Assembly: GCA_019914995.1 (NCBI GenBank)
Contig: CM034138.1
Span: 7,012,535 to 7,076,534, forward strand
From: Acanthochlamys bracteata
Lineage: Eukaryota; Streptophyta; Magnoliopsida; Pandanales; Velloziaceae
Length of the DNA: 64,000 nt
Direction: 5' to 3'
Made by a program: the position numbers and the translations under genes
In this document: positions 1 through 64,000 of the stretch, one piece after another
Position numbering within the stretch: position 1 is the stretch's first letter
Layout of the letters: each line of letters opens with the position of its first letter
The notes under the pieces: model-generated
What the model was told of the DNA's origin: nothing
Databases searched by the model: none
Seen by the model: the letters and a program-made list of their open reading frames with translations, nothing else

Positions 1-1777
1 ATTAAATTTTGAAAAAATATTTTCATAGAAAAATTTTATTTTAATTTTATATTAAAAATAAATTTGATAAAAATAAAATTTTAATGGTAGATAAAAACAC
101 CCTTAATTACATAGTACGCATTTCTGATTGTATTTTATTTTATTTAAACTTTCATATTTTTTAAAATTTTTACTTTTCTTTAAAAAAATTTTAATTTTTA
201 AAAATAAGAATAAGTTATAGTTTATATAATATATATAATTATTATTAATTTTGTAAATAAAATATTAAGCTCGTTATTTTAAAGTTCTCAATATTCTTTT
301 AATTTTTTATTTATTTTTAAGCCTTCTGAAAAAATTGCTTAATGCTTTTTGATCCTTCAAGAAAGTAAATATGCTATTTATGGACATTGTTTTGCTCATC
401 AGCTTTAACTAGATCGAGTTGTCACTGCAATTAAAGAGTAATAAGTCGGATTGTTTTGTTCTCAGAGCTTTCATTATAATTTTTCATTTCGTTTTTTAAA
501 TAAATATTTTACAACATTCTATATAATTTATTTAAAAGTTCAAAAAATATTAAAAAATTATATGTAGGAAATTTTTTGTTTTTTTTAAAATATAATAAAA
601 CTTATTTTTAAAAATATCTTTAAAATATTTTTTATTTAAATTCATTTTATGAGCATTTCTAAACATCAACTCGGTATATTCTCTAACAAAAGAAACTCAA
701 TAAGGTTAAAGAGGCACTACATAGTGGTGAAATTTGTAGCATTCGTTAGATGTGTAAAGTCGAATCGAGCTAAACAGACCGGCCAAGTCTCAGTCAAATG
801 GTTCGAATTGTGACCCATTCGGCCCATAAATATTAATAAAATTGGGCTGATCCCCTCCGATTTAATAGATAGTATTGGATTGACATTGTCAGTTCCCTCG
901 CCTAGTTATTATACGCGTTAATCTGATCAATATTGACAGTTGATTATATTAACTTATAATAAAAAATATTTTTTAATAATAAAAAATACTTATTATTATT
1001 TATTTACTATTAAAAATTTTAATAAATAAATAAATAAGTCAGATGGGATCATGAAAAATATAACTGGACTCAATCTGTTCATGTGACCTAGTCGGGCCGG
1101 AACCGTCCATATTTGCACTACAGAAAAGCTCAAGAAAGCTTACGTCCGCGATCTCGTTGATAAGAATATTTAATTTCTATATTTTAAATGCTTAATTTAA
1201 AAATATTTTATTTTATTTTATTTTAGAAAATTTTAATTTGACTTGATTCTAGAAAGATTTTGATTTAAAAATATTTAACTTTTAAAAATTTTGAATGTAT
1301 ATATATATACTCTATTAATAAAAAAAATGAATCATTAAGTATAATTCTCTACATGGTGCCCGTTCCGCACGTATTCAACACTCTAATTTGTAGCAAGACG
1401 GGAATAAAAGAATGTAATCGCTAAAATTTAATGTTACAGGTAATAACAAATGTGAACATCAGGCTGAACCTTATTCTATTTTAACTCAAGTGATTGTTAA
1501 CATCTACGCAAAAGCTGAACAAGTCTTGAAGAAGTTCACTAACCAATGGGACTGAAGTACTACAGCAAGTAAAGATGAATACTTTATAACTACAAGTGTT
1601 TGTGACATATAGGCATTGGCAGCTAAAAGAAAACTCTAGCTCCTACCAAGAAAAAAAATGTACGAGATGTATTTTAGCATTTGGCATCTATATACGTATG
1701 CTCTGTCTTGTATTGCAGCCTTCATGCTTGAGGACTTCTGCTGGATTTCTTTGCTACAGTTTGTAAATATGTTCAAA
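1..1777. other. AT-rich intergenic spacer, left edge
   Basis: No coding region is supported here. The first ~700 bases are low-complexity A/T sequence. About 770-1120 is a less AT-rich patch with phrases such as 'gaccggccaag' and 'gtcgggccgg' flanking an AT-rich core. Similar phrasing recurs near 17.0-17.3 kb, so it may be a degraded DNA transposon. The last ~300 bases, upstream of position 1777, probably include the 3' UTR of the leftward hydrolase gene. Confidence 0.5.
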
Positions 1778-4700
1778 CTAGTTTACAGTATCAGGTTGAT
1801 GAGAACTATCTGGCGAGGAAAGTTGATCATGCTGATTCAAAAACTGTACTACACAGGGGTAAACTTCATCGATCGCCTGCACAAAGATGGCAAAAAGCAT
1901 TAGGATGAGTGGGTAGACTTAAACACATTGTGTTAATTTAATGATTGACCAAGCATAACATACCATTCGGCCACCAACCAAATCGTAATGTGCATAGTGT
2001 GGACCATTTGGTTTTCCAAAAACTTTGTATGTAACCACTTGCTTTGGCAAAATCTTTACGGTCTCTGGAAAGCAAATTCAAAAGCACAAGGATTTGGTAT
2101 GAAAAGGGGCAGTTTTCAGATGTTAACTTCACTAAAACTCGGGCGTTTACCATAAACAGCTTCAGGTGGACAGATCAGGTCCTCATCTCCTGCAACAGCC
2201 AAGATGGGAATATTACATTCATGAAGGTGGTCTTTGTAGAAGAAAGTACCGCTCCTATCACGTAATCCTCGGTCTCGGAAAGCAGTTGTAAGCTGCAATA
2301 AGAGCTTAGCTGGAATTGTACCTGCAAGCCGATTCTGTTAGTCACAGAAACAATCAGGAAGTCCAATCAAACAAGCAGATAATTGACAAAGCATCAGTCA
2401 AATGTAATAAAGTGAACAACAGAATGACAAGTATACGGGCCAAACTCCTGATTCTGGTGAAGAAAAAAGTAGTAGCTAGCAGGAATGACAAACAGCAGGG
2501 ATCCAGAGAAGGATGGTTAAAATAAACAATAGCAGGTTGCGGTAGACAATGAGCAGGGTTTTGCAAGAAGCAACCGATCAGTCAGAAGATCAGGGAGGAG
2601 AATTACATCCCTGAAGGTTGAGTGAGAAATTGCCCTTCGAATGGGTTGGGTTGGTTTTATCATTGACAATCACCTTGCCAGAGGAGCTAAAACAAGCTCG
2701 ATAAAATGTGGTTTCTCATTGTTGGGAAGATGATGCAAGAGGGTCTGATCGTCTAATGCGTTATAAAGTTTCCTGTTTTGATTATCATGATATAATACTT
2801 TTGGTGCAATAAAAATAAAGGGATGAAAACAACTTCAAATTGATGCTTGCCAATAATTAACTTTAGTATTGATTGCATAATTTGACAATGTATTCCAAGA
2901 ATCATCGACTTACTTTAAATTTATTTTTTAAGAATTCACAATCTAATATGTGCAATTCGATTTGTACTAATGAGAAAAAAATGTCAATTAAGTTTTTTCA
3001 TTATTTTCTTTTGACAAGTACAATGATCAAGATCAGACAATCTTTATAGCCTTAGACGATAAATCGTCCAACAGTTATAGGAACTAAACTGTCCCAATAA
3101 GAATACTGCTGGTGTTAAGAAGTGATATCATAGCAACTAGGAACATATTTAGTCATTAAAATTTGATGAATTGTATACTTGAGACCATTTATGATAGCAT
3201 AAACCTTATCAATAACATAACGGCATCCTAAAGTGAACCACCTATGGCTTCTCTCATGATATCTACTAGCCTTATTGTGACACATCTACCATTTAAAAGG
3301 GCAGTTAACCTGTTGTGCTATATCTGCAATGCCAAAAGCTAATTGAAGATCAGTTGGTAAGAGGGTACTACAAACATAAGCACTCAAATAACATTTCACA
3401 AGCTTCCATTGACAACAGAAGAACATGCTTGTCTTTTCCATGTGCGATCTATCTTCAGAAAGTTTGATAAGGGAAAAAAGAAATACACACTAACAATCTA
3501 ACTCACAATACCATGATTCGAATGAACATGCCAGCGAATATAGGCCCATAAAGCCTACCTTACTTGTAATTTTCAAAACTCTTATTTGGCTACTAGGTTA
3601 TTCAATCTCTACTAATCAAAATTGACTTTCTACTTTTCTGTCCTGACATCACCGTATAGAGGAAAAGACTTGAAACAAATTACTGCTTTATTCCAAAAGG
3701 ATTTTTAGAGAATAGGTTGACCTTATTGAAAAAAACTGATAGATGATGAACTTACAGAAGTTCTTCAAAATGAGCCTCTCTAGCAACTCAGGATGCATCA
3801 TGCCCTGCGCAGAGATCTGGGAGTTAAGCCATGATAAGACGTACGGAGGGCGAGATGTAAGAGGATAAGCAGCTGTCAGCATTGCTCCTAGAGGGACAGC
3901 TGGGACATTTAAAGCTTGTGCTGGATCAGCCTGCAACAAACATCTTTTAATAAGGTCATCCTTCAGATAGATTTGAGATGCAAATTTCGGAGGTGTACAG
4001 AAAGCAGATTCGTGGACATACAAGAGGCAAAAGCAACTTTAGAGAAGATCTGGATGTTGTATAGTCTACAGAAGATGCTAGAGTGACAACTGCAGCTAGC
4101 CTGGCACTCTCTCCTTTAGCACCTTTTTACACAGAAAAAGGCATTATTTGGTTATGCATTATATAAAATCAAGATCGACAAATTTTACTCATAAGATAAT
4201 GACATCATAGCACGTCATGGCTTTTAGAGAGGCAAAATTGTCATTCTGTTACTTAGTAAGCTGTCAATTAGCCATAATTGTAGTTAGGCAACCAGCCTAA
4301 ATGAACACAAGGTTCTTCCATTAAATTGAACGTAAAGTACAACACTACATGCCTTCTACAAGGCATGACTGCCTTGATCAAGTGAAGCTAGGAAAGGTTA
4401 AGAAGAAATCAATTCATTCCTCCTAAATCATTGCTACTTTCTTTCTTCAAATCTCACACTTGCATAGCTGTGTATGAACTAATACACTTCTATATCACTT
4501 AGCTAAAAACCTCTCACATCTATGCACGGAGGATTTAGTGAGTACAACAACTACAAGTCCTAGGAAAATAAAAATGTTTTCTCGAAACCAACCTCAGACA
4601 GCAGTCTTACGAAAACAAACTTTCTGCTGCATGCACAGCACAAGATTTTTGTTAATTATCAACACTATTGGGAGCTCTAATTTTTTCATAACCATTTAGA

Positions 4701-7281
4701 TGGCCATTGGCAACATCTACAAGAGGTAGTCCTAAATATTCAAGCACGGAGAGCCCCGGAAACAACTAAATTGAATTGCATATAATTGTATCAAAAAAGA
4801 GATGTAAACCTATGAGGTACAGGAACTTACAACACCTTGACAACATTGCGTACAATAAGATTCCACCCATAGAATGCCCTATGGCAAGCAACTTCCCATC
4901 CTTTGGATTGCTCTTTGAGTTGATGTATTCTATCTGCAAATTCAGGTTGCAGACATAAATTTCGGGAGGCCTTATAGCATTCAAACCAGTATCCATTATA
5001 AATATAAAACTGTATATACATAAAACATCTATACTTTTGGAAACCATCAGTAATTGGAAACTGAAACATCATTTTAAAATTCAACTTTTGCTTAGCAAGA
5101 ATAAGACTTTTTACCGCAGCAGGTACATCCTCCTCCAAATAGTTATCAAAGTCCCAGTCATATGTAAGAATCAGATCAAGTTGTTTCTGGAAGTCCTCTA
5201 CTGTTGTAGAAAGGCGCTCCTGCAAACTAAACAATGGTGGGGATACAGAGCGCTGGCTTTCATCCAAAATATTAACAAGGAGCTCACTCAAATCTCTAAT
5301 TTGAGTAGCAACAGTAGAATTCTGCCTAGCTTCTAGCAGGCGTGTAAGTTTGTCTCTAATCTCATTAAATCTTTCAGATAATCCAAAATCTTCCAAAAGT
5401 TTGGAAATTTGATCAAGAAATTTTGCTGATAAAACTCTTGATTGACGTTCATTAAGATAGCCAGAAACTCTTTCAGCCAATCGCAGAAAAATATCAGTTA
5501 ACTTTGTTACTAGCTGCGGTAGATCCTCGCTTTCATCATTTACATCTAAAAACAGCATATCTGAGTCTGATGATGAGCCCTCACTAACCTCTGCATGTTG
5601 CTTCACAAGTACATTGCCATTTGATTTCCCCTTATCTACAGATTCCAAGTTATAAACAGTAGCCTGATTCGCGGAACTATCAGTTGCCTCACTTTCAGAA
5701 CAACGTTGGCTTAACCCAGCACCTCTCACTTCAACAATCCATGTATCAAATCCTTGTTTAGACATATAGCGAGCAAAAGAAGCCTGCAAATAGGTCCTAC
5801 CAATTTAGTCTTGAACTTAATGAAGTACTTTGTTATAATAAACTTCCAAAGATTGAACTAATCAACTGAGACAGCCACAATGACAAAAACTAGAAGACAT
5901 TTTCTCCTTATTTGAAAACAACACATATTGACGGAAGGTATTCTCGAAACAATAGTAAAACATATCCTATAGCATGACAGGGCAACTAAAATTTTGGTAT
6001 CATTCAGAAGATAATTTGATATAAATATCACAGAGCAGTATTAAATCATTACTAGTACAATGAGACATAAATTAGATTTGTAGAGCACTGAAGTGAAGTT
6101 TGCAGAATCCAAACCTGCAAAAAATTCACAAATTTACTTAGTGAGAGTGTAGCTTCAGTGGTTTGAGTGTGCTCAGATATTTTAATACTCAGAGCTAGAG
6201 GGAGTAATATGAGCAATCATCAATCAAGAGGAAGTTTATAGAGAACAAGGGTGACTAGACTTAGTCCAACACTCAAACTAGATGTATACTAGAGTGAAAT
6301 CCACTATCAGCAATCTTTTGAGGTAGTTGAATAACTTTAGTGGGTCTGTTGAACCCTTATGTAAAACCTATTATCTTGGTCTAGACTTCTAGCTTACTGA
6401 CAATTCACCAACTAAAAGTTTGCTCGAAAGATTAGAATCGGAGTTAGAAATTTAAGTAAGGAGTTAGAAATTATTTAAGTTGGAGTTGATTCATTCAACA
6501 TGAGTACAAAACAATAAGTTTCTATCCCATACCCACACTAGCTGCTGAGAAGAAGATATTCCTTGGTCCCTTCAATTCTTCCAAAAGTTTTAATATTTGA
6601 ACTACATTTAAGTGCATTCAGATTTCCAACCATTGCGAAATCTACCAGACAATACAATCAAAAGATAATATAACAAATGTATAGGGATAACAAATAGCCA
6701 AACATATAAGTAACTGAAACTTTAGAGTGTAGGTTATCTCACCCCTGGCGAGAGATCATACCCAATCGCATTTGTCCCAACTCCAGATAAGAGCATTAAT
6801 GGGTGATTCCTCGGTGGTGCCTTTACATAAAAATCCAAAAACGATATACGTCAATACAGCATAAAATCCTACATAAAACTAAACCAAATTCCTTTCGTAA
6901 AACTGTACAAATTATGTATGGGAACGGGAAATGAAACCTAACCTCAGGGCTAGGGAAGTAACGCCACAGCGAAATCCTCCACGGCGTGCCGGGAACAGGA
7001 ACGTAGTGCAGCTCATCAGCAGTACAGATCACCGGCTTGTTCTGGTCGCTCGTTTCCTTCGCCGCCTTCTCCGCTTCCTTCGCCGCTTCTCGAGCAACGA
7101 CAGAGAGCGGCCTCGTCTGCTGCTGCTGGTAGCCATCTCTGCTGTTGTGGTTGGAGGAGCAGCAGAGGAAAACAGGGCGGTGGCGGCGGGGGCGGGCGGC
7201 GGAGGAGAGGAAGAAGAAGGCGGCGGTGGTGGAGTGGAGAGCGGTGTGGAGATCGGCGTGGAAGAGTTGGGAAAGGATCAT
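1778..7281 (-). CDS. Alpha/beta-hydrolase superfamily protein with large internal insert
   Basis: Nine exons on the minus strand, all GT-AG: 7281-6943, 6820-6743, 5783-5115, 4933-4831, 4122-4022, 3930-3756, 2321-2151, 2064-1964 and 1876-1778. They join in frame to about 611 residues. The N-terminus (to ~45) is Ser/Arg-rich and could be a plastid transit peptide. The hydrolase core has the nucleophile elbow GHSMGG (Ser ~383), an acid loop GDEDLICPP (~533-541) and a His in GPHYAHYDLVGG (~571), so the triad appears complete. Exon 3 carries a ~180-residue charged, helical insert (~165-345) between the early strands and the elbow. The sequence resembles the Arabidopsis At1g15060/At1g73750 family, recognised from memory. 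The substrate is unknown. The start is the first Met of an open exon. The gene looks intact. Confidence 0.85.
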
Positions 7282-10200
7282 CCTGTTCTGTTCAGTTTCT
7301 GGTTTTCTGTGTTAAATTTTGTTCACCTGCTGCTTGTGCGCGGAATAGCAAGCTAAAGGGGTAGGTAAAGAAATGAGGCTCAAATTTATAGTTGTTTTCA
7401 CTTAAAATGTAAAATCTTTAGAAAAACAATAAAGTTATTTAAAAAATAACTTACTATTTTTTAAAATAAAAATTATATATATAATTAATTTAATATATAA
7501 ATCCATAATAATGTTTATAACAAAATAAATTATAAAAATAAAATTATAAAATATAAAAAATTATTAAAAAGTGAATTTTTTTCAATATTATTTATTGATT
7601 GTAATATTCAATCCGATCTGTAAATTTAATTCGAATTTGAATCAAAAAAATTAACTTTGTATTAATTTTAAATCGTTCTAAATTAATCTTAAAATTTAAA
7701 CAAATTTGATTGAATTTGATTTGATTCAAAACTAATTTATTTAATCGTATAATTATTTATATAATATATATTATTTAATAATTAAAAAATATTTAAAATA
7801 ATAATTATTTAATTTGTATATATAATTTCTTACTTTAACTCAATATACTTAATATTGTACTTAATTAATAAATTTTATCAAATTTAATATATTTTAGATA
7901 TATAATAATAAATAAAATTTTTATATATTATTGTTAAATTAATTTTATAATTTTTATTTTAATATAGATCAGTTTAAATATAATCTGGTTAGTAAATATA
8001 GTATTAATAATTTTGATCTATATATAAATTTATCACTAACCGGAACATGTGATATGGCTATCAGCACTGTTGTCAGGATTTGAACCCAAACGGCCCATAC
8101 CACATAAATGGAAGTAGCGGGTAAATAATAACCACTTTAAAACTGTCAGACCACGTTCCGCATGTGGCAGGTTCCAACGTTTTTATTTTTATTTCTCTTT
8201 TTAATAAAGTTCGTTTATTCTTTGGAAAAAGAATAAGTTGCCTCTACCGTATCTGGATTATTTTAAATTAAAAATTGTATTTAGTTTCAATTTTAAAATA
8301 AAAATTATACAAATAAATAATTTTACTTTAAAAATAATTCATTTTCTGATATAAATAAATATTTTACTTCAATTTTTAAATTTTATAAAATAAAAAGTTA
8401 TATATATATATATATATATATATAATAATTTTATAATGTATAGGGAATAAGCATAACAAGAGAATTCGATATTTCGTTTTGAGTTAAGTGTGCCTTCTTT
8501 TACACACAAAAATCACTTTTTTTATTAAAAAATTACTTTTAATTTATTTTTTATTATAAAAATATAAAAAATTACTATCAATTTATTTCAATATTAAAAA
8601 ATATATCACTTTCAATAATATTATTTTTAATAATTCATTTTTTAAAGCTCACTTTCAAAAAATTTATTATTAAAACAAAATAATGCACACTGATTCTATT
8701 TAGATTTAGGAGTTTTAGTTAATTCTAAATGTTTTATAATCGAAGAAAGAACTGAATCAAATATTTTATCTATTGAAATGTGTATAAAAGTTTTACGGCA
8801 AATATCTTTCGTGTATATGCTATAGTGAAGTTTCAATTCCATCACCTTAGTTCATGTTTGTCAGACCGTTTTAAACATAGTTTATAAAATATGATAAAAT
8901 ATTTTTATAATATATTTGTAAATAGTTTTAATATCTTTAAATTTAATTTTTAAAATAATTTTATAAAATAATTTTAAATTATATTTTTTATAAATTTTTT
9001 ATAAAATTTTAGAAAATATATTTAAATTTTAAAAAATTCTATTACAAAGCCTTAGTATTACTTATTTTTATTTTTAAAATAAAAATAAACTTAATTTATA
9101 AAATATAGTTAAAAAATTTTTTTAAGCACCCTGATACAGCCAGTCAACGATCAACATGTAACATAAAGCATGTTAAAATTTAATATATTAAAATTAACAG
9201 AAGGACCAGATGCGTTTGAAGAGCGTTAGCAGTGCATTTCAAGTTTTAAATTAGTAGGTCAATTTTAAATTAATTTTAATAATTAAATTTATATTAATTT
9301 AATTTTAATATGATTTATATATATTAAATGTTTTAACTCTAATTTAAAATTTTGAATCCGATTATTTATTGCTATTCATAAGAGAGCAGTACTAATAGTG
9401 TGGTCTGGGATTACTTATGGGCACATTTTACTCTATTTTAGTTCACATACTTTAATAAACTTTATAATTTTTTTAAAATTTAAAAAAATATATAAATTCT
9501 ATGTTATAAAATGTTATTACTATTTTTATATCACAAAAATAGATCTTAAAAATAAAATAAAAACATTTTTCTTTCTAAGAAATTTTTATTTTATAAATAT
9601 TTCCAAACAATAGTGTTTTTAACTTTTTATTTTGTATTTTAAATAAACTTTTTATAGCATCCAACATTTATTCAAAACCTTAAAATATAAAAAAATTAAA
9701 AATCATAAAATCTTATTGTTATTAAATTTTTTATTTTTAAAAAATAAAATAAATTTTATTTTCTAAAAATATTTGTGAAATATTTCTATTATAAAAATAT
9801 TTAGTTTATAAGAACATCTATATCCCCTTTGCTCCTTTTGGTATCTTGTACCCGTTAGTGCCTTTGATCTACCTTTTGGTAGACCGTAATGAAATACAGT
9901 ACGACCCAAGTTGTTTATAAAACTCATTATTTTAGAAATAATTTAAAAATTAAAATTATTTAATAAAATAAATTTATATTAATTTTGTATTATAAATAAA
10001 TTTTAAAATTAAATTTTGAAAATTTTTACATAAAAATTATTTTAAATTTTTATCTAATTTATATTAAAATAAATTTAAAAAAATAAACTTTGAATAATAG
10101 TTAAACACGCCCTTTGAGAACCTTGACAAATCCACAATTATAAACTCAACAACAACAATATTGGTGTCAGCATAATTATATGTAGAGCCTCTTTGGAAAA

Positions 10201-10629
10201 GCTTTTGAGCTTTTCTACCGTTTTTCATTCCGAACAATAATTCACATTTTAAATAAACTTTTATAATATTTTATAAAATTTATTTAAAAATTAATAAATA
10301 TAAAAAATCTTTACATTATAAAAATTTTATTATTATGTATTATTATTAATAAAATTTATTTATAAAAATATAATAAATATATTTTTGTTTAAAAAAACTT
10401 ATAAAATAAAAATATTTTTTTATTTTAAAAAAATTTATTTTATAAGTACTTCAAACGGTCCCTAGATTAATACATTCACATACAAAGATATATTTTTTTT
10501 CCGCTTCTGAAGGCTTTTAAATAATCTCCGCTGCAAAGCTAAGAGAACGAGCATTACATACACAAAAGGAAAAGGACCAACGCCAGAATGTCCAGTCGGG
10601 TTCCACCGGCGTCAATGCATTGTAAAGCT
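7282..10629. other. Intergenic spacer with relict transposons and a TA microsatellite
   Basis: About 3.3 kb of AT-rich DNA between two minus-strand genes. The part near 7282 is promoter and 5' UTR of the hydrolase gene. About 7600-8040 resembles the interior of the hAT-type repeats seen at 27.7-27.9 and 38.3 kb (shared 'tataattatttatataatatatattatttaataatt'-like core). A TA run lies at 8399-8424. The rest is short A/T-rich repeats, probably decayed MITEs. The last ~150 bases before 10629 may be 3' UTR of the receptor kinase. No gene is visible. Confidence 0.6.
8399..8424. repeat. (TA)n microsatellite
   Basis: Uninterrupted TA dinucleotide run of about 13 units. Confidence 0.95.
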
Positions 10630-13403
10630 TCAACGACGTATCCTGTCTAAAGTTTCAGTAACATGTCTCATTGAAGGTCTTCGTTCAGGGTTTGCCTGCA
10701 CACAAGCAAGTGCTACCTTTAGCACTGCAATGATCTCGTCTTCTTTATCTAAATCAGGAGATAGCAGCGGGTCTAAGACATCAATCAATGGCTTCTTCTC
10801 TTCGATGCAGAACTGGATCCACCGAACCAAATCCATTTCTGAAGTATCTAAAACAACGATAGGGGATCTTGCGGAGATCAGTTCCAGTACGATCACTCCG
10901 TAAGAGTAGACATCCCATTTTTGAGACGGCTTCAGAGTGTGCAACGCTTCAGGAGCTTGGTAACAAGAAAGAGTGCTCATGATCGGACTTATTGCAACAT
11001 CAGATTGCCGACTCTGAGGCTTTTCTGTGTTCATTCTACTCGACTGTGTCAATGGAGATCCTCCGGTAATGTTAATTAAGTGTCCAAGTCCAAAATCAGA
11101 TATGTAGGGTTCCATGTTTGCTCCTAGAAGTACATTACTGGGTTTAAGATCTCCATGAACATACTTCTTCGGACTGAATTCATGCAGGAAAGCTAAGCCT
11201 TTCGCTAGTCCCTTCATAATTTTAAGCCGAACATCCCATGATAATGGCGTGAAGGTAACCATTCCAGGTTTGCCTGTGAACAACAGCAAACGCCAAGTTT
11301 AAATACAACCAAATCAATTGTCCAAAACTCTAACGATGCAGCATTAACTATCAATAGCAAGGAGCCATAGTACACGAGAGACAGAAGTTTAGTACTACAG
11401 CTTGCAATTTAATAACCAAGATGATTTCATGAAGGCAACTATTCCAGGTTAATCTGGAATTGTTAAAAGAACATCAACCACCAAACATGTAATTCATTTA
11501 ACTTGATGGTCGCCAACTCTAACACAAGTTCTATGTTACAAAGAGACGTGAATTTAGCATTAACGCTTTCAAATAGCTTTCGTTCCTTCCCAGAATGTGC
11601 GAAAATTTGATAAATGTGATTCAGAATTTTGGAAATAAAGACGAACATGAGATCAACTAAATTTTATGGCATTTATCAAAATTTCATATCAGATAAAAGC
11701 AACCAAGGATGCCACACTATCCAGATTACTTTGTATAGTAAGCATTCTCATGTGTACATAAACATAAAACTTTAATGTAAATATTGTATAAACCATATCG
11801 ATGATGAGCAGATCAATTCCACAAACGATCTATAATTCAAATTTGGTTGACATGATTTCAAGCGAAAACTTAAGTCAATGCCAAAACTATCCAATTGTAG
11901 GAAATTTTAAGATATATCAATTGAGATGTTCATACCATGGATTGCTTCAGAGAGGTTGCCATTAGGGATGTAATCATAAATGAGCAGTTTCTCTTCGGTC
12001 GACCAGTAATAAGCCCTTAATGGAACAATATTCGGATGCCGTACTTTTCCAATGGCCTCCACCTCTGTCTGAAACTCCTTGAACCGCTGTGATCCCCCTT
12101 CGCCTAGTCTCCTAACAGCTAATGTGAGTCCACCTTCCAACACAACCTTGTAGACTATCCCGATCCCGCTCTTCCCTAAAACAAATGCAGATGCCTTCAG
12201 TAGCTCATCCAAATCATACCTAACCTGCGGATCCAATGGCACTAAATCAAGATGCTCCACATTTTCCGACATTGTATCCGACTCATCATTCCTAAAGCAC
12301 AAACACTCTCTCTTTCCCTTTGCATTCTTGTTCCTCCTTGTTGCCTTCCGGTAACAACAGAAGAACACTAGTGCTATTAGAGCTATTCCGACAACATCAG
12401 CCAACACAATGGCAATAACCACATTCTTGTTAATTCTCTTTCCACTTTCAGTTGCAATATTGCTGCTTACATCAACTCCCGGCGGCGATAAACTGCCAGG
12501 AATGGACGGCATAGACGAAGGCGCTATGCTGGAATCACACGGTTGCTTCAACGGAGGGCCACAGAGGCCTGGATTACCAAGAAAAGCCGTCGGACCACGG
12601 TTGACAAGCGCCCCATTCTGTGGTATAGCTCCGCTGAGATTGTTATATGTCAAATCAATGTAAACCTTCTCGGGCAAATTACCAAGGCTCGGCGGGATAG
12701 AGCCAGCAAATTGATTATGCGAGAAATCTGCAGTACCCTGAAGGCCGGAGAGGTTACCTATATCTTCCGGAATCGGCCCGTTGAATCTATTGTAAGAAAG
12801 ATCAAGTTTTTCCAACAAAACCAAGCTTTTTCCGAACCCGGCCGGCAACGTGTCGGAGAAATTATTACGGGCAAGCACAAGAGCGCGAAGCCTCTTGCAT
12901 TGCAGCAAGGAGTCCGGCAGAGAGCCGGATAAGTTGTTCTGTGAGAGATCAAGTATCTGCAGATAAGCAAGTCGGCCGATCTCCGGCGGTATTGCGCCCG
13001 AGAGGAAGTTACCGTAAAGAACTACACTCTGAAGACCTCTTACAGAGAAAAGTCCGGCGGGCAACGGTCCGAAAAGGCGGTTGTTTCGGAGATTGATGTG
13101 CCGGAGAGAAGTGAGCGAGCCTAGAGAGGAAGTTAAAGATCCGGAGAGCCGCTTTCTTGGAATGGTGATGGAAACAACAGAGCTCTGTTTGCAGGTGATC
13201 CCATTCCATGAACAAGGATCTTGTTGAGCAGAGGAAGAAGAAGAAGATGAAGAGTTCCAGGTTGCGAGTGAAGCTTCTGGGTCTTCAAGAATGGCGGATT
13301 TGAACGAGAGCAGAGAGAGAGCTTCGCCGTTTAGGGAAGTTACTGAAGTAGTGCTTATGGTGAACGAGATGAAGAATATCAGTAGCAGAACTGAGAGATC
13401 CAT
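10630..13403 (-). CDS. LRR receptor-like kinase, ZAR1-like
   Basis: Two exons (13403-11936 and 11273-10630) join through a Gly codon to about 703 residues. In order: signal peptide (1-23), LRR N-terminal domain with CSWNGITC, about six leucine-rich repeats (~78-265), a Pro/Ser-rich linker, a transmembrane helix (~327-350) and a kinase domain (~400-700). The layout and wording match the Arabidopsis ZYGOTIC ARREST 1 (At2g01210) subfamily, which acts at the plasma membrane. The kinase is atypical: the VAIK Lys is Arg (LAVRR, ~431), HRD is HGD (~529-531), while DFG (549-551) is kept. To my knowledge the same substitutions occur in the subfamily, so this is not decay. The orthologue is not proven; it could be one of the close ZAR1 paralogues. 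Confidence 0.9.
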
Positions 13404-16400
13404 AGCAGAGAAAGAAAGAAAGAAAATTCAAGAACACAACAGAGTGAAAAATTAACACAGAAATCGAGAGAAAAAGAGAGAATGTAATATTCAAGAACAA
13501 GTCAGCAGAAGAAAAGTATAAAAAAAAAACAGAGAAAACAAAATAGAATTGAAAATCCACCAGTACACTGAAGAATTCAGCAAAGAACAGGGAAAAAGAA
13601 AAGGAAATGGAAATGAAGAAGAAGCAGAGTGATTATTTCCTTTTCTTATTAAATTCTTTTCTGCTTTGAGCTTTTGATTTTGTCGAGGGAAAGGAGGAAC
13701 AAACAAACGAGCACTGAGACTCTGAGAGCAGGCACAGTCAGAACCCCACTGACACAATATGGTTGATGTGTGAAAGCATCAATTCATACATGATCAAAGA
13801 TTCCAACAACAAACAGGGTTGTAGATAGTGTGAAATTTATTTTTATTGGATTGATATTTATTTTTATTTTTATAATTTACAATTTTTTTAAGTTAAAAAA
13901 CATAAAATTTATATCTTAAAATTTATTATTAGTTTATGTGTATTCTTTTTTAAGATAAAAAAAGAAAACTTATTTTCTAAAATATTCAAAATAACTTCAA
14001 TTATAAAAAAAATATTTTTTTCAAAAATTACTTGAAGCATTCCTCCTGTAACCTAACCAGCAAAACCATAGCATACTAAAATACTTATAAAATAAAATTT
14101 TTTCTAAAAAAATATTTTTATTTTCTAAAAATAAATTATATTTTTTTACTTTTTAAAAAATAAAATATATAATAAAAAAATTTTATTATGTAGAAATTTT
14201 TATATTTTCTAAATTTTTAAATAAATTTCTAAACATTTATAAAATCTATATTAACAAATATAATCTTGAATAAAATTTATTAAATTTTTAAATAAATTTC
14301 TCCTAACTAAAATACAGCTTTACTAACATCTTCTTAAAAGGTTGTTTTGTTGCAAGCGGGAAATTTAAAAAATAAATGTCTAGTTAATCAATTTCAATTT
14401 ATATATAGGACTGGTTTTAACTTCCAAAATTTCAATCAAATTATTTTTTATAAAGAATAATACTTTACTATACTTATATTCGATATATTGGATTTGATTT
14501 ATGATCAATTCTGTATTAATTTATAACATGTTAAATATTCGAGACCGGATCGCTTCCGAGTTCAGACTGGATCAATATATGCTTCGCATATAATGGGTCT
14601 GTTTTTTAGAAAATATTATCAATTTTTTAACTTCAAATTTTTTTAATAAATTTTTCATAATATTTAATAGAATTGATTTAAAATTTTAAAAATTAAAACA
14701 AAATTACGTCATAAAATTTTATTTTTTTGATAAAACTATAAATTTTATTTTTTAAATAAAAAATATTTTATATAAGAACTTCCAAATCTCTCAGAGTTGG
14801 TCCACCGGTCAAGTCATATACCAAAGTAAAACCTAAACTACAAGAGTTTTAGACATCTTTCAGTCTTTTGGCAGTTTTTTTAATAAATTTTTTTAATTAT
14901 ATATTTGTTAATAATTTTTTGTAATTTTATAAATTTTTAAAAAGTATATAATAATTCGAAATCATCGTAAGATCTAGTATTATTGAGTTTTACTTTTTAA
15001 AAAAAATGTAATGATCATTTAAAACAATTTTTAATATATTTGAAAAAGCTAAGAGATCATTTTCTATTAATTATAAAAGTATGCTATATGTTAAAAAAGC
15101 TTATAAAAGCCGCGTTTGTCGACTAGTTTGTTTAATTTTTTATGTCCTATTTTTTAATAAATTTTTTATAATTTTCTACAATATTTATTGAAAATTTTAA
15201 AATTTTACATAATAAAAAATTTTATTTTTTATTTTTATTTTTTAGATAAAAATAATATTATTTATCGAAATAGAATAAAAATATATTTTGTTTTAAAAAT
15301 TTAAAAGCAATTTCAAACACACCTTAAAGGAAAATTTTCTAAAAACTAATCTATCTTCCTTTAGTTAATTTTTTTCAATATGTATACAATAATTATAAAA
15401 TATAATTATTTGTTTTTAAATTAAAAAATTATTACAATAAGATTTTTTAAAAGGCGAAAGATAATCATCTAGAGGCCTTTATGGGCATGAAAATTAATTA
15501 TGTCATAAATAGAGCAATTTTATTTTAAGTTTCACTTTATATATTGAAAAGTTCTTTTAAAAATCTGACACTCGTTATAAAATAAAATTTTTTGAAATTA
15601 AAAAATATATTTTAAAATAAACTTTATCTATTTACTAAAACGTAACTAAAAATATACAATAATAAATTTTTAATATATAATTTTTTAGTTTTAACAAATT
15701 ATTAAATAAATTTTCTAGGAAGTTGTATAATGTTTACTAGTGCGTACTAAACATAGGGCGTGTTTACCAAGTAAGTAACCTGGAGTTTGAAAATTTTTGA
15801 AAAGTGAATTTAAAAATTAAACTAAAATATTTAATAAAAATAAATTTTTATGTAATAATAATTTTAAAATTAAATTTTTTTGATAAAAGAATTTATTTTA
15901 AATTATTTATTTAATTTATATTAAAAATAAATTTGAAAATAATAAAATTTGAAGTATCGGTAAATATGCACATAGGCCATAGCCAAACGAGCCAAATCGC
16001 CAGTTAGGAAATGTTCTTTTCACAAGTTACAACTTACTTCTTTGTAATAGAAAATTATTTCAGCTAATACAAAACTTGAACGCATTTTTAATAAAACAAT
16101 TTATAGTAATATTTTTAATAGCTCGTTTTAGCGCAAAAAAACATACGGTAAAAATATTGTTCAAAACTGTTACTTTGAGTATTGAAAATTTTACAATATA
16201 AATTTATCTGTTTATGTTGAATTTAATGCTAAGAAAATTTGTACGAGTTTTTATTTCACGCCGAAGGTGATTTATCATTTTTAATTACTAAAAATAATCT
16301 TATATAACTAAAAATAAACTTTTATTGCATAGTAGGAATTTAAATTTTTCAGCTAAAATTTAAATTTTTTTAAAATAATTTATTAAAAATATAATTAATA

Positions 16401-16724
16401 TTATGGAAATGAATTTATTTAAAAATAACTTTTTAGAAAGAAATTGAATTATTGGGATTAAGCAAACACGCCAAAATCACTGTCAACATCAGAGCAATCA
16501 CCGCCGAAATTCTTCACCAAAATTTGAATTTGATTTTTTTGATTAATGTCATTATGAAAAGTAAGATCTCCCACAAAATGATTGAGATTGTTGTTTTGAA
16601 CTTATTAAATTCGAATAAATTTAAAATATTATTATTTGAATATAAAGATATAAATTTAAATCCGAACCAAATATATAGTTCTGCGGTTCGTAAACTGTAA
16701 TAAATTGGACCTATTTTAATTCAT

Positions 16725-16990
16725 AATTTTATTTTTTTTCGTCAAATTTTAAATTTTGAATAATTTTTATGTTTCAATTATACAAAGAATTCAGAACTTC
16801 AATTTTACATACGAAATTTCAGTTCTAATTTTCTTATTTATACACTCCCAATATAATTATATCTTTCAATTTTTAAGATATTTTCAAAACTTATTAAAAC
16901 ATAAATACTAAATTCACTTCCACTTTATTTTTTAAAAAATTCTACTGATTATTTTTTATTTTTACAAAACTTAATTACGGGTATTTAAAA
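16725..16990. mobile_element. Diverged Tourist-like MITE copy
   Basis: This segment carries, in reverse orientation, the internal phrases of the well-defined element at 19127-19411 and its relatives at 23.4 and 35.7 kb ('attcagaactt', 'tacatacgaaatttcagtt', 'cacttccactttatttttta', 'aattacgggtattt'). Its ends are too degraded to define a target duplication. Confidence 0.55.
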
Positions 16991-19126
16991 TAAGAACTCA
17001 GTTCAACCCAATAAATATTTCAGCTCGCATATTAATTTGATCAATAATATACTACTGATTTAATTAATATTAACAGTTAAGTAAATCAAATTATAGTAAT
17101 AAATATTTTTTTTAATAATAATAAAATATTTATAATTTATTTATCTTAATAATAATTTTAAAAAATTATTTTATATTTATTATTTTTATTTTTAATTTTG
17201 TTTTAAAATAAAAAAAATTAATTAGAAATATAGAATCGGACTGATCAATTTCGAATATGAGAAAGGGATCTACCTGGCCCGCCCATATTGTACGTTTATT
17301 TTACGTTTGGAGTCTTACCCGATTAGACGCAAAGTCACCCATCCAGCTCATCATAGAACTGTTTGAAAATAATTATAAATAGAATTTTTTTAAAAAAAAT
17401 TATTTGTATTTTTTAAATAATTTTTTTTTAATTTTACAAATAATAAAAAAATTTAATAAAAAAATATTATTATGTAAATTGTTTTACACTTTTAAACTTT
17501 TAAATAAATTTTTATATATTTATAAAGTATATATTAAAAATATAAAATTAAGAAATAAAAAATTATTTTTCTGATAATTTAGTATCTGTTCTTTTCACAT
17601 AATAAGTTACTTTTTTTACTAAACAATTATTTTTAATTTATTTTTCATTAAAATACACAAATTACTTTTAATTTATTTTTTAATACAAAAAATATATCAC
17701 TGTAAATAATATTATTTCTAATAATTTATTTCTAAGAACTTATTTTTAAAAATTGCACTTTTTAAACCTAAAAGAAATGCATCCTTAATAATATTGTCAC
17801 AAATAAACTTCTAGCACGTTGCTTTGATCAATTACCAAAAGTTATTTGTGTTCAATGGAGGATGTGAAAAAATCATAAGATAGAAGCGAAAATTGTATAT
17901 AGCGCCTGAGATTATAGGTGCAAATATAGATGAGTCCAGATCAAAAAAATAGATCGACCGAAATCATGATCCAAATCGATCTATTTATTCGGTATATATT
18001 TTTAATTTTATATAAAAATAAAATTTAAAAATTATTTTTAAAATATAAAATAAATATATAATTTTTTATTATTAAAATATTTTTTTAATATTTAAAAATA
18101 TTTTTAAATAAAATTTGATTTGATTAATATTGATCGATCAATATTAATAAGATTTCGAATAGACAGTTGCAAAAAATCGCCTGTCTCTAAATGACAAGGT
18201 CTTTTATATTTTTAAATTTTAAAATAAATTTTATATAATATTATAAAAAATATGAACTTACAAAGTTGATATATGTTTTCTTAGAATGCACTACAAAACA
18301 GGCCAATTTAACCCCAGCATAAATTCTCTTTTCGTCTTTATTGTTTAAATAAAAAATATTACTTTTCCTTGCTTTTTTAACATGTCAAATCTAATTTAGT
18401 TCACTGCTAAAACGGACATGGCCCAGAGCAATTAAAATTCATCTTTTCATTTCTATTAAAAATTTACATGACATCTTTCAGAAGGCCCATCATTTGTAAA
18501 ACTTTTTTGATAGTGTTTATAAAATAGAATTTTTTTAAAATGCAAAATATTTTTATTTTTTTATTTAAAAAATAATTAAAATATATAATAATAAGATTTT
18601 ATTACGTAAATTTTTTTTATATTTTTTAAATTTTAAATAAATTTTATAAATATTTATAAAATATATATTAAAAAATATATAATTAAAAAAAAGTGTAGGT
18701 GAAAACGCTCAACCAAATGGCCCATTTATAATTACGCCGGTGTGTTCTTTTTACCTTTGTAATTTATTTTCTTTACTAAAAAATTAGTTTTAACTCGCTT
18801 CAATTATACTAAACAATCTAATAAATTATTTTGAGCTCACTTTTTTCTCATATCAATCCAACGACTTAGCATGCTTTAGGGAGAGTTCGGCATTATTTAT
18901 CTCCAAAACAACTTTTTAATTTCTATTTTATATTTTTTAATATATTTTTTATAATTATTTAAAAAACTTATTAAAACATATAAAAAGTACAGAAAAAATT
19001 TTATATAGTGCGATTTTTTATTATATATTTTTATTATCATCTTTTAGATCATAACAATAGAGCTTGTTTTAAAAAAATATAAATATTCTATTTTAAAAAA
19101 AATTATTTTACAGAAACTCTCAATTA

Positions 19127-19411
19127 GGGCGTGTTTCAAATGCCCGTAACTGAGTTACGTGAAAGTGAAAAATAAGAAGTGGAATTTTTTGAAAAATAAG
19201 TTGAAAGTGGAGTTTAGTTTTTATGTTTTAATTGATTGTTGAAGTGGGTTGGAAGTGAATTGAAAAAAAAAAATATAGTGGAACTTGAGTTTCACTTGTA
19301 TAGAACTGGGAACTCGAGTTCTCAGCTCTATTTGCAATTGAAACAAAGAAACTAAGTGGAATTCCAATTCTGACGGAAGAAAGTGGAATTCCACTCACTT
19401 GAAACACGCCC
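19127..19411. mobile_element. Tourist-like (PIF/Harbinger type) MITE
   Basis: A 285-bp element with perfect 13-bp terminal inverted repeats (GGGCGTGTTTCAA at the left, its reverse complement at the right). It is flanked by a TTA duplication (19124-19126 and 19412-19414). TTA target duplications and GGGC-starting termini are characteristic of PIF/Harbinger-derived Tourist MITEs. It has no coding capacity, so it needs a transposase from elsewhere. Its clean ends suggest it is among the younger insertions in the window. Confidence 0.85.
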
Positions 19412-19728
19412 TTAATTGATGTTGTTGCCAACTGCGCATGCGAGTTTAACACCTTTTTCATATGACTTGAGTGCTTCAGCTCATCTTTGAGATCGTTTGA
19501 GAGTGTTTAAAATAAACAAATTTATTGTGAGATTATTCTAAAACTTTTCAGATATAAATTTTTTATCTAAAAATTAATAAACATAATAAATATAAAAATA
19601 ATATTAAACTTTAAATATTGTATAAAGTTTATTAAAAAATAAAAATTTAAATAAAATAAAATATATTATGAAACATAGGAATAATAGTTGTCCTTCCATC
19701 TAATAATATTAAGTTAACAGTGAGTATA

Positions 19729-20515
19729 TTAGACCTATATTAAATAAAATTAAGATGAAAAAGTAGTTAAATATTAGAGAATTTTATAACACATTAGCTT
19801 AAATTTTTAGGTTGAATTGAACTTTTTAATATATAGATCGGATCCTTGAAATATCTTACTTTAGTTAATTTTTTCGGTATTGTATTTTTCTAATATTGGT
19901 ATTAAAGTTGATGGTTTGGCTAAGAGCTCGATGCACGTAATAGCTCTCGCTGACGGTAGGTGAGCAAGTTAAAAACAGTGTGATTTATATGTACTTTCGT
20001 AAAAGATGAGCAAAAATTCGGAGCTAGTTGAACTCTAATGACCGGCCCTTAATTGCGTAAGACGGTGCGTAGGTGAGGTGACACTGCATGTTATTGCTCT
20101 ATTTGGTAGTACGATGAGTATGTTAAGAACAGTGTGATTCAAAATAGAATTTCGTAAGATGTGAGTAAAAACTCAGAACAAATTGGATTCTGATATCTGG
20201 CTTTTGGTGTGCAGTACTATGCTCAAAGCTAAGTTGCTAAAATTCTGATCGATCAACGTACTTTTTGCTTAATAAGGTGCTCAAATGAAAAAAAATATGA
20301 GAGACTCATTCTTAGCGAAAAAATTATTAGATTAAGAGTAGGTAGATCAGTTCATGTTAAATAAAATTAAGATGATAATAGAATTAATATACTAAAGAGT
20401 TTATAATCTATTAACTTAAGATTTTATATTGAATTGAGCTTTTTAATATATAGATCGGACTTTTTAAATATTTTATTTTTATTAACTCTTTTAGTGTCGT
20501 ATCTTTTCTAACAAT
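19729..20515. repeat. Degenerate direct repeats
   Basis: Two layers of repetition are visible. A ~170-bp segment at about 19729-19900 recurs at 20345-20515 (shared 'ttaaataaaattaagatga' and 'ctttttaatatatagatcgga'). Between them a ~155-bp unit occurs twice (about 19921-20060 and 20078-20215, shared 'aacagtgtgat' and 'tgagyaaaaaytc'). It could be the remnant of a retroelement with eroded terminal repeats, but no coding, primer-binding or polypurine sequence is recognisable. Confidence 0.5.
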
Positions 20516-21170
20516 TAATTGGTTCTTTGTCGGCGGGAGTTTTTCAATTTCATTCTCAACCATTTCAGCTCTAGATTTTGCGTCTTCTTCACTTGAGAGA
20601 AAATTCAAGTGTCCATTTTATCAGAAACAATAAGTATCTTCTACCTCCCAAATAATTAGAACTCCAGAAAATAATATTACCTTCGTATTTTTAATATTAG
20701 ACAAATATTACAATTTTAATTTTAATACTGCTATTATAAACGTTGTCGGACCATTTTCCAACTTTTATGAATACCATCAAAAGATAATATACATATTTAT
20801 TTTATGTAAAGCCATTTTACATCCTTCTATTTTGTCAAAATTTGTGATTTTTTAACTCTTCTACTTTAAATATGTTGCTTTTATCATTTTTAATATAAAT
20901 ATTTTGTTCAATTTTGATGTGAGTTACTTAAAATTTCATTTTGATGAGAAAAATTAAATTTTTAGATATTTGAAACAAATCCATAATAAATCTACTATTG
21001 CTAAACAATATACCATAAGTCTAATCTTGCAAAACGTAATAAATATCAGCCCAAAAAATCCCTTTAAAAAAAAGACCACTTGTTCGACCAACGCTCTTCA
21101 CTTACGGATTTCCAAAAAATTCCAAGCAACACATTTCCCGAACCTTTCTTCCTCTTCATTCAATCGATCC

Positions 21171-21455
21171 ATGGGTCCCCCGCGACCAGCTCCTCCTCCT
21201 CCGCCGCCGCCGCCAACGAAGTGTGGGAAGACTGCAGCGGAGTGCGCGATGGGGTTGTGCACACTGTGCGTCTGCTGCCCGCTGACTCTGGTCTGGTGCT
21301 GCTGCGTCGAGGTCCCCTGCAAAGTGGCATACCGTCTCGCGAGACGGATCATCGAAACCAGCCGGCGGAAACGGAGAAGGAAATTGCTGATTGCTTATTC
21401 TTCCTCTTTCTCAGATATCGATTTCGATGAGGATTCTGGGAAGTGGAGAAGCTGA
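21171..21455 (+). CDS. Small proline- and cysteine-rich protein, uncharacterised plant family
   Basis: A single exon encodes 94 residues. The chosen ATG, in the context 'gatccatggg', opens a Pro tract (8-15); an in-frame Met lies 67 codons upstream, but the sequence between is unlike any protein. Residues 18-50 hold ten cysteines in a hydrophobic stretch with CVCC and WCCC. Then comes a basic block (SRRKRRRK, ~64-71) and an acidic tail (DIDFDEDS). The exon is GC-rich compared with its surroundings, which supports real coding. The layout resembles a family of short plant proteins with a Cys-rich membrane-like segment followed by a polybasic tail. Association with a membrane through Cys acylation and the basic patch is inference. 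Function is unknown. Confidence 0.7.
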   Translation: MGPPRPAPPPPPPPPTKCGKTAAECAMGLCTLCVCCPLTLVWCCCVEVPCKVAYRLARRIIETSRRKRRRKLLIAYSSSFSDIDFDEDSGKWRS

Positions 21456-24275
21456 CCGGTTAGAAATCACTGTTGTAGATTGATTGATTGATTTCTCTGA
21501 CCTCTAGTTGATGTTGTTGTTATTGGTTGTTGCCACTAGAGAAGAAAAAAATTATTAGAGTTGTTTTGATTGGTTAATCGATTGATAAAGAAGAAGAGAT
21601 TATAGATTTTAGTATTATTTAGGGAGAAAATTTCGTTATCTGCGAATTATTCGTGAATTATTCGTCAATGATAAATAGTATTCAATATCTAATTATTCAA
21701 ACAAGGTTTTGATACATTTTTTGGGTTAACATAAACGGTACCATAAGAGTAGCTTTTTCCTAAGTATGTGTGTTCATTAATTATTATTATAGCATAATAG
21801 TTACTGTGATTTTGTGAATGTTTTTTAAAAAAAAAAGATTCAAAGATGTTTAGGTTTGTGCAATTTAGTCCTCATTTCAAATGTCTTCGAATTTTTTAAA
21901 GTGAAAAATAAAAAATATACTTTTGTAAAATTGAATTGAAGTGAAGCTCGATATTTATATTTTAATAATTTTAAAATTAAATTAAATTAAAAAATAAAAT
22001 TATATTAAAAAGTATATAAATAAAATAATTAAAATTAAAATATTGTATATAAATATAGAGTTATAAATTTTTTTGAAATAAAATATATAAATTTTTCAAA
22101 ATTTCAAATTTTCTTATCATATATTTTTTTATTCTTTTCCTTTTTTGGGCAGATTTGGAGAAGTAAGGTTTACTGCAAGAAATATGCTTTCTTCGTTCTT
22201 CCAAGGCATACAAGTACCCGCCTACGTGGAAGAATTCAAATACGCTTATCAGTTTCAGTAGAATAATTCAGTGCCCAAAAATATTACATTTTTACGAGTG
22301 GTGCGTTTAGAGTTACTCATAAAATAAAAATTTTTTGAAATTAAAAATATTTTATTTTTTTAAAACATAAATTTTATTTTTTATTTTTAAAAATAATAAA
22401 AATATATTATAAAAATTTTATTACATAAATTTTTTTATATTTTTTAACTTTTTAAATAAATTTTTAAATAATTTATATATATATAATATAAAATAAAATA
22501 TTAACAAAAAGTTGAACCAAAACGTCTTCTTGCAAACTCTGGTCGGCGCAGTGAGTTACGTTTCTTTTCACATAATTTATTTTTTATTAAAATTACTTCT
22601 TATTATATAAAATATAAAAAATTTATTTTAAATTCCTTTCTTTCTACTAAATAAAACAAAGTTTGATATCATCTTTAATAATATTATTTATAATTTAATT
22701 TATAATAACTCATATTTTTAATATTTTATTTTTAGTTAAAAAACTACACCCGAAGTGCATGTATTGGTAATACTTATATTGAGGGCACGGAGTATAGAAA
22801 AAGTGGATATTAAAATATTTATCATTTTTAAATTAATTTTTAATTACATATTTTTTTAATAAATTTTTAAATAATTTATAGATCTCGGTACTGTTTCAGC
22901 CTTGGTACGAGATATGGTCAGATATAGTAATAGAGAAGTGTAGCAGGTGTTCAAAAAAGAATTATATTTATAATTTAAAAAATATGTCATAATAATTTAT
23001 TATTAATTTTTTATTTTTTATCATAAAAACATAGAATTTATTTTTTAGAAAATTTTACAATATTATTATTTTTTAATAACTATTTTCAATATCCCTAAAT
23101 CGTGATGATCGGACGGCTGAAATCAAAGAAGATTTTGATACATTTTGAACTAAAATGTTGGGGTCACATAAGAAAATTTTCTATAGCATATATTACGCTT
23201 TTTTCGTTAAGCGAACATTTCGAACAATTTTAAAATAACACATATTTTTACAGATACATGAAAGATTTACTTTGATGAAAGCCTGACACTTTGAAGTATC
23301 TGATTGCAGCTTTGTTAATCACTCTTATGTTTTTTTATTCGTATAATTCAACTTATTTTTTAGACATATTTCAAATGCCTATAATTTTATTTTTTTTACT
23401 AAGATTTGAGTTCCGAACCGTTCATATATTTTAATTATATAAAAAATTCAGAACTCTACTTTCACATACGGAATTCTAATTTCAACTTTTTTATTTACAC
23501 ATTTCTTAATATAACTATATCTTTTAATTATCAATATATTTTTAAAATCTATTGAACCACAAATACTAAGTTCTACTTTCATTTTATTTTTAAAAAATTC
23601 TACTTTTTATTTTTTATTTTTATAAAAGCATTTAAAATTCACAATTATACTCAGTAATTTCTACAGCCTTCCAGATTGTAAGCTGAATTCTTAGATACAA
23701 ATCTGCAGCTATTAATTAGATCATTAGTGCTGTTCCAGAATGCTTATGAAATTATTTTTAAAATAAAGTATTTATTTTATTTTAAAAAATAAATAATATA
23801 TCTTAATTTAAATAAATGAAATAAAATAAAAGATATTTTATATATTATAAAATTTTTATTTACAAAATAAAGAAAAACTAATAGTAATAATAATAAGTAA
23901 TTCCGAACAATCATCTGGACAAGAGTACTAAGGTAAGGGCGTACTTAATTCACCCGAGCTGCACTTTTCTCTCTCTAAATTTTATTTTTTAATATTCATT
24001 TTTAGTATAAAATAAGTACAATATTTAAATAAATTCATATTAAAATAAATACACTCTAAAAAATTCTAATTTTATTTTTCACTTTCGTAAAAGTTGGTTA
24101 CAGTCCTGTTTGAAACGCCGGTAACTGAGGATTTTCTTCTCCCACATTGGAGCTACATGTACTTCGATTCAACAACTTCAAAAAAAAAAAAAAAAAAAAA
24201 AAAAGTTAACCAGACAAATTTTTTTATAAAAGCCAAACACTGATCTAAATGAGGAATACAGGGAGGAGTATCTCA
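21456..24275. other. Intergenic spacer with MITE remnants and a poly(A) run
   Basis: About 2.8 kb between two small GC-rich genes. It holds AT-rich repeat fragments, a reverse-oriented Tourist-like copy at about 23357-23660, a fragment at ~24115-24136 resembling a Tourist terminus ('tttgaaacgccggtaactgagg'), and a 25-nt A run (24180-24204). No gene is supported. Confidence 0.55.
23357..23660. mobile_element. Diverged Tourist-like MITE copy
   Basis: Contains the family phrases 'agacatatttcaaatgcct', 'aattcagaactctactttcac' and 'ttctactttttatttttta' in the same order as the copy at 16.7 kb. The termini have decayed, so the exact boundaries are approximate. Confidence 0.55.
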
Positions 24276-24547
24276 TCAGCACTTGGGCATGAGGACCTTG
24301 CAAGAGTTTGCAAGCGTGCGTCCGTTGCCGGAAAAAGTATACCCTCTCAAGCTAGGGTTGTTCATATACTGGCAGAAGCACGGCTGCTGTTGCTTCAGCT
24401 TCGCGCAGCAAGTTGCAGTCGGCGGCCAGCGGTTTGGATGGTGTTGGCGCATGACCGCAGCTCAACCGGGTTGCATGATGGCTCTGCTGCTGCCGCCGCC
24501 GCCACCACGCAGAAGAGGAGCACCGTCGCAATGATCAAGCTTCTCAT
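24276..24547 (-). pseudogene. Type 2 non-specific lipid-transfer protein, 1-nt frameshift
   Basis: One exon, read leftward. It starts with a signal peptide (MRSLIIATVLLFCVVAAAAA) and then CNPVELRSC, the start of a mature type 2 LTP. The reading frame breaks near 24420-24426 and hits a stop soon after (AARS then TGA). The next frame resumes exactly in register with PPTATCCAKLKQQQPCFC and ends ...SCKVLMPKC then TGA. Across both frames all eight family cysteines (C, C, CC, CxC, C, C) are present. Adding back one missing base gives the family's usual spacing and a 90-residue precursor. The 272-nt length is one short of a multiple of three. It may be a recent pseudogene or a sequence/assembly error. 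An intact protein would bind lipids in the cell wall. Confidence 0.85.
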
Positions 24548-24606
24548 TTCTTGTTATTCTTCAAATTTTATATTATTCTTTGAAGTGGTGTAGAAGAGTG
24601 GAGGTA

Positions 24607-24614
24607 TATTTATA
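24607..24614 (-). promoter_or_regulatory. TATA box of the lipid-transfer protein gene
   Basis: TATAAATA on the minus strand, about 60 bases upstream of the ATG at 24547 and set in 'cgttataaatatacc'. It is a near-ideal plant TATA box at a plausible distance. This suggests the frameshifted gene kept a working promoter until recently. Confidence 0.65.
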
Positions 24615-26553
24615 ACGAGTTGGGAAATTTATTGCAGGAAGTTTATTTTGGTGTGGCATGGAAATGAATGCGCTAAAAAAACTTTCTATATAATTAATAA
24701 AGAAATTTTTGGGAGTGATTTTGACAAAAAAATTCTTTAACGAAAAATATTTTAAAAGTTTTTAAATGATTTTATATTTTTTACTTTAAACATAATAAAA
24801 ATAAAATTTTATTATATAAATATTATAATATTATTAAAAAATATAAAATAATAAATTAAAATAAAAAAGTTTAGCCACAGCTAGCGAAGCTACACCTTAA
24901 GAACAACCAATTTTTAGAGTGTGTTTTTTTAACTTTGTGGTTCGTTTTTGTACTAATTTTTTTTTAATTTATTTACACAAATTAACAATATAAATCACTT
25001 CCTAATCACTTTTAACTATAAAAAATTAAAAAATTAATTTTTTTCAGAAATACTATTTGCTATAACTCATTTAACTTCAATTATATTTTAATAATCACTT
25101 GCTTTAAAAAAAATGCATTCTAAGAGTATTCTAATTTCACACTTATAATTCAATGTTTTTGGTGAAGAATTATTTTTGACTCATTTTTTACTACACAAAA
25201 AATCGAATAAAAAATTTATTTTTAATTTATTTCTTTTTAAAATAAATATCGGTCCGGGGGCTACGTGATGGAATTGATTGCCCGAGTTAGTTTGCTGCAT
25301 GTAATGCACTGAAAATTGCAGGGTGCACAAAAAATTAAAGTCGTTCATGTCTTTATCGTGACGTGAATTTAAAACCATATTGCTTTTTTTTTTTTTTTTT
25401 AGCCGAAAATGGAGGGTATATAAATCAAAGAACATTGGATCATATGGGTTGAAATCTTAAAATTTTTTTTTTACACTTTCTAAAATTTTGAATAAATTTA
25501 TAAATATTTATAAAATATGTAAAAAAAATATAAAATAAAAATTAAAAAATTAATTTTTTTATAAGCTAAACTAAACAACTCTTCATTTATATTCAGAACC
25601 GTTTAGAAGTATTTTTTAAAATAGAAATATTTATTTATTTAAAAATATATATTTAATAGTAAAATTTTATAATATAATTTTTTATATTTAAAAAACTTTT
25701 AAATAAATTATATAAAATATAATAAAAAATTATTAAAAATATAAATTGAAAAAATAAAAAACACTTTTCAGAACGTGTTGCCAAAGGGTGAGTGTTGATC
25801 TAGTTTTGAAATTTTAAACTTTTTATCGTCAATAGTTTACAAGTCATAAACTGTTTTAGTGAAAAAAAAATTATTTTGAAATTCTTCGACAAACGAGTTT
25901 GATTTTTTTATTTAATAACTTTTAGAGACGTTTTGAAAGTATTTGAACTAAAAAACTTTTCTAAACTAATATTTATTTTGAAACTTTTAAGAAATAAACT
26001 GATTTTTTTATTAAAAATTAAAAATATATATAAGTTTTCGACGTGTAATTTATTTATACTTGTTAAAAAATTTTAAAATACTTTTTAATACTATATAAAA
26101 CTTATTAAAATATAAAAAATTGAAATAAAATATAATAAAAAGTTGAAATGAAATATAATAACTCGCTAAACATGCTCTAAAATGTATGCACGTAAATTTG
26201 GATGGGCCTAAATGGGTCGGATCGGTTCTTAACGTTAGCAATAACAAGTCGAAAAACAAAACCCAATAACGTTAGCAATAACAAGACAGTTTTTTTTTTT
26301 TTTTGCAGAATATTATTATTTAAAAAAAATTTCGACTTATAAGTATCTCTTTTTCAATTCTACTTTCATAAAATTGTATGTAAACTTAATAATTATTAAC
26401 GCGGTAAATTTTTCTCCTGTACAATTCTTAGATTATATTTAGAATTGCATGCAGACGAAGAAGAGGTTCGAGAGCGTTTATAAAATTAAAAATTTTTATA
26501 GAATATATTTTAAAATTGTCTAAAAATAAGATTAATTTTTTTATTTCAAAAGT

Positions 26554-26575
26554 TATATATATATATATATATATT
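26554..26575. repeat. (TA)n microsatellite
   Basis: TA dinucleotide run of about 11 units in AT-rich spacer. Confidence 0.9.
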
Positions 26576-26996
26576 ATATTTTTAAACTTTAATATAAAAT
26601 TATATATATACTAAATAAAATGTTTTAGTATTCGGAACCATGTTCTCTCCAAAAACACTCAGCATACAAAAGAGAGAGAGAAAAAAGAAAACGGTGGGCA
26701 GACAAGAAGCTTACAAATTATTATTCAACAATTGCACAAATTTTTTTTGACTAATTTGCAACATGAATAACAAAAGACGTAATTTGACTGTGAACTAATT
26801 AGGAGTGGTAATATATGATCTGATTCAAAAATATAATCTGAAATTGACATACTTAATCAGGATTAGGGTTAAAAAATTTGACCCTTATAAATATATGGAT
26901 TTAGTTAGAATTGAACAAATTAGACCCGATTATTAAATAGATCGATCCGGATTAATCCGATATTAACCCACCAATTAAAATTATCATATATTTAAA

Positions 26997-28155
26997 TAGA
27001 GACGGCAAATTTCGATCCGATCCGAAACCAATCCGAAAAAGTCGGATTTGGGTCAAGCTTTAATCGAATTCGGATCGACCTGAAAATCATAGTTGTAAAA
27101 ATCGGACCGGACATTGAACCGAAAAACTGTACGGGTCACGGGTTGACCCGTCGGGTCAACGGGTTGAACCGTTATGTTAAAAATATTAAAATATTAATGG
27201 TAGCACGAATACTTATTATTATTTTTTGTTAAAAAGTATAAAAGAAAAATAAACTAACAAAAAATATATAGAAAAACAAAAAATATTTTAAATAATAAAT
27301 TTCTTAATTTCAAAAAAAATTCTTTGTTTTAAAATAATTTTATTATTATTCTTACAATTTAATAGAATTAGTAATATAAAATTTTAAAAATCACTAATAA
27401 TAACTATTTACATATAAAATATAACAAAGTTATTTTTTTGCATTATCACATCCAAATGTAAAATTCAAACTACATATTATATTTCAATATAAGACTACTA
27501 ATAATTATTTTTGTATTAATATATCACAAATTAAATTTTTTAAAATTTAATTTAATCCGGTTTGATCCGGGCGGATGGGTCGAAGCGGGTCAGATCAAGT
27601 CGATTGCATAAACGGTTTTATCATAAACCCGGACCGATTTACGCTCCGGGTCGACCCGGGCGGGCCGGTCCGGGTTTAACAACTATGCTGAAATGATCCG
27701 AAAATTTTTAATGGGTTCGGATCGGATTGATCCGAAATTGATCCATTTAATCCGTATAACTATTTATATATTATATATTATTTAATAATTAGAAATAATA
27801 GCAAAAAATTGAATTTAATTTGTATTATTGTATATATATATTTTTTAATTTATCTTAATTTAACTAATTTTTATTTAATTTATAAATTTTGTCAAAATTA
27901 ATATTTTTTTAAATATATCATAATTAATAAGTTTTATATATTATTATTAAAAATTAATATTTATAATTTTTATTTTAATAATTTTAATTATTAGATAGGT
28001 CGATCCGAGTTTGATCCGGTTATAAATAGGTTGGGTTAGGGTTGATAATTTTGACTCATATAAATAAATAGGTTATATTAGGATTGAATAATTTTGACTC
28101 GATTATTATATGGATCGATCCGGAACCGACACAGGAATCCGAATTGCCACCCCTA
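26997..28155. mobile_element. Middle hAT-type element, inserted in the outer one
   Basis: Left end TAGAGACGGCAAATTTCG and right end CGAATTGCCACCCCTA are imperfect inverted repeats of the same type as the outer element. Candidate 8-bp duplications are TATTTAAA (26989-26996) and TCTTTAAG (28156-28163), with 6 of 8 matching. Subterminal sequence is rich in 'gatccgaa' motifs in both orientations, which is typical of transposase-binding repeats. It is non-coding and is itself interrupted by a third element. Confidence 0.7.
27088..27687. mobile_element. Innermost hAT-type element
   Basis: A ~600-bp element starting CATAGTTGTAAAAATCGGACCGG and ending CCGGTCCGGGTTTAACAACTATG, long imperfect inverted repeats of about 23 bp. 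Flanks are CTGAAAAT (27080-27087) and CTGAAAT (27688-27694), a target duplication that has lost one A. GC-rich subterminal blocks ('gggtcgacccgggcgggcc') surround an AT-rich core. There is no coding capacity. Confidence 0.75.
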
Positions 28156-29438
28156 TCTTTAAGGAATAATATTTGATTTTTTTTTCTGTATATTAAAATA
28201 TTGACAATAAAAATAATCAATAATAGTAATTTATAAATTATTAAATTATATAATATTTATAATTAATTGTTATTTTTATATCTTAATAAAATAGTGTAAG
28301 ATGATAATTGTAATATTATCGAAAAGTATTATTATATAAGTGTTTCTGTAATGACGAATTTGAATTTCTTGAAAAAAATTTTTAGCAAAATTTTGTTAGA
28401 TAGCTATGTTTATCAAAATTGTTATCGAAATTTTTAGTTTATAATTATAAATTTTCAGTTATCAACACATATTTTCAAAAAATAAATTTTTTTTGGATAT
28501 TTTAAGGACCGATGAAGATAGTAAAGAATGCACATTTTGATGGGCATTCACTATCTCTCATCATTAAAAACATCGTGCACTTTTATTACAACTGCTCTTA
28601 TCATTTCACGAAATTTTAAAAATATAGAATTAAAAATTAATAATTTTAATTATTAAATAGGTCGATCCGAATTTGACCCGATTATTAATAGGTTGGGTTA
28701 AGATTAGTTAATTTTAATATGTATAAATTTATGAGTTGGGTTAGAGTTGAACGAATTTGATCAGGTTATTAAATGAATCGATCCAAATTAATCCACGAAC
28801 TCAAATTGCCACTCCTGGAACTAACTTCGTGCAAAAGAACAATATTTTTAGTTTTAAAAAGAAAAAATCATTCAACAAAAATTTTGTGTTTAGTTTTAAT
28901 CACAACTAAATTCTCCTATAAAAAAAAGGAGAACAAATGAGAGTGCAAGTGTTTTAATTCACTCTAAACTTCAAATCTTAGATATAATTGCTGTTCATGG
29001 GATTTTACGCACTAGCTAACTTTCGTTGTTAAGATTTTATGCACTAGCTAACATTAGGCTTCTGTTGTGGACCGGGTCAGTGGCTCTCCTATTTTGATAT
29101 TTTTTATTCTTATAAACGAGCTTTATTATTTTATTTTTTTAAAAATAATAAATAATAATATGTATTTATTATATAAAATTTTTTAAATAAAATTTATAAA
29201 ATATTATAAAATATTTATTTAAAAATTCTGATACGTACTTTTGTAGACCTTTTCACAAGATACACGCCTCCCAAGAAACGTCGACTAAGTTTTAGTAAAC
29301 ATTTACGAATGCTTAAAATACAAAAAACAATTTTAGAATGAAACTTATTCTGAAATTTTCTGAAAGCTAGTTTAATTTTTAATCTAAAAAATAATAAAAA
29401 TTACATAATATACTATTTATCTATAAATTTAATTACTT

Positions 29439-32337
29439 TTATCGTACATTTTCAGATAGCAGTAACCTTATATGATCATCAAGAAGTGGAAGACTTTGGT
29501 CTTCTTCATATGCATACATAACCCTAACCATCCTTGCAGTATTCAGGGAAGCTGTCAAAAAGTTCTGCGAAATGTTTCTTCTCGAGTTGATCAGTTCATT
29601 GTTGAGCCCTTGCCATGCATTTGATATCATCCGCTTCACTTGATCCCTGGCTTCTGTACTCGAAGAACAAGGATGTTCTTTCTTGTAGCATTCCAAATAA
29701 GAACCATCGTACCCATTCTGGTTCTCATCCTAAAACATGCAGCATTAATCAGTTCACTCAAGTCTCAAATTTCTGAAATTATATGATGTGTTTAAACCAT
29801 TCCGCGTGCCAATTAATCCTCTAAATTAGTTTCTGTATTAAAAAATAATTTTTTTTTATTTAAGAAACAAACTTTATTTTTTATATTTAAAAAATAATAA
29901 AAATTTGTAATAAAGTAAATTTTTTCTATATTTTCTAAAATTTTAAGTAATTTTTTAGATATTTATAAAATATATATTAAAAAATGTAAATAAAAAATTG
30001 AAAAGCCATCTTTTTGATAAGTTGAATCAAACATGCGTTATTTGATCGTTGCTTATAGGATAATTTTCACTCCTCTATTTTTTTTATATTTTTAAATAAA
30101 TTTTTATTAAAAATATTTATTAAAAATTTAAGAAAATATAGAAAAATTTTATGTTATAAAACTTTTTTTGCCTTTTTCAGATAAAAAAATAAAATTCGAT
30201 TTCAATAGAATAAAAATATTTTAGTTTTAGAAAAAAATTTATTTTATAATCACTTTCAAATATTTCTTACCTTGGCAGATCCTAGGTCATCCCAAAGACG
30301 AAGAATTGTTGCAGGATAAGAGATGATCATGGGATGGCTATCTATTTTCTCCGCATTTTCTTTTGTAATTTCTTCTCCGAGTAGGAAGAAGAGATGCACG
30401 AGCACAATATGAACTCCACAACTTACACGAGCACTCTCCATGTATTCATCAACATTTGGTACTTGTCCGGATGAATACCATTTTGCTTCTCGCAGGAATG
30501 CTTCGCATAATTCAATCCACTAAAAATTTCAAGAAAACAGAAGAGTTTAAATTTGTGTCGGTCGAAATCTATTAGTTCTTCACATAAATAACTAATTCAT
30601 CCGTATCTACAGCGTATATGTGCGTTTGTCTGATCTTTTCCTAGCTTTTTATAAGTTTTTTTTAGTTTACGTTTTTTAATAATTTTTTTATAATATTATA
30701 CAAAATTTATTTAAACATTTAGAAATTATAAAAAAATTTACGTCATAAAATCTCATTACTATTTATCTTTTATTTTTTTAAAAGAAAAAATAAAGCTTAT
30801 GTTTTGAAATAAAATAAAAATATATTTTATTTTATAAAATTTCTTTTCATGAGCATTCTTAAACTTACTGCTTTTTTGAATGAGTTGATGGGGTTCCATC
30901 CATGTTGCTTGAGCACATTTTCCGCAACATCTTTGGTAGTATTGTACAAGCATTCATAGCATTTCCTCATATAGCATGGAAGTGAGTTCACAGCGGAAAG
31001 TTCCCACCTAAAATTCATTTTACATAAATTAATTCATTTTTTCGATAACGAAAGTAGTTAAAAAAAAAGAAAGAACTGACTTACTTATTAACGGCTTCGG
31101 TGAAGAGGTTGAGTTCATCAAGTGTTCCATAGACATCAAATATATCATCCATAATGTAGACAAAGGAAATAATCTTTGCAAGATCCATTCTGCATTTGGA
31201 GAATTCTGGATATGGTATTATATTCATAGGCCACATGAACCATTTCAACGGTTGATCTCGAGCTAGTTTTAGTTCTTCTGCTAACCCCAAATCCTTCCAC
31301 CATCTGCATATACAGCAAACATTTATAAAAGAAATTAACTATCCGAGTTATGTAACTGCGTTAATGTTAAATAATTTTGAAAGAAAAAACATACAATAAA
31401 TCTGTCTACCTTAATATTTCTGCGGCCTCTCTTCGGTTCAGGGATTGGATAATGTTGAAATCTAACTTGGCCAATTCTTGGAAGGCTTCATTCCACGGAG
31501 TTGATCTTCTGTAACAGTCATGATCGAGATGGTACCGTACTCGAAACCTCTGCACATTCAAATGATACGGGTTCTCCAGTGTGTGCTTCACTTGCGATGC
31601 AGATTGGTGATCCAAGAACTCTGCAGCTTTCTGCAAATGTTTAGTTGAAAACACATTGGCTTCATGAAGCAAGTGTTCTCCATGAGTACTCAAATGGGAT
31701 GCTTCATACAAGCTCAGCATTCCTTCTATGTCCTTACTCAATGATAAGTTGAAGTGCCCATCAGAATCCAAGAATCTGCCTAAAACTTCTGAAAAATGGA
31801 GGAAATGTATCGTTAAGGTTCTGTCGATACTTATTTAGTAGGACTTCAATTGGCAAGAAGAGTTCTCACCTGCAGATATAGGATACCCAGCTTGCCTTAG
31901 TAACCGAAATGAAAGTGCAACATAGAACAAATCATTCTTCATTGGATTTTTTCTGAGAAATTGTTCATAGACCGAGCTCAAAATAACTTCAATCTCATCT
32001 TTGTAGTGGTAATCTATACCGAGTTGTTGAAGTGAATCTATCATCCTTACAGAGGCTCGCAAGTCACTGTTGTCATTGCGAAGAATTTCTCCAACTTTAA
32101 GTACGTATTTCTCATGCTTAGGAAACCAAAAAGCATAATGAGGATGGGAAAAAAAAATTATAGCACAATGGAAATGAAAGAGGAAAAAAAATAAACAAGA
32201 ACTACCTTTAGGGAGATTGTTTTGGAAGGAAAATGATCATGTTTTTTGAATACTTGAAGCTGCTGCTGCTGCTTGTTTTTGCTTGCTGTACATGGGAACA
32301 TGCCATAGGGAACCATTTGAAGTATGGAAGAAATCAT
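29439..32337 (-). CDS. Terpene synthase, TPS-g-like (acyclic mono-/sesquiterpene alcohol type)
   Basis: Seven exons, the usual class III TPS number: 32337-32206, 32116-31870, 31788-31410, 31303-31085, 31007-30869, 30519-30271 and 29729-29439. They join in frame to 551 residues. The metal-binding motif DDIFD is at 305-309 and the NSE/DTE motif DDLGSAKDE at 449-457. The RRx8W motif is absent and the N-terminus is short. This fits the TPS-g subfamily, whose members often make acyclic alcohols such as linalool or nerolidol from GPP or FPP. The exact product and the compartment (cytosol or plastid; the first ~40 residues are only weakly transit-like) cannot be read from sequence. The start is the first Met after an upstream in-frame stop. 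All junctions are GT-AG and the gene looks functional. Confidence 0.9.
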
Positions 32338-32469
32338 TGGATTTAATTCCAGAATGTGATCATCTAAACAAGAGTTTACTATGGCTCTAGGTTTTTCAAA
32401 GAAAATATTTCTAATGAATTAAACCTATAATTTTGGTGACATTGAATGGTTTAGGGGTCTGATCACATC

Positions 32470-32479
32470 TATTTATATA
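32470..32479 (-). promoter_or_regulatory. TATA box of the terpene synthase gene
   Basis: TATATAAATA on the minus strand, followed by 'gatgtgatc', about 135 bases upstream of the ATG at 32337. The distance suits a 5' UTR of roughly 100 bases. Assignment rests on position and motif quality only. Confidence 0.6.
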
Positions 32480-35400
32480 TTTCTAAGTATGTTTGGTGTG
32501 CTTATTTGGTACCCAGCTTGTAAGCTTTGCATGTTTTAAGTTATTTTATTCCATAAGACTGGAAAAACTAGTTTGAACCTGTTGCAAATCATGTTTTTTT
32601 CATTTTTTAAGTCACCCTAAGAGACTTTGATCCTTCACTAGAAGTTTAGAAATGCTTAAAATAAAAAAATTTCCAAAAAACTTGTACTTTGTATTTTTTT
32701 TAAATGAGTTTGATTTTTTTTTCTCTTCAAAACATTAATAAAAATTATATATATAAAATTTATGGCGCACATTATTTATTATTTTTTCTAAAAATCTTCT
32801 ACAAAAATTTAAATAATATAACAATTTTATTAAAAAATAAAATATTGAAATGAAATTTTATTAGGCAATGATAAGTACGCCAAAACCTAAAGTTAGCCTT
32901 CTTTCAAGTCTTTGTTCTTTTCTTATGACTAGAGCGACCTAAGATAACAAATCACTATCTATCTAGAATAAAGGTACATACATGTTTTTAACGTTATATA
33001 TGGTCCTTAGCTTTATAGACTAATGAATTGTTTCGCAAATCATTTCATTTCACCATTTTATTTTAATATTTGTTTTCTTAGAAATTTTCTACAGTAATCT
33101 AAATTTTTTTTAAAAAATTTGGCAAGTGCAAGTAATTGTACATCATAAAATTTTTTAAGATAAAAAAATTAAGCTCATTTTTTAAAAACCTTAAAATAAA
33201 CTTTTTTTCTAAAAACTTATTAATTTAAGCATTTTCAAATGACATACTGTCTGTCTTCAGACACAAGTCTATTTGCATGAATTCTCAAGTGAGGTACCCT
33301 ACTTAAACTTGAGCTTGGGTAAGAGCAGCATCTCCAGTAGCAGTTTAGAAATATATAAGATTATTTAGAAGTGTTTATAAAAAAAAATTTATAGAATAAA
33401 CAAATTTTCGAAAATTTTTCAAAAATGAGCTTATTTTTTTTGTTACTTCGAAAAAATAATAATTACATGTAAAGATATATGATATATAATTTTTAAAAAT
33501 TTAAATTCTATAAGATAACTTAGAAGATTTATTAAAAAATACGAAATAATTATTTAGAATGATAAGCACTTAGAAAGCATCAGCATTTGGGAGTTGAATT
33601 TTTTGAAATAAAAAATTTTTTATTCTTTTTGATAAACGAATTTTATTTTATTTTTAAAAAATAATAAAATATGTAATAAAAAAATTTTATTACATAAATT
33701 TTTCATATTTTTTAAATTCTTAAATAAATTATTTAAATAATTATAAAATATAAATTAAAAAATTAAAAAAATTTTGTTAGAAAAACGTAAAGCCAAACGC
33801 CCAATTCTACAATTTTTTCGAAAATCAAAAGAGATGGTAAGTAGTTGTGCCTACATTTTCAAGGGAAGGGAAATGGGTATTGGCCTATATGATGCAGACC
33901 CTCTGCTCTTCTTGATCGATGATCGAAATGGATGCATTTTAACTCTTCCTTTTGATACGATATTTTTTATTTATAATACGTTTGCAACGATTATTATTCA
34001 GAAGAATAATAATAAATTATAATACTCTTCCTGAAAGAATCTCACTAATATAAATTTTTTTTTACACTTTTTAAATTTTTAAATAATTTTTTAAATATTT
34101 ATAAAATATATTATTAAAAAATATATTATTAAAAATTAAAAAATTATTTTTTTAATAAGCTGAACCAAACAGTCCATAGCTCTAGGTTTTCTAAGAAAAG
34201 ATTTCCAATAAGAAATGCTTTTGGGGTTTGATAACACATGAATACACAGCTAAGATTATGTTTATGTTTGAGAGTGCTTATTTGCACAATAAATTGCTTA
34301 TAAATGTTGCCCGTATTTTATTATTTTCGGCGACATTTTTAGAGCTTATTTGATGGTACTTATTTTCTCTTTTTATTAAATTTTTTGTATTTTTATTTTA
34401 ACAAATAAATATTTTATATAATCTTTTTTTAAAATTTAAAAATTATAGAAAAGTATTTACATTATGAGATTTTATTATTTTTTATTTTTTATGAAATGAA
34501 AAATAAAACTTATTAAAAAAATTTTAAAATACTTTTGTTTCAGAATTTTTTTAAAAAAAAGAACTTTTAAATATTTTATTCTTTTGAGAATTTAAAGTTT
34601 CTAGGAACAGTTCTTAACGTTTGTTTTTCGTGTAAATCAACTTTCTCATGCTGAATGTTGACAATAGAAAGTGGGATCAGGAGCTAATCGAGTTTGGTGC
34701 GGAGTGTGCGTTTTGATATTACTTTTCAACAAAATATTTTTTAATTTTTAAATTATATATTTTTTAATAGATTTTTATAAAATTTATTTTAAAATTTTAA
34801 AAAATATAAAAATATATATAATTTTTATATTTTTAGATAAAAACAAAAAATTTTCAAATAAAATAAAATATAATTTATTTTAAAAATAGTGTTCAGAGTT
34901 TTATAAAAATTTAGTATTTATTTATATAGTTAAGAATTTTATGTAAAGATAAAGAGGATGTTTGAAATTGAGTATTTTCTTATTTAGGCCAAATTTTTTG
35001 TCAAAAATTGAAAATATTTTGCTCAAACTTTTTTGTTTTTGGATATTCTTTGCTTTCAAAGAATTGAAAATTCTCTGTTCTCTAATTTCTTCATTTGGAT
35101 CTCTTCGATCGCTATCAACCGCAGGTTCACCATGTTATTCACATTTTGATTCGTTCGTTGTTCATTTCATAAAAAAAAAAAAATTTATTTATATATATAA
35201 TTAATATAAAAAATATTTAAACTAATTCTTAATTTATTATCATTACCAAATAAAATCTTACTATGGCATCATTTGACAGCACGTTTACATACTTTTTTAT
35301 TTTAATTATTTATTATATATTTTAATAATTTTGTTAAAATATTTTATAAAATTTATTTAAAATTATTTAAATTATTATATGTTCTAAAATTTTATATTTA

Positions 35401-36267
35401 TTATATTTATTTTAGGTCAAATTAAAGTTTGAGTGGAAACAAAATACTTATATTTACTGTGTTGACGCCTTGACGGTATTCATAGGATATGTTTATTATA
35501 AAATAAATTCACTTTTTTAAAGTTGATATTATTTTTATATTTATTTTATATTATAAGTGAATTATAAAATTAAGCTTTAAAAAAATAAATATTTAATAAA
35601 AATAAAATATTTTAATTATTTTATTTTATTTTATATTAAAAATAAATTTGAATGGCAATTTAAATAAGCCCATAGCCAAAACAGTCAGCTAAGAGCGTAT
35701 TTCAAATTTCCGTAACTAAGTTTCGTGAAAATAAAAAATAAAAAATAAAGTTTTTTAAAAAATAAAGTGAAAGTGAAGTTCAGTATTTATATTTCAATAG
35801 ATTTTGGAAGTGTGTTGAAAATTAAAAAATATAATTGTATTGAAAAGTGTGCAAATAAGAAAGTTGGAGCTGGAATTCTATATGTGAAAGTAGAATTATG
35901 AGTTTTTTATATAATTAAAATATATGAATTATTCGGAACTCAAAATTTGACGAGAGAAAATAGAGTTACGGACGATTGAAATACCCAGTAAAGAAAAGTA
36001 TCTTCGTCGGAGGAATACCAGAAATATGGGAACAGAGAAAAACAATCATAATTCTGCTCACTTCTACAAGTTTGCTTTAACAGACTTACATTGTAATAGT
36101 TAATTTATTGTAATATCACTTTCAGAAATTAGAAACTTTTTTAAAGAAAAACTTTTTACTGCAAAATTTTGAAACAGTTTTCAAAATAACATATTACAAA
36201 TATTCTTATATAGTGATTATAATCCAAATATTATATTAAATAACAACAACAAGATTTGGTTATTGAT
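32480..36267. other. AT-rich intergenic spacer with MITE remnants
   Basis: About 3.8 kb between the terpene synthase promoter and the 3' end of the first LRK10L kinase. About 33580-33805 looks like a MITE with 'tttgggagttgaa' and 'ccaaacgcccaa' ends. A Tourist-like copy lies at 35691-35986. Other stretches are A/T-rich repeats. Short open frames here resemble no known protein. Confidence 0.55.
35691..35986. mobile_element. Tourist-like MITE copy
   Basis: Begins 'agcgtatttcaaatttccgtaact' and ends 'agttacggacgattgaaataccc', which are imperfect inverted repeats related to the ends of the 19.1-kb element. The interior ('gtgaaagtgaagttcagtat', 'gaattctatatgtgaaag') matches that family. A clean TTA duplication is not visible. 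Confidence 0.65.
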
Positions 36268-39200
36268 TCACAAAATATCAGATTTAATATGTGAAGAAAT
36301 CAACGATGGCTTTGGGGGCAATGGCAAGTCCTTGCCGTCTCCTTCCAACATCTCAATAACTCTGTTCATTGAAGGACGATTTTCAGGCGTTGTTTGTATA
36401 CACCAAATTCCTACAAGCAGCATTTTCCTTATAATTTTGTTCGACACATTCGCGACTAACTGTGAACTAATGTCATGACTCTCAACGAGTGTTCTATAAA
36501 TGGAGTCTGGAAAATAGTCTTCGCTACCTTCTTCGACATTATTCATGACAGATTTATCTTGTGCTCCGAATATTTCCAAGATCATCATGCCATAGCTGTA
36601 TACATCAGACTTACTTGAAACAACTCCAAAACTTCGAGAGAAAACTTCTGGAGCAATGTAACCAGGTGTACCTCTCGTTCCATTTATCGACACAATGCTA
36701 CCTTTAGAGGAGCACAGCTTTGCTAGCCCAAAATCAGAAATTTTGGGACAGAAATTTTGGTCTAGTAGGATGTTGTGAGGCTTGATATCGAAGTGAACCA
36801 TCCGAGCATTGCTTCCACGGTGCAGGTACTCCAATCCACGGGCTATTCCAACAGCTATGTCGTAAAGTTTTTCGCAACTAAGGTATGGAACCTTCGCAAG
36901 CTTTGCATGACGGATATGTTTGTCAAGTGAACCATTCGGCATGAAGTCATAAACCAGAGCTCTCTTCGAACCCTCGGAACAAAACCCTCTGAGTGTGACG
37001 ACATTTACATGGGACGTCTTGCCGATGCCAGCAACCTCATTGACAAAGTCTTCACCATTTTCAGTAGAAATGTTTAAAATCTTCACTGCCACTTCACGGC
37101 CATTTGGTAGGGTTCCTTTGAATACAAATCCAAATCCTCCTTGTCCAAGTTTTTCCTGGAATGATTTTGTCATCTTCTTTACCTCTGCGTATGTGTAGCG
37201 CTTTGGAGCCAAATAATCATACTTCTCAAGAAATGACTCGATAGCTCGAGCATGGTTTGGTATTTCCTTCCAGAAAATGCATCCTTGGAAATTTCGTTTG
37301 TAACTTATGAAGTAGGGAAAAATGAGTAATGCGGACAGGAGCAGGCCTCCGATACCAAAACATATTGCTGAAAAAGTTCAATATGAGATGTATTAAGAAA
37401 AACTATAGACTAGTTAAGGTACTTCTATACATGAACATGTACGTAGGGACTCCTATTTACTTACAAAAACAATGTAAGTTTTGAAAATATACATAAGTTT
37501 TGCTAAGGCTTAAGTGTATGTTATTTTCTTTCACTAAAAAGCACTTTCAAGTTAGTCAAAAAAACATAATTAGTTATTTCCAATTCGCCACTTTTTATAA
37601 AAAATATATAAACTAAATCTATTTTAACAATATTATTTATAATAATTCACTTTCAGTAACTCCTTTCAACTCACTTCTAGCTCAAAAAAACACACCCCCC
37701 TAAATGCATGCATCAATTATCTTAGAACTTGCCGTATTTTGCAAAAAATACTCACTTGTAAACTCATTTTTCAATACAATCAGATAAAAGGTTACTTTCG
37801 AATTTACTTTCAAACAATATTAAATAAAAAAAATTTAACTCACTTTTCAAAAATATTTTATACGAACTCATTTCACCGCAACTAACCAAGCCCTTATAGT
37901 CTTCTGCTTTGTACTGCTTTTCCGAATACCACCATACCCGATCAATAATCCATCTCAAGGAGATGCTTCTCACCTCCTATACTATGCAACAAAAGAGAAT
38001 GGGTTCAAGGTTAATACTCCTATACTATGCAACAAAAGAGAATGGGTTCAAGGTTAATACTCCTAGTATTACCATTTAAGAAAATTTAGGGGTTCCAATT
38101 CGAATTTGTATATCGGTTTCGGATCGACCAATCTAATCCGATCTATTTATTTATATGGATCAAAACTACCAATCCTAATCCAATCTATTTAATAATCCGA
38201 TCAAATTCGGATCAACGTATTTAATAATTAAAATAAAAATTATAAATATTAATTTCTAATAATAATATTTATTTTGATAAATTTATAAATTAAGTAAAAA
38301 TTAAAATAAATTAAGAAATATATATTTACAAATTAAATTCAAATTTTATACTATTATTTTTTAATTATTAAATAATATATATTAATAGTTATACAGATTG
38401 AATAGATTAATTTCGGATCGATCCGAATCTGACTAAGTTGTTCGTATTAATTTTTAATTGATCCGAAATTGACTTGAATTCTGTAAGGCTCGATCCGAAT
38501 CCGATTTTTTGGGTCGAGTAAAAAATTATCATCCCTAATTACATATTGATTTTGGAAACTCTAGAATTTTAACTCTATGAAATTTCTTTTTTAAGAAATT
38601 TAAGAATCTAACTTCGAGAAGCAAAATATAAATAGTACTATTGAGATACAGTAAAGTTACTTGTATAATTTTATTTACCTAGTACGGTCTTTTTCCGAAC
38701 ATGGTGAATATTCCCTGCAACAAAAGAGAAAAAATTATAAACACAGTTATTACGTTATAGTTCCTAAAGTGATATTTTGGTCCAACAAAAAGTCAATGGT
38801 AAGTGATATTTTGGTCCAGCAAAGTCAACTCCTAAAGTGAAAAAGTTTTTTTCAAGTAAATAATCAAGATCTACCTGTATATAAATACCACAAGAAAATT
38901 ATTCAGAGATATTTTCTGGATTATTGCTTTTATGCAATATTAAAAGAAAATGTGAGATTTCTTAGCAAAACTGCATCTGAGTAAATCAAATGTACAAAGT
39001 GACTCACCGGTGGTGCCGCAGTTCTGACTATAAGCTCCGTCGCTGCAGTAGCAAGTGAAGTCGTAGCTTCCGTTGCTGGTTACGCTGTAGCCGCAAAACC
39101 CACCGGACTTCTCGCATCCATCGCAACCGTCAGCGGTCGTCTGCGTCCATCCAAGCTCAAACCCATTCTTCAGCGCCGAACCGAACCCTCCTCCGATTAG

Positions 39201-39836
39201 CCAGCTATAGTCTCTGAGCTGTTCGGACTCTAGTACTCTCACCGTCACCAACTCATCGCACTTCAGGGCATAAAATACGTCCCAAAGAATTACGTCTGTC
39301 CACAAAACATAGGACTGTAGGTCAGACTTTACCCCTGAGAAGCAAGTCGCTGGCTTCAACACCGTCGGCAGGTCTGGCAGGTTCGCAATCGGCGAAGAGC
39401 AGTTGAAGAAAAAGGTAAGCGTAGCGTCTCCGTCTGTGTACCTGAACTGGCTTTCAGAGTCCCAAACGGTAGCGTTGTGGCGGACCCTCGGACAATTTCC
39501 GGCAGTAGTTAAGACGTCAGTGTCGGTGAGCTTAACCGTCCGTTGATCGTAGTCGATCGCGGTGACGGTGTGGTTGTCTTGGCCGAGGTTAACTATCGGA
39601 TAGCCGCCGGAGCAGTATATGGCGAAGTTCTTGTAGCCGCAAAATGAAAAGGGATTGTTTTTTGTTTGCTGGAGAACGTCTTCGAACCAGAAAGGGTAAC
39701 GTATGGTGATATTGCCGCATGTCCTCGTAGGGCATGTTGCCGGATAGTCGCAGAGGGTGATGGTAGTAGAAGAAAGAAAGAGCGGCAAAAGAAGAAGATG
39801 GAGAGAACAAGGAGGTGGTCTGGCGTTGTTTGGCAT
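36268..39836 (-). CDS. LRK10L-type receptor kinase, HFD (non-RD) kinase, divergent-pair member A
   Basis: Three exons (39836-39008, 38714-38679 and 37367-36268) join in frame to 654 residues. Exon 1 encodes a signal peptide and a Cys-rich wall-associated-type ectodomain (GUB_WAK-like CPTRTCGNIT start, WAK-associated-like C-terminal part with GCEKSGGFCGY). A 36-nt microexon encodes a basic linker. Exon 3 encodes the transmembrane helix (~291-310) and the whole kinase: GQGGFG (363-368), Lys 384 in VAVK, HFDIKPHN (480-487) and DFG (500-502). HFD in place of HRD makes it non-RD, normal for the LRK10L-2/PR5K-like clade. A plasma-membrane role in defence or growth signalling is inferred from family. 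Intron 2 holds a hAT-like element and a tandem duplication, but coding is intact. It diverges from a plus-strand partner starting at 43225. Confidence 0.9.
37974..38059. repeat. Perfect 43-bp tandem duplication in intron 2 of receptor kinase A
   Basis: The unit 'ctcctatactatgcaacaaa...' occurs at 37974-38016 and again at 38017-38059 with no mismatch. 'ctccta' then begins a third unit before the sequence diverges. Perfect identity in an intron implies a recent slippage or duplication event, or an assembly artefact. Confidence 0.9.
38087..38537. mobile_element. hAT-like non-autonomous element in intron 2
   Basis: Starts TAGGGGTTCCAATTCGAA and ends ...AAATTATCATCCCTA. The ends match the TAGGGGTGGCAAT-type termini of the nested set at 26.8-28.8 kb, and subterminal 'ggatcgatccgaa' motifs are shared. 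No convincing 8-bp target duplication is visible, so it is probably old. It lies wholly inside the intron (37368-38678) and leaves both splice sites intact. Confidence 0.65.
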
Positions 39837-42800
39837 GATTGATTTTGCAACACAGAGAGAGAGAGAGGTAGCTCTATATATCTCGGAGTTGAAGAAGATG
39901 ATGAGGGAGTTTTTGTGTCCGTGGTTAGAGTTGATAAGGAAACTTTGACTTTTAGGTCAGATAATGTCCATGACCATGGGCAGTGGACTGGAAGTCAACC
40001 TCTGTACATGATTTTCCGAAGCTAAGGAGATGTTTAGGGGTGATTATTAAAAAAAGTTTTTTTTAAAATAGAGATATTTTAAAATTTTTTTAAAATTAAG
40101 TTAATTTTTTTAATTTAAAAAATTAATAAAAATAATTTTATGATATAAATTTTTTATATTATTAAAATTTTTAAAATTTAAAAAATTATAAAATAAAAAA
40201 TTAGAAAAAAAAAGCTATTCCAAATATAGTCTAAGAACCAAGCGGTTCATATCAAATCTCAGGTTTCGTGCGTCTTATTCATCCTAACAATTTATTTTTT
40301 TACTAAAAGATTAGTTACAATTTTTTTTCAATTTTACTTATATATATATATATTGTAATAAAATTTTAAAACATTTATAATTTTTTAATTTAAAAATATA
40401 AAAAGTTTTATATTATAAAGTTTTATTTTTAATTATTTAATTAATTTTAGTCAAAATAATATAGCTTATTTCTAAAAAATTTTAAATACATTTATTTCTT
40501 AAAAAATTATATTGTTAATAAGCACTTCAAATATGCTACGTAACTCTACTTGCACCCTATCAAAAGAATACAAAAATCAATACCAATTCATTTTCTATAA
40601 AAATATAAAATTATTTCTAACATCACTATTTACAGCAATTTATTATCTAATAATTTATTTTTTAATAACTAAACTCTCAGCGTTAGAAAAACACACTACC
40701 GTCTGTGGTTGGATTAAGGCTCTATTTGGCTGTGGTTGGAAATTGGAATAAGCTCGAAAAAAACACGGAACAGTATTTGAAGCATTTGGATATTGCAGCT
40801 ATATACAGTATTTGGTAGTACATATCAAAATACTACTTTTTAAACTTTTTTTATTATATATTTTTTAATATATATTTTATAAGTATTTAAAATTTTTATT
40901 TAGAAATTTAAATATTATAGAAAAATTTTACGTAATAAAATATTTTTATTATATATTTTTATTATTTTCTAAAAATAAAAAAATAAAACTTATTTTTCAA
41001 AAAAATAAAAATATTTTTTATTTTAAAAAATTTCTATTTTATAAGTAATTACAAACGCACCGATATTTTAGAATGCTTTTAATAGTATATTTTGAAAAAC
41101 ATCTCATAGATACTTTTCAGAAAAAGGCACGCGGTTGCTTCTTTTTCTTCATGCGAAGTAATTATATTGTCTACCGTAAGTTTTAAAAATACCATATTAT
41201 ATTAATCATTTAAATAATATATAAATTTTAATAATTATTTAATTATATTTTTCAAATTTAATATAATAATAATAATTATATAATCAATATTATTTATATT
41301 AATTATTGATTGATATCAATAATATAATTTGTTAATAAATTTATAAATATTAATACAAATAATTATTTATATAATTTTTACATAATAAATTTATTAAATT
41401 TAAAAAGTAAATAATATATCAAAAAATTAAAAATTTTATAATATATCAATTATTATATATTCAGGCGTATTTCAGTTATTTTATATTTTATATAAAAATA
41501 AATATAAATTTAGTCAAATACTTAATTCAGCTTTCAGTATTAAAAAAATGATATAGTAATAATTTATTCAAATATTTTTCTATATAAAGCTATTTTTATA
41601 GCTAAAATTTTATAGCCGTTTATAGTATTTTAAAATAACTTTCTTTTAAAAGTATAAAAATTTCAGCAGTCCAAACATAGCCATAGGCCCAAAGCGAGTG
41701 CCCTGATGTTAGGAATGTTCGTATGTTGATATCCAAGCGAAAATAATGTTTGAATGAAAAAGCATTTATAAGCTGAAGAAAATAAAAAATTAAAATATGT
41801 TTTCTTATAAAATATCTAAAAAATTTTATAAATTTAAAATAATTTATTTTAAGACTCACAGATGACTCAAAAGTAGAGAAGTTTGAAATTTAGCTACATA
41901 CATGATCAACTTGTCCAAGAGCGTTTGACTAAGCTATAAAAAATATTTTTTATTTTTTATTTTTGTAATATATATTTTTATAATTATTTAGAAATTTTAT
42001 TTAGATTTTAAAAAATATAAAAAATTTTATGTAATAACATCTCTTATTATTTATATTTATTTTATTTTGAAATAAAAAAATAAAAATATTTTTGTTTTAA
42101 AATAATTCTATTTTAAAAGCAGGTAGTAGTTCCACCACCAGCTGCATGAATGCTACCCTTTTAGATAAAAAAATGTTGACCTATTGACTAAAGGCCAGCA
42201 CTAGGATTCCGGGTGCGTTTATTGTTTTTTTTTCCGACGAAATTTTTTAATTTTTAATATATTTTATAATATATATTTTATAAATATTTAAAAATTTATT
42301 TAAATATTTAGAAAGTATAAAAAAATTTTATATAATGATATTTTTTTATTACATATTATTATTTTTTTGGAAATAAAAAAATAAAATTTATTTATGAAAA
42401 AAATAAAAATATTTTAATTTAAAAAACTTTATTTCATAAATAATCCTATATTTTTCAACGCGCATAATGAACACCAGCTTAAATGAAAACCTTAATTTGA
42501 ACCCAATTAAAAAAAGGTGATATTAAAAATATTTATAAAATAAAGTTTTATGAAATAAATATATTTTAAAAAATGAATTTTAAAATAAATATAAAACAAT
42601 AATAAAATTTTTTATGATATTTAATTTATTTAAATAAATTTTATAAATATTATAAAAAAGTATTTAAAATATAAATAAAATTAAATAAATAATTAAAATA
42701 TACTACAAAACGGTGCCTAAGCAAACATCAATGTATGTTTCTGTCACCAAATAGAAACTTTCATTGAAAAGAATTTTAGATAATTTTTAATGAATTGAGT

Positions 42801-43224
42801 GGAACGCTGAATTAGATTCATAGGATTGCTGTTCATTCTTTATTAGCGTGTTTACTAATTCTCTAAACTTCACTTTAATTTATTTTTAATATAACTAAAA
42901 TTTTTTAAATAAAATATTTTTATTATAATTTATTTTTTTAAATTTAATTTTAAAACTTACTAATTTTAATTTAATATTTTAAATTTACTTTTCTAAATTT
43001 CCAAAACTCAAGTTCACTTGCTAACTAAAACTGCCCACAACGGAACCAACCAAGCAATTGATCAGCGTTTGACGAACAAAAACATTTGAAGTCTTGGTCA
43101 AGCAATACACAAAATTCCACTTCCCTGAAAGACACCCCAACTAATAAAGAAAAAATTAAATCCTTTAACCTTCTTCCTCTATGCGACTCTGTCTCTCTTT
43201 TCTACAGAAAACCAATAAACAAAA
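39837..43224. other. Divergent intergenic region between the two LRK10L genes
   Basis: 3.4 kb holding both promoters. A 'gatatatagag' TATA-like motif with a CT-rich patch lies 45-60 bases upstream of gene A. The middle (about 40.0-43.0 kb) is AT-rich with many repeat fragments sharing the 'ttataaaataaaattt' and 'aataaaatattttt' phrases. No intact gene is present. The upstream sequences of the two genes are not obviously alike, so the duplicated segment starts inside exon 1. Confidence 0.55.
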
Positions 43225-46210
43225 ATGTTTCCTTCTTCATCTCTGCATCATCACCATCGTCTTCTTCTTCTGATGCTCTTTCTTTCTTCTACTACCATCA
43301 CCATCTGCGATTATCCGACGGCATGCCATACGAGGACATGCGGCAATATCACCATAAGTTACCCTTTCTGGTTCGAAGACGTTCTCCAGCAAACCAAAAA
43401 CAATCCCTTTTCATTTTGCGGCTATAAGAACTTCACCGTATACTGCTCCGGCGGCTATCCGATAGTTAACCTCGGCGAAGACAACTACACCATCAAGGCG
43501 ATCGACTACGATCAACGAACGGTTAAGCTCGCCGACACGGACGTCTTAAATACTGCTGGAAATTGCCCGAGGGTCCGCCACAACGCTACCGTTTGGGACT
43601 CTGAAAGCCAGTTCAGGTACACAGACGGAGACGCTACGCTTACCTTTTTCTTCGACTGCTCATCGCCGATTGCGAACCTGACGAACCTGCCAGACCTGCC
43701 CACGGTGTTGACGCCAGCGACTTGCTTCTCAGGGGGAAAGTCTGACGTAGGAGAACTATCCTATGTTTTGCGGACAGACGTAATTCTTTGGGACGTATTT
43801 TATGCCCTAAAATGCGATGAGTTGGTGACGGTGAGAGTACTAGAGTCCGAACAGCTCAGAGAATATAGCTGGCTAATCGGAGGAGGGTTCGGTTCGGCGC
43901 TGAAGAATGGGTTTGAGCTTGGATGGACGCAGACGACCGCTGACGGTTGCGGTGGATGCGAGAAGTCCGGTGGGTTTTGTGGCTACAACGTAACCAGCAA
44001 AGGAAGCTACAATTTCACTTGCTACTGCAGCGACGGAGCTCATAGTCAGAACTGCGGCACCACCGGTGAGTCACTTATTGATTTATTACTCAGATGCAGT
44101 TTTGCTAAGAAATCTCACATTTAAGAAAAGAAAATTTATGAAAATTGTTTTATAAAATTTTTAAAATATTAAATAAGCGATAATATTTATATAAAAATTA
44201 TTTATATATTTTCGTTTTAAAAAATATTATTTATAAGTATTTTAAATATTCTCTTAGTCAATAAGAATAAGTAACAGATGCTCATCGATAGGATTGACTA
44301 CAAACAAGATTTGAAGACTTATATAAGCGTCGTTCAAACTTTGAACAAAGGATTTTCCTAAAGAAAATTTTCTTTATAGGAGGAAATTAAAACTCTCTCT
44401 TGCTATTATGTTAAAATTTTAGTCAAAAGAATTCTAGACTCAAGACAATGGCATCTAGGAAACTTCCCTGAATTACTAGTTGCACCTTGACTTGCTAATA
44501 AAGTGATAGAGGTCATCTGCATCTTCTTGGTAGGCACCGGAAGGTTTAGGAATGTTTATAAAATAAAAGTTTAAAATTAAAAATATTTTAAAAACATTTT
44601 AAAATATAAAAAATATTTTTTTATTAAACTAATAATAAAATAAATATTAATAAGATTTTATGATATGTATATATATACATATATATTGTATTTTTTAAAA
44701 TTTTAAATAAATTTATTAAGAAATATTATATTAGAAATACTAGTTATATAATTTGTTATCTCTATCAATCCAGCCGATGTTAACGGGCCTCTTTTTTCAA
44801 AAGCAGGGAATCACACTCGAACAAAAATTATAGTTGGTAAGTTTCTTCACTCATGGTTTCTCCAATATCTTTGTGCCAAAATCATCTTCTCAGATGAATA
44901 GGTTTCTTGATTGTTCCTTTTGTTGCAATATATAACAGGATTTTCTTCTGGAGCTGGTACTTTAGTTCTAGCACTAGCAGTTTTCTTGATATGGTTCAGA
45001 TACAAGAAGCAAAAATACATCTCTGCATCTTCGTCCTATTACCGTTCTGCGTCTTCTGAAACACCTTACAAAGATCCAGAACTTGGAGTGAAGAACCTTC
45101 AGACTCACCAGTTCTCCTACGAGGAGCTCCAACAGGCTACAAACTTCTTTGATGCCTCTAAAGAACTTGGTGATGGCGGATTTGGCACCGTTTACAAAGG
45201 TATCTTTGCTTGATCAAGACTTGCCCTTATGCTTGTTCTGCTACTTTCTTACTGAAATATATGACTCGACATATACAGGCAAACTGCGAGATGGTCGTGT
45301 TGTTGCAGTGAAACGCTTGTATGAGAACAACTGCAAGCGCGTTGAGCAGTTCATCAACGAGGTTGAAATCCTATCTTTTTTGCAGCACCCCAACTTAGTG
45401 CGTCTTTACGGTTGCACGCATTACCAGAGCAGGGAACTTCTGTTAGTCTACGAGTACATCTCAAATGGTACCGTAGCGGATCATCTCCATGGTCCTCGGG
45501 CTCCTGAAGGATTATTGACATGGCCGATTCGGCTAAGCATTGCCATTGAAATAGCCGATGCTCTTTCCTACCTCCATGCAATCGATCCACCGATCATCCA
45601 CCGTGATGTTAAGTCGACCAACATACTGCTAGATGGCAACTTCAGTGTTAAAGTTGCAGATTTCGGGCTTTCGAGACTCTTTCCTACTAATGCAACACAT
45701 GTATCTACGGCTCCTCAAGGAACACCAGGGTATGTAGACCCTGAGTACCATGTGACATACCAGTTGACAGACAAGAGCGACGTCTACAGCTTCGGAGTTT
45801 TTCTTGTAGAACTTATATCGTCGAAACCAGCTGTGGATATTACTAGAAAGAGAAGCGAGATCAATCTGGGGATGATGGCGATCAATAAAATTCAGAGCGG
45901 TGAACTAGAGACGCTTGTTGATCCTGGACTTGGTTTCAAGTCAGACGCAGAAGTTAATAGGATGGTCACAAGGGTGGCAGAGCTTGCATTCCGTTGTTTG
46001 CAGGACGACGGTGAAATGAGGCCTCCAATAAAAGAGGTGCTCGAAGTTTTGAGAGAAATCGAAGGAGGAGCATTTAGTGCCAAGAAAGATGCACAAACTG
46101 AAGATGAAACCGGGGTGGCAGAGAACAAGAAAGTGCAGCATCCGGATTCGCCTACTTCCGTTCAGGACCAGTGGGAGAGCAGGCGAACGACGCCTAACAA
46201 CAGCGGCTAA
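43225..46210 (+). CDS. LRK10L-type receptor kinase, HRD (RD) kinase, divergent-pair member B
   Basis: Four exons (43225-44065, 44807-44836, 44939-45199 and 45279-46210) join in frame to 687 residues. Exon 1 encodes a signal peptide and an ectodomain about 90% identical to that of the minus-strand gene at 39836. A 30-nt microexon encodes a basic linker. Exon 3 encodes a transmembrane helix (~295-312), a juxtamembrane region with SYYRSASSETPY, and the glycine loop start. Exon 4 holds the rest of the kinase: Lys 389, HRDVKSTN (485-492) and DFG (505-507). It is an RD kinase of the LRK10L-1 (At1g18390-like) clade, unlike its partner. An intron splits the glycine loop after VYK. The ligand is unknown; plasma-membrane location is inferred from signal peptide and TM segment. 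Confidence 0.9.
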
Positions 46211-46947
46211 AGGTTTTTCTATGAAGACCTGAACTTGAGAAGTGTAAACTTAAAACCTTTGCCAAGATCATTCTGTGTACTATTCTTGGCAGGTTCTTTT
46301 TGTTACTTGTTTTGATATAACGGAGCTCTTACTGAGAATAGCTACAGGCAGTGAGCGTTATGTACATATGATAACTATTGTGGAATGAAGCAAATCTTAA
46401 GAAATGCCAGAAATCAATTTTCCATAAATTTGAGTACCGGAAAATAACCTTTCACTACCTAGGGAAAGAAATTTATTCATTCCCATTATCTTTCCTGAAG
46501 ATTAAAATTTCCCAACCAAAGACACCCTTACAACATATACAAGATCAAAAATAACTGTGTGTGGGTTTCTTCTAAATACACAAACTTAAGCCAGGGTATA
46601 AGAGAAGAGTTGAGATTAGGTACTCTGTACGGCTTGGATATAACAAACATGCATATCTTCAACAAAGGGGTGCAGATGCACACCAAAAAGTTATCATTCA
46701 GAAGGCAATACATCTATATGTTTCATAAAGGCACTCCCCATCATGGACGGACAAAATGTTTCTTTATTTACAGTTAATAATAATACGATTCCAGCATCAA
46801 ACAATGAAATTTACAGTAACTTTTTTTTCCATTTGATCTTTGTTACTGCAATGACCTGCGATCTGTAAAAGATCGTTGCGACTGATCATTGGCACAGCAG
46901 CTTAATTAGGTTATCTGAGGATTAGAAACATGGTGTTGAGTATTAAC
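46211..46947. other. Convergent 3' region between receptor kinase B and the carboxypeptidase
   Basis: About 740 bases between two converging stop codons. Base composition is more balanced than in the other spacers. It most likely consists mainly of the two 3' UTRs. No open frame here resembles a protein. Confidence 0.6.
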
Positions 46948-49900
46948 CTAAAAGCTTCTGGCAGCTAGCCAACGGCTGTAGAAGGCTAATGCCTCTTGTG
47001 GCTTGTACTCGGGCACAGTATGACCAGCTCCCTGTGCATTAACAGCAATAACAGAAGCAATGAGCAATATCATATCACAAATTGTCTAACATCTGTAGTG
47101 TTTTTTTTTTTTTATAGAAACAGTAGGTATATTCAAAATGGAGTTCCCAATGCATGATTCAGCTAGCATATTCTATATATTATGAAGTATATAGAGAAGT
47201 ACTAAGCAAACCGGCTGACATCCTTTGCAAAATTTAAGTGTAATACCTTTATGGTGAGAAAGGTGAGATTATTCATGTAACCTTGCATATATCTGCAAGA
47301 TAGAAGAAAATACGACTTTTGTAAGTTTTTCTTATGCTTCCAAAAAGTTTGTAAAAGCATGTACCCAAAAAATACAAATCTGTAAAAACAAGATATAAAT
47401 ATGGAGAACGTCATGTAGATACCCGGCAAGTTGACCATCCACATGCCAAGGCCTCCACGAATCAATCACTTGATATCCTAGAGACCTAGTCCATGCTTCG
47501 CTTCCGGTGAATGGGACACACATGTCATGGTCACCACTGCCAAAGGTTGAAAAGGGTAACAAAATGGTCATGAAAAGGAAAATATGAAATGCACAATTTT
47601 ATGAGTGAGTAAAAACAAATTTTCACATTAGTCGATAGAACGAAGGCACTTCTTTTGATCTAGTCATTTTAAGACTCATCATGCAGCCTATAGTTTTACA
47701 TTGGATTTCAATAAAGAATGAGACTCGGGGGCACACCCTGGGTCCCATCTGCATCCCACCTTACTGGTACAACTTGAACTATGTACTGCTTTTTAAATCT
47801 AGGTGGGAAACTGTGTGGATGCACAGTAATATGTATTAATAATTAGAAGTGATATTTAAGCTAGGAACCAATTCTTTTATGCTGATTTGTGTAGATACAG
47901 AAATGGCAGAATCAACATTAGCATAGACAAGATGGGAGCACACTGTGAACACTCTGATTCTTACTATAAAAGTAACTCAGAAAAGAATTGGCAATATTAG
48001 ATCAGAACCTAAAGGAAAGTTGATAAACATATTGCTCTGGATGATATATGTTACCTATATATAAGGGCACGGTATCCTTTAGTTGTAAGGTTCCTGTGAT
48101 ATTTTATCATGCTTCCAGCATCACTATAATAGTTTATCTTTCCCGTACACAACTCCCATGGGCCTGAAACATCTTGCTGGTTTGTTCAAATTCAACAGAA
48201 AGACCAATGAGTATTTAACATGAGACGATATTGTGCGTACTGAAGAACTATTCAACTTACTGGTTGGGCATGAACAGCATTTCTCACTGCATCATTGTTC
48301 AGCCATATTGTAGAAACTCGATCGTCCTACGTGCATATGCCATAATTAACAGTTAGGAAAGGAAGACAAGCTAATTAATTTTATCTGTTGCTTTGTGGTA
48401 ATGAGAAAGAAGGAAAAAAATGAAGAACGGTAAAGAAAAGGAACTTACTGTGCAAGGAACTGAACTGCTGCCTAACTCTGGCCATGTTGGAATGCGTCCT
48501 TCCTTGACGGGAGCCCTCAAAGGCCAAGAACGGCCAAACATCCTTTTTCTCACCGGCAGAGGTCTACTGGTCTCACCAAGTCTTCTAAAACTAGATGGCA
48601 ACCTGCTGTTAGCAGACGTGATTTCACTAACTTGGGGGCTATGATAGCATGGCTCAAGAATGTCATAGATGTTAAGATCATTGAGCTCCTGCACATGAAA
48701 AATGTGGAAATTTACAACTGAAGGTCAATAACCAAGACCACTAAATCTGAAATGTCAAACTACCCAATTGATTCTGTCAAGCTTGTCCTGGCAACTTTGG
48801 TTTACAGGGTTCCAGTAACTCCCATAGCATGCAGAATTTACCTCCTGATGAAAGTAAAGCAACTAACATTAGGCTATTTCATTCCGAAGTTGCAAGAAAA
48901 TCAACAGCCTGAAGCCAAACAAGAATATAGACAATCTAAATTTTAATAATTGAGAAGTTCAGGATTATATCACTTGAAATATGTAAGTATATGCCAATTA
49001 CTGAAAGTTGAAACTATCTTGTTTAGATGAACAAATAGTATGTCACATTGCCACCTGATATAGATCATCAGAAATAAGACCCATTCCATGTGCAAATGGC
49101 ACTAGAGCATCACCATCGAATGCTGCATCAGTAACTCCATTTCCCACCATGTAGCCCTAACAGAATACAAGATCAGCCAGCTCGTTTTAATTAGTTTCAT
49201 AATGTTAGAAGGAATGAGACTAACCTTAAAGTTGAGAACAGGCTTTAGACCTTCTTCAATCCCTGACGCAATGATTTCATGAATCAAAAATCAAGAGAGA
49301 CAAAGAACGTGTATCCTTGGGGAAGGTATAGAAGATAATCAATTACCTTTGACAACTTCATTAGCAAGAGTAGGGACATATACTCCAGCATAGGACTCCC
49401 CAACAATATAGAAAGGGTTATCAAGGTACTCAGGGTAGGCTTCAAACCACTGTTTAGAAATTTTACCACATCATAGACTTATATAGTGCACCATGAATAA
49501 AGCAGCGACATATATCATTCAAGAAATGAATCCAAATCTACGAAACCATAATTTCATATCTAGAAGAGAGAGTATCTTGAATAATTAGGAAATTATAAGA
49601 GTACAACTGCATCAAATACCTACTGAACATATGTAACCTTGCTTTCTTGCCTTACCTTCAGTAGGAAGCTGTGCGTATCAGAAGCAGTTTTCAGGTCTCC
49701 AGTAGTGTAATCTGACACATTGGTCGAGTATGAAAACCCAACACCAACAGGAGAGTCCAAATAGATGATACTAGATACCTGATTAATGAGGTAATCAGCA
49801 GAACATTACAATATCAGCTCCTTCCAACATTCTATTCATTTTTTTATGTTATAAAAAAATAAAAAAATTTATTAAAAAAAAATTAGCTTCATTCTATTAA

Positions 49901-51804
49901 TGTCACCTTTGACCAACTGTATGGATTGAGATGCAATTTCGGTAAGCTTCCTGCTGTACCTGCTTCAAAATTGAAAGGCCCTGCACATATGGACACAGTT
50001 CACACTTTAATTGAGTTACCAATCCAACCAATCTACTAGTACTACTACTACTACTACTACTACTATAATAATAATAATAATAAGGAAGAAACCAATCTAA
50101 TCAAACACCGGTCTCCAAACCTAATGTGTACAGAGAATAATCAAGAGATGTGCATCCCTGGCAAAAAAGGAGCTCTCTCCTATAAATTTCCTGAAGCTCC
50201 AAGTGCTCATAACAAGACATCTTTTGTTCATGATCATTCATAAGAACCCTACAGCATAAGCTATCAGATCATAGCAGATAGAAAGTCAACCACAACTTAT
50301 AGTAGAAATTTGCCAAATAAAAATCTGAGACATGAAAAAATTTCTCTCCGAACCAGATAAGTAGGAAAGAGATATATTCAACTAACCTAAAATTTTCATT
50401 GCGATGGTAACCTAAATTAGGAACAAGATATGCCAACAATATATGGGATAAAACCAAGATGCCTTTTCCTCAAAGCATGAAACCAACACTGAAGTTCATC
50501 TAAGTAAAAAAATAAGAAGGAAGAAGAAGAAGTACCATGCTCATAGACAAATGCATCAAAAGATGAGCAGCCTGGACCACCATTCAGCCAGAGTACAATA
50601 GGGTCCTTGGATGGGTTTCCCTCAGATACCACGAAGTAATAATACAGATTCTTTGCTTGTTCCTCGTCAATCATAATATACCTTCATAGTATAAAGGTTA
50701 AAAAAACAAAGAAACCTTAGTTCCAGTTAATCAAGATTCAACCACCAATATCTAAGAAGCTTTTATAGGTGCTTTTGTGAGTGATTCGAAAGCTGCATCT
50801 CCTCAACTTCATTTATGCAGAAATTCATGAATTGCGAAACCAGTGAATTGGATCGACACTAACTTCCACAGGTATTACCTAATGTAATTTCTTAGTTTAT
50901 ATAGCGTATGAGTACAAGCGGGGTTCAAATGTTTCTTACACCCAATCTACAAAAACCACATTTTTAGAGCAATCTAAACTATCAATAACATCTCAAAAGC
51001 AATCAACATTAATAAAATGATGAACAGTGACCGACAGAAAAACTCTATAAAAACTTGATGAAAGTTCTTGCCTCCTTGGGCATCAAAATATAAATTTCCA
51101 CAAAATGTATAGTATCAATAGGGAAATACAATTGCTTTTCTTTCCATACTTTTTTACAAGATTATCTAAACATTTCACCTGCCATTCAAAGGAAACAGAG
51201 CCCTACTAAGAATTCCAAAAGCTCATTACTAGAATTTTCAGTAAAGTGACCGCCAATAGAAGGGAAAAATAACTTTTCATAAGAATAGTTCACAAACCCA
51301 AGAAATTTCTTAAAGTAAAATCAAGAAAAGAGATATTTATTTTTCATAAGCTTCCTGTCAAGAGACAAAATCTAATCCCCTATTACCCATTTAGTAATCC
51401 ATATCCATTCCAGGTTGGGGAGTCTATAAGCTGTTCAGCAGTGAAAAGCCCCTACTTTATCGGGTTGGTTAGACAAGACGCCAGATAGCAAGAATATTAC
51501 AAAATCTAACTTCTGCAAAGAGAGAAAATTTAAAGCTCTCAATAGCAATTCAACAAGTTTATCACTAACTGGACTTCAACATAATTATTAAAAAAAATAA
51601 GAAAGCAAACAAACTCAGGAGTCGATCTAAAGCAGGGGAATTCTAACTAAATTGATTAACTCACCCAGCGTAGTGGTTTGACGAAAATTTTCCTTCGAAT
51701 CCTGGAAGGTGAGTGACGAGGGCGCTCTCCGGCGCTGCGGCAGCAGCAACGAACAGAGAAGCCGCTGCAACAACGGAGAGCAAGAGGCGAAGAAGAATCG
51801 CCAT
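46948..51804 (-). CDS. Serine carboxypeptidase-like protein (S10 family, SCPL20-like)
   Basis: Fourteen exons: 51804-51665, 50681-50536, 49980-49907, 49778-49656, 49449-49347, 49262-49225, 49156-49055, 48844-48764, 48688-48449, 48326-48261, 48176-48055, 47536-47423, 47292-47247 and 47031-46948. All are GT-AG and join in frame to 492 residues. The N-terminus is a signal peptide (~1-24). The oxyanion motif NGGPGCSS, the nucleophile in GESYAG (Ser 180), Asp in GDHD (413-416) and His 469 in GAGHTVPEY are all present. The wording is closest to Arabidopsis SCPL20, a peptidase-type rather than acyltransferase-type clade. It is secreted or vacuolar by signal peptide. A likely activity is removal of C-terminal residues from peptides; substrates are unknown. 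A compound ACT/TAA microsatellite lies in intron 2. Confidence 0.93.
50041..50083. repeat. Compound (ACT)n(ATA)n microsatellite in intron of the carboxypeptidase gene
   Basis: About eight ACT units run directly into about six ATA units inside intron 2 (between exons ending 50536 and starting 49980). Probably length-polymorphic. Confidence 0.9.
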
Positions 51805-52106
51805 GGATCGAAAAAGCAAGGATTTGCTCCTTCTGCAAATGGAGCCGTAAATGAGTGCAGAGGAGAGTTTCGTTTTTTTGTGTTTGAAAGAAGAAACAGG
51901 ATTTTGTGTGTGGGGCTCGCTAACCGGTAGTAGATAGTATAGTGGTTCGTGGTAAGAGTGGCGTAGTTGCAAAGGCAAAGAAACAAAGTTGCCATTTTTT
52001 ATCATAACAAGTGAGGTTGCTTTTGATTTGTTGTGCTATTCACGTTTAGATGCTTAAAATAAGAACTTCTTAAATTTATTTTTTCATCTAAATATGTGAT
52101 AAAACT

Positions 52107-52134
<28 letters not shown>
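52107..52134. repeat. (TA)n microsatellite
   Basis: TA dinucleotide run of about 14 units upstream of the carboxypeptidase gene. Confidence 0.95.
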
Positions 52135-52140
<6 letters not shown>

Positions 52141-54311
52141 AATATACAATACACTCTAATTTATAAATTTTAAAAAAATAATTTTAAAATATAAAAAATA
52201 AAATTTAGAATAGTAATAGTGCGTTCTGAAAACGCAGCTCTAAACAGTATTTTATTTATTTTCATTCAAAAAATATATTGACTATATATTTTGTGAAATA
52301 AAGAATAAAATTTTTACGCTTTAATCTATAAAAAATAAAGTTATTTAGATATAAATATAATTTGATCCCTAAAATTTAAAATAGTATTTTTTTAAAAACT
52401 AAATATTTCTAATCTGTATTAATAAAATTCTATATTTATTTATTTTAATAATAATCGATCAACTGCATACCGGTATAACTTTTATGTAAAATTATTTATT
52501 TCGCAGCTTAAGTTTTTATTTTATTAACACTATAGATTTTTTTCAGTGAGATCTAAATTAAATCTGTGAAAATTTTGACATTTATCAAAACAGAAAAAGA
52601 TAGAAATAACTATCATAAAAAAATATTTGGAAATCTCTCACAAATACAATCATAAATATATATCTGACAAATGCCAACTTCTAAAAATACTAAGCATATG
52701 TTATGCACATGTGTTACCAGATATAAATAAAAAGTCACTCGTTAAGAATTAATGCAACGTGAGATTATATAATGAGTGCATTTGTTAAGAAGAAATCCAA
52801 ATTTTCTATCCCATGATCGTGTTTTATTGTGCATCTCATATTTTCGCAATTTTATTGTTGATGTTCTAAATTTAAAATTTAAATCGTTACATGTACTCTA
52901 AAATATAAAAAGAACTTATCGATCTTACATTTTGAATATGCCTTCGCATTGCATCGTAACGTCATAAACTTTACATTTAACCAAGTAAACCAAAATCGAT
53001 GAACGAATTGATGTAAAATTCGTCTTTCTTCCTAGGGACTTCGCGGACTATCCTTCTGATAACTTACCTTATTTTTTGGACATATTTATTTTAATATTAA
53101 ACTCATTTTTTAAAAATAAATTATAAAAAATAAATTCAGAATTAAAAATAAATTTAATAAAAATAAAAATTTTATATTTACTTTGTATAAGAGTGGGTTT
53201 ACAAATAAAATTTTTAGATTTAAAATTTACATTTAAAAGTAAATTTTTTGAAAAAAAAAACTTTTAACATCTTGCATTTATTTTAACTTAAAAAATAAGT
53301 TAAAAATTAAAAATAAATTTCAAAAAATAAATTTAGAGTGTTCGTAAACAATCACTTAGCCTGGGGCATGCATCCACGAGACCACGACCAGCTTTCAAAG
53401 AATAACGGCAGAAGGTTCAGCATTCCCTTGCAGTTCACTGTAATCCTAATCTCAGTGCATTGTTTTTCTCCATATCATACTACTGTCATAAAAAGTATCT
53501 GAAAATGATTTTGAAAATATTTTTATAAAACGAAAAATATTTTTATTATATTTCAAAAAATAAAATTTATTTTTTTAGCTAAAAAATAATATAAATAATA
53601 ACAAAAATAATGTAATACTAAAATTTTAGTAAATAAAACTTTTTTATACTTTCTAAATTTTTAAACAAATTTTATAAAAAATTTATTAAAAAATATAAAC
53701 TAAAGAATTAAACAATTACTTTATAAAAACGCAATACCTAACAGCCCCGTAACAAATTTCAAAATTGAACGTGCATCAAAGTTGCATCCCTTTTGCATAA
53801 ATCACAATTTTCAAAACAAAGCACCAGTACATGAATGAGAATTCTAGGCAGCACACAAGATTCTTTCACTTAAAAAACTGCATTTTATTACAGAAACCCA
53901 GTGCTTTTGTACAAGTATTGTTATGGACAGAAACCAGTTACAAAGACCTTACCATTGTATGATCGTTTACTAAGAAAATAAACAAAAGGGTAACTACGAA
54001 AAAAGAAAAATAGTATACGCAGAGGTTTGGACTGTGTTTATAGTCAGAGGAAAAGAAAGTGATATTAGAAATTCAAAGTTGCTTCATAGATCTCAAATCC
54101 ATTCATATAGGCTTGCAGATAAGTACAGCATCAGACAGACGACCTATATCTTGATTATTACAAAATTTGTCAAACTTCAATATATACTCGCAAGAAAAAT
54201 ATTGTACTTACTTTTCAAATACCAATATTCATACCGAAATTGTTACAGAGAAATCACCAATTGAGTTTGCACCTCGTAATGCAGAAATAATTAAGGCCTT
54301 CATGCCTCTAA

Positions 54312-54569
54312 GAGGGCGTTTGAAATTGCTTATAAAATAAAATTTTTATAAAATAAAAAATATTTTTATCCTTTTTAAAAAACGAACTTTATTTTTTTAC
54401 TTCTAAAAAAATAATAAAAATATGCAATAAAAAAATCTCATTCCGTAAAATTTTTTACATTTTCTAAATTTTTTAATAAATTTTTTATATATTTATAAAA
54501 TATGTATTGAAAAACGTAAAATAGAGAATTGAAAAGTTAGGTTGAGAGAAAGCAAAGCCAAACACCCCC
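54312..54569. mobile_element. AT-rich Tourist-like MITE with TAA duplication
   Basis: A ~258-bp A/T-rich element with ends GAGGGCGTTTG and CAAACACCCCC (9 of 11 bases in inverted match), flanked by TAA (54309-54311 and 54570-54572). The interior ('ttataaaataaaatttttataaaat', 'aacgaactttattttt') is shared with many spacer fragments in the window, for example near 18.5, 22.3, 33.6 and 42.5 kb. These may therefore be decayed members of the same family. Confidence 0.65.
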
Positions 54570-55923
54570 TAAGTTATTAGAGACTATGTACAACTAGTCT
54601 TTAGAAAAGACGAATGCTCACGGCTTTATACCTAAGATGCTTTGCTATTTGTCTTAAAAACATTCCAGTTAAACAATAAGTCCACTACATTACTCTCTTC
54701 CCAATAAAACTTCTAACTAATTGGACATTCCTATTATCTCAACCAAATTACACCCACAATGAACAATTCCATCAGTCACTTCAGACATATTATACTGCAC
54801 ACTGAATCATGAAATATAATTTAAAAGCAACAACTGCATGCAGCTTATGTATTATTCATCGAGTAGGCAGATGATACTGTTGATTTTGATGTCATTTATA
54901 ATGGAGATCAGAGAATGCCTAAATTCCAGACACTAACTCTACAGAAACAACTTTCAATTGACGAGAACAATTATAGATTTGCCAGGGACAATTTTGGTAT
55001 CCCTTAGTAGTTTGCATGGAAGAACACAACTACTGTGATAACAAGGAAAAAAACAGAAGTATATGAAACTAAAGCCACATTAAATGCTGCTGAATTTTCA
55101 GAGGGCTTACAAACGCCATATCTTAATATTGATGTATACAATCAGGTACATTCACGCAACTCCATTTACCTTTATGATGAGATATGCTGAAATGATGACA
55201 CCTTTTGCGACTTGGGCCCTCAAATCTCTGAAAAATAAAAAGCCCTATAAGAAATAAGGATAACAAAATCAGCTCGGATATGAAACTATGTTTTACCAAA
55301 TCAACATGCTCACAATTTAAGTTCTAGAAGAACCCCTTGCTGTAAAAAATATCCACAATTAAGATAGATAATTACCTCTCATGAGCATAAATGCTGCAAA
55401 CGGCATGTAGCATTGTTGCCTCCAAGAGATGTTCCAACACAGTCAAGTGTGAAGATCAAAGTATAGATTCAGGGAGAGCAATGGTAGTTTAGAAGCAGGG
55501 GTATGTTTGAGGTCAATTGACAGGGTACTGGCTGATGAAGAATGCTGTAACAGTGTAAATGTAGGGAGCCATAAGGTAGCCTATGCTTTTGAGGGTTAAA
55601 GTATGTGCATTTCTGGAAGGGCGAAGAGCCAAGATAGATTGGAAAAACAAAATAAGAAGAGGGACTAATACCAGACTAATATGTATTTGGAAGCAGCAGA
55701 AATCAAAATTAAAAATTCTACTTATTTGAAGTCCTACAAGATGAACATGGGCATATAATGGAATTGTGTGACTATATACAAGGGGTGCAACAGAACAAAC
55801 CACTTTTGCCTAGGACTCCCAAACTTTTTCTGTGGGTCTGAAGTAAAGTGATGAACTTTGATCATGTTAGAAATTGCTCTTAATTTATGATGGACCACAG
55901 GAAGTTGAAGAAATATTATAAGA

Positions 55924-58900
55924 TTAACATGTAAAATCCAAGTTTTCATATAGACTCATAGATTGTTGGATATGTGAGGTCAAGAAAGAGATAAGCTCAT
56001 GATTTCCTCCTCCTCTCAACAAATTGAGGACGGCAACAACATATCCAAACCTCGGCCCGTACAAGTGAGAAGCACTGGCTGCCTTGGATGCCAAAAGCTG
56101 CTGGTCATCTGTAGCAACATAGATGTATTAAGTTATTCTCCACAATTTGCTCTGGTATTACCAACAGAAAACAGATATGAATATATAAAATTAACTTGCT
56201 TTAACACTACCACAAAGGAACAAACTCCATAACAGTCCTAGATCCAAAGAGCATCTTGTTAATATGCATGTCAATCATCTCTGGAAAAGCAGATGAATTT
56301 TTTCTACCATCTAAAGAACAAAAGCCACCTCAGAAAAGTATGGCAAAGCTTTCTTTTGCTTTTCATTAAACAAAAGTGTCAATTCATATCATCTCGATGA
56401 ATTAACTATTTATGAACAGTCAAAGGAATTTTGGTGTACCAGTTTGCATAAACGAGTTAGGAGAAATTCTGCAGAAGTGGCGTGTTTTCCACCACCTACA
56501 TCGAATACTCCATGATTCTCTTGTGTTTTGCTCACTAAAAGCATCAGGGATTTTCTTTAAAGGGAAGGTGTTGGAAACACTTCTTTCTCGTGCTGAACAT
56601 CGATCTTCGTATACAGGTTGTACTGTACTTGCAAGTTTGATGAAGCATGATGCAAACTCTTTCCATGTGTTTGATTTTCCGTCAGTAGAATCAAGATGCA
56701 AAGCTATCATCTCTAATAGTCGCATGGTACAGTAGTGCCCTGCAGTAATAAGAAAGGAGAAATAAATGAAACAAATTTTCATCAAGATAGTATATCACTA
56801 CTAGCAACAAGGAAAAATAACAATTTTTCATTCCTAGTTTAGCTGGGACAAAAATTATAGTAAAGTCCATAGCATTAGCCATTAGCATCCAACTAAATAG
56901 GAAAATCTGCGATCTGGCAGCTTCAATCAATCTCCCTGCACATAATGAAATCAAAGGGATCATATCTCAGCTTTAATTCTACCTTGCATATTATCCTACT
57001 GAAAGTTCAAATCTAACGTTGCTGATCAATCCTCAACGTTTGTTGATGTGCTCTGAGTGGTTTGGACATAGCTTCCACTGTGCAATGTTGTGCATGTATT
57101 ATGGTGCATGTCTTCCTTTTCAGCTTCAGTTGTTCAACTCATTACTTATGCTAAAATTAAAAAGCACTCCTGCTTGTAGTTGGATTTCAGCATGTGGAGT
57201 ATGATTTAGAATCGAAACTGAGAGGTAATATAATCTTTTTTATTCTTAATTTAGCCAGGGGAACCTAACTACAAAATCAAGTAAACTGATAAAGGACTCA
57301 TGTGGGAGAGTGAATAGTGTCCTAAGCACATCTTCCAGTTAGCACTTCCTATAGCTCTCAAGTGTTTGTGATGCAACATATAAGCAATTATAGGTAGACT
57401 GCAATAGATGTCATTATCATATAATCTGTCCAGGAATGACGCAAGAATGGTAAGAAAAGGTTCCTACAGGCCATTTTAGTAGCTGCACCTAAGACAACTT
57501 TACACTCTAATGTGTCTATTTGCAACACACAGAGAGAATGAGGCACTTAACATGACAAGGCCCCTAGGTACTTAGCACGGCAATGCCTGTAGGATCTTCT
57601 TGGACTTCTCCTGGTCACATCCTTTGGATTGAGCCAGAAAACCCACAAGCACTTCATTTGTAGTTGAAGGTTTTGAGCACTCAGCTTCATAACAAATAAT
57701 ACATATAAAAACAAGCTTCTATGAAAAAGGACAAAGAAGTCAAGTTTTCTTTTTTTTTTTTTTTTTTTTTTTTTTTTGTTCTTCTAGAGATCATTTCAGG
57801 CTTTATAAGACTCGATTGTCTAGGACTTTGGAGCTTTAGTTACAACAGGAACAGTAGAACTTTACACGACAGAAACGATGGTATATTTGAGAAAATTTTA
57901 TTTGCAATGCTACTTTTATATACAAAGCGACTATCACAAGAAATATATCTTTCAGAAGATGCATTACAATAGAAAGCTGATACTGCAGGAGATGGTATAC
58001 ATGCTAGAAATACGCTTGAGACTCTAGAATACATACGAAAACTATAATGAATGTGTTAGTTGAAGCACACAGGATCAGCACAAACCAGCTTTACTCATCA
58101 TGATTAGACGATCCAAGGAATAGTTGCATGTCGGATCCCTTATCAAGACATTCTCATAGCAATCAGATACCAAAGTCGACGGATTGCTAGAAAAGGATTC
58201 AAGAAGTCTGGCCCTTAACCTGAAACGTTTTAACATCAGTAAAAAAATCATCAATACCCATCTTAGAAACAAGAATATATGCCTGTAAGAGATGCCAGCA
58301 TCACAATCAAAAGTAAAGCTGTTTGAGATTTCACTTTACCAAAAATATGATCAAGGAAAAAGAAAATGATATATAAGCATCATTTATAATATAACTACCA
58401 ATAAGCTTTTGTTCGGTGATGCATAGAACAGTAAATGCATGGGAAAGATATTACACTATCAGAATTAACAATTTCACATCATTTTTATCAGATAAGCATG
58501 CTCTGCTTGGATAAAAATTAGTGAGTGTACAGTTTGTGCATATGACTAGAAGACATTGACCAGATAGATAAAAACACATGATACTTGCTACTATCTCTTC
58601 TCGAGAAACATCTCCAGCGATCAATGTAAAAAAGAAGAGGAGGAGAGCGGCACAAGAGAAAGTAAAGCACAAGGTTGTGCAACTACAAGAAGAATTTAAA
58701 AACATAGAACAAAAGTGTGGCCTTGTATCTTAGTCATTGAGTGAAATAAGCTTTAGGAAGAAACAAAATCCATAGCCAAGACCATGCTGGTGTTAGTCCA
58801 GAAATAAGACAAAAAAAAGGCAAATAAATCACTCTACAGAGTGAACATATGAGCAAAAAACTACTGAATAAAAAAATTTTATCCACATTGATTACAAAAG

Positions 58901-61442
58901 TTGCAAAATGAAGTAAATTCTGGATAAAGTAATAAGCTACCTCAGCACCTACCCTGCATGATGCGGCTTGGGTTGCATAAACTTATGGGCTTAAACTACC
59001 ACACGGGCCTCCTAGTACAAAAATGTAGGATATTCCTAGAATTTTGTTATATGCTATTGCATTCCATGTTGAGTATAGGGATGACAATCTGTAGTACATA
59101 TCATACTCTAACTAATATTAAGTTAGATCAATCTGAATCGCTAATTTGATCAATCAATCCAACATTCCAAGTTTTTATCAAGATATCAACAGCCATCAAT
59201 TAAACATGAAAATCTACAAACTCCTCGTCAATAAAAGAAAAAAGGAAAAAAAAATAAAACATGAAAAATCTGCAAGATCCAAGAGAAACACAACATCAAG
59301 AGTAGCAAATAAATTGTCATGTGAAAGTTTGTAGACTCTTGGTATCCTCCTATGTAGCCTATAAATGGCCTGCTTTAGTCGCTTTCACAAAAGAATAGGC
59401 ACAAGAATGCCTTCTGAAAAAGTGCGGATCTTTCTTCCACACTATTCTCCCTTTTGCAAAATCTTGTAGTAAATCATCTTTATTGATAAAGATATATTGA
59501 TTACATAGAAACTTATTCAGAAGTCTGCGAGGATTTCCACTGCTTGTGCAAGCTCTCAGCAAGAACCTCTGTTGCATTTTGGAGGTAATTTGATTAACCA
59601 GTGGACACCCACTGCGCTTGGGGGAAAAAAATCTTAAAGCTACGACTTGGCATAACGTGAAGATTGGAATCCAATAGATCTTGAGAAACAAAACAAAAAA
59701 AAAAAAGGAGAAAGAAAATTTTGACTCCTTGAGCATGTTGCTCTAGTCGTTTCGAAGCTCAAAAGCCTGTACTTCCAACAAAACCTTGAGTAATTCATGT
59801 TGCGGGTTGAAATCAACCAGTTTTCCTAACTTGTAAAATTAAAAAAATTCTTTGACTATTACTTCTTATTTTATTGGGCTTTCAGACCAAATTCTAAATT
59901 CTATGTCCCTTCGAAGTTGTTTGAGATGTTTGGTAGATCTTGGGCTTTCAGACCAAACTCTAGATTCTATGTCCCTTCGAAGTTGTTTGAGATGTTTGGT
60001 AGATCTTTCTACTTTAAATTCTAAACTTTAGACACTAAACCACACAATTCACACAAATTTTGATAGTTGGGATGCTCAAGTCACACTAATGACAGTTAAT
60101 CCTTAACTTCAATTTTTGCTTTGGCATCGAAATTTTTATATCTTCACTATGGCCCTCAAATATAAAGGTCCTTTTGAAATTAGGCCATACCATCAGTTCG
60201 TACAATAATGACGTTCGTAAAATAGTAAACAATTCTTAAGTTATTTATTACAGAAAAATTAACTTTATACTGTCCAATATCATTACCTTTTTGTAGGGCC
60301 CACTAAGTAACTAGTTGGCAAACCAACCACAACTACCCAGCTGCAAAAACTTTTTTTGGGTCCACAAGAAATGGAAAAATTAACAATTCATAATTTATTA
60401 TGATACACTTAGGGAATGTTTGGATGAGCTTATCATGTGCTTTTCATTCAAAAAACTTCTCACGTTCTCAATAAATCTTCTACGTATTTGATAAAATATT
60501 TTTAAATTTTGAAAAATAGGTGAATTTTATGTCGTACAATCTCTATATGCATAATTATTTATTATTTTATAGGTTAAAAAATCAAACTCGCTTTTTAAAA
60601 ATTCTTAAAATATCCTTCATTCTAGAAAAACTTCTTATCATAAGCACTCCCAAACGTCCCCTTATCATGGTTTATGATAGTTACTCTTTGGCACAAGGCA
60701 AAGGCATGTTATCTGTCATTGGCCACGCCCCTCCATCGCCAGTTACATTGGAGGGAGAATCGGGATTCCTAAATTATGCTTGCTACTTTAGTATAAAATA
60801 AGTATAAAGAAAATATTACTTAAAAATATTAGTATCAGCTAGAAGTTAATCAATACAGAGAGACAGAAGACTTTTGACACAGGAACCAACATGAAAAATT
60901 ACGGAGGTGTCAAAAAGAAGCTATTAACACCTTACGGTCAAAACAAAATTACAGTGAAGGCGTAGGAGCCCATCAAGATGATTTAGTCATAGTTGGGAAA
61001 ACTTGTTTCCGATTAAGATATGCTTTAGTCAGAGATGATAGAAAGAAGGCAATATATCATATTGATTAAGAAATCGGATGAAGATTGATTCGTGATCCGA
61101 TTAAGCTGAAATTTTATCAACATATTCTAAACTCATAATTCTTCATATCCAATAGTAAAGATCGAATTTGAAGCTTTATACTAGCGAAATCACACTAATG
61201 TACACTGATGTACGTTTAAAGAGCGACGTACATATATCCTCACCCATATATATATCAATTTTTACTATTTATATTATTTTAATCAAGAGACCAGACGTAG
61301 GTCGATTCATATTTCGATCGAGTTAAAATTTTGTAAACATATTTCTTGCTTATGGTTCTTCCTAACCAACAGTGAAATTTGAATTTAAAAATCTCGCTTG
61401 TCATTAATGACATGCATGTACACACGTGCCTCTAAAGGGACG

Positions 61443-61484
<42 letters not shown>

Positions 61485-64000
61485 GTTTTGGAAGTGCAAC
61501 AATTACAAACTTGTATGATACTTTTTCTATACGAACATATCATAAACAATAACAATTACAGCTAAGCCTCGTCTCGGTAGGTAGGGTCACTGGTGATTGT
61601 AATGCCAATAGTGAAAAGTTATATAGTGAGCATTAAGACAAGTAAAACATCAGCTACCTGAAGGGAAGTGCAACGTCAAAAATTTCACAGGATTTCTCGG
61701 CCACATGAAATGCTTCTTCTACTTGATCACCGAGAAGTAATAACTACATATAAATAAGAAAATGTGTCGTGATAAAACAAGCTAAGAGGCAAAAGAAACT
61801 TATAGGTAAAAAAAACCACGGTCAATATTTAGAATTACAATTAGAGAAATATTGCAGTACAATACATGATAAGTTCAAAAGACTAAACAAAATTTTAAGA
61901 ACACAATTCCCTAAGGCATATTAAACTTTCAACTAAGTGCCATCAAGATGCTCCAAGTTGCGATACCTATTTTTTGGCAGTTATTGTTCGAGTACAACAT
62001 TTGTTGTGTCAACTTTGCATCTCTAGCAACCATTAGTTTTCAAGTTGCCCTATGGACTGTGTTGGATCCAATTTTCGTTTGGCTTGTAAATCATGAAGAA
62101 TGTGTATGTAGAATCAATTAGCAAACATTTGGCACACAATGACATGTATATTACAGTAAAAACCAATATTAGCAATGGAAGAACTTTCTAATAGGATTTG
62201 GGCATTGATGCATCATATGAGAAATATGCATCCTTCTTTACGCTTCTAAAGTAAAATCTTATCCAATTCACAAACAGAAAAGTTATAAGAGAGAGATTTA
62301 GGTATAAAAAAATCATCAATTTTCAAATTGCCTAATATATGCCTTCAAATGTTTAAAATAAAATAAAAAGTATATTTAACCATCATGAATCAAAGAGCAT
62401 TTTTAGCATCAAATGGAGTTAGACATCACATGTTTGTGATAAGAGATGACAAACTTTAATTTATGCTGTAACACAATTACCTGTACTAGAGGCTGTAAGG
62501 CTGCCAAAGTGGGCGGTTCTGAATGGAAAGCACGTTGTAAACATTGTACTGCATCTCTATGGCATTCATTAGCTAATCCTCTGAAGGAACTGATTGCACA
62601 TTCTACATCCGCATGTGAATAATTCAGGCGTATGGGAAGTAAATTGAAATCCAACCCTACAAGAATTGCAAACCAATATTTCACCATGAATATGGTCCCT
62701 AGACCAGTACTTTTGGGATATATTATTAGACACACCGAAATTACGTCACCATGCAAAATTGAAGGCAAAGGTCTTGAAGAAGTAGACTACTAACATGTAG
62801 GGAATAGTTTCTAAAATTGTAGCAGGAAACCACCAGCCAATGCCATAAATACGCATTTCTTACATTCAAGCCTAGCATGGCAGTGGAAAAGAATAGAAGA
62901 CACGAATGTATAAGATAAACATCATAACATACACACAACTGTTGGTTATGTTTACCTTTCTCCAATTAAACAAATGCAAAATAACTATACTTTCTAACGT
63001 AAAGTTACTGTTCTTACAATCTTAGTTGCTAAGATTATTTTTTTCATCATATTCTAATAAATCATTTTTTTCATTTACATTTTAAATTTTAACAGCTGTT
63101 TTATTTTAAGAAATTCTCCCATTATGGTCCAATTGGTGTATCAGAAATAATGCGTTTAGATTATCTATCATTTCTAGACAAAGCTGACAGCACATTTACT
63201 AATCTATGTAAATGTAGCCTATAAAGAAGCAACCTGACGAAGGATGCTTATGTAAATTGACTAATCTATGCACATTGACCTGATGCCATTTGTTGCTTGG
63301 TACCAAAACCAATCCATGGATAATGGGCACCAGTACCATAGATTGTAGGTAGTTAGTTGCTTATGAGCACCGTACCACTTCCAGCAAACCAGAATATCTC
63401 AAAGAGGGAAGCAAACCACGATACTTTCACAGGGGAACTTATGCATGAATGACAGAGGCTCAACAACATCATCTTTCCTTGGTTCCTCATCATTTAAACA
63501 ACATCTAAAATATAAAGAAGTTAGTTTCATTCCTTGCTGTTTGGGTGGAGTGAACATGTTAACTTGAGTATTCACAGCAGAGTTGCATGAAAATGTCATC
63601 ACTGACACTTTGACAAGATCGTGTGCTAGACTATCACGAAGACATTGTAGAATTCTCTACGAATTTAGTATGTCCTTAAGAAATAAGAAACAAAGTTCAT
63701 GAGTTCAACAAAAGCGAGTTCAGAAATAGTTATTATTCACCAAACAAATTCCCAAAGGAGAAATTATATGCATATCTTCAAAAGCATTCAGCAAGAAGAG
63801 AAAAACTAACCTCGGGAAAAGAACACTGAGTTACTTCTGCGGCTACTCTCTTGATTCCAATCAACGGCTCTCTCACCACTATCCGCTGTTCCACTTATGG
63901 AGATTTTGTGCACATGGAAAGTATTTGAGAAAGCTTTATTAGGATTTACATGCTTCTTATCATTACCAACTGAGCTTTCCGAACCATAGTGGCAAGACAA
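55924..64000 (-). CDS. TAF1A-like (RNA polymerase I TBP-associated factor subunit A), 3' part, truncated by window edge
   Basis: Six exons are visible on the minus strand: 64000-63811 (open at the edge), 62656-62481, 61743-61658, 58219-58086, 56739-56440 and 56108-55924. They are all GT-AG, in frame, and give ~356 C-terminal residues ending at TAA. The protein is helical and TPR-like in the middle (CHRDAVQCLQRAF, DQVEEAFHVAEKSCEIF). The C-terminal signature is RCRWWKTRHF, then KAASASHLYGPRFGYVV. The order of helices, the paired Trp and the A-rich/Gly/Tyr ending follow what I remember of TAF1A, a subunit of the SL1/TIF-IB factor that recruits Pol I to rDNA. This would place it in the nucleolus. 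Naming is tentative; that it is a conserved plant gene is firmer. One intron is 3.4 kb. Confidence 0.65.
57751..57777. repeat. Poly(T) run in an intron
   Basis: A 27-nt uninterrupted T run in the intron between the last-but-two and last-but-one exons of the TAF1A-like gene. On the gene's own strand it is a poly(A) run. Confidence 0.9.
59875..60006. repeat. 66-bp tandem duplication in a large intron
   Basis: Units 59875-59940 and 59941-60006 ('tgggctttcagaccaa...ggtagatct') differ at only two positions. They lie inside the 3.4-kb intron of the TAF1A-like gene. Near-identity indicates a recent event. Confidence 0.9.
61083..61481. repeat. Diverged ~175-bp direct duplication ending in a TA microsatellite
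   Basis: A segment at about 61083-61256 and another at about 61290-61481 share the order 'gatycgatyragtta/ctgaaattttrtmaacatat', 'ttcttc', 'aatagtgaaatttgaattt', 'atgtacacacgt', 'cgtacatatatata'. The second ends in an AT run (61447-61481). Similarity is moderate. Origin is unknown; it is in the same large intron. Confidence 0.55.

What the first reader, a model, noticed from the sequence alone, without database searches (positions are those of the whole stretch)
36268..46210. Divergent LRK10L pair: one ectodomain, two kinase clades
Exon 1 of the minus-strand gene (39836-39008) and exon 1 of the plus-strand gene (43225-44065) differ at only about 24 of ~245 aligned ectodomain residues plus two short indels, counted by eye. 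The downstream modules are clearly not recent copies. One has TM and an HFD non-RD kinase in a single exon. The other has a separate TM exon and an HRD RD kinase with an intron in the glycine loop. This suggests exon duplication or gene conversion that kept a shared sensor and attached it to two signalling outputs, or homogenised two old neighbours.
Basis: partly seen in the sequence, partly recalled or inferred. Interest (0 to 1): 0.82.

Follow-up and report, generated by a model that had tools for sequence, protein, structure and literature searches.

The report
Paired plant receptors sharing one sensor
Two neighbouring plant receptor genes with unrelated signalling ends carry almost the same sensing end, most likely because DNA copying rewrites one sensor with the other, and a duplicated copy of this gene pair elsewhere in the same genome shows the same thing happening separately.

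Summary
Exon 1 of the two head-to-head genes differs at 24 of 242 aligned ectodomain residues plus two indels; 800 of 866 positions match, and the match stops about 60 bp into intron 1. The kinases fall in types split at 100/100. Three more loci in this genome carry a divergent non-RD/RD kinase pair. C13 (this window) and C14 lie in one duplicated block: 3 of 3 tested neighbours are inverted-collinear. Kinases follow gene type (135 residues against 0); ectodomains follow locus (80 against 0). Ectodomain dS is 0.095 within C13 and 0.000 within C14, but 0.64-0.65 between them, like the kinases (0.50-0.66). So an old receptor pair was duplicated and exon 1 was later overwritten within each locus: most simply gene conversion between inverted repeats, not a recent exon fusion. 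A cucumber pair of this architecture is published and was read as duplication plus fusion (PMC7649820). The closest logic is animal paired receptors (Siglec-11/16, PMC5701461). Shared ligand and two outputs are inferred; the module is decayed or irregular at two of four loci.

The parts
39008..39836 (-). Gene A (non-RD) exon 1: signal peptide, GUB_WAK_bind, WAK_assoc ectodomain
38679..38714 (-). Gene A exon 2: 36-nt juxtamembrane mini-exon
   Evidence: splice sites by eye; no transcript
36268..37367 (-). Gene A exon 3: TM and non-RD (HFDIK) kinase, stop
43225..44065 (+). Gene B (RD) exon 1: signal peptide, GUB_WAK_bind, WAK_assoc ectodomain
44807..44836 (+). Gene B exon 2: 30-nt juxtamembrane mini-exon
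   Evidence: splice sites by eye; no transcript
44939..45199 (+). Gene B exon 3: TM, juxtamembrane, start of glycine loop
45279..46210 (+). Gene B exon 4: RD (HRDVK) kinase and C-terminal tail, stop
38948..39798 (-). Homogenised tract, A-side arm (inverted repeat with 43260-44122; arms about 3.5 kb apart)
   Evidence: 800/866 identical
43260..44122 (+). Homogenised tract, B-side arm
   Evidence: 800/866 identical
44417..44440 (+). 24-base stretch of gene B intron 1 that recurs, among the loci held, only in intron 1 of the non-RD gene of the duplicated locus C14, across the edge of its tract; possible trace of homogenisation before the duplication
   Evidence: exact matches, 43 loci held; 1 window match, chance expectation 0.00

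Best explanation
The two genes form an old head-to-head pair: a non-RD (LRK10L-2-type) and an RD (LRK10L-1-type) receptor kinase. Exon 1 of each, which encodes the ectodomain with GUB_WAK_bind and WAK_assoc, behaves as one arm of an inverted repeat. Non-reciprocal copying between the arms (interlocus gene conversion) overwrites one exon 1 with the other from time to time. The tract is confined to the part that is still alike, from about the start of the coding sequence to the first part of intron 1; upstream regions, TM segments and kinases stay distinct. The pair was duplicated as a unit (C13/C14, and more distantly C12/C7), and in C13 and in C14 the overwriting took place independently after that duplication. 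Most likely consequence (inferred): two receptors of matched ligand specificity feeding an RD and a non-RD output, i.e. a plant counterpart of animal paired receptors. SHOWN: the homology block, the conflicting kinase and ectodomain trees, duplication of the pair, and within-locus exon 1 younger than the duplication. INFERRED: conversion as the molecular route, a shared ligand, separate regulation, and two outputs under selection. The confidence given is for the homogenisation by conversion; for the paired-receptor function I would give about 0.45.
For: Kinase tree (20 rows): non-RD ((C13,C14),(C12,C7)) and RD ((C13,C14),(C12,C7)), these forks all starred, the two types split at 100/100; holding C13's two kinases together is rejected (AU p 7e-50), likewise C14's (p 2e-74). 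Ectodomain tree (18 rows): C13A+C13B 99/98, C14A+C14B 98/98, C12 6885+6899 100/99, C7 8650+8670 98/95, all starred; C12 6894+6910 93/86, not starred. C13A+C14A is rejected at p 4e-34 and C13B+C14B at p 1e-38. Residue patterns: ectodomain 80 by locus, 0 by type, 0 crossed; kinase 0 by locus, 135 by type, 1 crossed. dS (NG86, bootstrap 95%): ectodomain C13A-C13B 0.095 (0.047-0.145), C14A-C14B 0.000; ectodomain C13A-C14A 0.637 and C13B-C14B 0.647; kinase 0.663 (A) and 0.501 (B). C14 tract: 1111/1121 identical, starting 4 bp before the ATG and ending about 300 bp into intron 1; 3 of 243 ectodomain residues differ. An older 72% block round exon 2 in C14 suggests events of different age and length. 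C13 and C14 are syntenic: 3 of 3 neighbours tested are inverted-collinear. No N in the 17 stretches checked.
Against: Repeated inverted re-duplications that replaced exon 1 would leave much the same pattern; C7 holds an inverted repeat of about 16 kb at 97.7% that looks like such a duplication. Within C13 the 40 nucleotide differences are not clustered (longest identical run 88 of 744 columns, p 0.21), so separate tracts cannot be told apart there. Function is not shown: dN/dS inside C13 (0.49) is like that between loci (0.50-0.52), so nothing marks selection for likeness. The module has decayed elsewhere: in C12 the kinase-proximal exon on the non-RD side is frame-broken, and the C7 RD gene's own exon has no non-RD-side copy. 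C12 and C7 have more ectodomain exons than kinases, so their gene models are uncertain. The ectodomain tree carries long-branch warnings for the outgroups and some C12 and C7 rows, and 7 of its 15 inner branches are open. No expression data.
Confidence: 0.85

Rival explanations
1. Exon duplication and fusion: exon 1 of one receptor was recently duplicated and fused to a different kinase, making a new chimeric gene (the published reading of the cucumber pair).
For: The architecture is as such a fusion would leave it: one exon shared, the rest unlike. The cucumber authors proposed it for a pair with >90% alike N-terminal and <30% alike C-terminal parts (PMC7649820, passages).
Against: Both kinases stood side by side before C13 and C14 split, with conserved order and orientation, so no new kinase was acquired when exon 1 became alike. 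It would need separate fusions onto existing genes at each locus. It may still be right for the first origin of the pair.
Confidence: 0.05
2. Inverted re-duplication: instead of conversion, stretches holding exon 1 are repeatedly duplicated in inverted orientation across the axis and the older exon is lost.
For: C7 holds an inverted repeat of about 16 kb at 97.7%, and C12 several inverted stretches in scrambled order with spare ectodomain exons (exon lists).
Against: In C13 and C14 the tract covers exon 1 in its place in both genes, with the splice donor kept, and the ectodomain search found one copy per gene and no spare one at either locus. Copying in place is simpler there.
Confidence: 0.12
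3. Neutral homogenisation (does not exclude conversion, only its function): copying occurs only because two alike exons lie close together in inverted orientation, and the sharing has no use.
For: dN/dS inside C13 (0.49) equals that between loci (0.50-0.52); in C7 8647/8673 it is 1.33 on few changes. Decayed copies in C12 and C7. Siglec-11/16 conversion is described as accepted under relaxed constraint (PMC5701461, abstract).
Against: In C13 both genes stay open, and C13 and C14 both keep intact ectodomain frames on both sides; the kinases have low dN/dS between C13 and C14 (0.16-0.19).
Confidence: 0.4
4. Slow ancestral divergence: the ectodomains are alike because they diverged little since an old duplication.
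For: The same ectodomain families occur on both kinase types (PMC7649820, passages).
Against: The same exons are only 56-59% identical in protein between C13 and C14 at dS 0.64-0.66, so this exon is not slow; 0 informative residues group by type against 80 by locus.
Confidence: 0.01

Closest known systems
Cucumber CsLRK10L1 / CsLRK10L2, downy mildew subQTL DM4.1.2 (PMC7649820, passages seen)
   Same: Genes in one cluster, N-terminal parts >90% identical, C-terminal parts <30% identical, one RD and one non-RD kinase, WAK-associated domain in both; the ectodomain is encoded by the first exon.
   Different: Read there, from one pair, as duplication of exon 1 plus fusion. Here duplicated loci date the events and show homogenisation of a pair already present. 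The passage names the oligogalacturonan-binding domain for the non-RD gene only; here both genes have GUB_WAK_bind. The orientation of the cucumber pair was not in the passages seen.
Animal paired receptors kept alike by gene conversion, Siglec-11/Siglec-16 (PMC5701461, abstract seen)
   Same: Like ectodomains and unlike signalling; conversion in the region with the ligand-binding exon, in every primate examined.
   Different: No homology is claimed. Inhibitory and activating properties and like glycan binding are reported there; here only RD and non-RD kinases are seen, and neither ligand nor output is known.
Brassica SLG/SRK at the S locus (recalled; search listing only)
   Same: A plant receptor ectodomain said (recall) to be kept alike with a linked copy by conversion.
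   Different: SLG lacks a kinase (recall); here both copies are full receptors with kinases of different types.
DUF26/CRK tandem arrays (PMC6368629, passages seen)
   Same: Gene conversion reported among tandem plant receptor-like kinases.
   Different: There it maintains likeness between recent tandem duplicates; here the likeness is limited to exon 1 of genes with different kinases.

Membership tests
LRK10-like receptor kinases (LRK10L-1 and LRK10L-2) | GUB_WAK_bind plus WAK_assoc ectodomain joined to TM and kinase | tested here: met
   both Pfam families above cut-off in both exon 1s, kinase families in both kinase frames; gene models. The defining set is from recall and PMC7649820
LRK10L-2 (gene A) | non-RD kinase within the LRK10L-2 clade | tested here: inconclusive
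   HFDIK and a clade with other HFD/HLD LRK10-like genes of this genome; no named plant reference was compared, so the clade name rests on recall and PMC7649820
LRK10L-1 (gene B) | RD kinase within the LRK10L-1 clade | tested here: inconclusive
   HRDVK, intron 45200-45278 in the glycine loop; clade name rests on recall and PMC7649820
Wall-associated kinase (WAK) in the strict sense | GUB_WAK_bind plus EGF-like domains | tested here: not met
   no EGF family at E <= 0.001 in the four frames scanned; definition from PMC11588464 (passages)
Concerted evolution | copies at one locus more alike than each is to its counterpart at a duplicated locus | tested here: met
   80 against 0 residues in ectodomains, 0 against 135 in kinases; AU tests; dS
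Paired receptors (works like; not homologous) | ectodomains kept alike by repeated gene conversion while signalling ends differ | tested here: inconclusive
   likeness renewed after duplication and unlike kinases shown; conversion as the route is inferred, and inverted re-duplication is not excluded
Paired receptors (works like; not homologous) | like ligand preference, co-expression and distinct outputs | not testable with these tools
   no expression or binding data

The most novel reading that the evidence does not exclude
Head-to-head LRK10L-1/LRK10L-2 pairs are an old, widely kept plant module, a true counterpart of animal paired receptors: repeated conversion keeps one fast-evolving wall or pathogen sensor wired to an RD and a non-RD kinase at once, so that any change in recognition reaches both outputs together. 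The cucumber downy-mildew pair would be another instance.
Probability: 0.35. Interest if true: 0.8.

Novelty: new variant of a known kind. Interest (0 to 1): 0.6.

Why it matters
It changes how such pairs are read. A neighbour pair with one sensor and two kinases, described in cucumber as a duplicated exon fused to another kinase, is here better explained as an old pair whose sensor exon is rewritten from its neighbour. If general, ectodomain trees of these immune-type receptors show locus history rather than gene history. It would also give plants a natural experiment like the animal paired receptors, with one recognition surface tied to two signalling outputs and evolving in step. The idea can be tested with ordinary comparative genomics, ectodomain binding assays and single or double knock-outs.

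Tried and rejected
Slow ancestral divergence: rejected, since exon 1 is only 56-59% alike in protein between the duplicated loci and 0 informative residues group by type against 80 by locus. Recent chimeric gene: disfavoured, because both kinases predate the C13/C14 duplication. Assembly-gap artefact: no N in the 17 stretches checked, but reads could not be checked. Mosaic tracts inside C13 exon 1: no clustering (p 0.21). Upstream homology by type: one 34-bp match C13B/C14B and none C13A/C14A; a 25-bp match C13A/C14B is of the wrong type; so the upstream regions say little. The intron relic also joins unlike types (C13 RD, C14 non-RD). Shared bidirectional promoter: start codons are 3.4 kb apart in C13 and about 9 kb in C14, so not pursued. 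Solved structure of the ectodomain: none at E <= 1. The PDB searches with the kinases and the NCBIfam scan only said that they are receptor-like kinases or kinases in general. dS by YN00 failed in 9 of the 21 comparisons; in 4 of those 9 NG86 was saturated as well; NG86 is reported. C12 and C7 were looked at as possible clean 1:1 pairs and rejected as such: more ectodomain exons than kinases, broken copies, scrambled order. Rows dropped: the ectodomain tree used 18 of the 25 stretches found in the fetched loci; the seven left out were fragments, diverged copies or the C7 kinase-proximal exon; the C12 kinase-proximal exons were not in it either. Genome-wide, GUB_WAK_bind had 41 matches, a number that the tool calls a lower bound. 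The kinase tree used 20 rows chosen from lists of 71 and 61 matches that overlap. A structure prediction was considered and not run. Odds changed on checking: rivals 1 and 2 were lowered slightly so that the exclusive readings do not add up to more than one; the best explanation was left as it was.

Literature: all 10 full-text searches of the held PMC library were used. Judged by titles and starts of abstracts, no paper describing conversion between LRK10L-1 and LRK10L-2 ectodomains was listed (3 of 3 listed; 0 found; 3 of 3; 0 found) or 54 (12 of 13 listed); only 15 of 43 and 15 of 3,017 were listed. Most subscription journals are not held. Seen: passages of PMC11018527, PMC6368629, PMC7649820, PMC11588464 and PMC10303076; the abstract of PMC5701461. 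No paper was read whole.
Full report
WHAT IS THERE. The window is G000:C13:7012535-7076534 of a 195.5-Mb assembly in 557 contigs, evidently a flowering plant (inferred from gene content). Two receptor-kinase genes stand head to head. Gene A runs on the minus strand: exon 1 39836-39008 (signal peptide and ectodomain), a 36-nt exon 2 at 38714-38679, and exon 3 37367-36268 (TM and kinase with HFDIK). Gene B runs on the plus strand: exon 1 43225-44065, a 30-nt exon 2 at 44807-44836, exon 3 44939-45199 (TM to the glycine loop) and exon 4 45279-46210 (kinase with HRDVK). Both models are open from ATG to stop; splice sites were set by eye without transcripts. The mini-exons were not in the finding. 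Both exon 1s match GUB_WAK_bind and WAK_assoc above the Pfam cut-offs.

THE OBSERVATION. Exon 1 and about 60 bp of intron 1 match at 800 of 866 positions. The tract is 38948-39798 on the A side and 43260-44122 on the B side and begins 35-38 nt after each ATG. Of 242 aligned codons 218 give the same residue, dN 0.047 and dS 0.095. In the 271 codons aligned between the two kinases 89 residues agree. No match was found between the 1.5-kb upstream regions of A and B.

FOUR LOCI, ONE ARRANGEMENT. Searches of the window's own genome with the ectodomain and both kinases and comparison of fetched stretches show three more loci in which a non-RD kinase of type A and an RD kinase of type B point away from each other, with ectodomain exons between them. 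On C14 the RD gene has its ectodomain exon at 636535-637284 (-) and kinase at 633922-635157, and the non-RD gene has its ectodomain exon at 646441-647190 (+) and kinase at 648270-649331. C12 has a non-RD kinase at 6876843-6877955 (-) and an RD kinase at 6916754-6917999 (+). C7 has a non-RD kinase at 8624806-8625933 (-) and an RD kinase at 8681582-8682982 (+) (open frames). C13 and C14 are a duplicated block: the three window neighbours that were tested (C13 7017364, 7024444 and 7033705) have their only other listed copies on C14, at 680317, 673193 and 659843, in reversed order and orientation that matches the reversed receptor pair. The first two of these C14 matches contain stops, which introns or decay could explain.

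KINASES AND ECTODOMAINS TELL DIFFERENT HISTORIES. In the kinase tree (20 rows) the non-RD and RD types are split at 100/100, and each type has the same shape, ((C13,C14),(C12,C7)), with these forks starred. Holding the two C13 kinases together costs 465 log-likelihood units (AU p 7e-50), the two C14 kinases 480 (p 2e-74). So the pair was duplicated as a unit, in at least two rounds. In the ectodomain tree (18 of 25 stretches found in the fetched loci) the two C13 copies are sisters (99/98) and the two C14 copies are sisters (98/98); holding the two type-A copies together is rejected (p 4e-34), as is holding the two type-B copies together (p 1e-38). That tree has 7 open branches of 15 and long-branch warnings for outgroups and some C12 and C7 rows. 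Residue by residue, in the four C13/C14 ectodomains 80 sites group the copies by locus, 0 by type and 0 crosswise; in the kinases 0 group by locus, 135 by type and 1 crosswise.

TIMING. Synonymous divergence between C13 and C14 is alike for ectodomains (0.637, 0.647) and kinases (0.663 for A, 0.501 for B), with overlapping bootstrap intervals; I take that as the age of the duplication. Within loci the ectodomains are much younger: 0.095 (0.047-0.145) in C13 and 0.000 in C14. C14 shows 1111 of 1121 identical positions, beginning 4 bp before the start codon and ending about 300 bp into intron 1. An older block at 72% surrounds exon 2 in C14, so events of different age and length seem to have occurred. 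A 24-base stretch of gene B intron 1 (44417-44440) recurs, among the 43 loci held, only in intron 1 of the C14 non-RD gene, across the edge of the C14 tract. It may be a relic of homogenisation before the duplication, but it is one short match.

THE OTHER TWO LOCI ARE LESS CLEAN. C12 has inverted ectodomain pairs across its axis: 6885/6899 (224 of 225 residues, dS 0.000) and 6894/6910 (210 of 216, dS 0.046). It also has a kinase-proximal exon, 6915672-6916520, whose inverted copy at 6879814-6880586 is 94% alike over 781 bp but frame-broken. C7 has an inverted repeat of about 16 kb at 97.7% holding two ectodomain exons per arm, one of them in pieces on the plus side. Its RD gene has its own exon at 8680520-8681281 without a copy on the non-RD side, and a degenerate non-RD kinase lies at 8639303-8640302. 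These loci support homogenisation across the axis. They also show that inverted duplication and decay take part, so they count against a strictly maintained module.

MECHANISM. The simplest account is non-reciprocal copying (gene conversion) between the two inverted exon 1s of a standing receptor pair, limited by loss of homology beyond the tract, with upstream regions and kinases untouched. It has happened separately in C13 and C14 since their duplication. Replacement by fresh inverted duplications cannot be excluded, least of all in C7. Within C13 the differences are spread evenly (p 0.21), so one event over the whole exon followed by divergence fits. Where C14 gives the likely ancestral residue, 8 residues changed on the B side and 4 on the A side; 12 could not be polarised.

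FUNCTION. Inferred: a fast-evolving ectodomain (dN/dS about 0.5 between C13 and C14, against 0.16-0.19 in their kinases) kept common to an RD and a non-RD receptor, so that recognition changes reach both outputs together. Nothing here shows ligand, co-expression or selection for likeness; dN/dS inside C13 equals that between the loci.

WHAT IS KNOWN. A cucumber pair, CsLRK10L1 (RD) and CsLRK10L2 (non-RD), has N-terminal parts >90% identical and C-terminal parts <30% identical. The authors inferred tandem duplication of the first-exon ectodomain and fusion to another kinase; they report that CsLRK10L2 can trigger necrosis and that overexpression of CsLRK10L1 had no effect in N. benthamiana (PMC7649820, passages). 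So the architecture is not new. What is added here is evidence from duplicated loci that the pair is old and the sensor exon is rewritten. [quoted passage not shown] Gene conversion among tandem CRK receptor kinases is reported in PMC6368629 (passages). The subfamily names LRK10L-1 and LRK10L-2 for genes B and A rest on recall and on PMC7649820, since no named plant sequences could be compared.

VERDICT. Observation confirmed; 'homogenised two old neighbours' supported; 'recent exon attachment' not. A new variant of a known kind, of interest mainly for the evolutionary mechanism and the paired-receptor idea.

Noticed in passing
G000:C7:8642087-8657896 and 8663794-8679681: Inverted repeat of about 16 kb per arm at 97.7% identity, about 6 kb apart, holding ectodomain exons but not the kinases.
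   Followed up: partly
G000:C12:6898000-6911300 (+ strand): Four ectodomain exons in a row before the RD side's kinase-proximal exon and kinase, with further ones on the minus side; possibly kinase-less receptor-like genes or a multi-ectodomain gene.
   Followed up: partly
G000:C7:8639303-8640302 (-): Degenerate type-A (non-RD) kinase; nine stop codons inside the match.
   Followed up: no
G000:C11:3970308-3970550 (-): Isolated ectodomain fragment, 56% identical to gene B's over residues 113-193 of the query, with four stops inside; a decayed relative away from any of the four loci.
   Followed up: no
window 31409-31834 (-): Frame with the N-terminal domain of a terpene synthase (Pfam E 2e-18).
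   Followed up: no
window 10630-13427 (-): LRR receptor-like kinase gene whose other copy lies on C14 at 673193-674707, 85% identical with one stop inside the match.
   Followed up: partly
window 49620-50683 (-): Exons that read like a serine carboxypeptidase (by eye; not searched).
   Followed up: no
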